Below are positions 1-45,496 of a stretch of 45,496 nucleotides of DNA, piece after piece. The DNA comes from a virus, in IMG/VR virus record IMGVR_UViG_3300009320_000030, positions 1-45,496 of that record, one strand, 5' to 3'. Positions within the stretch are counted from its first letter, which is position 1, and each line of letters starts with the position of its first letter. Position numbers and translations under genes: made by a program. The notes beneath the pieces were generated by a model. That model searched no databases. It worked only from the letters and a program-made list of their open reading frames with translations, and had not been told where the DNA came from.

Positions 1-119
1 CCTGAACTGGCTCGATGTTTGGGTTTGGAGGCAGCTGCATGGCGTGTTCCTGTGCTGACAGCGTGATGACTGAACCCTTTCTGATCTGGCCTAATTTCAG
101 CCCTGGATGAATTCCCTCC
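1..119. repeat. Terminal direct repeat (left copy)
   Basis: This segment is identical to 45378-45496. The simplest reading is assembly overlap of a circular molecule, or of a circularly permuted virion genome, with unit length about 45,377 bp. A reading frame continues without interruption across the join, which supports circularity. Confidence 0.95.
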
Positions 120-673
120 ATATCTTTGCAGAATTCAAGCCCTTTAAACAGGGATTGGAGTAGATTCATCTCAGGGTTCTCTGACCAGAATTCTCTCAGA
201 TGCAGGGATATCGAGGAGTCGGAGATCATCATGAAATTGCCATGCCATCTTGCCCGAATTTCCTCCTTCCAGTTTTTCATACGAATTTCATCAGATATTT
301 TAATGAATTTGGGATGGTCGGAATTCCAGCCTATCGGTTTCTGGATTATCGGGATCGTGAGAATGATGCCATGCGTGCGAATGTCGGGCCTCCCGACCCT
401 CTGGTCGATAAGGGACCGACCCTTCTCCGTGAGGGAGTAGAATCTTGGATGCCCCCCATACTCCTGCAGGAATTCCTGAGATACGAGTTTCTTCAAATTC
501 GACTGCAGCCAGCTGTGGGAGAGGGGTATTTTTTTCTCGATCAGTGCGAGATAGAGATCTCTCCGCTCCTGGGCGAACAGTTCCAGGATTTTCTGTTGTG
601 ATTCATTCATGCCGGTTAAAGTCGGAGTTTTCCGTCTGTTTCCGACTATCTTTTCCGACTGTTTCTGATTCAT
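1..673 (-). CDS. Winged-helix DNA-binding protein, 5' part of a gene spanning the circle join
   Basis: Read on the minus strand from ATG at 673, the frame is open to base 1 and continues from 45377 down to a stop at 45136, giving about 304 residues once the circle is closed. The ATG overlaps the stop of the upstream gene by four bases (ATGA), which supports this start; an in-frame ATG at 610 is an alternative. Residues about 25-95 look like a winged helix: a helical stretch (YLALIEKKIPLSHSWLQSNL) followed by a wing-like segment ending HPRFYSLTEKGRSLID. The rest is not recognised. The gene is easily missed because both halves run off the contig ends. It is probably a viral transcription or replication regulator. 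Confidence 0.8.
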   Translation of the reverse strand, partial: MNQKQSEKIVGNRRKTPTLTGMNESQQKILELFAQERRDLYLALIEKKIPLSHSWLQSNLKKLVSQEFLQEYGGHPRFYSLTEKGRSLIDQRVGRPDIRTHGIILTIPIIQKPIGWNSDHPKFIKISDEIRMKNWKEEIRARWHGNFMMISDSSISLHLREFWSENPEMNLLQSLFKGLEFCKDMEGIHPGLKLGQIRKGSVITLSAQEHAMQLPPNPNIEPVQ

Positions 674-873
674 TTCAGGCACTTCTCTATTTCCTCCCGG
701 TGCTTCTCAACGAAATCAATAGTTTCTGATATACCTACTCCGTACATGCCAGCATGTCCATGGACGGCCATACCTTTGATGAAGTAAGCCTCCCTGAACC
801 ACTCGTCTAAATTTCCTTTGAACCTACCTTGCAGATCCCGTATGAGATCCTTGTGCCACTTCGGTTTTTTCAT
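670..873 (-). CDS. Small hypothetical protein (67 aa)
   Basis: Reads MKKPKWHKDLIRDL... with a basic N-terminus, a central GMAVHGHAGMYGVG glycine/histidine-rich segment and a charged C-terminal helix (EKHREEIEKCLK). It is tightly packed: one base separates it from the upstream gene (875) and its TGA overlaps the ATG of the winged-helix gene at 673, so it is co-translated in this operon. No family recognised. Confidence 0.7.
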   Translation of the reverse strand: MKKPKWHKDLIRDLQGRFKGNLDEWFREAYFIKGMAVHGHAGMYGVGISETIDFVEKHREEIEKCLK

Positions 874-874
874 C

Positions 875-1138
875 TCAATACCAGCTTATAGTGATGAGAT
901 GGTGTCCCAACAACTCACCGAGCGAGGAGACGTCTGATATTTCCCTTCTAAACATCTCGCCGGTCTTAGTGTTTTCAATCTCAATCACATGAACATCTCC
1001 GACCTCAAAAGCTTCCCAGAGTTTATCCCATTCCCCTCTGCTGAGGACCCTTTCTATATGTGGCTTCTTACCACCGAACTCCTTCTCCCAAAACTCCGGA
1101 GTTGACCGAAAACCAATACAATCCTTTTTAATTTTCAT
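875..1138 (-). CDS. ASCH/DUF3850-like small protein (87 aa)
   Basis: Begins MKIKKDCIGFRSTPEFWEKE and contains EVGDVHVIEIENTKTGEMF, then a LGHHLITISWY ending. The pattern of a gating residue segment followed by GD-hhhhE-TG and a C-terminal strand resembles the PUA/ASCH superfamily, which binds modified nucleotides or RNA. The start ATG overlaps the TGA of the upstream gene (ATGA), and a strong GGAGGTGAT ribosome site lies about 8 bases before it, inside the end of that gene. Family assignment is tentative. Confidence 0.55.
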   Translation of the reverse strand: MKIKKDCIGFRSTPEFWEKEFGGKKPHIERVLSRGEWDKLWEAFEVGDVHVIEIENTKTGEMFRREISDVSSLGELLGHHLITISWY

Positions 1139-1839
1139 GATACATCACCTCCCAACCTTTTCAGATTCGATTTGAGTTTGACCCCGGAGAATTTTCTAAG
1201 CTCCAGGAGAAGATTGACTACCTTCTCAGCACTTGGCTCAGGAAGATTACAATTCTTAGAATCAGCACCAACCGAAACAAAGTTTGGCTGTATATTCCGG
1301 AGAATCTGTAGAAGTTCTACAGGATCAAAGTCGATTATAGGTTCAATCGAGATCATCATCTGACCCTTGAATAACTGACTGAGGCTAAGATCTATCATCG
1401 ATATAGCCCTTCGCTTTGGGTTTTGGGCTTTGCTGACGTTGTCTCTTGGATACTCATCCGTCTCTATTGTAGTTCCGAGAATGGTCCGAGCAGGGAACTT
1501 ATCAGTGAACTCCTTGAATCTGCCAGGGTTCTTGCTCTGGAAAACATAGACATTATCGAATTCCCTACAGCGGCTTAGAATCCTCTCGATCCACTCGCTG
1601 GGAATCCACTCTCCGAAGATGTCAGTTGCACTCCCAACAAAGATGGTGTTTCTGGATTCTAAGTCGGTTTTGAATTCTCTCTCATCGAGGAAAGGATCCC
1701 GCTGGTATTTTTTTAGATGCCTTGCCCTTCCCTGTTTCATGTAACAGTACAGACAGTCGTGCAGACATTTTCCACCCATTGGATTCCAGGTGTAAGTACA
1801 CCACGGATACATGTTACCTGACTGTTTGTTCAGCGCCAT
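1135..1839 (-). CDS. DUF5131-type radical-SAM-like phage protein (234 aa)
   Basis: N-terminus carries TWNPMGGKCLHDCLYCYM, the TWNP...C..HDC.YCY pattern of the phage Gp37/Gp68 (DUF5131) family. Its three cysteines resemble the CxxxCxxC iron-sulfur motif of radical SAM enzymes. Downstream segments FVGSATDIFGEWIP, GTTIETDEYPR and SIEPIIDFDPVEL follow the family order (target-site strand and a TIM-barrel-like core). Length of about 235 residues is normal. Substrate is unknown for the family. It lies between a ParB-like gene and the ASCH-like gene, with a four-base overlap to the latter. Confidence 0.75.
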   Translation of the reverse strand: MALNKQSGNMYPWCTYTWNPMGGKCLHDCLYCYMKQGRARHLKKYQRDPFLDEREFKTDLESRNTIFVGSATDIFGEWIPSEWIERILSRCREFDNVYVFQSKNPGRFKEFTDKFPARTILGTTIETDEYPRDNVSKAQNPKRRAISMIDLSLSQLFKGQMMISIEPIIDFDPVELLQILRNIQPNFVSVGADSKNCNLPEPSAEKVVNLLLELRKFSGVKLKSNLKRLGGDVS

Positions 1840-1886
1840 CTTCCCCTCCGGTATAGTAGTCTCAGGACCAGTTCAGGTCTTTCTTT

Positions 1887-1906
1887 TGCAATGTCCTTAC
1901 ATTGCA
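1887..1906 (-). terminator. Perfect 8-bp hairpin between ParB-like and DUF5131 genes
   Basis: TGCAATGT, a four-base loop CCTT, and ACATTGCA form a perfect stem-loop in the 103-base gap after the ParB-like stop. It could act as an RNA-stability or termination element. No T-tract follows, so the terminator role is uncertain. Confidence 0.4.
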
Positions 1907-1942
1907 GCCTGTTCCCTGGATTCTGGATCTCGGTTATTGGAT

Positions 1943-3457
1943 TCATTTTAGCATCATCGCCTTGGGAACTTTGCCCTTCAGGTCCTGCTCCAGGATTTCC
2001 TTGATCATCTCCGTCTTCTTTCCCGGGGAGACTTTCACGCCGAGTTCCTTCGCTATCTTCGGCAGCTGTGCGATAGTGTACAGATTCAGATAGCTCTCGT
2101 TGACCTGGAACTCCTTTTTCATGTCGATCTTCGTTGCCTTCGATAGAATCAGGAGGGTGTTGTCATATAATCCAAGATTCCTGATACGGATCTGGTTCTG
2201 CTTGTTGATTACTTCGTCCAGGAATCTCTCGTCTAATCCGAGGACTTTCCTCAGCAATTTCTCCGAGTCAATTCCGTATCCATCGGATTTGAATTCTATA
2301 TCCTTCAGGATGTTTTTGCTTCGGCTCCACCCAGCTTCTTCGATCATGAAGAATGCAGTAAGGGCCTTAGAAATCTTGCTATCCGGGACCTGCTTCTCTT
2401 TGTTCTTCCTGATCAGGAACCATCGCTTAAATTCTTCAATTTTGTTCTTCAGTTGCGCTACAGCAACTTTCGGATCTGTAGGCTCAGTGCCCCTCGTCTT
2501 CTTTTCTGGTTTTAGTCTGAAGATTACCTTCTCGAAATTACCCTGCCAGTCTTTCTCCAACTGAACAGCATAATCTTCGGGGTGTTTCTCCATGTCTTTC
2601 TCTGCAGCTGCAACCGCTCCTTTGTCATGCTTGTGAATTTTCTTTCGATATAACCGGTTGGCTGCCTCGCCATCGACTATCTTTACGCCGCTTGCCTTGA
2701 TATTCTTCTTGGTTGTCTGCATCCACTCTGCAACATTTCTGTCGAAGCAGTTGGGACTGAGGCAGACATTACTCAGAGTTCCTTCGGACTCATCGAGAAG
2801 GGTCTGCTCCCCTCCGTTGAATTTGCATCCTTGGCATCTTCCGATATCGAATGGGGCATTCTCCAGCCGTCTGGATCCCTGGCGTATTGAGTTGCAGGTG
2901 GAAAATACAGTTAGTCTGTCCCGGATGATCTCTTTGAGAATCTTATCTTGCTTCTTTTTCTCGCTGACTTGGGACAGCGCCAGTGCATGGCCTAGTCTTA
3001 TCTTCCCATCTCTCATGGCCTGCTGCACGTTCTCTGATGCTTTGAGTAGTTCTACCCTCCTCTTGACGTAGATCTCGGATTTAGAAATCTTCTTTGCCAG
3101 ATATTTAGCATTCTTTTTCGTAACCTTGAAAAATTCCTTGAAGGCCAGCCCCTCCTCAACCGGATTCAGGTCCTCCCTCTGCAGATTTTCTACGAGCTGG
3201 AGCTCCAGCCTCCCTTCTTTTAGGGATGCCTGTTTCACGACGGCAGGGATTTTTTTCAAGCCTGCGATCTTAGCAGCCTTGAGACGCCTGTGGCCGATGA
3301 CCAGTTGATATTTATTGTCCTTTTCAATTTCTGCCACCACAACCGGCTGCAGAACGCCCTTCAAACCAATACTCAAAGCAAGTTCCTGTAACCCTTCTGG
3401 GTCGAAATCCAGTCGAGGATTACTCATAACCTCGATTGATTCAATTGGTATGTCCAT
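1943..3457 (-). CDS. ParB/Spo0J-like protein with cysteine cluster (504 aa)
   Basis: N-terminal ParB domain (residues 1-100): IPIESIEVMSNPRLDFD, then LQPVVV, and the ParB box HRRLKAAKIAGLKKIPAVV, which includes GHRR, followed by LQLVENLQREDLNPVEEG. A central helix-turn-helix domain follows (about 105-170), ending in IRLGHALALSQV. Residues about 205-245 hold a Cys set (CQGC, CLSPNC) that may bind zinc. The C-terminus (LPKIAKELGVKVSPGKKTEMIKEIL) resembles a SAP-type DNA-binding helix pair. ParB-like proteins act in partition, replication control or as CTP-dependent clamps; which applies here is unknown. A second ParB-like gene lies at 40329-41573. The gene starts three bases after the upstream stop. 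Confidence 0.8.
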   Translation of the reverse strand: MDIPIESIEVMSNPRLDFDPEGLQELALSIGLKGVLQPVVVAEIEKDNKYQLVIGHRRLKAAKIAGLKKIPAVVKQASLKEGRLELQLVENLQREDLNPVEEGLAFKEFFKVTKKNAKYLAKKISKSEIYVKRRVELLKASENVQQAMRDGKIRLGHALALSQVSEKKKQDKILKEIIRDRLTVFSTCNSIRQGSRRLENAPFDIGRCQGCKFNGGEQTLLDESEGTLSNVCLSPNCFDRNVAEWMQTTKKNIKASGVKIVDGEAANRLYRKKIHKHDKGAVAAAEKDMEKHPEDYAVQLEKDWQGNFEKVIFRLKPEKKTRGTEPTDPKVAVAQLKNKIEEFKRWFLIRKNKEKQVPDSKISKALTAFFMIEEAGWSRSKNILKDIEFKSDGYGIDSEKLLRKVLGLDERFLDEVINKQNQIRIRNLGLYDNTLLILSKATKIDMKKEFQVNESYLNLYTIAQLPKIAKELGVKVSPGKKTEMIKEILEQDLKGKVPKAMMLK

Positions 3458-3460
3458 TTT

Positions 3461-3970
3461 TTACTTCAAATTTTTTAGCCTGCTTAGAAGCTCCCAAAGC
3501 TTAGGGAGTCTTCCTTCATAGTGAATCACGATATAATCATTCTCGTGGCTCATTTGATGGCTAACGCCAGTTTGATGGTTTTCCGCTTTTGATGGTGACG
3601 AAGAATCTCCTTCCTCCGATCTCTCCGGGGCTGACTCCTGTCTTATCTTCTTTGCCCTGCCCCGCTTCTTTCCAACTCTGAGTTCCTGTAGCTTTTTCTC
3701 AGTGAAGTCCTGATGTTCCTCACACCAGAACGTCCCGGGGACTGAAGGCTTGTTGCAGCCTTTTGCTCCACAGACGGTTACCCGGTCATTGAGAATTACT
3801 ACTGCTGGTCTGCTGCTTCTGTCCACCGTGACTTTGCCTTCTTCTTCCAGTCGGTATGCTTGTGGTATGACAGTTGGTAGACTGACTCCTAACTCCTTCG
3901 CTAACTCTGACGTTGTCGCCTTACCTTTGGTTCTGAGGAATTCCAGAATTTCTTTTTGGCCCCATTTTAT
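3461..3970 (-). CDS. HTH plus cysteine-motif protein, start unresolved
   Basis: The frame is open from about 3990 down to 3461. The first usual start is GTG at 3826, which gives a 121-residue product beginning VDRSSRPAVV. The segment upstream of that start, in the same frame, reads as a clear helix-turn-helix (QKEILEFLRTKG, then TSELAKELGVSLPTVIPQAY), so the real product should include it. No ATG, GTG or TTG serves it; ATA at 3970 or a -1 shift from the small gene at 3982-4113 would. The middle has CGAKGCNKP and FWCEEHQ, a possible Cys/His site, and the C-terminus is basic then low-complexity. Probably a DNA-binding regulator expressed just ahead of the ParB-like gene. Confidence 0.55.
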   Translation of the reverse strand: MKWGQKEILEFLRTKGKATTSELAKELGVSLPTVIPQAYRLEEEGKVTVDRSSRPAVVILNDRVTVCGAKGCNKPSVPGTFWCEEHQDFTEKKLQELRVGKKRGRAKKIRQESAPERSEEGDSSSPSKAENHQTGVSHQMSHENDYIVIHYEGRLPKLWELLSRLKNLK

Positions 3971-4007
3971 GGGGGGAGGGATTAATCCCTCCCAGCGTCC
4001 ACATCCC
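3971..4007 (-). promoter_or_regulatory. GGATTAATCC / GGGATGTGGAC regulatory element, copy 1
   Basis: Contains a perfect 20-bp palindrome at 3974-3993 (core GGGATTAATCCC) followed on the minus-strand 5' side by GGGATGTGGAC. The same two parts recur at 5827-5862 and 5893-5925 beside the integrase gene. Here the palindrome holds the stop codon of the small gene 3982-4113 and sits at the unresolved start of the next gene. A regulator or integrase arm site is inferred. Confidence 0.6.
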
Positions 4008-4113
4008 TAATTTTGTCCAACACCTTTTCATAGACTTCCCTCTCCATGAGAGAGAGTTGCTCGAAAAGCGTTGGATTTTTGTCCACCAGGTCGGTGAATT
4101 CTTTTGTTTTCAT
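3982..4113 (-). CDS. Small protein upstream of the HTH gene (43 aa)
   Basis: ATG at 4113 opens a frame MKTKEFTDLVDKNPTLFEQL... ending at TAA 3982-3984 inside the 20-bp palindrome. The product is charged and helical (LMEREVYEKVLDKIRDV). The frame ends one reading phase away from the HTH frame that follows, so the two could be one protein joined by a -1 shift at the palindrome, or a true short leader gene. A TATTTAAA box lies at 4156-4163. Confidence 0.5.
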   Translation of the reverse strand: MKTKEFTDLVDKNPTLFEQLSLMEREVYEKVLDKIRDVDAGRD

Positions 4114-4243
4114 TTTAATGAGAATATACTTCATTAATGATTTTTCATTTCTTTCTTTAAATACTTATCGTTTTAATGATAATATTATCTAATTAGAGAT
4201 AATGTTACTATTTAAATAATGTTATCTAATTCCTAATAATAAC
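4114..4243. promoter_or_regulatory. Divergent promoter/operator region
   Basis: Very AT-rich gap between divergent genes. A TATA box TTTAAATA at 4211-4218 lies about 26-33 bases before the plus-strand ATG at 4244; a second one on the minus strand is at 4156-4163. A perfect inverted repeat ATTATCT-AATTAG-AGATAAT occupies 4184-4203 between them, and a further half-site GTTATCTAATT follows at 4221-4231, overlapping the expected plus-strand start site. This is the layout of a lysogeny-type switch in which the winged-helix product represses both directions; that role is inferred. Confidence 0.65.
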
Positions 4244-4606
4244 ATGAAATTAGCGAACCTGATCTGGCTTTTGAAATCAGTAGCTGAGGGAACGGACACG
4301 AAATATGCCCTGAAGAAGGCAAGTGGAAAAAGCAGTGTCTTCCGCTGGGTCAACGAGGCGATAAAAGAGGATTTGTTGACTCAAGAAGAAGAAAGGGGAA
4401 AGAAGGAAGTAATTCGAAAGAAACTGAGTCTGACGAAAAAAGGGTACATAATTCTGTATGCGAGAGAAATGAGTGATGTAAGAGATGTGATGAGACAGAT
4501 CCTTGATTTGATGCTGGAAGATGCTAAATTTAAGAAAGTATTCAATAAAAGATTGGATGCTGTTCTCGAATCGGTAATGGAAGAAAAGAAACTCTTCGAT
4601 TCATGA
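4244..4606 (+). CDS. Winged-helix transcriptional regulator (120 aa)
   Basis: One of the few plus-strand genes. Residues 1-70 form a winged helix: IWLLKSVAEG, then KSSVFRWVNEAIKEDLL as recognition helix, then a charged wing (EERGKKEVIRKKLSLTKKGY), as in archaeal PadR/ArsR-like regulators. The C-terminal 50 residues are amphipathic helix suited to dimerisation. It is divergent from the ParB operon across an inverted-repeat operator and convergent with the integrase, whose 3' end it overlaps by six bases. A repressor of the lytic genes or of the integrase is the likeliest role. Confidence 0.75.
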   Translation: MKLANLIWLLKSVAEGTDTKYALKKASGKSSVFRWVNEAIKEDLLTQEEERGKKEVIRKKLSLTKKGYIILYAREMSDVRDVMRQILDLMLEDAKFKKVFNKRLDAVLESVMEEKKLFDS

Positions 4607-5815
4607 TTTCTCCATCCTCTCAGCCATGTATTCTGCAAGCGCGTTCATGAATGCCTCAGCCTCTTTTGGGCGAACCTTTATGAATTCCTCCAGATTTTTT
4701 TTATAATTAGAAGTCAAAATAATTGCTGCCAGATCTGCTTCAGGATATAAAGACCTTTTACATTGGATACAGTAATCTTGGCCTGCTGGATTGACCTTTC
4801 CGCACCACGAACAGGTCTTACTTTTGGTCTCTGTCTTTCGTTGTTTGTGTTTCTTGATGCCTTCAAGCTCAAGCAGTTTATCCTCGACTATTTCTTCTTC
4901 TGGATGCTGATAGACTCTTAGCATTTTTGAATCTTGGGTCCAGCCGAATCTGAATTTTATCTCAGAATCGGACATATGGTGGCTGAAATATGATGATGAG
5001 GACTTTCTAAATTGTTTACAGCTTACGACTTTGTTGAGATTTGCCTTCTTAGCGAGAACTTGGAGAGTTTTCCTCAATGCCTTATAAGTCAGTAGCTTGC
5101 TTGGTGAATTTAGATTACAGAACAGGGACGCATTCTTCTTTTTCCTCAGAGGATGGACCCTCATCCATTCCAAAAGAGCCGCAGCTGATCTGACAATAAC
5201 TACAGGCCGCTTTCCATCTTCTGTTTTACTTTTTCGGATGTGGAGCCTCATAGCTTGATTGCTGTGAATGGGCTCAACATCCTGGATCAGTAAGGTAAGG
5301 AGTTCTTCGGGTCTCATTCCAGAATCCCACAGAACTTGTGGAATTGCTATGTCCCTTGCATTTAATGCGCCCTTGCTCATCTCTACAGCATCCTCCCATG
5401 TGATACGATTCATGCAATTGAGTTTCTCTGGGTTTGGCTGTCGCCTTTTGATCCATCTCGTTTCTACTGGGTGATCGTCTTTTTTCAGCCATTTGAAGAA
5501 CGCCTTTAGAATCACGCCATAATCGTATTTTGTAGCTTCACTAAACTTTCTTTCGTATATCCTCTCCATCATCTGCTTGATATCATCAACAGTCGATTCA
5601 TCGAAAGGTTTTCCTAGATTTTCGGCAAGAATTCGAAGCTGTATCATAGATTTGCTTTGTCGCAGTTTGCTCAAGTTGTCGTCTCGAACTCTATCTGCAA
5701 TGTAGTCCAGAATAAGTTTCTTATTTCTTCCGATGTTGGATTCCATAAGGAGCCGTTTGGCAGACTCTATTCTCTTATCTCTTCCATGTATATCAAAATA
5801 GCCCGGAGTTTTCAT
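4601..5815 (-). CDS. int: Tyrosine recombinase/integrase with C-terminal zinc ribbon (404 aa)
   Basis: The catalytic domain shows the first arginine in SGMRPEELLTL, a lysine in RKSKTEDGKRP, the second box CKQFRKSSSSYFSHH, and the nucleophile tyrosine in MLRVYQHPEEE. The N-terminal region (about 1-130) is the core-binding SAM-like domain. After the tyrosine comes a zinc ribbon CSWCGKVNPAGQDYCIQC, characteristic of archaeal virus and plasmid integrases, then a helical tail. ATG at 5815 is chosen because GGAGG precedes it; an in-frame ATG at 5839 would suit a leaderless transcript from the TATA box at 5858-5869. It should integrate and excise the viral genome. No attP core was identified. Confidence 0.88.
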   Translation of the reverse strand: MKTPGYFDIHGRDKRIESAKRLLMESNIGRNKKLILDYIADRVRDDNLSKLRQSKSMIQLRILAENLGKPFDESTVDDIKQMMERIYERKFSEATKYDYGVILKAFFKWLKKDDHPVETRWIKRRQPNPEKLNCMNRITWEDAVEMSKGALNARDIAIPQVLWDSGMRPEELLTLLIQDVEPIHSNQAMRLHIRKSKTEDGKRPVVIVRSAAALLEWMRVHPLRKKKNASLFCNLNSPSKLLTYKALRKTLQVLAKKANLNKVVSCKQFRKSSSSYFSHHMSDSEIKFRFGWTQDSKMLRVYQHPEEEIVEDKLLELEGIKKHKQRKTETKSKTCSWCGKVNPAGQDYCIQCKRSLYPEADLAAIILTSNYKKNLEEFIKVRPKEAEAFMNALAEYMAERMEKS

Positions 5816-5826
5816 TTCAAGCCTCC

Positions 5827-5925
5827 GGGATGTGGACATTCAAATAATAGGATTAATCCTATATAAGGGATTAGAACCTGCAAGCTATAGCAGGGGGAGG
5901 GATTAATCCGAGAAGTTCACATCCC
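5827..5925. promoter_or_regulatory. Integrase promoter with paired regulatory elements (copies 2 and 3)
   Basis: GGGATGTGGAC (5827-5837, plus strand) is followed by a 16-bp palindrome ATAGGATTAATCCTAT (5847-5862), and a TATA-like CCTATATAAGG overlaps it. At 5893-5925 the same two parts occur in the opposite orientation (AGGGATTAATCC, then GGGATGTGAAC on the minus strand). The inverted pair flanks the integrase start region. It could be the operator of the nearby winged-helix regulator or integrase/excisionase arm sites. Confidence 0.6.
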
Positions 5926-5928
5926 TTA

Positions 5929-5937
5929 ATTATATAG
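5929..5937 (+). promoter_or_regulatory. TATA box for the membrane-protein pair
   Basis: ATTATATAG centred about 24 bases before the ATG at 5957, the usual archaeal TATA spacing for a leaderless transcript. It lies just beyond regulatory copy 3. Confidence 0.5.
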
Positions 5938-5956
5938 ATGATTATAAATAAAGAGG

Positions 5957-6337
5957 ATGAATCTCTTGAAATTATTTTGGGGATCGATAACATTACTGGC
6001 TTTTGGATTCTTCTTAGATGGATACAGTGCATACGTTCATTACCAGGAGGATCCAGTATGGCTGATGGCACATGAGGCAAATCCGGATATAAAGTTGCAG
6101 ATGGAACGATATGGTGCAATAGGGGCTTTCTATGTGTCTGCTTGGTCGCTTCGGGAATACGTAATCTATGCGATCATAGGTTCCTCAGTATGTGGGACAG
6201 TGTTGAGAGATGAGTTTCGTGAATATGACTACATTGAGAGAGCTATAATTCTATTCAGCTTATCGCTGATTTTGATAGCCGTGATGAAGATCGGGGCTGG
6301 GGCTTGGAATTTTGTTTTGATGGTGATTGCTAAATGA
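5957..6337 (+). CDS. Membrane protein, 3-4 predicted helices (126 aa)
   Basis: Hydrophobic segments occur at about residues 4-22 (LFWGSITLLAFGFFLDGY), 55-80, and 95-122 (IILFSLSLILIAVMKIGAGAW). The pattern resembles small archaeal DUF5658-like membrane proteins, but that link is weak. It is on the plus strand, divergent from the integrase, and overlaps the next small membrane gene by four bases (ATGA). Plausible roles are lysogenic conversion or superinfection exclusion, inferred from location beside the switch region. Confidence 0.65.
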   Translation: MNLLKLFWGSITLLAFGFFLDGYSAYVHYQEDPVWLMAHEANPDIKLQMERYGAIGAFYVSAWSLREYVIYAIIGSSVCGTVLRDEFREYDYIERAIILFSLSLILIAVMKIGAGAWNFVLMVIAK

Positions 6338-6492
6338 ATCTCTTGACAGGCTGCGAGGGGCTAGAATGTATCTGGATGCCAGCGATAATATTTGGGGCGT
6401 TCGTATTATGGATGTGGTGGGAGTCAAAACGCCATCCTGAGCTGCCTCCTAAGGATTATACGCCTCCTGAGGTTGAAGATTACTTTCGGTAG
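6334..6492 (+). CDS. Small single-pass membrane protein (52 aa)
   Basis: ATG overlaps the TGA of the upstream gene. The product starts MNLLTGCEGLECIWMPAIIF, has one membrane segment (about residues 15-31, ending VLWMWW) and an acidic proline-rich tail (PPKDYTPPEVEDYFR). Two cysteines lie at the N-terminal side. Co-translated with its neighbour; function unknown. Confidence 0.6.
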   Translation: MNLLTGCEGLECIWMPAIIFGAFVLWMWWESKRHPELPPKDYTPPEVEDYFR

Positions 6493-6498
6493 TTCAAG

Positions 6499-6620
6499 AG
6501 CGTGGTAAGGATTCGAAGGGTGCAATCCCGACGCAGCGAAGCGGAGTCGGGTGCAGGCGCAATGCAGCCGGAGGAACGGAGGCTGCCGCAGCGTCTGTTC
6601 GCAAGCGTGGTAAGGATGCA
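6499..6620 (+). repeat. GC-rich structured repeat, copy 1 (island 1)
   Basis: About 120 bases closely matching 35955-36082. Bounded by direct repeats of GCGTGGTAAGGAT at 6499 and 6604. Inside are hairpins CCCGAC...GTCGGG (loop GCAGCGAAGCGGA) and GCAGCC...GGCTGC. A plus-strand frame is open here, but the conserved hairpins and the intergenic position argue for a structured RNA or DNA element rather than protein. Confidence 0.65.
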
Positions 6621-6690
6621 GAAGGTTGCGAAAGGTGCAAAAAAGAGGCTCGCCGTAATCTGGAATTCTCAACGGAATTCCACTGGCCAC

Positions 6691-6782
6691 CGACTTGCTC
6701 CCAAGAGCAAGTCGCCAAAATTGTAGTGCCTAACTTCTCAAATCCCCTAGATACGGGGGGATTTGAGTGTAGTATCTAACTT
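6691..6782. repeat. Hairpin cluster with two 15-nt repeats (island 1)
   Basis: Contains the hairpin CGACTTGCTC-CCAA-GAGCAAGTCG, the 15-nt repeat (6723-6736), a second hairpin CAAATCCCC...GGGGATTTG (6739-6765) and a degenerate repeat copy (6769-6782) that starts right after the stop of the next minus-strand gene. The hairpin-plus-repeat pair recurs at 15211-15259 and 36299-36349. The GGGG stem may terminate convergent transcripts. Confidence 0.6.
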
Positions 6783-7249
6783 CATAATTCCATATTCTGC
6801 AGTATCCATTCCTTCGCTCTCTCGAAGTTGAAGTCTCTGTCTTTTCTATTCAGTTCAACTGCTGTCTCTAGGACCTCCTGCATCAGCGGGAGGTTATGTA
6901 TTTTTTTTGTGATCCTGATTTCCGAATCGAGGTCAAGAAGGAAGATCAGGATATACTCTGATTTTTTGTAGAGATCGAAGTCTTTCGAGTGGTCCGGATT
7001 CTCGGTATTCAGGAAGGATTCAAGTTGTAGGGGGTGTTGGGGATCGTCATAGATTCGCATGATGATTCTAGGGACCGTGCCGTAAGGGGTTTTCACCGCC
7101 TGGGCTTCTGTCTTGATTGAAATCGGCCCCCTAAGCCTTTTCCACTCCTGCTCGCTCATTCTCAGTTTCGCACACATCGCAGGATACCATTTCCCGTCTG
7201 CATTCACTTTCAAGAATGCGGGTTGATTCTCACGTAGTTGGGAAAACAT
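6782..7249 (-). CDS. Hypothetical early protein (155 aa)
   Basis: Start taken at ATG 7249 (MFSQLRENQPAF), two bases after the upstream stop; the frame stays open further upstream only as a shadow of the gene at 7252-7437. Contains a mixed alpha/beta segment with ILIFLLDLDSEIRI and a helical C-terminus (FNFERAKEWILQNMEL). No family recognised. Last gene of the 6.8-13.5 kb run. Confidence 0.6.
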   Translation of the reverse strand: MFSQLRENQPAFLKVNADGKWYPAMCAKLRMSEQEWKRLRGPISIKTEAQAVKTPYGTVPRIIMRIYDDPQHPLQLESFLNTENPDHSKDFDLYKKSEYILIFLLDLDSEIRITKKIHNLPLMQEVLETAVELNRKDRDFNFERAKEWILQNMEL

Positions 7250-7251
7250 TT

Positions 7252-7437
7252 TCACAATTTCGGCTTGTACCAGGTGATCTTGGTTTCGATGTAGTAGTCG
7301 TATCCTTTCTTCTCCAGTTCCTTGATCTTCTCGTCGATCCTGGTTGGGCCATCCCATGCCTTGTTGAACTCGATCATGCTGTGCCGGGAATGGGTTTTCA
7401 GCCCCTTGTGGCCGATTTGATGTGGGTGTAGTTCCAT
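7252..7437 (-). CDS. Small protein, paralogue of 8710-8892 (61 aa)
   Basis: Ends with KIKELEKKGYDYYIETKITW, closely matching KIEELDSGEIPYYTETRIIW in the gene at 8710-8892; both also carry RHS near residue 18. Conservation between the two copies supports coding status and this frame over the longer overlapping one. Function unknown; an internal duplication of the early region is likely. Confidence 0.65.
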   Translation of the reverse strand: MELHPHQIGHKGLKTHSRHSMIEFNKAWDGPTRIDEKIKELEKKGYDYYIETKITWYKPKL

Positions 7438-7482
7438 TTGAATTCAAGCCCTCCCTACCAGTTGAAGGGCGGGGGAAGGCTC
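7438..7482 (-). other. Intergenic hairpin, family member H1
   Basis: Inverted repeat around a CCCTTCAACTGG-like core. Related hairpins with core CCCCTTCAACCGG lie at 8908, 11028, 11327 and 11948. It fills the gap between two early genes and ends at the stop of the next one, so it could terminate, stabilise or couple translation. Confidence 0.5.
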
Positions 7483-7786
7483 AAGGAAGTCTAAGATACC
7501 ATTGCATTTCTTTGACATACTCTTCCCACTCATCTACGTCGCACCGTGAGAAGGTTCTTTGTCTCGAAACGAATTCCTCTACGGAAGCCTCTAGGTCCTC
7601 ATCGGAAGAATCAGCAGTGCAAGAAGTACATGGAACGAATTCCGATCCATCATTGAGAAGTAGGCTTCCAAATGAAAAATCACCTACTGGTTTGATTTTG
7701 CCACATACTACACAGCGAAATTCTTCTCTATGATTTATATTCTTCTCACCTGCGGGACTTCCACCCGCTCCTTTTTCTGCTTTCAT
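7481..7786 (-). CDS. Zinc-ribbon protein with shared N-terminal peptide (101 aa)
   Basis: Begins MKAEKGAGGSPAGEKN, one of five early proteins with a GAGG(N/S)PAG-type N-terminus encoded by a small hairpin. Residues 23-56 contain CVVCGKIKP and VPCTSC, a four-cysteine zinc ribbon. The C-terminus is acidic. The ATG overlaps the stop of the ribbon-helix-helix gene upstream (ATGA), so the two are co-translated. Function unknown; a nucleic-acid or protein adaptor role is plausible. Confidence 0.65.
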   Translation of the reverse strand: MKAEKGAGGSPAGEKNINHREEFRCVVCGKIKPVGDFSFGSLLLNDGSEFVPCTSCTADSSDEDLEASVEEFVSRQRTFSRCDVDEWEEYVKEMQWYLRLP

Positions 7787-7896
7787 TTTTTCAGTATGAA
7801 GCGCACTACATCTGAGTACGTTTCTCCTACTTTGTTTTTCCTTTTGTTGAGTTCGACGACAAGATCTTCATCGAGTTCAATTTTTACCTTTCTCAT
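7783..7896 (-). CDS. Ribbon-helix-helix (CopG/Arc-like) repressor (37 aa)
   Basis: Too short for usual gene calling. Reads MRKVKIELDEDLVVELNKRK, then a second helix pattern ending YSDVVRFILKK: a beta strand followed by two helices, the CopG/MetJ/Arc fold. In-frame upstream ATGs at 7905 and 7923 would add up to nine residues. Its stop overlaps the start of the zinc-ribbon gene. An inverted repeat with a TATA-like core (7926-7946) lies upstream, suggesting autoregulation. Confidence 0.6.
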   Translation of the reverse strand: MRKVKIELDEDLVVELNKRKNKVGETYSDVVRFILKK

Positions 7897-7925
7897 TTTT
7901 ATCATTTTTATCAGTATTATCATTT

Positions 7926-7946
7926 AGTATTTGATCTATAAATACT
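7926..7946 (-). promoter_or_regulatory. Promoter/operator of the RHH gene
   Basis: AGTATTT and AAATACT form an inverted repeat around ATAGATC; read on the minus strand it includes TATTTATAG, a TATA box 25-40 bases before the likely starts. The coincidence of operator-like symmetry and TATA box suits repression by the RHH protein. Confidence 0.5.
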
Positions 7947-8022
7947 AAATTCTGGCCCCGACTGCTATCAGTTTCGGAAATTAAGCGAAATTGACTAGCT
8001 TCCCCCACCCGAGTTCCATCTT

Positions 8023-8448
8023 CTACATGAATTCCTCCAGCTTGTTTTTCTGAGAACTGCAATGAGCAGTGTCTGACACAGTGTTCGACATAGTAGCTGC
8101 TTTGAACTCTATCTCAGGGTATGGCACGAATCGCAGGAAAGTGTCCTTCGGCCTGGGGCCTCGTTCCCTGCCCCAGAGACCAATCACCTTCTTCCGGAGG
8201 AGAGCTTCCGGGTCTATCTTATCCCCGTTCTTCAGGAGCATGTCGCCAGTTGCAGCGGTAAGAAATGTGAACTTCTTGCTCCGTGCCGATATCTTGCAGG
8301 GGATCCACCAGGGGTGAATTCTCCCGTCCTGGAGCTCTAGATCGAATACGAACTGGGGACCGTATTTGGTCTGCTCTATCAGCCGGTAAGATAAGATATC
8401 CACCAGGAGCCACTCGCCTTGTTCTTCGATTTGTATTTTCATTTTCAA
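8023..8448 (-). CDS. Putative OB-fold single-strand-binding-like protein (141 aa)
   Basis: Contains KYGPQFVFDLELQDGR, KISARSKKFTFLTAATG, a LLRKKVIGLWG strand and DTFLRFVPYPE. This strand order matches a phage OB-fold family often placed with replication genes. It could bind single-stranded DNA. Two starts are possible, both in MKMKIQIEEQ. It overlaps the gene at 8219-8698 by 230 bases in another frame, an unusually long overlap. Confidence 0.55.
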   Translation of the reverse strand: MKMKIQIEEQGEWLLVDILSYRLIEQTKYGPQFVFDLELQDGRIHPWWIPCKISARSKKFTFLTAATGDMLLKNGDKIDPEALLRKKVIGLWGRERGPRPKDTFLRFVPYPEIEFKAATMSNTVSDTAHCSSQKNKLEEFM

Positions 8449-8698
8449 TCAGTTCTCTTTTGGTGAGGAGTTCGTCCGATGTTGGTTCTGCAGGAAGGTT
8501 CCACCCGGCGTGATCCTTAATTTGCACCAGGCCGATATCTCTCAGGAACCTTTCTGAAACTCCAAGATTTTCAGCGAACTTATGTTCCTGAAATAATTGA
8601 ATGCCGAGATTGGAATAATCTGCTGCCATGATCTTGCCTCGGTAGCGGCCCAGGCGTAAATTCCTAACCACGTTTTCAAAAGGTATTTTTCTTCCCAT
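8219..8698 (-). CDS. HTH-like protein with long overlapping 3' end
   Basis: The first about 85 residues look genuine: MGRKIPFENVVRNLRLGRYR, then FAENLGVSERFLRDIGLVQI, a likely DNA-binding helical segment. From about residue 84 the frame lies over the OB-fold gene and its sequence looks like shadow translation (RRVAPGGYLILPAD). Either a stop codon was lost or there is real overlap coding. I am confident only in the N-terminal part. Confidence 0.45.
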   Translation of the reverse strand: MGRKIPFENVVRNLRLGRYRGKIMAADYSNLGIQLFQEHKFAENLGVSERFLRDIGLVQIKDHAGWNLPAEPTSDELLTKRELIENENTNRRTRRVAPGGYLILPADRADQIRSPVRIRSRAPGRENSPLVDPLQDIGTEQEVHISYRCNWRHAPEERG

Positions 8699-8709
8699 CT
8701 TCGATCTCC

Positions 8710-8892
8710 TTACTTTTCAACGAACCAGATGATCCTGGTTTCCGTGTAGTAGGGAATTTCGCCGGAATCTAATTCCTCGATCTTCCTTTCTTTTTCTACT
8801 TCTTGATTAGGATCCTCATCGGTACAGTTGATGCTGTGCCGGATGAATTTCTTACTGGGGAATCTTTTGATTTCCATGGGTTTGATTTTCAT
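8710..8892 (-). CDS. Small protein, paralogue of 7252-7437 (60 aa)
   Basis: Basic N-terminus (MKIKPMEIKRFPSKKF), RHSIN, acidic middle and C-terminal PYYTETRIIWFVEK shared with the copy at 7252-7437. The gene follows intergenic hairpin H2. Function unknown. Confidence 0.65.
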   Translation of the reverse strand: MKIKPMEIKRFPSKKFIRHSINCTDEDPNQEVEKERKIEELDSGEIPYYTETRIIWFVEK

Positions 8893-8907
8893 TTTCTTAT
8901 TTAGATG

Positions 8908-8942
8908 TCCTCAACCCCGACGGTGAAGGGGTTGGGTGGGCT
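8908..8942 (-). other. Intergenic hairpin, family member H2
   Basis: GC-rich inverted repeat with the core CAACCCC...GGGGTTG, in the gap 8893-8947 between early genes. It shares the CCCCTTCA core and the GCCCACC arm with H3-H5. Confidence 0.5.
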
Positions 8943-8947
8943 ATTTC

Positions 8948-9142
8948 CTATCCAAACCTATTCAAATATTCCCTAATTCGTGGCGGACAAGATAGATCAA
9001 TCATCTTGTGGTGCCGCAAATATGCTGCAGTTGCCTTTTCAATATCTTCATCTTCCTCCTCCTTCAGCTCTTGGAGAAGGATATCGAAGTACTCGCTCCT
9101 GTAGGGATTTCCACCCACTTCTTTTTCCGTTTTCATTTTCAA
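8948..9142 (-). CDS. Small acidic protein with shared N-terminal peptide (64 aa)
   Basis: Begins MKMKTEKEVGGNPYRSEYF; KEVGGNP matches the KEAGGNPAG peptide of other early proteins. A highly acidic central run (QELKEEEDEDIEKA) precedes a helical C-terminus. Start follows the upstream stop directly. Function unknown. Confidence 0.6.
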   Translation of the reverse strand: MKMKTEKEVGGNPYRSEYFDILLQELKEEEDEDIEKATAAYLRHHKMIDLSCPPRIREYLNRFG

Positions 9143-10360
9143 TCAAGCCCTCCCTGCCTTCAAGTTCCATAGTTTCTTCGCTTCAAGAACTCTACACTCT
9201 CGTGCTCTTGTTGCTTCTAGGAGTATGCCCATTAGTTCGCAGGCTTCCCGTTCTGAATTCTGCCAGTATGATCTGACCGAGGCAGGATATTCTCTATCTT
9301 TCTCACTTAGTCGTTTATCTGTCATTTTTTTCCTGAAGTTCGATATAGCTTTTTCGGAAAGCTCTTGGCTTTCTGCTATTTTCAGGAAGTGCTGAGAACC
9401 ATAACAGCAACTAAAATCGTGACCTTGCTTTCCACTAGTTTTATGGAAAAAAATCGTCACGATGAGGTAGTCACATGGAATTTCTACGCTTTTCTGTATC
9501 TCTCTTTCTTCCTCTGCAACAACTGCTAACTTGGTAGCATAGAGATAGTCCTGCCAGAAATCAGAATTGTGCTCATGGAATACAACCATTCCCCCTCCAG
9601 TTTTCTGCTCGTATGCTGACCACCTTGGATACGACCCGCATAACCCCGGAGTGAATTCAGCAATTTTCTTTCCTTTTGCCATGTCCCCTACCGAGGATTG
9701 GACATACTCCTTGCCCCCAAAATGCGCCTGAAGGAGTTTTTCAAGTTTTTTAGTTCCCTGATCTCTTTCTTCTTTCCCTCGCATTTCCTCAGCTTTTTGT
9801 TCTCTTTCCCTTTCGATCCTTCTTTTTTCGCTCAGTTTCTCCTGAAACTCCAGACTTCTCTTTTCTGGGATACACAGAATTCTTTCAACCTCTTTTGGGT
9901 TTCTTGTCGCATAGCCCACATAATCATCATACCATTCCTCATCATCTTCCTCGTCCTCCGTCGCTCTCCAGAATGAGAATAGATGCGCTACCTTTGCCCA
10001 CTCCTTGGGGCCGATTCTTGTTGAGAGAGCAAATAGCTTGATTCCGGATTCCCAGGAATAGTTTACCTCCACCACCCTGAGGTTTTCAAGTTCCTTTCTT
10101 TGCTTTTCTGCTTCCTCTTTCCGGAAGTCTTCTGGGGTCTTGATGATCTCCAGGCGTTTTCCGCACTTCGGGCAAACCATCGCCCCCTCCTGTATTTTCG
10201 TTTCGTAGGGCGTGGCCGTCTCCTGGGTCGTTCCTGTGCAGCTGCACATGAAGCCACCCCCGCGCCCCCATCTTTTCAGTCCGTGCGGGACTAATCTTCC
10301 ATACATATTGTATGCATCCCATTCTCCCTTCGGAGTTTGTAGTATATATTTTTCTTCCAT
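9143..10360 (-). CDS. Large early protein with cysteine cluster and coiled coil (405 aa)
   Basis: Residues about 38-72 contain CSC and CPKCGKRLE, a possible zinc site. A long charged helix (about 165-215: EKLSEKRRIEREREQKAEEM) predicts coiled coil. The later half includes TPGLCGSYPRWSAYEQKTGG and IPCDYLIVTIFFH, which look globular. The last residues (KLWNLKAGRA) run into the leader of the next gene. No family recognised. It is the largest protein of the early block and may be a scaffold for the small zinc proteins around it; that is inference only. Confidence 0.65.
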   Translation of the reverse strand: MEEKYILQTPKGEWDAYNMYGRLVPHGLKRWGRGGGFMCSCTGTTQETATPYETKIQEGAMVCPKCGKRLEIIKTPEDFRKEEAEKQRKELENLRVVEVNYSWESGIKLFALSTRIGPKEWAKVAHLFSFWRATEDEEDDEEWYDDYVGYATRNPKEVERILCIPEKRSLEFQEKLSEKRRIEREREQKAEEMRGKEERDQGTKKLEKLLQAHFGGKEYVQSSVGDMAKGKKIAEFTPGLCGSYPRWSAYEQKTGGGMVVFHEHNSDFWQDYLYATKLAVVAEEEREIQKSVEIPCDYLIVTIFFHKTSGKQGHDFSCCYGSQHFLKIAESQELSEKAISNFRKKMTDKRLSEKDREYPASVRSYWQNSEREACELMGILLEATRARECRVLEAKKLWNLKAGRA

Positions 10361-10544
10361 TTTCAGTTTTTATAATTGAATTCTAAATTCTAATTGTATT
10401 TCAACCGCAGAGCCGGAAATTGAAACACATCATTATTTGTTTTGGTATCCACGAAAACAAGGATTGAAATTCTCCTCGCTTCCCCTCCCGCCCCCGCTCC
10501 TTTGACGGAGCTGAAGGCAAAGAGATGTAGTGCCTAACTCGGCA
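10361..10544. promoter_or_regulatory. Intergenic region with a head-to-head palindromic repeat copy
   Basis: The AT-rich stretch at 10361-10430 probably holds the promoter of the 405-residue gene. A hairpin TTGTTTT...AAAACAA lies at about 10438-10462 and a short GCTCC...GGAGC stem near 10497-10511. At 10524-10551 GATGTAGTGCC-TAACTC-GGCACTACATC forms a perfect 11-bp stem built from a 15-nt repeat and part of its reverse copy. The stop of the next gene lies inside it. Confidence 0.5.
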
Positions 10545-10751
10545 CTACATCAACTGTGCTTCTATACATTCTTTGTGGCAACGGCCAGGGGAATAGCTTT
10601 CTCCCTCGATTTCCCTGGCACAGATATCACAGGCCCTTTCTGGATCCCGCTCGAAAAGCTCTTTGACTTCTCGATCTATCTCCCTGAGAATCTCCCTGGC
10701 TCTCAGGTAATTTGGATCTTCCGCCTGCAAGATCAATTCCATGAGGTTCAT
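10545..10751 (-). CDS. Small Cys/His protein (68 aa)
   Basis: Start set at ATG 10751 because it overlaps the stop of the upstream gene (ATGA). Helical acidic body followed by CDICAREIEGES and CHKECIEAQ, which together give CxxC...HxxxC-like zinc ligands. Its stop TAG lies in the palindromic 15-nt repeat. Function unknown. Confidence 0.6.
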   Translation of the reverse strand: MNLMELILQAEDPNYLRAREILREIDREVKELFERDPERACDICAREIEGESYSPGRCHKECIEAQLM

Positions 10752-11023
10752 TGTCTGCCTCCACTGGAATTGATAGCTTCGCATTCCAACCTGTTCCTCA
10801 GCCAGTACTCAAAAGGACTTAGAATTTTCTCCAGGACGATGGTGGGTGCCATCATCTGTGCATCAAAGCCTACTTTCTTCATGAGCCTTTGAGCTTCCAG
10901 TAGATATTCGTCCTCAAGTTTCTCCAGTTCCTCCTGGGTGAATTTTCCAGAGACCTTTGCCGTTACAGCTTTCACAATTTCCTTTCCAGCGGGATTCTCA
11001 CCCGCTTCTTTTTTTGTTGCCAT
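10748..11023 (-). CDS. Early protein with shared N-terminal peptide (91 aa)
   Basis: Begins MATKKEAGENPAGKEIV, a clear copy of the shared N-terminal peptide. The remainder is helical with two charged helices (QEELEKLEDEYLLEAQRLMK and ILSPFEYWLRNRLE). Preceded by hairpin H3 and translationally coupled to the next gene. Function unknown. Confidence 0.65.
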   Translation of the reverse strand: MATKKEAGENPAGKEIVKAVTAKVSGKFTQEELEKLEDEYLLEAQRLMKKVGFDAQMMAPTIVLEKILSPFEYWLRNRLECEAINSSGGRQ

Positions 11024-11027
11024 TTCA

Positions 11028-11061
11028 TGCCCACCCCCCGGTTGAAGGGGTTGGGTGGGCT
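11028..11061 (-). other. Intergenic hairpin, family member H3
   Basis: GCCCACC and GGTGGGC arms around a CCCCTTCAACCGG core, immediately before the ATG at 11023. Nearly identical to H4 at 11327-11359. Confidence 0.6.
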
Positions 11062-11063
11062 AC

Positions 11064-11321
11064 TCACTCGACAAGTTCCACATCGCCAAGGAGAAGAATG
11101 ACTTCTATCACATTTCCGTCTGGATGTGAATCACGAATGGCCTTCCCGTCTCCCATCTCCTCAATGAGAACTTGGTTTCCTCGTGTTGGAAATGCAATGC
11201 GATAGCATTCATCCCCACATTCAAGGATGCCACCGATTTTTCCAAAACACCGATGGAATTCTTCGGGCATATATTGTTCCTTTTCAGTCCGAATTCGGAC
11301 TTTATCGCCTTCTGTTTTCAT
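11064..11321 (-). CDS. Small early protein (85 aa)
   Basis: Real start taken as ATG 11321 (MKTEGDKVRIRTEK); the frame upstream only translates hairpin H4. The product looks like a small beta-rich fold (VRIRTEKEQYMPEEF, IGGILECGDECYRIAFPT, GNVIEVILLLGDVELVE). It lacks the shared N-terminal peptide. Function unknown. Confidence 0.6.
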   Translation of the reverse strand: MKTEGDKVRIRTEKEQYMPEEFHRCFGKIGGILECGDECYRIAFPTRGNQVLIEEMGDGKAIRDSHPDGNVIEVILLLGDVELVE

Positions 11322-11326
11322 TTTAT

Positions 11327-11359
11327 GCCCACCCCCCGGATGAAGGGGTTGGGTGGGCT
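11327..11359 (-). other. Intergenic hairpin, family member H4
   Basis: GCCCACC and GGTGGGC arms, core CCCCTTCATCCGG; differs from H3 by a single loop change. Lies in the gap 11322-11368. Confidence 0.6.
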
Positions 11360-11368
11360 GCTCCACCC

Positions 11369-11944
11369 TTAGAGCACTCCTGCGGAATCCATCTCCACGT
11401 CCCGGATTTCTGTGAAGTGTGAAATATGGAACTCATTGAGATCCTGAAAGACCACCCCATCTTCATCCTCCACCAGAAGTTGGGTTTCATTCCAGCGAAA
11501 CCCATATCCGGATTTTCCGTCTTTCTTTCTCCAGAAGACGGGGTGCGTGAATGCGAAGAAAAGCTTCTTCAGCTCCCTTTCTGCGCTTTCCACGGAGAAG
11601 GTGACATGAGTTCGAGAGACTGCACAGCATTGGTTGGCGCCCGCAAAACTGCTCAGGGATATAGTGTATTTCTTCCCCTTTTTCTCCTCCCCGTATCTCA
11701 TCGGACCAACGACCTCTTCTAGAGGAAATTTCAGGCGGAGATGTATGGTTTTCTTCGTTTCTGGCATCTCCCATTCCCTTTCTGTATGGACGAATGCTGA
11801 CTCGTTGCAACCCCCACCATGAAAGACTTGGATATCCATCAGAAATCTCTGGGCCAAACGAATCGCTCTGGCCGTGTCATCGAATGGAGTTCTTCTCCAT
11901 CCATTTCCAGCGGGATTTCCACCCGCTTCTTTTGTATTTGTCAT
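11369..11944 (-). CDS. Early protein with shared N-terminal peptide (191 aa)
   Basis: Begins MTNTKEAGGNPAGNGW, the clearest copy of the shared peptide. Then a helix (FDDTARAIRLAQRFLMDIQV) and a beta-rich body (TIHLRLKFPLEEV, GYGFRWNETQLLVEDEDG). Contains no cysteine cluster. Start fixed by the peptide match and by hairpin H5 just upstream. Function unknown. Confidence 0.65.
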   Translation of the reverse strand: MTNTKEAGGNPAGNGWRRTPFDDTARAIRLAQRFLMDIQVFHGGGCNESAFVHTEREWEMPETKKTIHLRLKFPLEEVVGPMRYGEEKKGKKYTISLSSFAGANQCCAVSRTHVTFSVESAERELKKLFFAFTHPVFWRKKDGKSGYGFRWNETQLLVEDEDGVVFQDLNEFHISHFTEIRDVEMDSAGVL

Positions 11945-11947
11945 TTT

Positions 11948-11982
11948 ATGCCCACTTCCCCATTGCAGGGGTTAGGTGGGGC
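11948..11982 (-). other. Intergenic hairpin, family member H5
   Basis: Diverged family member with CCCCACCTAACCCCTGC and GGGGAAGTGGGC arms before the ATG at 11944. The arms differ from H3/H4 but still pair over most of the stem, suggesting the structure is kept. Confidence 0.5.
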
Positions 11983-11987
11983 TGCTG

Positions 11988-12896
11988 CTATGCACAATCA
12001 CACTCCTTCGTAATAATCTCACCGGCTGGGGTAGCGACCTCATAGACTATCACCATCCCTCTCTCTTCACCGGGGAATTCCTCATCGCCATCATAGGAAC
12101 CAACTTTCCGAATGGTAACGTTTCTTCCTGATTCTTTCGCCTCCCTGAGTTTTTCTTCTCGTAATTTTCTGAATTCATCTCTGTATTTCTGATTCTTCTC
12201 TTCGATCTCTTTTCTTTTTCTGTCCGTTTCGATCTCAACTTCTGAGAGAATCTGTTTCGCATCCTCGTGGTCGAGGATGATGCCAGAACTTTCACCACCG
12301 AAGAAGTGCAATTTGCGATCTGATTCTTTCCAGATTCGTTTTGCTGTTTGGGATCTATTCTCTATTTTGCCTTCTTGAATGGTTCGTATGAGGCCACATA
12401 GCCCATCTCTATATTCCTCACGATATTCTTGCTTCTCCTCTTCTGTTGCGTGCCGAATAATACAGATGCATTCATTGATCAGGTACGGGCCGCTAGTCAT
12501 ATATGCATAGTGGTACGATCCACTATCCAGCCCGTCTCTGATATCTTTCTCTTCCCCTCCCCTTTGGGTCACTCGCTCCCTCTCCTCAGTTGCTTCCATC
12601 CATTCCAAAACGTTCTCTGGAAGGGTGAAGCATACCTCTTGTTTCTTGCCGCTCAGTTTTCTCGCAAAGTCATCATACTGCGAGAAAATAATTCCCCGCT
12701 GTCCTTGGCGTCTCTGTAGGTCTCCGAATTGGAACCTCACAACATCCTCCCCAGATCGCAGCGTATAATCACCCTGTACGATGCCATTATCCCAGTTCCC
12801 AATCTTCTGGAAACTGATGATGCATTCCTCCTCATTTTTATCGAAGAGGATAAATTTCCCAGCAGGATTCCCACCCGCTTTGTCGTTGATATCCAT
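11988..12896 (-). CDS. Early protein with shared N-terminal peptide (302 aa)
   Basis: Begins MDINDKAGGNPAGKFILF. The middle (GSYHYAYMTSGPYLINECIC) appears globular, residues about 200-250 are a strongly charged coiled coil (EIETDRKRKEIEEKNQK), and the C-terminus ends VATPAGEIITKECDCA with a terminal Cys pair. No family recognised. Its general layout (globular part, charged coil) resembles the 405-residue neighbour. Confidence 0.65.
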   Translation of the reverse strand: MDINDKAGGNPAGKFILFDKNEEECIISFQKIGNWDNGIVQGDYTLRSGEDVVRFQFGDLQRRQGQRGIIFSQYDDFARKLSGKKQEVCFTLPENVLEWMEATEERERVTQRGGEEKDIRDGLDSGSYHYAYMTSGPYLINECICIIRHATEEEKQEYREEYRDGLCGLIRTIQEGKIENRSQTAKRIWKESDRKLHFFGGESSGIILDHEDAKQILSEVEIETDRKRKEIEEKNQKYRDEFRKLREEKLREAKESGRNVTIRKVGSYDGDEEFPGEERGMVIVYEVATPAGEIITKECDCA

Positions 12897-12903
12897 TTTT
12901 CAA

Positions 12904-13494
12904 TCAAGCCCCCCCCACCGGTTGAATCGGATCCCCAATCCCTGGGCCCTTCATCAGAACCATCCAGATATGCTTGCAGGGAACCTTATACTTCTTATTC
13001 CTCTGGAAATCAGGGCAGGTGCAGCTTGCCAACCCCCGTTTTCCGCCGAAGTTCTTGCACAACCTGACGGAGTAGACCTTGTCATTATGGGAGTTTTTCA
13101 CGAAGACTGCCTCGACTCCGCGGTATTTGCCTGGGACGACCAGCTTCTTGAGACGATATCCATCGTTGAGTCCGGTAGTGGCCTTGTCTGCCCTGGCCTT
13201 GAAGTAATCGTTTCTCAAATCAAAGATCACTTCACTAAGAAATTCCTCCCGCTGTGCCTGATAGGCCCAGCGGTGATTGACTGCCAGTCTCCTGATCTTT
13301 GAAAGAGCAAGATGAGAGGCTTCCTTCTCCTTGGCCGCTTTCTCGTCCGTCTCCGGAATCAGGACCTTTTCCAGGAAATCATTCGGCCTTGAGATCCCGC
13401 AGCCGTCGATGAATTTCCTGGCCTTGTCGGTTGGCCCGACCGCTCCATCGTCATAGAAAATTTGCGTCCCAGTCCTTCTTATTATGTTTTTCAT
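12904..13494 (-). CDS. SWIM zinc-finger protein (196 aa)
   Basis: The C-terminal part holds CTCPDFQRNKKYKVPCKHIW, the CxC...CxH signature of SWIM domains, which bind DNA or proteins and occur in archaeal and viral proteins linked to recombination. The N-terminal two thirds are basic and helical. Start set at ATG 13494 (MKNIIRRTG); an upstream ATG at 13515 adds seven residues. It is the first gene transcribed into the early block from the 13.5 kb control region. Confidence 0.75.
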   Translation of the reverse strand: MKNIIRRTGTQIFYDDGAVGPTDKARKFIDGCGISRPNDFLEKVLIPETDEKAAKEKEASHLALSKIRRLAVNHRWAYQAQREEFLSEVIFDLRNDYFKARADKATTGLNDGYRLKKLVVPGKYRGVEAVFVKNSHNDKVYSVRLCKNFGGKRGLASCTCPDFQRNKKYKVPCKHIWMVLMKGPGIGDPIQPVGGA

Positions 13495-13515
13495 TTTCCT
13501 ATTTTTTGTAATCAA

Positions 13516-13935
13516 CTTGAATTCATAAGATTGGCATAACGATTACAATAAGATATAGGAATGGTGGTATAAATACTAAAAAACATAGCCGCTTGCTATC
13601 GATTTAAGACTGAAAAAGCAGCAAAGTTCACAATTAAACTGGTAGGTAGCGATTAGCACAGTATCGCAGCATACGTTTCCGTAAGAAAGTTAGCACTACA
13701 AATGCATCGACATCTGACGAATTGATTGAACGTCAATTGACGAATCGACGATTGACGTAACGCCAATTGTCGAAGAAATAACCTCTACAAAACGAATCAT
13801 GCAGACCCAGACACTTTATATTCCTCAACCGTTGATCAGCCTGAGTAGGTGGGTGCTTAGCACCCCGTCGAGGGCTGACCATATCTTCGCAGATGCAAAA
13901 AAAAACAAGAGAAAAAAGAACAACGAATGAGACGG
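13516..13935. other. Non-coding region with clustered TTGACG/CGTCAA motifs, candidate origin or partition site
   Basis: At about 13713-13776 short motifs CGTCAATTGACG, CGACGATTGACG and CCAATTGTCG occur close together in both orientations, as in origin iterons or ParB/regulator sites. A 15-nt repeat copy in the opposite orientation, lacking one G, lies at 13686-13700. At 13838-13880 a nested hairpin (GGGTGC-TTA-GCACCC inside CAGCC...GGCTG) follows TTTATATT at 13815-13822 by about 25 bases, so a short plus-strand RNA is possible. The region separates early genes from the structured island. Function is inferred. Confidence 0.45.
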
Positions 13936-14079
13936 CTATCCGCTGGCTTCCCTGAGCTTGCTCCGGACGGCGTCCCGGACAAACTCGCTAACTGATACAT
14001 AGGAGGAGTTCTTCACTTGCTTTTGAATTCTCTTCAATTCATCCGGATCAAACCGTATTGTGGTTCCAATCGTGGTCAT
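13936..14079 (-). CDS. Ribbon-helix-helix DNA-binding protein (47 aa)
   Basis: Short frame MTTIGTTIRFDPDELKRIQK... with a second helix VSVSEFVRDAVRSKLREASG: the beta strand and two helices of CopG/Arc-type repressors. A TATA box (TATTTATA, 14103-14111) lies about 25 bases before the ATG, giving a nearly leaderless mRNA. A TAATAGGATTA motif between them resembles the integrase operator half-site. A T-rich tract after the stop on the minus strand fits an archaeal terminator. Confidence 0.75.
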   Translation of the reverse strand: MTTIGTTIRFDPDELKRIQKQVKNSSYVSVSEFVRDAVRSKLREASG

Positions 14080-14149
14080 AATGAGACTAATAGGATTACA
14101 GCTATATAAATAGTTGGCGATTTCCTGAGGGAGAAGCTTTTAGGAAAGA

Positions 14150-14200
14150 GGGAGTTTGAGGGAGAAAAACCTTTAGAGAAAAGGGTTGTCTTCCTCAATG
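14150..14200 (+). repeat. GAGTTTG two-tier hairpin element, copy 1
   Basis: Conserved GAGTTTG at the 5' side and TCAATG at the 3' side enclose an outer stem GAGGGA...TTCCTC and an inner stem AACC...GGTT. Copies at 14384-14416 and 36132-36183 keep the pairing with different bases. Confidence 0.6.
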
Positions 14201-14383
14201 CGGGCACTGATGCGTAAATTCTCGTAGTCTTAATATAAAAAACATAATTATCCGTGTTTCGTCGTGGAACGCCGACAGGAGCGGAGGGCGGAAGATTTTT
14301 GGACATCGTTGACATTAAAAATCTTCCAACTGGAGCGGATGGAGCGCGTGGAGCGACGGAACGACGATAAGTATGTAGGAAGG

Positions 14384-14416
14384 GAGTTTGGGGGAAACCA
14401 ATGGTGTCCCTCAATG
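14384..14416 (+). repeat. GAGTTTG two-tier hairpin element, copy 2
   Basis: Shortest copy: outer stem GGGGGA...TCCCTC, inner ACC-AAT-GGT, then TCAATG. Stem changes relative to the other copies are compensatory. Confidence 0.6.
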
Positions 14417-14697
14417 AAGTGATAAAGATTATCGGGGTGAATTCCTGGAAGACTGACAGTGCGGTAGTTTGATGGTATCCTGCGTGAATTCCGAAATAAT
14501 TCTTTGAGTACAATAGTTACATATAACAGTTGCATTTACAATAGCCCTGATCGAATTCTATCAAGTGCCGAGTGGAGGGACTGGCGGAGCGAGCGGAAGA
14601 ATCCGACTTGCGGAAAATTCTGCAACGAGCGGAGCATTATGCTTCCGGAGCGAGGCACATATAGAATTTTGAATTGGTAAAATTCCGGCGAGGCGAA

Positions 14698-15187
14698 GGA
14701 ACTTGAGAAAACCCGGAGGGCTTGATTCTTCTGAGCGACAGCGAAGAAGAATTTTTCTTATGTTCCGAGCGAAGCTTTGGGAAAAGGCGGAAATTTCGAG
14801 CAACGGCTTGATGAAAACCCCTCGCAGGGGCTTGGTCTTGCATCAGCAAGACTTTTCATTATGCCGTTGCTGGTATAGCGAGAATTCTGGTATGGCAAAG
14901 ATTCAGCGGAGCAACGACGTAGGAAAAATCCAGAAGGGGCTTGCTTTCCGAGTGGAGAGAGCGAACGAAGAGAGCGAACGGAGGGAGAGAAAGTTTTTGC
15001 TATGTCGCTGCGGAGCTTGGTGGAATTCGCTCGCACAGGGAAGTTTAATTAACCCGAACAGAGTGAGGGCTTGGTCTTCGGAGAAGACTTAATTAATCTT
15101 GCCTGAGCGAGTTGCGGCTGGAATTCCGGCGAGCGGAGGCTGAGAAATCAACCCGAAGGGCTTGTATTGCGAAGCAATACTTGATTT
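14698..15187 (+). ncRNA. Array of five three-way-junction structures
   Basis: Each unit has an outer helix, a small internal loop, a closing helix, hairpin 1 of form CCC-loop-GGG, the single strand CTTG, hairpin 2, then the closing helix partner. Unit A 14698-14766: GAGAAAA/TTTTCTT, CCC-GGA-GGG, ATTCTTCT/AGAAGAAT. Unit B 14800-14870: GCAACGGC/GCCGTTGC, ATGAAAA/TTTTCAT, CCCC/GGGG, GTCTTGC/GCAAGAC. Unit C 14911-15011: GCAACGAC/GTCGCTGC, hairpin 2 with a long apical loop. Unit D 15030-15111: CTCGC/GCGAG, TTAATTAA palindrome arms, GTCTTC/GAAGAC. Unit E 15145-15187: AAATCAA/TTGATTT, CCC-GAA-GGG, GTATTGC/GCAATAC. Stems differ in sequence but pair, so structure is selected. RNA or single-stranded/cruciform DNA is possible; strand of action is unknown. 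Confidence 0.75.
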
Positions 15188-15210
15188 TTGAGTCGAAGCG
15201 AGCCGAGATC

Positions 15211-15259
15211 GACTTGCTCTCCAAGAGCAAGTCGCCCCCCAAAAGTAGTGCCTAACTTT
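15211..15259. repeat. GACTTGCTC hairpin plus 15-nt repeat (island 2)
   Basis: CGACTTGCTC-TCCAA-GAGCAAGTCG followed after a C-run by the 15-nt repeat (15245-15259). The same pair occurs in islands 1 and 3. Confidence 0.65.
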
Positions 15260-15281
15260 GTATAACAGATGTTATACTGAC

Positions 15282-15440
15282 TCATTTCTCTAAAGTCTGA
15301 ATAACCGGAGCTGGAACTGAAGACTCCCGAACCGTCTGAATGACAGGAGTCGGGACAGAAGACAATCTAACCTCCTGGATTACCGGCTTTGGTGGTGTGG
15401 CCAGCGGTGGCCAGAATTTAACCTTGATTTTCTTAGGCAT
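15282..15440 (-). CDS. Small proline-rich repeat protein (52 aa)
   Basis: Start at ATG 15440, which follows the stop of the giant surface gene (TAAAATG). After a basic N-terminus MPKKIKVKFWPPL it has three tandem units of about 13 residues, each centred on P-x-PVIQ-x(V/L). The repeats are also visible in the DNA. Last gene of the structural transcript; possibly a minor tail or attachment component. Confidence 0.6.
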   Translation of the reverse strand: MPKKIKVKFWPPLATPPKPVIQEVRLSSVPTPVIQTVRESSVPAPVIQTLEK

Positions 15441-15441
15441 T

Positions 15442-18400
15442 TTAGTCCCAGCTCCAGAAGTCCAGCCAGACTTCGTATTCTGATGGGAGAGAGGGAGGAT
15501 TGAAATAATCAGCCCAGCACCATAGCATGTGCGTTGTTCCATTAAGGAATTTTGTGTAAAATGACTGGTAAGATGTCGTGATATTCGTGGAATTCTGAAC
15601 CGATGAATCATTCGAGCATTTGAGATCCACCTTCTGGATCGTTGAATTGACCCTGATCATTAAGTCTGCGATGCTAGTGTTGTTGTTCGTAACATTAAGA
15701 ACACCTATCGATGAATTCTGCTTCCAAGCTGAGACATTCTTTTCTGATCTATGCCTTGGGAAGAAATAGAAATAAGGAATTCCATCAGATAATTCTGCTA
15801 CAGGATCGAAGTGTTTTAGTTGGAATGAGTTGTTGATCAAACAGAAAGTGACATTACCACCTGAATCCGATTCGAAATTCAAGGTGATAGTCTTGTTTCC
15901 TTGAGTTCCACTTAGATTGTTTTCTAGCTTTGATGAAATTTCCAGATTTTCTGTGTAGTTAAGATATGATGAATTCCAATCGAAAAAGGAATTTAGCGTT
16001 ATATTGTGTGGGTAAGAGGTGTAGTTTACATGGAGGAGAATGTTAGAGATACTATATGTGTTTCCACATGGGATGGATCCACAATCTTCTGTGTCTCTTA
16101 AAATCCATCCCGGGAATCCTGAAGCAGCCCATTCTTCGTACAGATCTCCTGAAATTGAAAAGCAGGCCGAGGTCGTCGGGCTTGCACAATCATTATCATA
16201 AAATGCTACTGAATCTAGAGATGTGGAGTTGTAATCGCCTCCTTGGGAATCCCAGGTGTTTTGGGTGTCATTATTAGTCCAATTTACCGAAGCGTTAAAT
16301 GATTTAAGAAGTAGATATAATGTCATTGCTCTGGAATCACATCCTGGACCCGCATCATAATCCAGCGACGTGTCCATGCAAAGCTTGACTTCCGTTACGT
16401 TCCAAGTAGGGAGATGAAACAGATCGTTGAAATCCAGGAAGATACGATAAACTTCATTGTAATTTGAAGCCCATCTCTTTTGACCTAGATCAATCGCTCC
16501 TGTGCAGTCAGTTGATGTTGAATTGCTTTCGTAATTCCAGTAGACCGAGCAGGCGATATCTGGCGCGTTTGCAGGAATCGAAACTTTAGCTTCACTGCCT
16601 GTTAGATTCAATGAAGCAGAGATATTGAAAGCATTATCTGGAATTTTGATATGATGGTTGGAATCTGTTCCTCCGCTATGATCAAAAGAAACTGTATTGC
16701 AGAGAGCGTCATTAGCGAATTTGAAATGATTGATAGAGGAGTTCACATTGGTTGAATTCTCATTGCCCAATAAATCAATGCAAGAAATGTTAAAACTATG
16801 CTCACCTGAATCTAAGGGTCTTGCATGGAACTCATCATCGTTGTAAGAAGTAATCCCCTTTCCGAGTAAAGTGTTACTTCCGCCATCGATTGAGACTGAG
16901 CAGTTAGCAATTTCATTAAGAGTGAACGAGATGACTGGTGTCCTGTCCCAAACGTACTGATCTGCTGTCGGATGGGTGAGAGTAATGGAAGGACCCGTTG
17001 AGTCGATAGTGAAATTCCTGGTTTCTGTCCAGTTTATATTCCCAGCGTTGTCCCAGCACGTAACGTTCCAAAAATAAATTCCATCTCCGAATGATTTTGT
17101 GAGAGTTTTATGAGTTCCATTATTTACAGTTGTGGTAACGTTAACAATGGAGTTAATGGTTAAATTGCAGTCCAACACCGTATCCATGTTATCGATGACC
17201 GTCCAGTTGAAAGTTTGAGAAGTCTGAGTCGTTTCAAGTCCATCTTCTGGTGCAAAAAGAATAGTTTCAGGCTCAATTAGATCTACGTAAAAAGACCAAG
17301 CTGAGGACAAACTCGAATTATCTTCTCCATCCCCTACTTGAATCTGCCATGTGTGCGATCCCTGAGAGAATGAAAGAGTTGTATAATTGTTAGCTGTTGT
17401 TGAATTATAGCTTCCATCGATGTACCAATGATAATTAATGGGATCTTCGTCTGGGTCAGAAGCAGTTGCCCAGAGCGTTATGGAGGATCCATTGTGCCAG
17501 GAAGAATCTGCTGGAGCAACCAGGATGTAGCTAGGAGCCATATTGCTTACGTTTTTCCGGGTGGAATTCCAATAGCTCCAACTGGTTCCATCCCAAGCCC
17601 TCACGGATATGTTGATAATCTGATTTTTAGTGTAGTTACCTGATCCTAATTCAGGAATTCCAATCGTTGAGCCGTTTTGCACTCCCGTAAGATTGCCGTA
17701 ACTCTTGATAACTCCATCAACTCTCCAAAAGTATTCTACTTGGAGTGTTGTATTTTCAGTATCTGTCGGAATGGTAGAGGCGTTTGTGTTGTTAATGGTA
17801 AAAATTACTGTGGGATAAATTATTGGTTGTGAAATGGTTGGTGCAGTAGGTAAAGTTTCCTCTGCTCCCAAATCTCCAAATCCTGTTGTACCTATTGCAT
17901 TCTGATAAGTCTGATTAATCTCATCAGAAGCCAGTGATTTGTTCAGAATCCATACCCCATCTAATGAGGCATTGATGTGAGCTACAAAGGAGGTTCCGCT
18001 AGCACGCCCGCCAGCAAGTAAAACAGTTCTATAGGTGTCAGGGCTATATATACCTGTATTACAGACTGTAGGATCTCCGCTTGTGTTTCCATCAAGATAC
18101 CCTTGAGTGTGCGTTCCATTGTTTCTGCAAGCATAGTGATGTACTCCCGTCGGTAGACTTGCCGTATTCTGGATACAAGTGGGACCAGCACCCTCATAGT
18201 ACTGGCATCTTATTGTGCCGGTATCTGGTCTTATCATGTGGAAAAAGTGGTTGGTATCTCCCCACCCAAGAAGCTGTGTAGTCTGTGCTGTGTGGCTTAG
18301 ATTATACCAAAAAGCGAAAGTGAAATTCAGAAATCCTTTAGGGTCAGATTCAGTAAGTATGGTCTGGTTTATTGTTGGCTGTTGGGTTGAAAATCCAGCG

Positions 18401-19569
18401 CCATATCCTATTTTCACATCCTCAAAGGATATGTTTTTTTCCACAAATGTACTCGTCCCCTCGAAATGAGTTCCATTGATTGCATTACCCTCTGACGAAT
18501 TTATTGTAGACCCCGACCCTTCGCCCAAATGCCAGACTGCCTCTTCTGAATTCCCAGTAAGAATGTCATTCCAAACTTGTGTGGGATTATAACTTGTCCC
18601 ATTTCCGAGTTCGACCTCCATAGGTAGCTGATCTGTATCATTGGCAACCACATAGTCAGTGAAATTATTATAATATAGAGCAGATCCAGTCCCAGAGCAG
18701 TAAGTCCAGACTATTTGCTGACCTCCTTCTGCAGATATTGAAAAACCGACCGAACCATTGATGACAAGAGGGAATTTATCCGACATTGAAGAGCAATTAA
18801 TTGCTCTCCTGTGGTCATAAGAATCCCACCATGTTGTTCCTTCCCAATCGTCCCCCGCCATAAATGAGATTCTACCTGAAGAGGGCTTCTCACCTCGCCG
18901 ACTTTCCTCCCAACTCGGAGCTTTGAAGCACGCTTGGATTTTTTTATCCTCATCAAGATCAAATAAATTTGTGTATCCAACTACTTCCATTTCTCGCGCC
19001 TTTGCAGGGAGCTTAGTTCTCTTCTCCTCAATGAATGACGGCTTAGATTTTGAATCCTTGTAGTAGAAATTCTTTGAAAGAAGTGTATAGGTTGTGATAG
19101 TTTTGTTCCTTGTAACAGTTTTGTAGGTTATGTTATAGTGAATATCTGTTTTATTGCATCTGTATGTTGTGTTTGTAATATCCTGACAATTCGTTTCATA
19201 AGTAAAGTTATATGGAATTTTCTTGTCTACTGTGCTTTCATTATAGAATTCTATCTCTTCATCAACCACTTGTATCTTAGTAAGCTCTAAATCTCTTGAA
19301 TATAGAGGTGAGAAGAATCTATTGATGCCCTTCCTTACTGTTCTCTCTATGCAGAATTCAGTTCCAGGAGCCACACGAATCGTTTCATTTCTCTTGTCGA
19401 GAATGATTTGCCCGGCGCTCTGAATCTCAATATGGTCAAGGATCACTGTCGATGTTAGCGCGAGAGCTGATGCTGCAATGGCGTAGCTAATTTTCTTTTT
19501 TCTATCTGCCTTTGACAAGACCACTATCAGCAGTCCAATTCCCAATAAAAGTAGAATGTAAGGAATCAT
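15442..19569 (-). CDS. Giant surface/adhesion protein, LamG/DUF2341-like (1375 aa)
   Basis: N-terminus has two hydrophobic segments (residues 2-19, LLLLGIGLLIVVL, and about 29-46), then a soluble body. Residues about 235-330 (DDWEGTTWWDSYDHRR... to NGTSYNPTQVWND) match the DUF2341-like layout; 345-570 a LamG-like jelly roll (EAVWHLGEGSGST, GTTGFGDLGAEE); 580-970 Ig/Fn3-type repeats (PSYILVAPADSSWHNGSSI, WNVTCWDNAGNINWTE). Asn-X-Ser/Thr sequons are abundant throughout, as in archaeal glycoproteins. Such proteins belong to archaeal cell surfaces or viral receptor-binding structures. Placement after the head/connector genes favours a host-attachment role. Confidence 0.7.
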   Translation of the reverse strand: MIPYILLLLGIGLLIVVLSKADRKKKISYAIAASALALTSTVILDHIEIQSAGQIILDKRNETIRVAPGTEFCIERTVRKGINRFFSPLYSRDLELTKIQVVDEEIEFYNESTVDKKIPYNFTYETNCQDITNTTYRCNKTDIHYNITYKTVTRNKTITTYTLLSKNFYYKDSKSKPSFIEEKRTKLPAKAREMEVVGYTNLFDLDEDKKIQACFKAPSWEESRRGEKPSSGRISFMAGDDWEGTTWWDSYDHRRAINCSSMSDKFPLVINGSVGFSISAEGGQQIVWTYCSGTGSALYYNNFTDYVVANDTDQLPMEVELGNGTSYNPTQVWNDILTGNSEEAVWHLGEGSGSTINSSEGNAINGTHFEGTSTFVEKNISFEDVKIGYGAGFSTQQPTINQTILTESDPKGFLNFTFAFWYNLSHTAQTTQLLGWGDTNHFFHMIRPDTGTIRCQYYEGAGPTCIQNTASLPTGVHHYACRNNGTHTQGYLDGNTSGDPTVCNTGIYSPDTYRTVLLAGGRASGTSFVAHINASLDGVWILNKSLASDEINQTYQNAIGTTGFGDLGAEETLPTAPTISQPIIYPTVIFTINNTNASTIPTDTENTTLQVEYFWRVDGVIKSYGNLTGVQNGSTIGIPELGSGNYTKNQIINISVRAWDGTSWSYWNSTRKNVSNMAPSYILVAPADSSWHNGSSITLWATASDPDEDPINYHWYIDGSYNSTTANNYTTLSFSQGSHTWQIQVGDGEDNSSLSSAWSFYVDLIEPETILFAPEDGLETTQTSQTFNWTVIDNMDTVLDCNLTINSIVNVTTTVNNGTHKTLTKSFGDGIYFWNVTCWDNAGNINWTETRNFTIDSTGPSITLTHPTADQYVWDRTPVISFTLNEIANCSVSIDGGSNTLLGKGITSYNDDEFHARPLDSGEHSFNISCIDLLGNENSTNVNSSINHFKFANDALCNTVSFDHSGGTDSNHHIKIPDNAFNISASLNLTGSEAKVSIPANAPDIACSVYWNYESNSTSTDCTGAIDLGQKRWASNYNEVYRIFLDFNDLFHLPTWNVTEVKLCMDTSLDYDAGPGCDSRAMTLYLLLKSFNASVNWTNNDTQNTWDSQGGDYNSTSLDSVAFYDNDCASPTTSACFSISGDLYEEWAASGFPGWILRDTEDCGSIPCGNTYSISNILLHVNYTSYPHNITLNSFFDWNSSYLNYTENLEISSKLENNLSGTQGNKTITLNFESDSGGNVTFCLINNSFQLKHFDPVAELSDGIPYFYFFPRHRSEKNVSAWKQNSSIGVLNVTNNNTSIADLMIRVNSTIQKVDLKCSNDSSVQNSTNITTSYQSFYTKFLNGTTHMLWCWADYFNPPSLPSEYEVWLDFWSWD

Positions 19570-19688
19570 TATCTTAATGATATTGAAAATTTAATTTTAG
19601 CCTTCTTTCTTGTCTCTTCCAGCTCTTCTGTTGGAGCTTCTTCCCAGATGTACTTTTCTGCCTGATCAAATTTAATTTTAGCCTTCAT
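19569..19688 (-). CDS. Small basic/acidic repeat protein (39 aa)
   Basis: ATG at 19688; TAA overlaps the ATG of the giant surface gene (TAATG). The product carries KAKIKF twice, at residues 2-7 and 29-34, around an acidic middle (WEEAPTEELEE). The repeat is also exact in part at DNA level. Translation coupling to the surface gene is likely. Function unknown. Confidence 0.5.
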   Translation of the reverse strand: MKAKIKFDQAEKYIWEEAPTEELEETRKKAKIKFSISLR

Positions 19689-19694
19689 TTCTTT

Positions 19695-20111
19695 TCATTT
19701 CATAGATTCCAGAAGCCCCGTAAACGCCCAGATAAAATTAGCCGTGCTAGTAGAATTGTTCTTGAATGAAGCAGCGAACCACTGACCTGCTTGTAGTTCA
19801 TAACCTAACGGCCAGTAGAATTTTAATGTTCTCAAGAAATGACCTCCATCGAAGACCCAGTATGTGTCGATTATTTTCTGCAGGATAAGGGTCTTCTGAA
19901 GCCAGTTGGCCTGATCATCTGAGACACACCCAGCGAATATTAATAGTCTTTTCCCTGTAGGAACCTGGTACATATCTGTCGTTAAATTATATCCTGGCGG
20001 CACATCTTGCGAATCGCTATACCTCCACCTCTCCTGATCGGGACCTAGGGTTGGCTGTGCTATTTCTCTAACTTTGATCCCTGCCTCTGGTTTGAATTCC
20101 GGAAGTTCCAT
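19695..20111 (-). CDS. Putative virion structural protein (138 aa)
   Basis: Beta-rich sequence: GYNLTTDMYQVPTGKRLLIF, QANWLQKTLILQ, GYELQAGQWFAASFKNNS. The PTGKRLLI...GQWF pattern resembles jelly-roll decoration or tail-tip domains. It sits between connector-type genes and the surface protein. The start ATG lies two bases after the upstream stop. Confidence 0.55.
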   Translation of the reverse strand: MELPEFKPEAGIKVREIAQPTLGPDQERWRYSDSQDVPPGYNLTTDMYQVPTGKRLLIFAGCVSDDQANWLQKTLILQKIIDTYWVFDGGHFLRTLKFYWPLGYELQAGQWFAASFKNNSTSTANFIWAFTGLLESMK

Positions 20112-20112
20112 T

Positions 20113-20733
20113 TTAAAGCCCTTTGAGGTACTCGATGTACCTCTGATCTGAAAGCAAACTTAATATCGTACTGATATCGTTCTTTATGGCCTCCAAAAGG
20201 AGAGAACCTACACTGCTACCTAACTGATTCACGACATCATCTTCCAGGCAGTAGGTTACTGCCAGTTTTGTGCAAAGAGTTCTGATTACACCGAGTTTGG
20301 TTGTGTCGAAGCTGCCCTTAAGAGAATCCTTGATGAATGAATCAATGAATGATTCGGCATCCAGGATCGCTTTTCCGATCTCGGGGTCTGTTATGCTCGG
20401 AGTTACTGACTTGACCTGGGATTTGACCAGTGCTATTGTCGTGTACGTCAGCCTTGAATACTCGACCTCTTTCGCCTCTGAGAACGGCCCCTGGGTTGCT
20501 GCAGTATTCTGGAACCTTAGTTTATACCAATCCGTTGCGGAACCTGTCGTGTCATCATACTGAGTGACCCAGTTGCTGTCGCCATCCTTGGCATCAATGG
20601 TCTCAATCAGTGAGTAGGTTCCAGATTCAGTAGTTGATCGATGGATCTCAACTTTATGCACGTCCTCTCCCGAGCCTGGCTCATCCCATGTTATTAGTAC
20701 CATCTTTCTTTGAAATTCCGTATTGTTCACCAA
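20113..20733 (-). CDS. Fn3-like plus connector-like protein (206 aa)
   Basis: Residues about 8-95 follow a fibronectin-III pattern: LITWDEPGSGEDVHKVEIHR, YSLIETID, DWYKLRFQN. Residues 95-206 (YTTIALVKSQVKSVTPSITD, then a helical bundle to YIEYLKGL) resemble the head-tail connector/adaptor family, whose first helix also starts at a Y-x-T motif as in the 211-residue gene at 21835. Overlaps the protease gene by 53 bases in another frame. Confidence 0.55.
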   Translation of the reverse strand: MVNNTEFQRKMVLITWDEPGSGEDVHKVEIHRSTTESGTYSLIETIDAKDGDSNWVTQYDDTTGSATDWYKLRFQNTAATQGPFSEAKEVEYSRLTYTTIALVKSQVKSVTPSITDPEIGKAILDAESFIDSFIKDSLKGSFDTTKLGVIRTLCTKLAVTYCLEDDVVNQLGSSVGSLLLEAIKNDISTILSLLSDQRYIEYLKGL

Positions 20734-21838
20734 TGAAGATCGCAGCTAGACCCAGGATTATGAGGGCTATTCCTATCAGCATCAAGTCTAATGAATCAGC
20801 CTTCGTGATGATATAGCAACCCAGGGCAAACAAGAACAGGCCCCCGCCCCGCAGACTCCAGTCATCAGGAGGTTCCGGGGGCTCTGGTCCCGGCTCTGGA
20901 GGTTCTTCTCCTCCGCCTGTGAAATCTTCCCACCAGTCTTTTGTTACTAGAGTCTTACCGTAGGCCCATGCCTGATGGAACGGAATGGCCACTGTAACGC
21001 TCGGTGAACCGGCGAAATTCAGATGGCTATGGAATCTCCCATCATCGGTTACTATCCCGGTACCGCTTGTCCCTGCCTGGCTCATTCTTTCAAATAGATC
21101 GACTCCGGAGAATGTCGTGGGAGAACCATTATAATTCACTCTGACTGTTGCGTTTTTGTAGGTTAGCTTGCCTTTTCCTGTGAATTTCCAGCTTACAAGC
21201 CTTCCATACTCGCCTTCCTGCAATTCTTTAATGCCTTCGGGAATTCCAATCCCTGGGATTGTTGGATCGGCATCCTTGATATTGTAAAATTCAAATCCTG
21301 CGCTGTCTCTTGTATTATAGCCTCCGGCATTGATCTTTGTTCCGTATGCTAATTTCCCCAATACGTTATTATCGACATCTGAACTGTGTGCGATGCCTGG
21401 TTGAATTATCTCTCTGCTATTTTGATTAATATCAGCATGACAGTTTTCAAACAGAACATGAGAATTGCTGCCACCATAGAATTTGTTCTGGAAGGGATCA
21501 TCTCTAAATGTGGGACCCAGTGATCCGGTTCCTCTACCTGCCTTATTACCGATGCTGGATCCAAGTTTGACCGGCCTGAGTCTGGCTGTTAAATCTGTCT
21601 CAGCGACCATCTCCCCAGTTTCTATGACATCGGTTCGGTATGTGCTGATTTTTTTGGGGATGACCTGTGATTTTCGTAGTTGATCTTCTGGTAGTTTCTT
21701 CCTGACGAAAATTGTTAAGACCTCATCAGGAGTTCGTTCTCCATTCTTCTGCTTACCGAGATAGTGTCCTACTACCCCCTGTCTCCGGAATATTTTTCTT
21801 CTTTCCTTTTTCAGGAGTTCTATTTCTGCCATTTTCAC
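20681..21838 (-). CDS. Membrane-anchored trypsin-like serine protease (385 aa)
   Basis: The order of motifs fits a chymotrypsin-fold protease: His in FYGGSNSHVLFEN (about residue 128), an Asp in AHSSDVDNNVLGKLAYG, and the nucleophile Ser in SQAGTSGTGIVTDDG (GTSG, about residue 260). A proline-rich linker (GGEEPPEPGPEPPEPP) leads to two hydrophobic segments at about 325-345 and 350-370. A protease in a virion module could process host surface or viral proteins. The substrate is unknown. It lies between the connector gene and the Fn3 protein, with a four-base overlap upstream. Confidence 0.7.
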   Translation of the reverse strand: MKMAEIELLKKERRKIFRRQGVVGHYLGKQKNGERTPDEVLTIFVRKKLPEDQLRKSQVIPKKISTYRTDVIETGEMVAETDLTARLRPVKLGSSIGNKAGRGTGSLGPTFRDDPFQNKFYGGSNSHVLFENCHADINQNSREIIQPGIAHSSDVDNNVLGKLAYGTKINAGGYNTRDSAGFEFYNIKDADPTIPGIGIPEGIKELQEGEYGRLVSWKFTGKGKLTYKNATVRVNYNGSPTTFSGVDLFERMSQAGTSGTGIVTDDGRFHSHLNFAGSPSVTVAIPFHQAWAYGKTLVTKDWWEDFTGGGEEPPEPGPEPPEPPDDWSLRGGGLFLFALGCYIITKADSLDLMLIGIALIILGLAAIFIGEQYGISKKDGTNNMG

Positions 21839-22470
21839 ACCGTCCGTTTATGTTCGACTCTTTTGAAGAGTGAACCTTGTTGAAGGTTAAGAATCTTCTG
21901 ACATACTTTTAGCCAGTCTGCTCCAACGACGTCTTCCCGGATTCCGCTTTTAATGGCCTGGAAATTTGGAGCGATTCCTGCAATTTTGCAGGAAGCGAGA
22001 TAAGCGAGAAAATAAGTTGATGCCAGAACCAAATCGTCATAATTCGTAGTGCCTAACTTTTTCCAGCGGTATATGCCATAGACCCCGGCCTCTGCCGTGG
22101 TTGAGGTCGGTGCTGTATTGACGAAAATGAGACCGTTGTTCGCTTCTACCGAGTCAACCGTTACGGCAGAGCCATAATCCAGGTTTTGCTGACCATACGT
22201 GTCTGTGTAAGTGGCAAAGTAGACCGTAACGTCATCCTTGTCGACGTCCTGATCAAAATCGGAATCGGCTATTGGTTTGTGCTTGACCTCGAATTCCTTA
22301 TTGGTTCCGTTTCTTGTGCCTGATAATTTCTCCATGTAGGCCTCTACAGTGACTGCTTGGACGATGGCCCTGTCTGCAAGAGGGATCATGGTGTTGACAT
22401 CAGCATCGCTAATACACTCCTTACTGAACGGAGTCAGGGACCTGAATAGCGCTAGGGTTGCATAGGCCAT
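21835..22470 (-). CDS. Head-tail connector-like protein carrying an internal KLGTT insert (211 aa)
   Basis: Begins MAYATLALFRSLTPFSKECI with an alpha-helical start typical of gp6/gp10-like connectors, then a beta insertion (NKEFEVKHKPIADSD to AEAGVYGIYRW) and a helical end (YFLAYLASCKIAG, WLKVCQKILNLQ). The 15-nt repeat at 22046-22060 adds KLGTT between the strand and the last helices, inside the folded protein. A GAGGTGA ribosome site precedes the ATG. Confidence 0.65.
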   Translation of the reverse strand: MAYATLALFRSLTPFSKECISDADVNTMIPLADRAIVQAVTVEAYMEKLSGTRNGTNKEFEVKHKPIADSDFDQDVDKDDVTVYFATYTDTYGQQNLDYGSAVTVDSVEANNGLIFVNTAPTSTTAEAGVYGIYRWKKLGTTNYDDLVLASTYFLAYLASCKIAGIAPNFQAIKSGIREDVVGADWLKVCQKILNLQQGSLFKRVEHKRTV

Positions 22471-22472
22471 TT

Positions 22473-22586
22473 TTAATTCACCTCATCTATCTTAATTGTG
22501 ATTGGGATCTTATATTCAGAATTCCACCACACCCCCGATACTGTCCCCGCTAAGAATAGCCCCAAGAACAGAATGATACTCCTCAT
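22473..22586 (-). CDS. Small secreted or membrane protein (37 aa)
   Basis: MRSIILFLGLFLAGTVSGVW is a signal-peptide or membrane segment, followed by a short tail YKIPITIKIDEVN. The ATG overlaps the stop of the LamG gene (ATGA), and its 3' end contains the ribosome site of the connector gene. Function unknown. Confidence 0.55.
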   Translation of the reverse strand: MRSIILFLGLFLAGTVSGVWWNSEYKIPITIKIDEVN

Positions 22587-25167
22587 CTTCGTCCCCTCCT
22601 CCTCCTCAGGAACCATGCGATGCTTGCAAAAGCAGCCGTTCCAGCTGCCGCTGCAGCAAGGGCGAGCGAATTGGCGTAGATGTCTGGATGATGCCTAGAG
22701 ATGGTTATAGAGGCGTTCTGCCTCACAACGTTCCCGGCCGTATCCCATGCGCTGACCATGGCAGTCCAGTTCTCCCCGACCGCAGTGTAGTTTGAGGTAA
22801 TGAGAATTGTTGAATTGCACCAACCGTTGAGGGGTAGGGAGCAGTTGATCTCGTTCACGCTCCAGGTCGTATTCTCCGTCCCGTCGATGAACCAGGTGAC
22901 GTTCATCAGCACCTCGTTGTTGGCGTCCGTCAGGTTGGCAGCGAGGGTGAAGTCCTGAAGCTGGGTAACTGCCCGGACGATAGTCGAGTATGCTGTGAAG
23001 TTCAGGGAGTTGATGGTTGGCGACGTGTTGTCAACCGTGAAGCTGTAGATTTCCGTGACCTCGTTTAGCCCGCCGAGCGAGGAGAAATTCAAATCATTCG
23101 TCCAGATTGATACTTTAAACGAATTCTTAGAGATTCTCTTAACTTTATACTCCGCTTTAGGATCAGAATTCTTGAAATCAATCCAATTCCCGCCGTGAAC
23201 GTCCCCGATAACGAGATGCGCCTTGAAAGGAGAATTCTCTAAATACTCTATTGGCTTATCAGAGGTAACGTAAAAGTCGAACCATTGCCTCTTGGTTAGT
23301 GCCGTCTTGGTGATGAATTTTAAAGTATATCTATCCGTTTTCTTTATGGTCTTGAAGTCCTTGAACTCTATCGGAACGGGGGTAGGTTCTTTACCCCTTA
23401 GATCCATCGCCACAGCCCCGACCTTGACCGTGATGTTAATCCTGTTCTTCTCTGGGGTAACAAATCCAAACCCATCACTTAGTTTCTTGTGCTGGTAGCT
23501 TGGAATCTTCTTTAAAGTGTGCGAGTCGCAGGCCGTTAGAGTAATATTATAGAATCCATCGTTCCAGCCAGAGACATCAATCGTATCCGTAACATCGTAG
23601 CGGGTAGTCCCAGCAGAGACGGTGGTTAAGTTAGAATACATCTCATCCCCAGTAAAATTCGTTATATTCCTCAAAACTTTCCACAGGTAAAGATCCTGGA
23701 CATACGGGTCTAAGGTCATAGTAAGACTGTGGATACTTTTATTATCTGAGCGGGGAGTAGATTGGATATACCAGACGGGGTTTGTATTATCAACAATGAA
23801 TTTATATGTTAGAGAAACATTAGAATTCCCCACTGTGTCGTTGGCCCAGAAAACGATGGAGTAATTCCCGTCATCTACGGTTTGAGTATCCCAGGTGCAG
23901 GTATAATAATCTGTGTAATTCGTTAAACTACTTGAATTTACCAAGTCGCCAGAGGAATTCGTAATATTGTAGTAAGCGTATGAAATTCCGCTTAAATCAG
24001 TTATCGTTGCATTGAGCGTTGGGTTCAGATTATAATGCGTAGAATTCACTGGTAAGGTGATGGAGATTGCTGGGTCGGTAGTGTCAATCGTCAGAGTCCT
24101 TACGCCAGTCTCTCCCTCGTTCCCCGCCGTATCATTCGCCCATCCCTGATAGGTATAGGTTGCGTCTGGTTCGTTGGTGATGTTCGAGTAAAATTCCCAG
24201 TGGGTTGAATTCAGCTGGGAGAGGTAAGAGCCGTAGGATAATCTGATTTCTTCGGCTGAGAGGCTTCTATTGTAAATTCGGACCTCATCAATGGTGCCGT
24301 TATAATATTCTCCCGCATATAAACTTCCACCTATTTTTAGATTTGTTGGGGATTGGTCAATTGCTTTGCTATAGTCACTCATTGCTTCCAATATCCCGTC
24401 AATGTAAAGCTTGACCTCCTCTGTTCCACCGATGTCTTTATCATAAGTTCCGACCACGTGGTGCCATCCATCAACGATGTCTTCCCTCTTAGATTGAGCA
24501 CCTGTCCCATCACCTGCCGTAACGGTAAAGAAAATGCCATTATTACCATATGCCCCTCCTCTATCCTCCCATGCAATTAGATAACCACCTGTAGGATCTC
24601 TGATTCTTGTTGTCGTAACTAAATGTGCAACTATGTTATCGTTTGCTGTACTGTCAATATACACCCATGCCTCAACTGTAATTGCATCAGTTGGTTTCAG
24701 GCTGTTATCTCCACCGCAATCCACATAATCATTCACCCCATCAAACATGAACGCCCCTCCGAATTTTCCAGTAGAGTTGTAGGTCGGACTCGCCGCAGTA
24801 GTTGCAGTAGTTCCATTATTCCCAAGTCCCGAGTAATCATAGATGAACATTCCTGCGGAGTTGTTGTAGCTCTCTCCAACCTCTGACATGTTGTTAAACG
24901 CCATCGCAAGAACCAGCGAGTTGTCGTCCCCGATGGTCATTGCCGTAGAATTCCCCGCCGACCCAAGGAATGTGTAATTCGTGTTGTTCCACTGGAAGCG
25001 GAATTCGTCGAGTATGGAAGAATTCACAGAGATGTTAATTTTAGTATAGTTCACCGAGATGTAAGTGCTGTCAGTAAGATTAATTCCCATTACGGTCCCA
25101 GCACTTAGAATGAGAAAGAGAAATAGAATTCCTGCAAGGATCCTTTTTTTTTATTAAGGTTGATCAT
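22583..25167 (-). CDS. LamG-domain surface protein with frame-interrupted signal peptide (835 aa plus leader)
   Basis: The uninterrupted frame starts at ATG 25090. Residues about 90-290 form a LamG/concanavalin-like domain (FMFDGVNDYVDCGG, AITVEAWVYIDS, WHHVVGTYD, TIDEVRIYNRSLSAEEI). Ig-like repeats with DTTDPAISITLPVNSTHY and DNTSPTINSLNF follow, then a C-terminal membrane anchor before RRRRGRR. Upstream in the same frame lies ILAGILFLFLILSAG, a signal peptide. Its natural ATG (25167, two bases after the previous stop) is one base out of frame because of an A8 run at about 25147-25154. An indel in the read or programmed slippage would restore a secreted, anchored protein. Likely host-attachment or cell-surface function. 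Confidence 0.7.
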
Positions 25168-25169
25168 CT

Positions 25170-25607
25170 TTAGGGTTTGTAGTAGTATTCAACGACCACG
25201 TAGACGTTCTCCGTGCCGGCTGAACCCGTGTTGATTGCGAGGACGACATTGGAGTCCAGAAAAAGGGCCGGATTGAAGGATTCAAAGACGACGAAAGGAG
25301 AACATGCGTAATAGATGTTGTCAGTGTGCAGGTAAGAAGGACTCCCTACGGTTCCCCGACCTACCTTGTATTTGCAGGCCTCACCAGCTCCTGGAACATA
25401 AAGGTAGACCCTCTTAATTGCTTTAGTCTTACCTGACTGCCCGCTGAGAGTGACAAGCTTGACCTGATCACCCGTTGCAACAGAAATAAGTGCAGACTCT
25501 AAATCCTGCTCGCAGTCTGGGGGAAGAAGATCTACTTTGAGCTGCCCCGATTGGGACATCCGTCCTTCTGTCCAAACTTCGTTCTCAGCATAGCCCGATA
25601 TCTTCAT
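25170..25607 (-). CDS. Putative virion structural protein (145 aa)
   Basis: Beta-rich with QLKVDLLPPDCEQDLESALI, IKRVYLYVPGAGEACKYKVG, and C-terminal NVYVVVEYYYKP. Resembles small head-decoration or tail-tip beta sandwiches and is broadly similar in size and layout to the protein at 19695. No specific family recognised. The gene follows a perfect hairpin and precedes the LamG gene. Confidence 0.55.
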   Translation of the reverse strand: MKISGYAENEVWTEGRMSQSGQLKVDLLPPDCEQDLESALISVATGDQVKLVTLSGQSGKTKAIKRVYLYVPGAGEACKYKVGRGTVGSPSYLHTDNIYYACSPFVVFESFNPALFLDSNVVLAINTGSAGTENVYVVVEYYYKP

Positions 25608-25623
25608 GTTCCTCCATCCCCCT

Positions 25624-25643
25624 CCTTCTTTCTGGAAAGAAGG
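25624..25643 (-). terminator. Intergenic hairpin
   Basis: CTTCTTTC-TGGA-GAAAGAAG, a perfect 8-bp stem in the 47-base gap between the 105- and 145-residue genes. It may partly terminate or process the structural transcript. Confidence 0.45.
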
Positions 25644-25654
25644 CGAACCATAAA

Positions 25655-25972
25655 CTAGAACCCCGTATCGTTCTGTTCATCCGGCAATGATCCGATGATT
25701 AACGTCTTGAACCGTTTCTCGGTCCCGGATGCTTGGATTTCTGGTGTTGGGGTTAGTGGTGTGAGCTGCAGTAAGGAATTAATGAGTCTCTTAAATTTCG
25801 GCTCTTTTATCTCTGCGGAATTCAGGTCTGCAATTACTTGTCGGGACACCCCTTCCTGGAGAGTCAACTGATAGAGCCTGATCTCGCTGATGGAAACGTC
25901 TCTTCTCTTGATCCATGACTTGAATTCCTCGTGTCCCTCATGGCTGCCATCTACTGCAACGATGAGATGCAC
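25655..25972 (-). CDS. Hypothetical structural-module protein (105 aa)
   Basis: MHLIVAVDGSHEGHEEFKSW followed by helical and Thr/Pro-rich segments (LQLTPLTPTPEIQ) and KRFKTLIIGSLPDEQ. Starts three bases after the acidic repeat protein. Function unknown; position suggests a small head or neck protein. Confidence 0.5.
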   Translation of the reverse strand: MHLIVAVDGSHEGHEEFKSWIKRRDVSISEIRLYQLTLQEGVSRQVIADLNSAEIKEPKFKRLINSLLQLTPLTPTPEIQASGTEKRFKTLIIGSLPDEQNDTGF

Positions 25973-25974
25973 TT

Positions 25975-26217
25975 TCAGTGGCGTCTTTTCTTTGAAGACT
26001 TTTTCTTCTCGTCGGGGAGGTGTTCTGGTTCTGGTTCTGATTCCTCCGTCTCCGTTGATTCCTCAGCTTCCGTCTCGGTTGCTGCTTCATCCGTCTTCTC
26101 AGCTTCCGTCTCGGTTGCTGCTTCATCCGTCTTCTCAGCTTCCGTCTCTTCTTCTTCAGGCTTTTCCCATGCTGCTCTGCCCTTCTCAAACCGCTTGATC
26201 TGTTCTTCTGTTGCCAT
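25975..26217 (-). CDS. Acidic tandem-repeat protein (80 aa)
   Basis: After MATEEQIKRFEKGRAAWEKP comes a 12-residue unit (EAEKTDEAATET) twice in tandem and then a Glu/Pro-rich stretch with a basic tail (KKKSSKKRRH). The duplicated 36-bp unit lies at about 26080-26152. Low complexity; a capsid accessory or intrinsically disordered linker is possible. Confidence 0.5.
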   Translation of the reverse strand: MATEEQIKRFEKGRAAWEKPEEEETEAEKTDEAATETEAEKTDEAATETEAEESTETEESEPEPEHLPDEKKKSSKKRRH

Positions 26218-26222
26218 CGTTA

Positions 26223-27167
26223 TTAAGACTTAGCCGTGTTTGGGTCAACTACCGTCGCCCCTGCCATTGTATGATTTCCTATCATGCCCGTTGGACTTGA
26301 CGCGGATTCTATCGGAGTTTTTCCGTTAGGCATAACCACGTAGTTGTCCGTTATCAAGTTGACTCCTGCTGCGTCGTTGTCGATTCCTTTAGGGCTTCCG
26401 CCTGCTGCTGCAAGATTTATCATGTTTCTGTCGATTACGTTTCCGTAAACTGTGCAGGTGCTTTCAATGAAGATACCCTTCACGCTCGTAGCGGTTCCGC
26501 ATATCATGTTGCCCGAAATCTCCGAGTCAATCATGTACTGGTCCGCCCCACCTGACGCGTAAATTACGTATGTCAAGAATCCTTGTCCTGCTTCTGAGAA
26601 CAGGCAGTCTATAATCTTAGATGACCTGGTGTCTTTCATCTCGATTCCGTAAGTCGTAGTCGCCGGCACTCCTCGGATTACGCAGTTCTTGAATACACAA
26701 TTATCCATCGCCGGGATGTAGATGGCAGGCTCTGCTCCCGCGGCCTGGATGTCTAGGTTTTGGAACGAACAATTTGCTCCCGCTAATCCAAGAACACAGT
26801 ATGCGGCTCCTGCTTCGCCTAAGATATGCACTCCGCTATCTGAGCCGGGGTTTCCAAGCCCTATCATCTGTAGTCCATGTCCTGCGAAGAGCAGGTCGTC
26901 TTCTACGTATTCTCCTGGCGCGATGAAGACGTAATATAAGGCGTCGTCTGTGTAGTCGTTATCGCATATTGCGATTGCTTCCGCGATGGTCTTGAACGCC
27001 TTCTCCCATGTTGTGCCGTCCCCGGATGCAGATATGCTCGCATCGACGTGGTAAACCTTCCCGCGTTTGTGGACTATTGGTAGAATGTCACCTACTGGGG
27101 CTTCGAGATGGTCCGTGTAGACGTTGTTGAAGCGTCCGTCGCCTCCGCCTATTCCTAAGTTTTTCAT
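26223..27167 (-). CDS. Right-handed beta-helix protein (314 aa)
   Basis: Repeating strand-turn units with Asn/Cys ladders: CSFQNLDIQAAGAEPAIYIP, CVFKNCVIRGVPATTTYGIE, SSKIIDCLFSEAG, YGNVIDRNMINL. This is the pectate-lyase/tailspike fold. The N-terminus (MKNLGIGGGDGRFNNVYTDH) resembles tail-fibre attachment peptides and the AFKTIAEAIAICDND segment is a typical beta-helix entry. It follows the major capsid gene, so it is probably a spike or decoration protein that binds the host surface. Confidence 0.72.
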   Translation of the reverse strand: MKNLGIGGGDGRFNNVYTDHLEAPVGDILPIVHKRGKVYHVDASISASGDGTTWEKAFKTIAEAIAICDNDYTDDALYYVFIAPGEYVEDDLLFAGHGLQMIGLGNPGSDSGVHILGEAGAAYCVLGLAGANCSFQNLDIQAAGAEPAIYIPAMDNCVFKNCVIRGVPATTTYGIEMKDTRSSKIIDCLFSEAGQGFLTYVIYASGGADQYMIDSEISGNMICGTATSVKGIFIESTCTVYGNVIDRNMINLAAAGGSPKGIDNDAAGVNLITDNYVVMPNGKTPIESASSPTGMIGNHTMAGATVVDPNTAKS

Positions 27168-27176
27168 TTTGACTCC

Positions 27177-28193
27177 TCATACATCAGCTGTCTTAATGAG
27201 ACATACTGCGTCCGGTTGAACTATCTGTGACTTGAAGGCCAAGTCCGCCCATATTTTATGAAGCGCTTCGTCTGGATCATACCAATATCCGACTTCTTCC
27301 TTGTGCTTCCATGCAAGAGCCACAGCAACTTTCATCAGTGCATCTGCATCCTCTTTCACCTTCTCGAAATCCGAGGCCGAGCCAACTCCCACTACGATCC
27401 CGCAGTGACCGGTTGCTCCCCAGGTTGTTGGGGTCTCGTTTGTATCGGTTGCTCCTGATGCGTATGCGGGTGTATTGGTCGTCTTGATGATTTTCACTCC
27501 CAGGTACTCCTTGATCTGACCTTTCAGAACCACCTTATCGCTGCCATATTCTGCAGCGTTCGTGAACTGTGGGTCTTTCCTCATGGCGTTGCACTGGGTT
27601 GGCGCTAAAAATGCCATGTATGGAACGAAATCATTATCCTCGATCTGCTGCAGGGCGTCCGCGAAAGTGTCAGGGGTCATTACGTATCCTGCAGACAATT
27701 CATCAACGCCAGTGGCGCTTCCGCCATATTCGACGTTTGAAACGGTCGCAGCCTGCAGAGCTGTAGCGACTGCATTGTCAACGAGATCAGCCAGCTCCTG
27801 GGACATTGCCCGTTGAGCCAGCTTGATAAGATCGACTCGATGATTCTCAACGTCCTGCTTCCTAATACCAATCTCAGGCATGTACCAGTTCGTGGTGTCG
27901 TCGACGGTGATGTCGACGTTGCTGAGGATGGTGTCCAGGCGTGTGAGAGTTCTCACGTTGGATGTCGTTCCCGTCTGATCCGGAGGCGTTGTAGTCAGCG
28001 TCAGATGCCCCGTGGTCTTTGGGATGGTGGCCGTCTTATCCGGCTTACCAACTAGGGTTTCATCAATGAGACATGCCTGATCGAACCTCCTGAGCGCTTC
28101 CGCGTAATGCACAATGTCCTTTCTCCAGCTTTGCCCTTCGAGTCCTGCGACTTCCTGGGTTGGTCCTGCAGCTAATTCTTGTATGGTTCTCAT
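27177..28193 (-). CDS. Major capsid protein, HK97-like (338 aa)
   Basis: Directly downstream of protease/scaffold and of the usual size. DDTTNWYMPEIGIRKQDVEN and LAQRAMSQELADLVDNAVA match the spine helix region, DNDFVPYMAFLAPTQCNAMR and LGVKIIKTTN the P-domain/A-domain pattern of HK97-fold coat proteins. Forms the icosahedral shell. The start ATG overlaps the end of the protease/scaffold gene by four bases. No GAATTC site occurs in this stretch, unlike the surrounding DNA. Confidence 0.78.
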   Translation of the reverse strand: MRTIQELAAGPTQEVAGLEGQSWRKDIVHYAEALRRFDQACLIDETLVGKPDKTATIPKTTGHLTLTTTPPDQTGTTSNVRTLTRLDTILSNVDITVDDTTNWYMPEIGIRKQDVENHRVDLIKLAQRAMSQELADLVDNAVATALQAATVSNVEYGGSATGVDELSAGYVMTPDTFADALQQIEDNDFVPYMAFLAPTQCNAMRKDPQFTNAAEYGSDKVVLKGQIKEYLGVKIIKTTNTPAYASGATDTNETPTTWGATGHCGIVVGVGSASDFEKVKEDADALMKVAVALAWKHKEEVGYWYDPDEALHKIWADLAFKSQIVQPDAVCLIKTADV

Positions 28194-28855
28194 CTTACTA
28201 CCCCCGCCTGCTTGGCCTGCATTTCCTGCAACATCTGTTCAGCCGGAGAAAGGGTTTCCCCCCCCTGAGTGGGTTGTGATCTCATGGTAGAGCGTTCCTT
28301 CGGTTTCTCGGCCTGCCCTTTTTCAAGGGAAGCGGTGATCTTGTCCATCTGGGCGACTACTGCATCCCTTGCATCCTGGGACATTTCGAGAAGCTCTTTG
28401 TTCCTGGCCTCCTTGTCAGCTTCTTGGGTGATTCCCAGCTTGATCTCTCTCTCAAGGATTCCCGTAACGGTCTTGTCGAGCTCGGCCTTCTCAAACTCGG
28501 CGAGTTTGGCAGCCTTCTCATCAAGCTCTTCCTTCAGCTTCTTCATTTCCTCCGATCCTTCAGCCGGCTCTTCGGCTGGCTTTTCAGGTTCGGATTCAGG
28601 ACCAGAATCCTTCTCCAGGACCTCAATCCTCTTCTCAAGAGCCGAGTCGGTCTTCAGCTTCGCTTCCAGTTCATCTACCTTTGCGAATAATGTATCCATC
28701 TTCGCCTTCGGGAAAGGGTATTCCGAATCTTTCTTCGGGAGCTTGTCCTTGATCTTCTTGAGCAGATTCGATAACGACTTGTCCTCCATCGCCGATGCCC
28801 GGTCAATCGCCAGATCGATAAGTTCCGAAACACCTTCCAGATTTTGTTCTGTCAT
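28190..28855 (-). CDS. Nested scaffold protein from an internal start (221 aa)
   Basis: Within the protease gene, ATG 28855 (MTEQNLEGVSELIDL) is preceded at proper spacing by AAGGAGG. Several tailed viruses, such as lambda with C/Nu3, make the scaffold separately from a nested start. The internal ribosome site is visible; separate expression is inferred. Confidence 0.5.
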   Translation of the reverse strand: MTEQNLEGVSELIDLAIDRASAMEDKSLSNLLKKIKDKLPKKDSEYPFPKAKMDTLFAKVDELEAKLKTDSALEKRIEVLEKDSGPESEPEKPAEEPAEGSEEMKKLKEELDEKAAKLAEFEKAELDKTVTGILEREIKLGITQEADKEARNKELLEMSQDARDAVVAQMDKITASLEKGQAEKPKERSTMRSQPTQGGETLSPAEQMLQEMQAKQAGVVR

Positions 28856-29386
28856 GGTTTTTTCCTCCTTCAGTCTTTTTTGGTTTAACATGGTGTCCCT
28901 GATAGCAGGGTCTAAAACGAAAGAAAAAGAGACGAAATCGGGGTTGAATGCCTGGACATGGCCATCAGACATAAACTTATCGAAATCGATTGTGGGCGAA
29001 ACGCCCCACTTCGCACCGAGTAGTAGATTCCTCGCAGCCTTCTCGTCAGTGATATACAGATCTCCCCTGTTTTCCACGGAATCTGGATCGAGTTTGACGT
29101 TTTTCACCAGGCCGACTTGATTTGCGCAGGAGTCATTATGGTCATAAAAGATAGGTTTTCCTTCAGCACGCTTCCAGTAAGTTCTTACCTGGTCTTCGGT
29201 GTATGTGACCCCGTTATGAACGCCGGGTTTGAATATCAGCCTTTGCTTGAAGATCACCGGGAGCTTGAGATTTGTCAGGTCAACATCAACATCAGCGACT
29301 GGCTCCTGATTTAGTTGGGCCCGGAGGCGAATATTCTCCTCGACCAGGTTCTGGACTGCAGGCTCAGCGAAAATATCGGGATCCAT
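28190..29386 (-). CDS. Prohead protease fused to scaffold (398 aa)
   Basis: Start set at ATG 29386 (MDPDIFAEPAVQ), about 20 bases after a TATA-like box; the TTG upstream adds eight unlikely residues. Residues about 35-170 resemble phage prohead proteases: FKPGVHNGVTYTEDQ, GKPIFYDHNDSCANQVGLV with a candidate catalytic His, and AFNPDFVSFSFVLDPAI. The remaining part is a Glu/Lys-rich coiled scaffold (LKEELDEKAAKLAEFEKAEL). It drives prohead assembly and is then cleaved. Confidence 0.72.
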   Translation of the reverse strand: MDPDIFAEPAVQNLVEENIRLRAQLNQEPVADVDVDLTNLKLPVIFKQRLIFKPGVHNGVTYTEDQVRTYWKRAEGKPIFYDHNDSCANQVGLVKNVKLDPDSVENRGDLYITDEKAARNLLLGAKWGVSPTIDFDKFMSDGHVQAFNPDFVSFSFVLDPAIRDTMLNQKRLKEEKTMTEQNLEGVSELIDLAIDRASAMEDKSLSNLLKKIKDKLPKKDSEYPFPKAKMDTLFAKVDELEAKLKTDSALEKRIEVLEKDSGPESEPEKPAEEPAEGSEEMKKLKEELDEKAAKLAEFEKAELDKTVTGILEREIKLGITQEADKEARNKELLEMSQDARDAVVAQMDKITASLEKGQAEKPKERSTMRSQPTQGGETLSPAEQMLQEMQAKQAGVVR

Positions 29387-29576
29387 CAGAAAGAGAAATG
29401 AGACATACAATATAGGTTCAGAAAAGGTTCAGAAAAGGTTAATAAATGGTTCAATAATTTAGGTGGATAATTGTTTTGGAATTTTTGTAGTGCCTAACTT
29501 TCTCAAGGCTTAATCTTCAGGATGCGTTCATAATCCAAATGAGCCAAAATTCCTACGGCCCCCGATAATAGAATCT
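29387..29576 (-). promoter_or_regulatory. Promoter of capsid module with direct repeats
   Basis: TATATTGTATGTCTC at about 29400-29414 is shared with the portal promoter (35802-35816). Upstream, CTTTTCTGAACC is present twice in tandem with a related TTATTGAACC, like activator or repressor sites. A 15-nt repeat lies at 29487-29501 in the non-coding part. The gap follows the stop of the 1374-residue gene. Confidence 0.5.
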
Positions 29577-32500
29577 TTAGAAGGAATCTTGATCATCGTA
29601 TCTCAATGCCTCGTAGATTGTTTGTTTAGCATGACCTGTTTGCCTCCTGGTCTCGTTAATCGAGCCGGTAGAGCGATATATCTCACGTATAAAGTACTTC
29701 TTTTTTTCAGATAAGGGCGGTCGGCCTGCGTTGGCCTTCGGTGGAATGATTTGCTTCTTGAAGGTCCACGTCTCGCCAGTAGCAGAGCGGAAGAATATCC
29801 AGTCCCCCTTGAGGATCTTACCTTGGAGAACTACCCGGATGGATAAATTGTCCTCCTCGATGACGTTGACCTTGCCTTGGTCTGCTAATTCAATGTGGGC
29901 TGGAATTTCATCGTTTGGATTCAGTTCGCTTTCCGGTGGATACGTTCCCTCTTTGAAATATCCAGGATCTTCTTTGAATTCTACTGCAGAAAGAGATGGA
30001 ACGAACTCTGGATTTTCTGAAAGATGAAATTTCCTCTTACCGATTTTGAGATGGAAATCTTCCTGCTGCTGTTTCCTGATCACTTCCTGACCTTTCCACC
30101 ATCTCCTCGAGAGAACGAATGTAGTGCCTAACTCTGTAGTGCCTAACTTTCTGGTTTCCTTGAGAAATTGTACACATTTCTTTCTCCTATCCAGTTTCTT
30201 CTCTCTAGAGAGGCCTTTCTTCCAGTAGGCCAGTGCTGCAGGGATTTTGTGTTCGATTTCTGCAGGTAAGGCCGAACCTTCATCAGGTAGCCATTCCTTT
30301 TTGATCGCTCTTCCGGAGAGGACATAGGGTTCCTGGTCGTCCGGTTTCCAGTACAGCCAAGTGAATGCTCCCTTCGTTTCCTTCAGTCCCGGGACCTGCC
30401 TGAAGACTATCCTGCCCTTGACGTTTTTGCCTCGCAAAAAGAATTCCTTGAAGGAGGGCTTTTGGGCACCGGTGTCGTAGGTGCCCCTGTCCATGGTGAC
30501 GAAGATGCCAGGATAGAACTCAGTCCCGCCAGGAATTTCCTCAATGGTTCGCGGAGGAGTGACTCCTTCAGCGAAAAGCCATTCATAAGGTTCCTTCTCC
30601 TTCTTTGAGCTCCAGATTTTCTCAGCAGCTTCCTTACCGACAGTCGGCTTCCTTTTCTTTTCCTCTCCCGTTGACCAGTAAACCTTCCAGAGATTCTCTT
30701 TGTTTTCTAGATCCTTATGTGCTTCGAAAACTTTATCCTTGAGGGCCTTCGAAGCATCCTGCAGGATTTTCTCTGTTTTCTTTTCCAGTTCGTAGAACAG
30801 CTCCTCATCCCAATAAAGCTTGATTGATACCCCCTTCTTGTCGAGCCTCCACTTCAGGTATTTCTCTGCGATGCCTTTGAATGCATCGTTGAGAGTGAAT
30901 CCGTCCAGGATGTGATTCGTCTGGTATCTGAAATCGACGTGAACTGAATCACCTCTCCAATGGTGCTGCAGGACGAATTTCTTTTTGGCCAGCATTGTAG
31001 TGCCTAACTCTGTAGTGCCTAACTTTCTCTCGATACCATCACACATGCCATATCCTTCGCTGTCCGGCTCTTCTCCAGGCCTTGGGACCCTTGGTTCATC
31101 ACCACATATCAGACAGCGTGGGTGGCCATTCGGGAAAGTCCATACAGCCGGCTTGAACTTATGCTGGACCTGAGCTTCCGGCTTCTTCTTGTTTTCCCTG
31201 ATGATTTCCGATTCTTCCTCGTATGTGACCTTCTTCTTTAAGCCACCCCTCGAGGGGGTGGCTAATTTTTGAATCTTCCTCACGAACTTCGGTAGCTTCT
31301 TCTCCTGGATCCTCCCGGAGGTTTTCAGGACCAGCTCGTGGGCCTTCTTTGCGGTGTCGACTTTTCCGCCCTTCTCGATGACTCTTGCAGATTCTGAGAC
31401 GTGAGGAGCCCACCAGTTGAACCATGTAGTGCCTAACCTTTTATCATAATATTCTGAGATGTCTGCGAAGATGACCCGGATGACATCACCAGGATCCAAC
31501 TTCAGGCCGGTATTGAAGGTCTTACCGACATAGGGAGAATCTTTCAGGGCACAGGCGTAATAGTAGGTGTCGTCGCTTCCCTTGATCTGGTATCTCGTGA
31601 TGACCTTGGCGTTTAGAGCATACTCATTCTTGAATTTGATCATCCACTTGGTTGACTCGTCAAGTTCGTATTCTTTGTCAGCCAACTTTAACATGGCACC
31701 CTCCGAACCAGCTCTTTTACTCTGCAGGTCCACTACCCTCTTGAGCTCCTTCGCTGATCTTACCAAGGGTTCATCTCTGGAAACTTTTATATTACCATTG
31801 TCCTTGAATTTGATCAGCCTCTTTCTGCGTTCTGCGTAGCTCTCCTTGTGGATATCCTCATCGAGATAGAGAAGATCATAAAGCGTGAGCCTGACGTGAG
31901 GCTCATCCTCATCTCCCTTGTGGCCGACGACGCCTGCAGAGACGGCCCTGGGTTGGTGCTTGCCGTTGATCCAGACTTCCAGCTCGCCGATGACAATAAA
32001 ATTCGCCTCGTGAATTTTCCTGGCCTGATCGACTATCGTGGGAAGATTCTCAGTCAGATCGGATCCATCCTCGGAGAAGATCTTAACTTCATCACCTTTC
32101 TTGTAGAGCTGATTTGTGGTGCCGTCGTATTTCTTGCCGACGAAAATTCCGACATCTCTGGGCCATAATTCAGTTACAATATCCACTAGCGAATCCACGG
32201 AGTATATTTCTCCGACATTCCTCCCATGCGTTGGTTTTGGCTGATAGAATGGCCTGAAGAGTTCCAGCTTATCTTCCTTCTTGGATTCCTCGCAACCTGC
32301 CTTGAATCCCGGATCCCGCTTCATCTCCTGGACGAAGAGGTGGGGTCGAATCTCTACTTTCAGGTCGGCAATGTCAGTAAAATTTGTAAATGGGCCATGC
32401 CAGTGGGCATCATCCAGGAATTCTAACCTGTCCTGAAGATCTGGAAAAGCTCTCTCAATTCTCCAGGACTCGATCTGGACAATTTTTTCATCGAGATTTC

Positions 32501-33701
32501 CGTTGAACAGAATATCGATATCTCCATCAGTCCTGCCCCAGTTGGGTAAAGAGCCGACGAGCCTGATAAATGGTTTTCTGAGGTAATGATCCTGGAACCT
32601 ACAGAGAAAATCTTCGAGGAGAACCAGATCCGGATGGCGTTCCGATATCTTCCCGGGGAATATCGGCATTGTAGTGCCTAACTTTTGCCGGTCTATTTTT
32701 TCCTGGTAGCGCTCGACCTTCTGGGGCAGATTGAACCGATGCCCGGCCTTGATGTTGCCGAATTTCTTTTCATAGTCCACCAACTTCTGGAATAAGGATG
32801 GGTAGTGCTTGTGGAGAAGATAGAACTGCTTGGACGTGTTAAGAGGGCAGCACCAGCAGGAAACCCTGTCATAGCCTTTCGCGTAAGCTGAGAACAGGGG
32901 AATTTTATTATCCTCAAGCGTTTGAAAAACTTTCTTATCAGACCAGGACTTGATTGGATGGTAGAATTCGAACCCGACTAGATTTCCCCATTTTGGTTTG
33001 TCTGCCCGGTCCTTGGATTCAGCACTCCTGGAGCCGTCGATGAGAAGGGTCGTCTTGGGATCATACTCCTGCAGGAATTTCCTTAATGGGGCTCTTTTGA
33101 GCTTTTCATTGCACCATCTTACCCGTGCCGTGGGCCAATAGTTGACCTCTTTTAGATATTCAAAGAAATTCTTTTCGGGTTTGATGACTTTCAGCGGTAA
33201 GGAAAATCGCTGGATGGTCTTCTTGATATGCTTCGCAATTCCGGGAAATTCCGTCCCGGTGTCGATATTGAGAACAAGAATTTTATCCTTCGGGAGATTC
33301 TCCAGGGCCCAACAGAGAAGAGCACAGGAATCCTTTCCTCCGGAGAAAAAGAGAATGTAATTATCGAACTTGGAGATTGTAGCTAACTCCGTGCGTAACA
33401 CTCTGCTAACTTTCCAGTCTAACTTTATGGTAATCTTTTTGAATAACTCTCTCGATAGAGGCGTCATGCTCTCAATATCGAATTCATGCTTCATGCTACC
33501 AGCTCTGACCCTTTGATGAATCTCCCTGACAATTGTAGTGCCTAACTTTATAATTTCCTCCTCGCTGAATTTAATCTCCTTTTCCGGATCTTTCAGAGTA
33601 GAATACCAGGTACATACAATTCTCCAATCGTCAGCTAACTGTTCGTTATCCGAAGCTTTAGGGTCATAGCTATCTACATCTTCTATTAGTTCAACTTCCA
33701 T
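29577..33701 (-). CDS. Multidomain protein: PP-loop sulfotransferase-like, nucleotidyltransferase, DNA ligase, two LigD-type phosphoesterase modules (1374 aa)
   Basis: Residues about 110-330: PAPS-reductase/DndC-like PP-loop domain (ILFFSGGKDSCALL, CWCCPLN). After KLGTT: nucleotidyltransferase (VGSLPNWGRTDGDIDILF) and an ATP-dependent ligase with motif I KKYDGTTNQL, IGELEVW, EGAML and WMIKFKNEY, then a CLIC cysteine site. After KLGTTELGTT: a 3'-phosphoesterase-like module (FVLQHHWRGDSVHVDFRYQ). After a second KLGTTELGTT: another related module (FVLSRRWWKG) and a C-terminal HTH (ETRRQTGHAKQTIYEAL). Two more KLGTT-type sites lie near residues 50 and 755. Methionine codons follow the repeats at 32670 and 30995, so separate products are possible. 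Likely acts in viral DNA repair, end processing or modification. Confidence 0.75.
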   Translation of the reverse strand: MEVELIEDVDSYDPKASDNEQLADDWRIVCTWYSTLKDPEKEIKFSEEEIIKLGTTIVREIHQRVRAGSMKHEFDIESMTPLSRELFKKITIKLDWKVSRVLRTELATISKFDNYILFFSGGKDSCALLCWALENLPKDKILVLNIDTGTEFPGIAKHIKKTIQRFSLPLKVIKPEKNFFEYLKEVNYWPTARVRWCNEKLKRAPLRKFLQEYDPKTTLLIDGSRSAESKDRADKPKWGNLVGFEFYHPIKSWSDKKVFQTLEDNKIPLFSAYAKGYDRVSCWCCPLNTSKQFYLLHKHYPSLFQKLVDYEKKFGNIKAGHRFNLPQKVERYQEKIDRQKLGTTMPIFPGKISERHPDLVLLEDFLCRFQDHYLRKPFIRLVGSLPNWGRTDGDIDILFNGNLDEKIVQIESWRIERAFPDLQDRLEFLDDAHWHGPFTNFTDIADLKVEIRPHLFVQEMKRDPGFKAGCEESKKEDKLELFRPFYQPKPTHGRNVGEIYSVDSLVDIVTELWPRDVGIFVGKKYDGTTNQLYKKGDEVKIFSEDGSDLTENLPTIVDQARKIHEANFIVIGELEVWINGKHQPRAVSAGVVGHKGDEDEPHVRLTLYDLLYLDEDIHKESYAERRKRLIKFKDNGNIKVSRDEPLVRSAKELKRVVDLQSKRAGSEGAMLKLADKEYELDESTKWMIKFKNEYALNAKVITRYQIKGSDDTYYYACALKDSPYVGKTFNTGLKLDPGDVIRVIFADISEYYDKRLGTTWFNWWAPHVSESARVIEKGGKVDTAKKAHELVLKTSGRIQEKKLPKFVRKIQKLATPSRGGLKKKVTYEEESEIIRENKKKPEAQVQHKFKPAVWTFPNGHPRCLICGDEPRVPRPGEEPDSEGYGMCDGIERKLGTTELGTTMLAKKKFVLQHHWRGDSVHVDFRYQTNHILDGFTLNDAFKGIAEKYLKWRLDKKGVSIKLYWDEELFYELEKKTEKILQDASKALKDKVFEAHKDLENKENLWKVYWSTGEEKKRKPTVGKEAAEKIWSSKKEKEPYEWLFAEGVTPPRTIEEIPGGTEFYPGIFVTMDRGTYDTGAQKPSFKEFFLRGKNVKGRIVFRQVPGLKETKGAFTWLYWKPDDQEPYVLSGRAIKKEWLPDEGSALPAEIEHKIPAALAYWKKGLSREKKLDRRKKCVQFLKETRKLGTTELGTTFVLSRRWWKGQEVIRKQQQEDFHLKIGKRKFHLSENPEFVPSLSAVEFKEDPGYFKEGTYPPESELNPNDEIPAHIELADQGKVNVIEEDNLSIRVVLQGKILKGDWIFFRSATGETWTFKKQIIPPKANAGRPPLSEKKKYFIREIYRSTGSINETRRQTGHAKQTIYEALRYDDQDSF

Positions 33702-33710
33702 CTTCCCAGA

Positions 33711-33959
33711 TCAATTAAGTCTTGCCCTTGCCTTCCAGACCTCGAAGAGCGTGACATTACCAAAATAGGTCGCACCGAACAGGGTTAATGGATCCTTGAT
33801 AAAAAGTCCGAACAGAGCGCCCTGCCAAGCCCCATTAAAAGCTGTCTTAACGAGACGCTTTCCTTCGAACTTTTCATCTGATCCATACCATGCCTGGAGC
33901 GATCTGAATGCTCCAATGCCAGCTCCTAAAGCCACCGGATAAAAAATTTTCAATTCCAT
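33711..33959 (-). CDS. Small membrane protein, holin-like (82 aa)
   Basis: Start set at ATG 33959 (MELKIFYPVALGAGIG); the longer frame overlaps the XhlA-like gene. Hydrophobic segments at about 4-22 and 50-68 (WQGALFGLFIKDPLTLFG). Its place directly after an XhlA-like gene and near the portal suggests a lysis or membrane function. Archaeal lysis genes are poorly known, so this is tentative. Confidence 0.5.
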   Translation of the reverse strand: MELKIFYPVALGAGIGAFRSLQAWYGSDEKFEGKRLVKTAFNGAWQGALFGLFIKDPLTLFGATYFGNVTLFEVWKARARLN

Positions 33960-33961
33960 TT

Positions 33962-34171
33962 TTAGAATAACTTCATGAGCTTTGCCCATGCCCCACCGAT
34001 AGATCCTCCGGTGAGAATGAGAACAGTATTAACTTTATCTTTCCATGATTCGAGTTTGTCGATTCGGTTTTTAATTTCTTGATCTTCTTTGCAGAGACCG
34101 TTGACCTTTTCCTTTATCCAGGAAACATTCGTTGCGGTTTCTACAATTATCTTTTCAAGTCCTTGATCCAT
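33962..34171 (-). CDS. XhlA-like coiled-coil membrane protein (69 aa)
   Basis: Pattern: amphipathic helix with heptads (IKEKVNGLCKEDQEIKNRID), then KLESWKDKVNTVLILTGGSI and a glycine-rich membrane segment to the C-terminus. This closely follows the hemolysin-XhlA family that accompanies phage holins. Starts two bases after the portal stop. Confidence 0.6.
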   Translation of the reverse strand: MDQGLEKIIVETATNVSWIKEKVNGLCKEDQEIKNRIDKLESWKDKVNTVLILTGGSIGGAWAKLMKLF

Positions 34172-34172
34172 T

Positions 34173-35789
34173 TCAAATGAATTCTACATCCTTTATAATC
34201 GTCTGAATCCCCTGTCGGTAGTGGTACTTCAGAGGCGTCTCGAACGGTTTGAAATCGAAATGATACAGATAGAACGTGTCTTTACCAGCCCACCACGCTT
34301 CCCTTTCTTCTCTTGAAACCAGATGCTGGGGGAAATACTTGCTGAATTCTCCAGCGGTGATGGTAATCGGTTCTTTTGGTTCAATAATGCCGTAGACCAG
34401 CTTCCCGGAGCAGAGATACCACTTCTTGCCGGCCATCTCGAACTTTTTGGATTTGACGAATGCGGTTTTCTTGCCGAGATAGATCAGTTCCCCATGGGGC
34501 GCCACGAGGTAAATCCCGTCCTCTACTTCCGAGAGCATGGCCTTCATCTTACCCTCTTTTTTCAGAACGGGTCCTGCGGAAAGGCCGAGCATTTCCCTGG
34601 CTTCCTCGTAGGTAAGGAGGGACCGGTCCTCGAACCGGACCTTGCTGAGATTCAGGAGTTTCGCAGTGATCCGATCATCCTCCCTTGGGAGAACTTCATT
34701 GAACTCTATCCGGATCTGGTCGTCGATCCCCTCGAGCTCGAAGAGCTTTGCGAAGATCTGGTTCTCCAGGAGCAGCTTCATCTTCCTCCGGAGAGGGAAA
34801 ATCGAGCTCGGCAGAAGATCCAGCATCGCCTGGGCCGTCGCCCTGTTGGTTCCTTCGCCGGTTCCCCGGAGGAGGAATTTCGGTATACCGGATGCGGTAG
34901 CAATTGCGTTGATGAATGGTTCGGAGAAATTCACCGTTCCCGGGAGGGAATAAGATTCTAAATTCTTGACCTTGATCCAATACTCATGAACATATTCTGA
35001 CATGTAATTGAGATCCTTGACTTCCTTCTCGATGTCTTCCATGATTTCAGGATTTGGCTCGTGCCGCTCATCGCCGACTTCAATGTCCTGCAGCGGGAAG
35101 CCGTGCCGGTAAATAGCCTCGGCGAACCCTAATTCGGTATTCATCTGAGAGAGAGCTGACTGGTAGGCGACCTCGGTCAGTGGAATCCCGAGGAGCTCGT
35201 CGCCTATGTTGTGGAGGGTAAGATGAGCGATCAGCTCCATGGGAACGTCGATAGTATTGTGGCCGGTCCTTTCTTTCTTCGTGTCGTAATATGGAACTTC
35301 CTGGGTGATCCCGACCGGATTGTCATCATCGTCCGTTTTGATGGGACCGTTGGTGCCATGGTCCCTCTGGAAACCGATGTAAGCCGGGTGAAGGTGCTGG
35401 AGCCCCATCAGGGTATCTTCGTCTTCGTTGAGGATGTACTCGGTCCATGCGTTGCCGAAAACATCGGCGTCAATGAAGCGGTTATGGAGAAAAGAATTCA
35501 GCCAGGAGAGATCTCGTTTGCAGTGAATTCTAGTAAGGAATTCCCCGACAGCTTTTTCTCCCTCGGTCGTGTCGGTATAGATCTTGAATTTTGGGGTGGC
35601 GAATGAGGCCCTGATGTTGACGGCTCTGAAGAGGTAAGGTTGACGGCGGTACATTAATTCCAGGTCATGGAAGTTGAATTTTCCGAATTTCAGGGGCTTT
35701 GATTCCTTCGAGGCCTTGGAAGGGGCGGTTCTTGCTGGCCTACCGGAGATGGCCGATTTTAGAAGCGAGAGCCGAGATATGAATCTCAT
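34173..35789 (-). CDS. Portal protein (538 aa)
   Basis: N-terminal LMYRRQPYLFRAVNIRASF, DADVFGNAWTEYIL, LHNIGDELLGIPLTEVAYQS, then the hallmark FINAIATASGIPKFLLRG followed by GTNRATAQAMLDLL and the long crown helix. These match the phage_portal family. It forms the dodecameric DNA entry ring and docks terminase. The C-terminal about 120 residues (VEDGIYLVAPHGELIYLGKK to FDFKPFETPLKYHYRQG) are an extra domain of unknown role. A TATA box (35811-35820) gives a nearly leaderless mRNA. Confidence 0.85.
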   Translation of the reverse strand: MRFISRLSLLKSAISGRPARTAPSKASKESKPLKFGKFNFHDLELMYRRQPYLFRAVNIRASFATPKFKIYTDTTEGEKAVGEFLTRIHCKRDLSWLNSFLHNRFIDADVFGNAWTEYILNEDEDTLMGLQHLHPAYIGFQRDHGTNGPIKTDDDDNPVGITQEVPYYDTKKERTGHNTIDVPMELIAHLTLHNIGDELLGIPLTEVAYQSALSQMNTELGFAEAIYRHGFPLQDIEVGDERHEPNPEIMEDIEKEVKDLNYMSEYVHEYWIKVKNLESYSLPGTVNFSEPFINAIATASGIPKFLLRGTGEGTNRATAQAMLDLLPSSIFPLRRKMKLLLENQIFAKLFELEGIDDQIRIEFNEVLPREDDRITAKLLNLSKVRFEDRSLLTYEEAREMLGLSAGPVLKKEGKMKAMLSEVEDGIYLVAPHGELIYLGKKTAFVKSKKFEMAGKKWYLCSGKLVYGIIEPKEPITITAGEFSKYFPQHLVSREEREAWWAGKDTFYLYHFDFKPFETPLKYHYRQGIQTIIKDVEFI

Positions 35790-35801
35790 AATTAGTTAGG
35801 C

Positions 35802-35820
35802 GAGACATACAATATAAATA
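35802..35820 (-). promoter_or_regulatory. Portal-module promoter
   Basis: Minus-strand TATTTATATTGTATGTCTCG; the TATA part lies about 25 bases before the portal ATG. The motif TATATTGTATGTCTC also precedes the protease/scaffold gene (29400), suggesting co-regulated late promoters. Confidence 0.55.
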
Positions 35821-35954
35821 GTCAGCCTGCCCCACCCATGGCGGGGAGGTGATGACCGCCGTGGGACAGGCTGGTTTGGTTGGTTTTCGGAGTGGCTGAC
35901 TTGCCGATTAGTTCTGTGCGAGATACAATAAATAGGGAATTCATGGTAATGTGG

Positions 35955-36082
35955 TATGGTAATGCGGTAAGGATGCAAAGGTGCCATCCCGACGCAACGC
36001 AGCGGAGTCGGGCGCAGGCGCCATGCAGCCGGAGGAACGGAGGCTGCCGCAGCGTCTGTTCGCAAACGTGGTAAGGATGCGA
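35955..36082 (+). repeat. GC-rich structured repeat, copy 2
   Basis: Matches 6499-6620 with scattered changes, keeping CCCGAC...GTCGGG and GCAGCC...GGCTGC stems and the flanking GTGGTAAGGATGC direct repeats. The two copies sit about 29 kb apart on the same strand. Confidence 0.65.
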
Positions 36083-36131
36083 AGGCGCTGGTTAACGCAA
36101 CAAGCCGAGAATCGGCTAACTTTTGGGGAAA

Positions 36132-36183
36132 GAGAGTTTGAGAGGAAACACCTTTGTTGGTTAAAAGGGGTGTCCTCTCAATG
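36132..36183 (+). repeat. GAGTTTG two-tier hairpin element, copy 3
   Basis: GAGTTTG, outer stem GAGAGG...CCTCTC, inner stem ACACC...GGTGT, then TCAATG. Same design as 14150-14200 and 14384-14416 with changed stem bases. Confidence 0.6.
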
Positions 36184-36298
36184 CAACTGGGGTTTTAACA
36201 AAAATAAGCACGTGCAACTTTCTCAAAACAAAAATTAATACATCAAAGATTAAAGAAAATAATTAATGAATTCTTCCTCCATGAAGAATTCCGAAGCT

Positions 36299-36349
36299 GA
36301 CTTGCTCTCCGAGAGCAAGTCGCAAAATTTACATGTAGTGCCTAACTTT
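36299..36349. repeat. GACTTGCTC hairpin plus 15-nt repeat (island 3)
   Basis: GACTTGCTC-TCCGA-GAGCAAGTC then, 12 bases on, the 15-nt repeat (36335-36349). Third copy of the pair seen at 6691 and 15211. Confidence 0.6.
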
Positions 36350-36428
36350 TCTTAGAATCCCGAAGCATTCTGAGGCCCCATCCGACCAGAAAACAGCCGA
36401 TAAAGGCTATGTAATCCCAGCGGATCAT
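36342..36428 (-). CDS. Very small membrane protein ending in the repeat (28 aa)
   Basis: MIRWDYIAFIGCFLVGWGLR is one membrane segment, with a basic tail MLRDSKKS. The stop TAG is the TAG inside the 15-nt repeat, so the repeat provides the gene's end. Short length limits confidence. Confidence 0.45.
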   Translation of the reverse strand: MIRWDYIAFIGCFLVGWGLRMLRDSKKS

Positions 36429-36455
36429 TTTAGCCTCCTGAACAGGAAATCATAC

Positions 36456-36758
36456 TCAAGAGCTCTCCTGTAGGATTTCATTCTCCTGCTTGATTTTTCT
36501 TATGGTAATCTCTGCCAGGCCGGTAGCTCTCCGAATTGACCCGACACCCCAACCGGCCTCCAGCAGGGTAAGCACTGCGTGGATCTTGTCGGTGTGAATT
36601 CCGGATGTCTTTCTCCTTTCGATGCCGTATTTCTTCAGCATGGTGTAAACTGCGGTAGAATTGCTATCCAGGAGGGTAGCTATCCTGTCAACGCCGATCC
36701 CGCATTCCGAATAGAGAAATTCCAGCACTTTCTTTGGTAGACGGCCTTCACGGTCCAT
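36456..36758 (-). CDS. HTH protein (100 aa)
   Basis: Two helix-turn-helix-like units: VLEFLYSECGIGVDRIATLL...TAVYTMLKKYGI and VLTLLEAGWGVGSIRRATGL...ITIRKIKQE. It resembles a small terminase or resolvase-type DNA-binding module. The start overlaps the upstream gene's end by 11 bases. The RIATLLDSNSTAVYTMLKKY section suits a recognition helix. Confidence 0.6.
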   Translation of the reverse strand: MDREGRLPKKVLEFLYSECGIGVDRIATLLDSNSTAVYTMLKKYGIERRKTSGIHTDKIHAVLTLLEAGWGVGSIRRATGLAEITIRKIKQENEILQESS

Positions 36759-37215
36759 GGTCGGGCCTCCGGATGAATTCTTTGAAATTGCAGGGATCCT
36801 CGCTGGTAGATACGGCGATCTGCAGGAAACGGTCGGGATTGATTCTCTCGAGGACCGCCCAGTCGCCGTCGTGGTTTTCGCATGGAATCTTCTGGAGTCC
36901 GGTAGCGTTAATTGTGATCATCGCTCCTGGAGCGTAATTGGCATCGGGTAGGATCTGGGCGTAGTGCATCCACTCAAACGGGGTCTCGGAGAGAAATACC
37001 GCTTTAAACTTGAACATTGGAATTCCGAGCAGCTTGTCGAGCGGCTGGAGCGGGACCAATCCGCGCTTGAGAATTTCGTCGAGGAATTCCAGCCGTGTGC
37101 AGTGGTACAGGCATTGGATCTCTTTGGATTCCTGGCGGTCTGGTAAGTCGGTATCGCTATGAATTCTAATTTCCGTCCCGGTAGGGACCGCTACACGGTG
37201 AATTGATTCCATCAT
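36748..37215 (-). CDS. Putative ADP-ribosyltransferase-like protein (155 aa)
   Basis: Start set at ATG 37215 (MMESIHRVAV); upstream is a shadow of the methyltransferase gene. Residues about 35-85 read CLYHCTRLEFLDEILKRGLV then AVFLSETPFEW: the H in YHxTR, the helix with GL(V/I)P, and the FLS strand match the pattern of DarT/KptA-type ADP-ribosyl transferase folds. Such enzymes modify DNA, RNA or proteins, sometimes as counter-defence. Lies beside a DNA methyltransferase. The catalytic Glu is not clearly placed. Confidence 0.45.
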   Translation of the reverse strand: MMESIHRVAVPTGTEIRIHSDTDLPDRQESKEIQCLYHCTRLEFLDEILKRGLVPLQPLDKLLGIPMFKFKAVFLSETPFEWMHYAQILPDANYAPGAMITINATGLQKIPCENHDGDWAVLERINPDRFLQIAVSTSEDPCNFKEFIRRPDHGP

Positions 37216-37228
37216 TTTGGTAATTTCA

Positions 37229-37819
37229 TTATCTATTTGCCTCGAAGAACGCCTGAGCGAATCCCGATGGGGTAATGCTCCGGATCCTTGATCTTTCCTT
37301 TTTCCCAAACGAGATGCCTTTATGCTTTCTATTCCAGACGTCCATACTGTGCTGGCCGGGTGTTTTTTTAACCGGTGCGATGGGGTTCCATTTTCCTGGG
37401 GGATTGAACTCACCCCACAGGGCTGTTTTCTTTGTGTATGGATTTCCATAATCACAAGGATTGAAATACATCCTCGGTGGCCCGAGGTAATGAACTAACC
37501 TCCCTGTTGGGTTCTCCAGGGCCCAGAACTTTGGCTTTGTTGCCATAATGAATCTGAGGCAGGCATCCACAACCGCAAGGGCTTCCAGAAGGGCGATATC
37601 TCCCTTCTCCATCCAATATCTCGCCCCACCCAAACATAAGTGAGTGCACGGAGGCGCTGCCAGAATTCCATATACTGCTTCCTCTGGCTTCTTGAGGAGT
37701 CTGACGTCATACCCATTTTCGATGTCGATCGGTCGGACGTCATACCCAGCTTCCTCATACGGCTTACTCCATGCCTTTGTTCCACAACAAAGATCATAGA
37801 TTATTTTAGAGGAATCCAT
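37229..37819 (-). CDS. Cytosine-C5 DNA methyltransferase-like protein (196 aa)
   Basis: SAM-binding motif I DLCCGTKAWSKPYEEAGYDV, catalytic ILAAPPCTHLC (PC), ENPTGRL (ENP-like) and C-terminal RSRIRSITPSGFAQAFFEA match the C5-MTase order, though the protein is short and lacks an obvious target-recognition domain. It may protect viral DNA. A 15-nt repeat lies just before its ATG (37819), and KLGTT could be read as an N-terminal extension from an upstream start. Confidence 0.7.
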   Translation of the reverse strand: MDSSKIIYDLCCGTKAWSKPYEEAGYDVRPIDIENGYDVRLLKKPEEAVYGILAAPPCTHLCLGGARYWMEKGDIALLEALAVVDACLRFIMATKPKFWALENPTGRLVHYLGPPRMYFNPCDYGNPYTKKTALWGEFNPPGKWNPIAPVKKTPGQHSMDVWNRKHKGISFGKKERSRIRSITPSGFAQAFFEANR

Positions 37820-37830
37820 TTTTGTAGTGC

Positions 37831-38040
37831 CTAACTTTCGAGGCAATCGTCGCAGACGTTGACCTCTCTGGTAAGTTCCTTAGTAAACCATCTGCCGCAG
37901 AAGCAGCACTTGCTTTTTTTCTGCGAAGGGTACATCCCAGGACGCCAGCGATTAATAAAAGGCTTACCATCAGCTCCAACGTCTATTCTGGCTTCTTTAG
38001 TTACACCTTTTCGGTATCCAACATCCAGACGTAGTTTCAT
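37831..38040 (-). CDS. Small zinc-finger protein (69 aa)
   Basis: MKLRLDVGYRKGVTKEARID, then CCFCGRWFTK and CDDC near the end: a four-cysteine ribbon. The stop TAG is inside the 15-nt repeat (37831-37833). Start overlaps the terminase 3' end by four bases. Function unknown. Confidence 0.65.
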   Translation of the reverse strand: MKLRLDVGYRKGVTKEARIDVGADGKPFINRWRPGMYPSQKKSKCCFCGRWFTKELTREVNVCDDCLES

Positions 38041-39446
38041 TTCGATATCCTCGGATCCCCAGGTCTGCCCAAGGGATGGTTTTTCGGTGTGATACCTGGG
38101 CGATTTCGAGATGGTAAGCTATGGTGTATAGACCCCCTACCCCCTGTAACTCCCGGTGATCTTCTATGTGTTTTACCATATGACTGCGTAGTGCCTAACT
38201 TTTTTGCATTCCATACAGCCAGTGCCAGGGCAGCAACCGAGTCCGGAAGATGCAGGAAGTTCTTGTATTTCCTGAGGTCGGAGATGAGCTCCTGGTATTT
38301 GAATGTTTCAGGTGAGACATCCGGAATTATTAAATTACCCTGCTCCATCTGGATATGCAGGAAGTCAATCAATGCGTTCTTATGGCCTCCTGCAAAGGAA
38401 AAAGGTTTCAGCGGAAGCATGTAAGGAGGCTGCCTACCAAAGTCTACGAACTCCTCTCCCGTTGTCGTATCAACGAGAAAGCTGGAAACCTTGTAGTCAT
38501 CTGAGAATCCCTGGCATTTCCTTGCGAGAAGGGAGTAATCATACTGCCCCAGGAACAATTCCACGACCTGTACTTTCTCGCCCAGGGGCTGGACTAAGCA
38601 CATACAGGCTTGGTCCCTTTTCTTGGCTATGTCGATGCCGCCAATACAAGGGTAATCAGGATTATATATAACTTCCCCGACATTCTTCTGGATTAGTTCA
38701 AAAGGAAACGGGGAGCTTGTTGCTGGGATGAATTTGCACATTAATTGGGTCAGGTAATACTTCTCACCCATTTCGATTCTGTCCTTCTCAACCTGTTCAG
38801 GATCATATCCTTCGCATTGTGTCCAGTCTTTCTTCAGGATCTTAAAGTCGAACTTCTCGGCGTTTGAATACATTGTATAGGCGAATCCCTCGGATTCCTC
38901 TGCTACGAAAGCCAGGTGCAACTCCGGTATCTTGAACTCGGTCTGTACACCCGTTAGCATTGGCTTGAGAACCTTCTTGTAGATCTCATCGGATTCGTAG
39001 TCCTGGCATTCATCAAGAAGAAGAATATCCGGATGCTCTCCCAGGACGGTAGAAGGATCATGGGGCAGAGCAACTATTTCAGAGTAGGTATGTGATTTCA
39101 ACCGCTGCACCTGGTCAACAAGAAAGTTCTTTCTGGATGCTGCAAGAACCTCTGTGGAATTGATACAGTCTGAGCCGATATCAAGAAGTTTATTAGCCTG
39201 CCTCTGCGACTTTGAGAAGATGCCTATCTTGGTCGGAGGATATGCAGCGAAGCGGTAGAGGGCGTAAAGTGCGAACGTGAATGATTTGGAAGCGCCTCTT
39301 GGAAGAACCGATATAGTCTTTTTATTTTTGTACATGAAGTCCAGCATCTCGGCTTGTTGGGAGAACAACTTCAGCTTGGAGAAATGGTAATCCAGAATCT
39401 TGCAGAAATTTACGGGATGGTCTGCGATGAAATCTAACTGAGTCAT
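38037..39446 (-). CDS. terL: Large terminase subunit (469 aa)
   Basis: Walker A SVLPRGASKSFTF, Walker B ILLLDECQDYE, and a nuclease domain starting IGGIDIAKKRDQACMCLV (first catalytic Asp) with LVDTTTGEEF. This is the ATP-driven DNA packaging motor. The recognisable domain ends at about VAALALAVWNAKK; there the 15-nt repeat adds KLGTT and a Gly/Pro/Arg-rich tail of about 45 residues that does not look like a conserved domain. The alternative frame from ATG 38179, nine bases beyond the repeat, also reads openly over the same DNA. Confidence 0.85.
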   Translation of the reverse strand: MTQLDFIADHPVNFCKILDYHFSKLKLFSQQAEMLDFMYKNKKTISVLPRGASKSFTFALYALYRFAAYPPTKIGIFSKSQRQANKLLDIGSDCINSTEVLAASRKNFLVDQVQRLKSHTYSEIVALPHDPSTVLGEHPDILLLDECQDYESDEIYKKVLKPMLTGVQTEFKIPELHLAFVAEESEGFAYTMYSNAEKFDFKILKKDWTQCEGYDPEQVEKDRIEMGEKYYLTQLMCKFIPATSSPFPFELIQKNVGEVIYNPDYPCIGGIDIAKKRDQACMCLVQPLGEKVQVVELFLGQYDYSLLARKCQGFSDDYKVSSFLVDTTTGEEFVDFGRQPPYMLPLKPFSFAGGHKNALIDFLHIQMEQGNLIIPDVSPETFKYQELISDLRKYKNFLHLPDSVAALALAVWNAKKLGTTQSYGKTHRRSPGVTGGRGSIHHSLPSRNRPGITPKNHPLGRPGDPRISK

Positions 39447-40324
39447 TTCTTTTCTTCTAACCTCTTTCTTAGTGCAACGAAGAGGTCAGCTCTCGATTTC
39501 ATGTCCTCTACTTCTGCCCCGGAGAGAGGCGTTAATTTGAGCTCTCTAAATGTTCTGATCAGGGAATCGTTCATCCTTGAGAAGTCAAAGTATTTTCCTT
39601 TTCCAGCATGGTAGGCGAGCCCTCTCTCTATTTGGATTATGAGAAGGCCTATCATAGTTTTGAGTTCCTCCCTGCAGGAACGGAGGCCATCCTTCCCGAT
39701 GTCTTTGAAAATCTGTTCAAGCCTTTCTTTTTCCTGTTCTGACAGTCTGAAGTTCTTGGCATAGATGCCGTGTCGGGTAACTGCTTTTCTTTGTTTTTCC
39801 TTGCCCTTTTTGGTCTTGATGCCTGTTGATTTTCCTCCATGCATTCTACATCTTTTCGAGGATCGCATGGGGTAATGTTTGCACGGGACGCCTGAGCGGG
39901 TTTTAGCACCACAGATTGGATGCCCCGCTTCCTTCTCTCCCTTCTTGATTTTCTTCTGCCACTTCTTGGATCTGAGGTTATGTTTCTTAGACGTAGTGCC
40001 TAACTTTCCAGTCTTCACTTCAAATAACCGCAGCTGGCCTTTCACAGGAAACTTCTTGATTGGTTTGATATTCTCCAATACCCAAGAGAAAGCTTTAGGA
40101 TATATCTTACAGCAGGCAGCCATCTCATCCTTCTTTGTCATCTCCCTGCAGTCCACCAGCTCTGCAGTGGCGAAGGCATAGCCGCTTATAGGGGACTTAG
40201 GTGTCTTGCTTGCACATAGGAGAAGCGGGCCTCGATGCTCTGTCTGCCATAGCCTGGTCTCAATCGTTTTCTTTCCTTCCAATATCATGCCGGCCCATGG
40301 TTCCTTGATACATATTGCTTTCAT
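39443..40324 (-). CDS. ASCH domain fused through KLGTT to an HGG-type small terminase (293 aa)
   Basis: Residues 1-105: MKAICIKEPWAGMILEGKKT, IETRLWQT, GYAFATAELVDC, an ASCH/PUA-like domain that binds RNA or modified nucleotides. KLGTT (15-nt repeat at 39993) follows. The second part carries CGAKTRSGVPCKHYP, RCRMHGGKSTG and a helical tail, the Cys/His HGG motif of a common phage small-terminase-like family found next to large terminase. The two halves are normally separate proteins, so the repeat appears to join unrelated genes. Overlaps terL by four bases. Confidence 0.7.
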   Translation of the reverse strand: MKAICIKEPWAGMILEGKKTIETRLWQTEHRGPLLLCASKTPKSPISGYAFATAELVDCREMTKKDEMAACCKIYPKAFSWVLENIKPIKKFPVKGQLRLFEVKTGKLGTTSKKHNLRSKKWQKKIKKGEKEAGHPICGAKTRSGVPCKHYPMRSSKRCRMHGGKSTGIKTKKGKEKQRKAVTRHGIYAKNFRLSEQEKERLEQIFKDIGKDGLRSCREELKTMIGLLIIQIERGLAYHAGKGKYFDFSRMNDSLIRTFRELKLTPLSGAEVEDMKSRADLFVALRKRLEEKK

Positions 40325-40328
40325 TTCT

Positions 40329-41573
40329 TTATTCCAACAACTCTGCTAATGTGTCCTCGAAAACGTCATCCTCCTGAGAATCTTCCAATGGAGTGGTCCG
40401 CACAACCCCAATAACCTTCATTGATAATTTGTCTCCCGGGTTGAGGTGTAGGGTCTTCGTCAGCTTAATAGGGCATTGCATTCGTCTCTCGCATCTACTT
40501 CCCTCCTTTGCCTTCCGTATCGTAAATTCCAAGTCTGCGTTAATCAGCTCCAGACCATCATCTGTTTTCAGCGTGTTAGAACATTCCTCAGCCAATCTGA
40601 TACATTCCCCCTTTAGCTTATTTAGGCTCGCCCGTATAGCCGCTTTGTCCAATGAATAGGCCATCCGAGAAATCATATTCTTGCTGTTGTGGAGCCGTGA
40701 ACTCAGTCTGAAGCAGGACTGGGAGAGTGTCATCAATTTGTTCTCTTTGTTCAGTTTGCTTTTGCACGTTCCGAGACCCGAGTGCCGATTCATGCCAACG
40801 CCTTTCTCCAAGAGCTCGTCTATTATATGCTTCAGTGAGATGTACCTCCACCCCTCAGCAATCATTTTTTCATAGATCTTCACCCTCAGTTTGTTGTCCC
40901 GTATCCTGGTCAACTCATACGCCTGTTTAACTGTGATATATCCACTATGCATTAATCTCTCTGCCTCTACCTGGTTTTTTGTAGTAATCACGAAAGATTT
41001 CAACCTGTTCGGCAGATCCATAAGTCTCAGGTATTGCTGTGCTGAAGAGCCGCTTATGTCAATTAGTTTTAATAATCTTCTACACTCGAATACATCATCA
41101 TCAGTGAAGTTCGCACAAATCCCTTTGGTGCAGGGGGCCTTGCCACGGGTCTCCCATGATTTCAGCTGGCCTACGAGAGAGTAAGCATAAACTGGGTTGT
41201 TGTTCACCACTTCCAATGTGCATAACACGTGGAATATTGCTTGGGCCTTTTCAATTGGGTTGAAGTCTTTTCTCAATGCGTTCTCTACTGCCAAATCAAG
41301 AACCATGTCTTCTTTAGTCGATTTCATTCGGACTATCGCAGGTATTGTTTTCTGCCTGAGTAATTTGAATGCTCTGAGTCTTCTGTGCCCCGCAACCAAA
41401 ATATAGTTATCTGCATTCTCGATCTCTACTACGGACACCGGCTGCATTAAACCTCTTGCATATATGTTGTCAGCTAAGGCCCGTAGGCCCATCTTTGAGT
41501 ATCTCTTTCTTGGTTGGTAAGGATTGTCCTTGATCTTATTCAGATCTATGTTGAGCACCCGTAAATCGTTCAT
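40329..41573 (-). CDS. Second ParB-like protein (414 aa)
   Basis: Start at ATG 41573 (MNDLRVLNIDLNKIKDNPYQ), overlapping the upstream stop. Residues 1-110 hold the ParB domain: DNPYQPRKR, LMQPVSVVEI, AGHRRLRAFKLLRQKTIPAI, LAVENALRKDFNPIEKAQ. A helical HTH region follows with ITVKQAYELTRI. The C-terminal half is unlike the first ParB (1943-3457). A CTKGIC pair may bind metal. Two divergent ParB proteins in one virus may serve partition and replication or transcription control separately. Confidence 0.8.
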   Translation of the reverse strand: MNDLRVLNIDLNKIKDNPYQPRKRYSKMGLRALADNIYARGLMQPVSVVEIENADNYILVAGHRRLRAFKLLRQKTIPAIVRMKSTKEDMVLDLAVENALRKDFNPIEKAQAIFHVLCTLEVVNNNPVYAYSLVGQLKSWETRGKAPCTKGICANFTDDDVFECRRLLKLIDISGSSAQQYLRLMDLPNRLKSFVITTKNQVEAERLMHSGYITVKQAYELTRIRDNKLRVKIYEKMIAEGWRYISLKHIIDELLEKGVGMNRHSGLGTCKSKLNKENKLMTLSQSCFRLSSRLHNSKNMISRMAYSLDKAAIRASLNKLKGECIRLAEECSNTLKTDDGLELINADLEFTIRKAKEGSRCERRMQCPIKLTKTLHLNPGDKLSMKVIGVVRTTPLEDSQEDDVFEDTLAELLE

Positions 41574-41758
41574 TCGATCACCTTCTGGAAGCATTCCTCA
41601 TGGAATCTTATTTCCTTGCTGTCTTTATCCCAAAACCTGATTGCAATTCCCTCAGATATTACCTTTTTACAGAGCGAACAAATACAGTCAGATGTCCCAG
41701 CATCTGGACTATTCTCGAATCGCTGGATCTTATTCAGGTATTCTTTCTTGATTTTCAT
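41570..41758 (-). CDS. Small Cys/His protein (62 aa)
   Basis: MKIKKEYLNKIQRFENSPD, then CICSLCKKVI and FHEECFQKV, giving CxxC...HxxxC ligands of a treble-clef or ribbon fold, like the protein at 10545. Overlaps the ParB start (ATGA) and the winged-helix gene end. Function unknown. Confidence 0.6.
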   Translation of the reverse strand: MKIKKEYLNKIQRFENSPDAGTSDCICSLCKKVISEGIAIRFWDKDSKEIRFHEECFQKVIE

Positions 41759-41942
41759 ATAATCTGTACTTCCTTCTGGAATTTTGATTGAATTCCTGTC
41801 TGACTAAGCCCTTTGTGATCAATTGGGAAATTTTCCAGCGGATGTTTGCAGCCGTGGCTGAAAAGTCCTCCTCTATCCACTCGGGTCTACATCCCGGATG
41901 AGTCCTGATATATTCCAGCAGGCGATCTTGAGTAATGATCAT
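41730..41942 (-). CDS. Winged-helix protein starting directly after the repeat (70 aa)
   Basis: MIITQDRLLEYIRTHPGCRP, then TAANIRWKISQLITKGLV and NSRRKYRLYE: helix, recognition helix and wing of a small transcription regulator. The start ATG lies one base after the 15-nt repeat (41944-41958), which itself abuts the end of a tRNA gene. Upstream in-frame codons translate tRNA and are not coding. Confidence 0.65.
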   Translation of the reverse strand: MIITQDRLLEYIRTHPGCRPEWIEEDFSATAANIRWKISQLITKGLVRQEFNQNSRRKYRLYENQERIPE

Positions 41943-41957
41943 TGTAGTGCCTAACTT

Positions 41958-42112
41958 TGGAACCGGCAGGGTTCGAACCTGCACGAACGCAGTCCAGTTG
42001 CACATTTAGCTTACACGTTTTCGGAATACTCATATCGTCATTCAAGCGTCACCTACTCTTGCATCCTTTGTTCTTAAGCTATGTTAGCGGCTACCCGTTT
42101 CGCCACGGCTCC
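41958..42112 (-). tRNA. tRNA, probably Leu, with an intervening sequence
   Basis: Acceptor GGAGCCG pairs with CGGTTCC, discriminator A. The D arm GTGGCGAAACGGGTAGCCGC is typical of tRNA-Leu. T arm GCAGG-TTCGAAC-CCTGC and a long variable arm (GGAC-TGC-GTTC) fit class II. Between D and variable arms are about 80 extra bases. CTTAAGA near the anticodon position would give UAA, and AGCTTA can pair with TAAGCT near the 3' side, as in archaeal bulge-helix-bulge introns, but I could not place the splice sites exactly. It ends where a 15-nt repeat begins. Confidence 0.65.
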
Positions 42113-42113
42113 A

Positions 42114-42187
42114 TTGCGGAGAGCAGATTCGAACTGCAAACTTCGGGGTCATGGGCCCTGCGTGCTGCCTGATTACACTACTCCGCA
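42114..42187 (-). tRNA. tRNA with probable CAU anticodon
   Basis: Acceptor TGCGGAG/CTCCGCA (7 bp), D arm GTGT...GCAC, anticodon stem around CCCATGA giving CAU at positions 34-36, T arm with GTTCGAATC, discriminator A, no encoded CCA. Position 33 is C rather than U and the anticodon stem has an A-C mismatch, so identity (Met or modified Ile) and function are uncertain. It is one base from the Leu-type tRNA. Confidence 0.7.
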
Positions 42188-42342
42188 GTTTTGGTTTGCC
42201 TCCGTCTTTCCTTATTAATTTTCTTGATGGTAAGCTCAAGCGCAAGTGCCAGGTCCTCATTCAGTTCATGCAGCTTTAGCCTCTCATCCTTGAAGTTGAT
42301 GAAGAGGGAATAGCCGAGTTTGTTAATCTTGAGACTATTCAT
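42178..42342 (-). CDS. Small helical protein before the tRNA genes (54 aa)
   Basis: ATG at 42342: MNSLKINKLGYSLFINFKDE, then a Leu-rich helix (LHELNEDLALALELTIKKIN) and a basic end. Its TAG lies within the first ten bases of the CAU tRNA, so the mRNA and tRNA precursor share a transcript. Overlaps the methyltransferase gene's end by eight bases. Function unknown. Confidence 0.55.
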   Translation of the reverse strand: MNSLKINKLGYSLFINFKDERLKLHELNEDLALALELTIKKINKERRRQTKTAE

Positions 42343-43000
42343 CCTTACCCCCTTTCTTAAAGATCATGAAATACGAATGCTTCTTGTTGGCGTAAGGAAC
42401 ATTAGCTAAATTCGCCATCCTATGCCTCATAATTCCTCTGAAAATTATAAGGTCATAGAATTCCAGGTTCTTGAAAATTTCAACCGCTGTTATGTGCAGC
42501 GGATAGAACTTCTTTTTATAATGCCTGTCCTGAATTTTGAAGATTAAAATCCCCCCGGGTTTAAGAATCCTGTGTATCTCCGGATAGGCCGCTGATAAAA
42601 GTTTTGGGATGTCTTCCAGGGAGATTTCAGTATAGAGTTCTACGGCCCTGGCGTTGCCTGGAGAAAACATATGATGGCCAGATCCGTAAGGGGGATCGAA
42701 GACAACCACATCTGCTATCTCATCAGCAAGGGGGAGTTTCTTGGTGATGTCGGCCGTGAAATCGTTGCCGGGGAGATCTCTGATGTCCCCAAATATGAAT
42801 TTATATTCGTTGCCTTTAAGGTCTGCCTGAGTATTCTGGATTCTTTTCTGAATTCCAACCAGGTTCTTGTAGAATTCCTTATATCCGGAGCATGGATCCA
42901 CCACTACAGCTGGAGGAGGACAATACTGCCTGAGTATTCTGGGAAATATCTCCTTCAACGGAGTTTTCCATCCAAGGATTACTGAGGAAATGTTAGTCAT
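42335..43000 (-). CDS. DNA adenine/cytosine-N methyltransferase (221 aa)
   Basis: Start at ATG 43000 (MTNISSVILGWK), overlapping the upstream stop. Motif I-like VVVDPCSGYKEF, catalytic VVFDPPYGSGHH (DPPY), IHRILKPGGILIFKIQD (post-motif strand) and a C-terminal core ending KKHSYFMIFKKG. DPPY indicates N6-adenine or N4-cytosine methylation. Probably modifies viral DNA against restriction; target sequence is not visible. Confidence 0.78.
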   Translation of the reverse strand: MTNISSVILGWKTPLKEIFPRILRQYCPPPAVVVDPCSGYKEFYKNLVGIQKRIQNTQADLKGNEYKFIFGDIRDLPGNDFTADITKKLPLADEIADVVVFDPPYGSGHHMFSPGNARAVELYTEISLEDIPKLLSAAYPEIHRILKPGGILIFKIQDRHYKKKFYPLHITAVEIFKNLEFYDLIIFRGIMRHRMANLANVPYANKKHSYFMIFKKGGKDE

Positions 43001-43182
43001 GGTAAGGAAGAACGGATCAATTTCTTGCTGTTGGCTGCTGCTAATGCTGTCAGAGCTTCTAACCTGCACCCGTTTCTCCTAATGATTTTCCTAATTCTAC
43101 CCGTCTTTCTGCAGATTTTATAACAGACTCTATCGGTGCTGTGAATTTCCAGCTTCAATGCAATGAGGTCCATAAGGTTCAT
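42997..43182 (-). CDS. Small basic protein (61 aa)
   Basis: MNLMDLIALKLEIHSTDRVC then CRKTGRIRKIIRRNGCRLEA and a short helical tail. Basic and Cys-containing, possibly nucleic-acid binding. Overlaps both neighbours by four bases in a tight operon. Confidence 0.55.
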   Translation of the reverse strand: MNLMDLIALKLEIHSTDRVCYKICRKTGRIRKIIRRNGCRLEALTALAAANSKKLIRSSLP

Positions 43183-43415
43183 AACCTTGTCACCTCCATT
43201 ATGAGTCCAGAAACTTTAAATTTTACCTGTACCTCCCATTCTTCATCGTCATCCAATCCACCGAAAGACAAAACCCAAACTCCGTCATCCGGATTTGTTG
43301 CATCATCATCGATGTCGTAGTCTCTCAGTTGTTGCTCAATATCCACTTTTTTTTCTCCCATCTTAATCTCTTTTGGCAAACCACACATCCGTATTAAATC
43401 AACATTTCTTCCCAT
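43179..43415 (-). CDS. Small acidic protein (78 aa)
   Basis: Start at ATG 43415 (MGRNVDLIRMCGL), preceded by GGAGGT. Contains a helix (KKVDIEQQLRDYDIDDDAT) and a beta-rich half (GVWVLSFGGLDDDEEWEVQV, KFKVSGLIMEVTRL). Upstream codons of the longer frame overlap another small gene. Function unknown. Confidence 0.6.
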   Translation of the reverse strand: MGRNVDLIRMCGLPKEIKMGEKKVDIEQQLRDYDIDDDATNPDDGVWVLSFGGLDDDEEWEVQVKFKVSGLIMEVTRL

Positions 43416-43542
43416 TTGTTTTACCTCCAACCCCTTTTTGGGGGGATTTTCGTACCTCGCTACTGATCTTCTTGAAAGTTTCGAAAGCTTCCTCGCTGAT
43501 TTTATCTGACAGTCGAATAAGTTCATCTCCTTCGTTTTTCAA
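43399..43542 (-). CDS. Possible small helical protein from a TTG start (47 aa)
   Basis: In a frame other than the neighbours, TTG 43542 opens KNEGDELIRLSDKISEEAF..., an amphipathic helix, ending KTNGKKC at TGA 43399-43401. The composition is protein-like and it fills the gap between neighbours, but the start is weak and a GGGG hairpin (43433-43447) lies inside. Confidence 0.35.
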   Translation of the reverse strand: MKNEGDELIRLSDKISEEAFETFKKISSEVRKSPQKGVGGKTNGKKC

Positions 43543-43771
43543 AAGGGTAGAACTTCTGTTGTATCTCAGTTACGAACCAATCTATTCCTTCACCGGTTAT
43601 TGCTTTTTTCATTACGAGGAGATCTCGCTTACAGGTGGAGCAACAGTCCAGCTCGACAATAGAGTCTCTGCCTAAACTATCTTTGAGAAAGGAAGAGTCT
43701 GCATCCTTAATGAGACATCTCCTGCATTTTGGCTGCTTCTTTATCTCGTCATTTGACGCTGTTGAAATCAT
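43523..43771 (-). CDS. Small zinc-ribbon protein (82 aa)
   Basis: MISTASNDEIKKQPKCRRC, then VELDCCSTCKRDL: CxxC...CxxC zinc ribbon followed by a helix and basic end. ATG lies eight bases after a 15-nt repeat (43780-43794). It overlaps the 3' end of the HAD gene. Function unknown. Confidence 0.6.
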   Translation of the reverse strand: MISTASNDEIKKQPKCRRCLIKDADSSFLKDSLGRDSIVELDCCSTCKRDLLVMKKAITGEGIDWFVTEIQQKFYPFEKRRR

Positions 43772-44099
43772 CGTAATTCGTAGTGCCTAACTTTCTTTCC
43801 AGTTCCTCCCATGATGAACAGGCTTTATCATCAAGGAAGTAGTCTGCCAGTGGCTTTACTGCGGTAAGATTTTTGAAATAATTTAGAATTCCCTCTCTCT
43901 CTAAGAAGTTGTAAACATGAGCAGCTGCCTCTGTGTTTGCCATCCTGCAGGAAAATAGAATCAAATCGTGATCTCTGGAGAGCCTCCTGAGTCTCTCTTT
44001 GACGCCCTCCTGAAGTTTCCCAAAATGCTCTGGGCCTTTCCATCCATCGTATTCTACAATGATGCCGTCAAGATCGGTAGCTATAGTTTTTCTTTCCAT
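43749..44099 (-). CDS. HAD-superfamily phosphatase-like protein with KLGTT tail (116 aa)
   Basis: Start at ATG 44099 (MERKTIATDLDGIIVEY): DLDG is the HAD motif I, LILFSCRMAN fits motif II position, KPLADYFLDDKA motif IV. It resembles the small phage/archaeal HAD phosphatases acting on nucleotides or sugar phosphates. The C-terminus is KLGTT (15-nt repeat at 43780) plus NYDDFNSVK, beyond the normal fold. Confidence 0.7.
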   Translation of the reverse strand: MERKTIATDLDGIIVEYDGWKGPEHFGKLQEGVKERLRRLSRDHDLILFSCRMANTEAAAHVYNFLEREGILNYFKNLTAVKPLADYFLDDKACSSWEELERKLGTTNYDDFNSVK

Positions 44100-44896
44100 G
44101 GTAGATCTGGGTGTAACTCGGGGAAGTTTAGCTTGAATCCTGCCTGAGGAGACGACCACTGGTCCTGAAATGTAGTGCCTAACTCCCTCTTAAATTTTTC
44201 AGCCCTGGCCCTGAAATTCTTGGTGAAGTGATACTTGTGAAGCTCGGATAATCTGATTGCGAGATCAATACAAAGCCTTAAAGTCAGAGAAGAACGATAT
44301 TGTATCTTTCCCGGAGTCGGAAGCTCATAGAGATCATAGAACTGTTTTACGATGTCGAACTGTTCTCGTTTGGTATGGGAGTAAGGGTTTATCTTGTCAA
44401 TGATCTCAGAAACCTTTTTTGCTTGGGAAATTCGAATAGAATAACTGTTGACTCCCTCAGATATCGAAATCCTGTCCTGCAGATTCAGTTTATCGAGAAC
44501 ATAAATCAGGTCTTTTTCTTTGTTTGAGAAAACATTTAGTACGACAGTCATATAGCAGTTCCCAGAAGACTGCCTCTTAATCTGAATCATAACAGTCCCG
44601 TTTGCATCAAAGAAGCCAGCAAACCATATCCAGAAGTCGTCTGTTTCATTGCTTTTAAATGTGCAGGTTGCTTTGGGGATTGGATAACCATTAATGAGAA
44701 CGGAATCAAAATTACTGTCTTCATAAGTGAAGCCATTGGATACTGGTCTTGGATGCTCGAATCTCTTGGGGGAATGAAGTTGGACATCATTAGCTCTAAG
44801 AATTTCATATAATTTTGACCTGTACAGGCCGAACCTGTCGCAGGCTTCCCTCCAACCCTTTTCTCTATAAACTTTTATGATCTCATCGATGTTCAT
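44081..44896 (-). CDS. LAGLIDADG homing-endonuclease-like protein with HTH (271 aa)
   Basis: Start at ATG 44896 (MNIDEIIKVYREKGW). Residues 1-40 form an HTH (WREACDRFGLYRSKLYEILR). The LAGLIDADG-type helix is WIWFAGFFDANGTVMIQIKR (about residue 88); one motif is evident, so it may dimerise. The helical C-terminal half follows. At the end the 15-nt repeat (44172-44186) gives ELGTT and a 28-residue tail. It is a free-standing gene with no host intron or intein in sight, so it may act as a regulator or as a selfish endonuclease. Confidence 0.7.
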   Translation of the reverse strand: MNIDEIIKVYREKGWREACDRFGLYRSKLYEILRANDVQLHSPKRFEHPRPVSNGFTYEDSNFDSVLINGYPIPKATCTFKSNETDDFWIWFAGFFDANGTVMIQIKRQSSGNCYMTVVLNVFSNKEKDLIYVLDKLNLQDRISISEGVNSYSIRISQAKKVSEIIDKINPYSHTKREQFDIVKQFYDLYELPTPGKIQYRSSLTLRLCIDLAIRLSELHKYHFTKNFRARAEKFKRELGTTFQDQWSSPQAGFKLNFPELHPDLPWKEKL

Positions 44897-44974
44897 TTTT
44901 TTTAGCCTATCCAGCCTGGAGCTAGCCGGGGAATATCCTCCGTGAGAGGTGATAGACCGCACCGGAGTCTGGAG

Positions 44975-45139
44975 CTATACGATTTTCAGGGATCCAGTGA
45001 TCTGCTTTATCTCATCTTCATTGAGGAAAATCTCAACTTCTTTTTCCTGAGAGTCTTTGACCTTCAGGCTAACAAAGCCATCACCTTTTTTCTTAATTTC
45101 CGCATACTGTCCGTCCTGCAACGGTATTTCAATTTTCAT
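44975..45139 (-). CDS. Small beta-rich protein (54 aa)
   Basis: Start at ATG 45139 (MKIEIPLQDGQYAEIKKKGD), overlapping the stop of the junction-spanning gene. Strands FVSLKVKDSQEKEVEIFLNE and a C-terminal helix EIKQITGSLKIV. Function unknown. Confidence 0.6.
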   Translation of the reverse strand: MKIEIPLQDGQYAEIKKKGDGFVSLKVKDSQEKEVEIFLNEDEIKQITGSLKIV

Positions 45140-45496
45140 TTTCGATGATTCCTCATCCATAAGAACTTTGCGAAAGTGACACCTTGGGCGACAGTTCTCT
45201 TGCAGCCCTCACTCTTTGAAATTTTCCTTACCGACTGGATGTCTTTGACGGTAATTTTACCCTCAGCGATAGCATCAATGAAATCAGCGAATCTCTCCAT
45301 ATGGTCTGCTGATTTACCATTGTCCCTGAATTCCAGCTCTGGCCAGCCCTTTGACCAATCTATAATGAATGTCTTGCCCTGAACTGGCTCGATGTTTGGG
45401 TTTGGAGGCAGCTGCATGGCGTGTTCCTGTGCTGACAGCGTGATGACTGAACCCTTTCTGATCTGGCCTAATTTCAGCCCTGGATGAATTCCCTCC
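45136..45496 (-). CDS. Winged-helix protein, 3' part of the junction-spanning gene
   Basis: C-terminal part of the same reading frame as 1-673. It ends NHRK and stops at 45136-45138, where the stop TGA overlaps the ATG of the next gene (45139). An internal ATG at 45417 exists, but the frame stays open upstream through the terminal repeat, so this is not an independent gene. The C-terminal stretch (MERFADFIDAIAEGKITVKD) is helical and may be a dimerisation or second DNA-binding segment; that is inference. Confidence 0.8.
   Translation of the reverse strand, partial: EGIHPGLKLGQIRKGSVITLSAQEHAMQLPPNPNIEPVQGKTFIIDWSKGWPELEFRDNGKSADHMERFADFIDAIAEGKITVKDIQSVRKISKSEGCKRTVAQGVTFAKFLWMRNHRK
45378..45496. 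repeat. Terminal direct repeat (right copy)
   Basis: Exact duplicate of the first 119 bases of the window. It should be counted once when the circle is closed. Confidence 0.95.

Follow-up and report, generated by a model that had tools for sequence, protein, structure and literature searches.

A tandem array of three-way junctions with covarying stems recurs in related viruses and is probably a noncoding RNA

We analysed the whole 45,496-nucleotide stretch of DNA in IMG/VR virus record IMGVR_UViG_3300009320_000030 (the window) and found that the intergenic array at 14698-15194 on its plus strand is a real new structural element that recurs in related viruses. The array consists of five tandem units with one common three-armed fold, whose arms differ in sequence from unit to unit while remaining paired around a nearly fixed core. 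The array is probably part of a noncoding RNA. The reading we place first, at just short of an even chance, is that of a virus-encoded long noncoding RNA whose repeated core would bind a protein, the whole acting as a multivalent sponge or scaffold.

Fold and covariation of the array units

Each unit begins and ends with helix P1 (about 12-18 bp), made of an outer part of 4-8 bp, one mostly non-Watson-Crick position (U.U, G.U or G.G) and an inner part of 8-9 bp, and encloses P2 (CCC-loop-GGG), the CUUG linker and P3, which joins P1 without a linker. The first-pass annotation, made from the letters of the window, had proposed five consecutive units of one design, and the unit calls, the alignment and the fold z-scores bear this out; the CCC-loop-GGG hairpin, the CTTG and the second hairpin of its layout also stand, but what it described as separate outer and inner closing helices is a single helix interrupted once. 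GGGCTTG occurs once in each of the five units. The features of the array and its surroundings are collected in Table 1.

Table 1. Array units and neighbouring features in the window (R1, covariance model score; z, RNA folding energy of each unit against 200 dinucleotide shuffles)
Feature	Position	Strand	Remarks
Unit 1	14698..14766	+	R1 50.8 bits (used in building the model); z -3.83
Unit 2	14800..14870	+	R1 54.2 bits; z -7.25
Unit 3	14911..15011	+	R1 45.6 bits; z -1.82; weakest fold; long purine-rich second hairpin
Unit 4	15036..15105	+	R1 52.6 bits; z -3.01
Unit 5	15138..15194	+	R1 38.8 bits across 15134-15198; z -3.48
Small ORF, 47 aa	13936..14079	-	Divergent from array; preceded by TTTATATA box; ribbon-helix-helix-like by eye only
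Upstream noncoding stretch	14050..14697	+	Possible 5' part of array transcript; patches of significant structure (about 14051-14250, 14251-14400)
Hairpin CGACTTGCTCTCCAAGAGCAAGTCG	15210..15234	+	Possible 3' end; just downstream of array; near-copies about 6690-6715 and 36299-36322
Large gene, 1375 aa, Ig-like domain	15442..19569	-	Convergent with array strand

Folding energies, which the annotation had named as a way to refute its proposal, proved far lower than those of shuffled sequence in four of the five units taken as RNA; unit 3 is marginal, carries one A.C and one G.G mismatch, and has a minimum-energy fold that is not the canonical one. Taken as a 601-nt region, the array folds better than all 20 shuffles, both as RNA and as DNA. 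When the five units were aligned in a register that we set ourselves with N padding, standard pairs filled 97.4% of the pair cells against 69% after shuffling, both sides had changed at 20 of the 25 pairs, and sliding the partners by 1-3 columns lowered pairing to 39-56%. A covariance model built from these five units alone (R1) scored 39-54 bits on the plus strand of the window and at most 23 bits on the minus strand, with no convincing unit there beyond the five.

Extending the alignment to 27 units gave standard pairs in 94.7% of the cells, a value somewhat inflated by the fitting of this alignment to the structure by the model, and covariation at 23 of 25 pairs; the covariation score was 0.724, compared with 0.188 for shuffled and no more than 0.168 for slid alignments, with the units of one virus not being independent of one another. 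Neither the five-unit alignment nor the finding of independent arrays depends on that model-fitted alignment. Nearly all units keep the core AA-CCC..GGG-CUUG-GU..AC-UU, of which the junction A-U pairs, the CC..GG, the CUUG and the GU..AC base of P3 are nearly invariant, while the hairpin loops vary (GAA, GGA and others) and the ends of P1 vary freely. P2 covaries too, as UCC/GGA in G017 and G034, two of the relatives introduced below. The annotation's statement that stems unrelated between units nevertheless pair, so that structure is kept over sequence, is thus upheld by strong covariation in several viruses.

Pairing of this kind could also stem from the origin of selfish tandem inverted repeats, similar to MITE or REP elements, and the tandem copies in one related virus (G020) are indeed near-identical, while one array lies among chromosomal genes. 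We regard this explanation as very unlikely, since compensatory change at constant helix length, the conserved junction core and the asymmetry of G.U over A.C described below argue for selection on structure, and no transposase was found beside the arrays among the proteins scanned.

Distribution of the arrays and the viruses that carry them

The window carries an identical 119-bp repeat at both ends, so its genome is probably complete, circular or terminally redundant, with a length of about 45.4 kb, and its genes for a terminase, a portal and a major head protein identify a tailed virus. TATA boxes upstream of its genes, together with the kinship of its terminase (44%) and capsid (33%) with those of the Altiarchaeum virus Altivir_8, point to an archaeal host.

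Searching IMG/VR with single terminase and capsid queries, or with a two-sequence terminase alignment, returned no relatives of this virus, and relatives were obtained through capsid family alignments. Among them, R1 detected 4 units in G020 (3300021513_000010), 2 in G017 (3300021507_000008) and 1 in G034 (3300016457_001468), to which a filter-free search added a second; the best matches in independent virus records reached E values of about 1e-8. Because G020 is related to the window virus at about 37% in capsid and 34% in portal, the arrays of these three viruses do not depend on the sequences from which R1 was made. The annotation had suggested a covariance search and had counted the lack of a homologous array elsewhere against its proposal; the search found such arrays in related viruses. 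Unit scores across the family range from 25 to 82 bits, and the loci hold 5, 4, 2, 2, 3 and fewer units, that is, between 1 and 5.

R1 also gave weak matches in a Methanosarcinales MAG. A second model (R2), built without the 23-bit match to unit 2 on the reverse strand, found units in 5 of the 53 genomes of one archaeal order, in the same five of the 58 genomes of its class and, with one further weak match, in the same five among the phylum's 394 genomes; a second phylum, represented by 194 genomes, yielded no unit. All five array-bearing MAGs encode an McrA with a CCX4CX5C stretch, which is a signature of ANME-1, and the window virus may itself have an ANME-1 host. Most of the array-bearing contigs are virus-like: L100 encodes a terminase, a portal and a PAPS reductase, L177 has a portal gene, and L100, L172, L173 and L175 have early genes in common. 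The L172 locus adjoins host-type genes and L174 is surrounded by chromosomal genes (POR, HD domain, hydantoinase B, YcaO) of an ANME-1-like MAG, and both are perhaps provirus remnants. L174 has one good unit at 6378-6445 and one, degenerate by eye, at about 6470-6535.

The element is nearly restricted to one virus lineage. Scanning IMG/VR for k-mers of the core yielded about 95 stretches with an exact core k-mer, none of which folds as the motif (best 20 bits), and the array is missing from Altivir_8 (BK059162), which among named viruses has the closest terminase. A pattern search for CCC-loop-GGGCTTG in the flanks of the relatives yielded chance matches only, because the arrays sat outside the flanks searched, and the covariance model had to be run on whole records. 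No small gene was found that is common to all array-bearing viruses.

Strand, genomic setting and nature of the folding molecule

G.U cells outnumber A.C cells by 38:1, which makes the array strand the folding strand: selection acts on this strand, whether in the form of RNA or of single-stranded DNA. A symmetric cruciform on double-stranded DNA, one of the roles listed in the annotation, is disfavoured by this asymmetry, since its two strands would be equivalent.

Between 14080 and 15442 the window has an intergenic gap of about 1.2-1.4 kb that houses the array, and almost every long ORF of the genome is on the minus strand. By a tally over 12 loci, made with crude ORF picking and including several related loci, the array strand opposes the coding majority in 11, the exception being the chromosomal locus. 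The 47-aa ORF on the divergent side received no annotation from any library.

The main rival to an RNA, which we consider rather unlikely, is a strand-specific single-stranded DNA structure for replication, priming or recombination, which would fold when the array strand is exposed. As DNA the plus strand folds far better than shuffled sequence (z -8.1 for the region and -3.2 to -8.1 for the units except unit 3), and several hairpins have C-GNA-G triloops, which are very stable in DNA. The consistent orientation of the array relative to the genes, its intergenic site, the direct repeats nearby at 13716-13774, the tolerance of G.U and the strand preference would fit such a structure as well. 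Against it, no replication initiator was recognised in the subset of window ORFs tested, the copy number of the array is variable, and a G.U at one fixed position of P1, present in 14 of 26 units, is more natural for RNA. Taking all RNA explanations together, we judge an RNA of some kind to be likely. The repeats at 13716-13774 are iteron-like, arranged around GACGAATTGACG, and may be a replication or regulator site.

The array may form part of a longer transcript. In the upstream stretch, the 150-nt windows at 14051 and 14251 have z-scores of -6.4 and -4.9 on the plus strand and -1.6 and -2.1 on the minus strand (15 shuffles each), and the other 150-nt windows of 14050..14697 are not significant. 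Three related viruses have their 4, 2 and 2 units in an intergenic region of about 1.6 kb that is conserved among them. This conserved region and the significant plus-strand structure upstream of the window array suggest one long RNA containing it, with which the structure in 14050..14697 would be linked. The promoter search in the window gave nothing convincing, only weak TATA-like matches at 14103 and 14230, and there is no clear terminator for the array in the window.

The same observations bear on a large ornate RNA scaffold, in logic like GOLLD or ROOL, in which the whole noncoding region of about 1.0-1.6 kb would self-assemble and the array would be one domain. GOLLD, ROOL and OLE assemble as homo-oligomers (PMC12286853). 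The related viruses keep their region of about 1.6 kb with many hairpins, and in the window significant structure also extends upstream of the array, but the region is without an Rfam match, a unit number that is not fixed is awkward for a defined symmetric particle, and outside the units we noticed no similarity between the window and the other arrays; we consider this scaffold unlikely. The conserved noncoding part at about 1500-3250 of L096 and its homologues in L097 and L098 contain, in addition to the array, numerous long hairpins, one of them a long pyrimidine-purine stem, and are a candidate large ornate RNA.

Several other repeats were observed in the window. A dispersed 13-mer, AGTTAGGCACTAC, occurs in 18 exact copies and 2 near ones, where 0.39 would be expected with 2 mismatches or fewer allowed, and all copies are on the minus (coding) strand (for example at 6723, 15245, 22046, 30121/30136, 30997/31012, 39993 and 44172); within ORFs it reads K/E-LGTT, often at apparent gene or domain junctions and twice as a 15-bp tandem, and it is absent from the related loci read. 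Seven copies, some near apparent domain borders, lie in a minus-strand ORF of 1374 aa (29577-33701) that combines a PAPS reductase domain with that of an ATP-dependent DNA ligase. A near-identical hairpin, CGACTTGCTCT..AGAGCAAGTCG, follows three of the 13-mers, at 6690-6735, at 15210-15257 (the right end of the array) and at 36299-36347. Just upstream of the ATG of the minus-strand genes starting at 7442, 9141 and 12902 stands GGGCTTGA(A/T)T, which resembles the GGGCTTG of the array. An N-terminal AGGNPAG-like segment and the DNA encoding it are common to five minus-strand genes at about 7754-12899 (repeat family D6).

Proposed function and comparison with known systems

In the reading that we favour, the virus would encode a noncoding RNA that includes the array and is transcribed from the plus strand, opposite to the virus genes. 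The arms of the array may drift freely as long as they stay paired and keep their length, whereas the junction core is kept fixed and would be the binding site of one protein, viral or host. Tandem copies would make the RNA a multivalent sponge or an assembly scaffold, and duplication and loss would set the copy number. Free arms, a fixed core, tandem arrangement and changing copy number suit a protein-binding module present in several copies better than they suit a guide or a role of fixed stoichiometry. Among the roles listed in the annotation, a decoy or scaffold RNA is the most compatible, an origin structure on single-stranded DNA keeps some probability, and the symmetric cruciform and the ring of packaging RNA discussed below are disfavoured.

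Rfam 15 recognised only a tRNA in the window at gathering score, nothing over 14000-15300 at E<=1, and nothing in L096-L099, and the literature searched holds nothing describing this element, in line with the annotation, which knew of no element with this layout. It is possible, if not probable, that the arrays represent a new class of archaeal-virus noncoding RNA, made of tandem, freely diverging three-way junctions with one fixed core that would capture a protein of the host or the virus multivalently, for example to take over the cell or counter its defences; that such a capture mechanism is without a described counterpart in archaeal viruses we likewise propose only tentatively. Little has been described of structured noncoding RNAs in archaeal viruses. 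This element covaries strongly, has a defined core and a narrow distribution, in viruses probably of ANME-1, and its relatives can be found with a covariance model, so that existing metatranscriptomes can be searched for it and pull-downs used to test it. ANME-1 are key anaerobic methane oxidisers, and the array, if it is a protein sponge, would reveal a way in which viruses of methane-oxidising archaea take over the cell or counter its defences.

GOLLD and ROOL are likewise large structured noncoding RNAs, and phages carry some of them; the present array differs in being a tandem, variable-copy series of three-way junctions in archaeal viruses that matches no family model. A three-way junction with a short unpaired linker is the core of the phi29 pRNA, and this likeness to a virus-encoded RNA, in a tailed virus with a terminase and a portal, could suggest a packaging RNA whose ring of subunits is supplied by the array. 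The pRNA is a single gene and not a tandem array, however, and here the number of units varies from 1 to 5 per locus, the large terminase and the portal are ordinary, and Rfam gives no match; a fixed packaging ring is therefore disfavoured, and we see little chance for it.

TIGR-Tas guide-RNA arrays offer another likeness, since they too are viral tandem arrays that combine a conserved core with variable parts, and TIGR stem-loop arrays have variable palindromes (PMC12045711). Tandem units with variable palindromic parts and a fixed core in an archaeal virus would fit this, but the units here, of about 60-100 nt, pair with themselves in the variable segments of nearly all units and are without unpaired 8-12-nt spacers between a box C and a box D, and the Nop domain PF01798 is absent from the window, G020, G017 and G034 (four archaeal controls were positive; some records are possibly fragments). 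This reading is largely refuted and, in our estimate, extremely improbable. Near-identical repeats with unique spacers of the CRISPR type are absent, direct repeats in 13500-15500 being only 12-15 nt long.

Integron attC sites resemble the array in keeping structure while sequence drifts and in the folding of one strand. They differ in that the array conserves the junction and not the stem base, where the attC R box (GTT/AAC) is absent and the ends of P1 vary freely, and no cassette genes lie between its units.

The sponges of the CsrB/RsmZ type are an analogy in manner of working only, with similar modules in one RNA, free stem sequences and a fixed recognition core. The repeated conserved core is present in the array, and its copies would lie in one RNA. 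CsrA is not known from archaea. In CsrB and RsmZ the modules are hairpins of bacterial RNAs, and CsrA binds at their GGA loops, whereas those described here are archaeal-virus three-way junctions built around a CUUG core.
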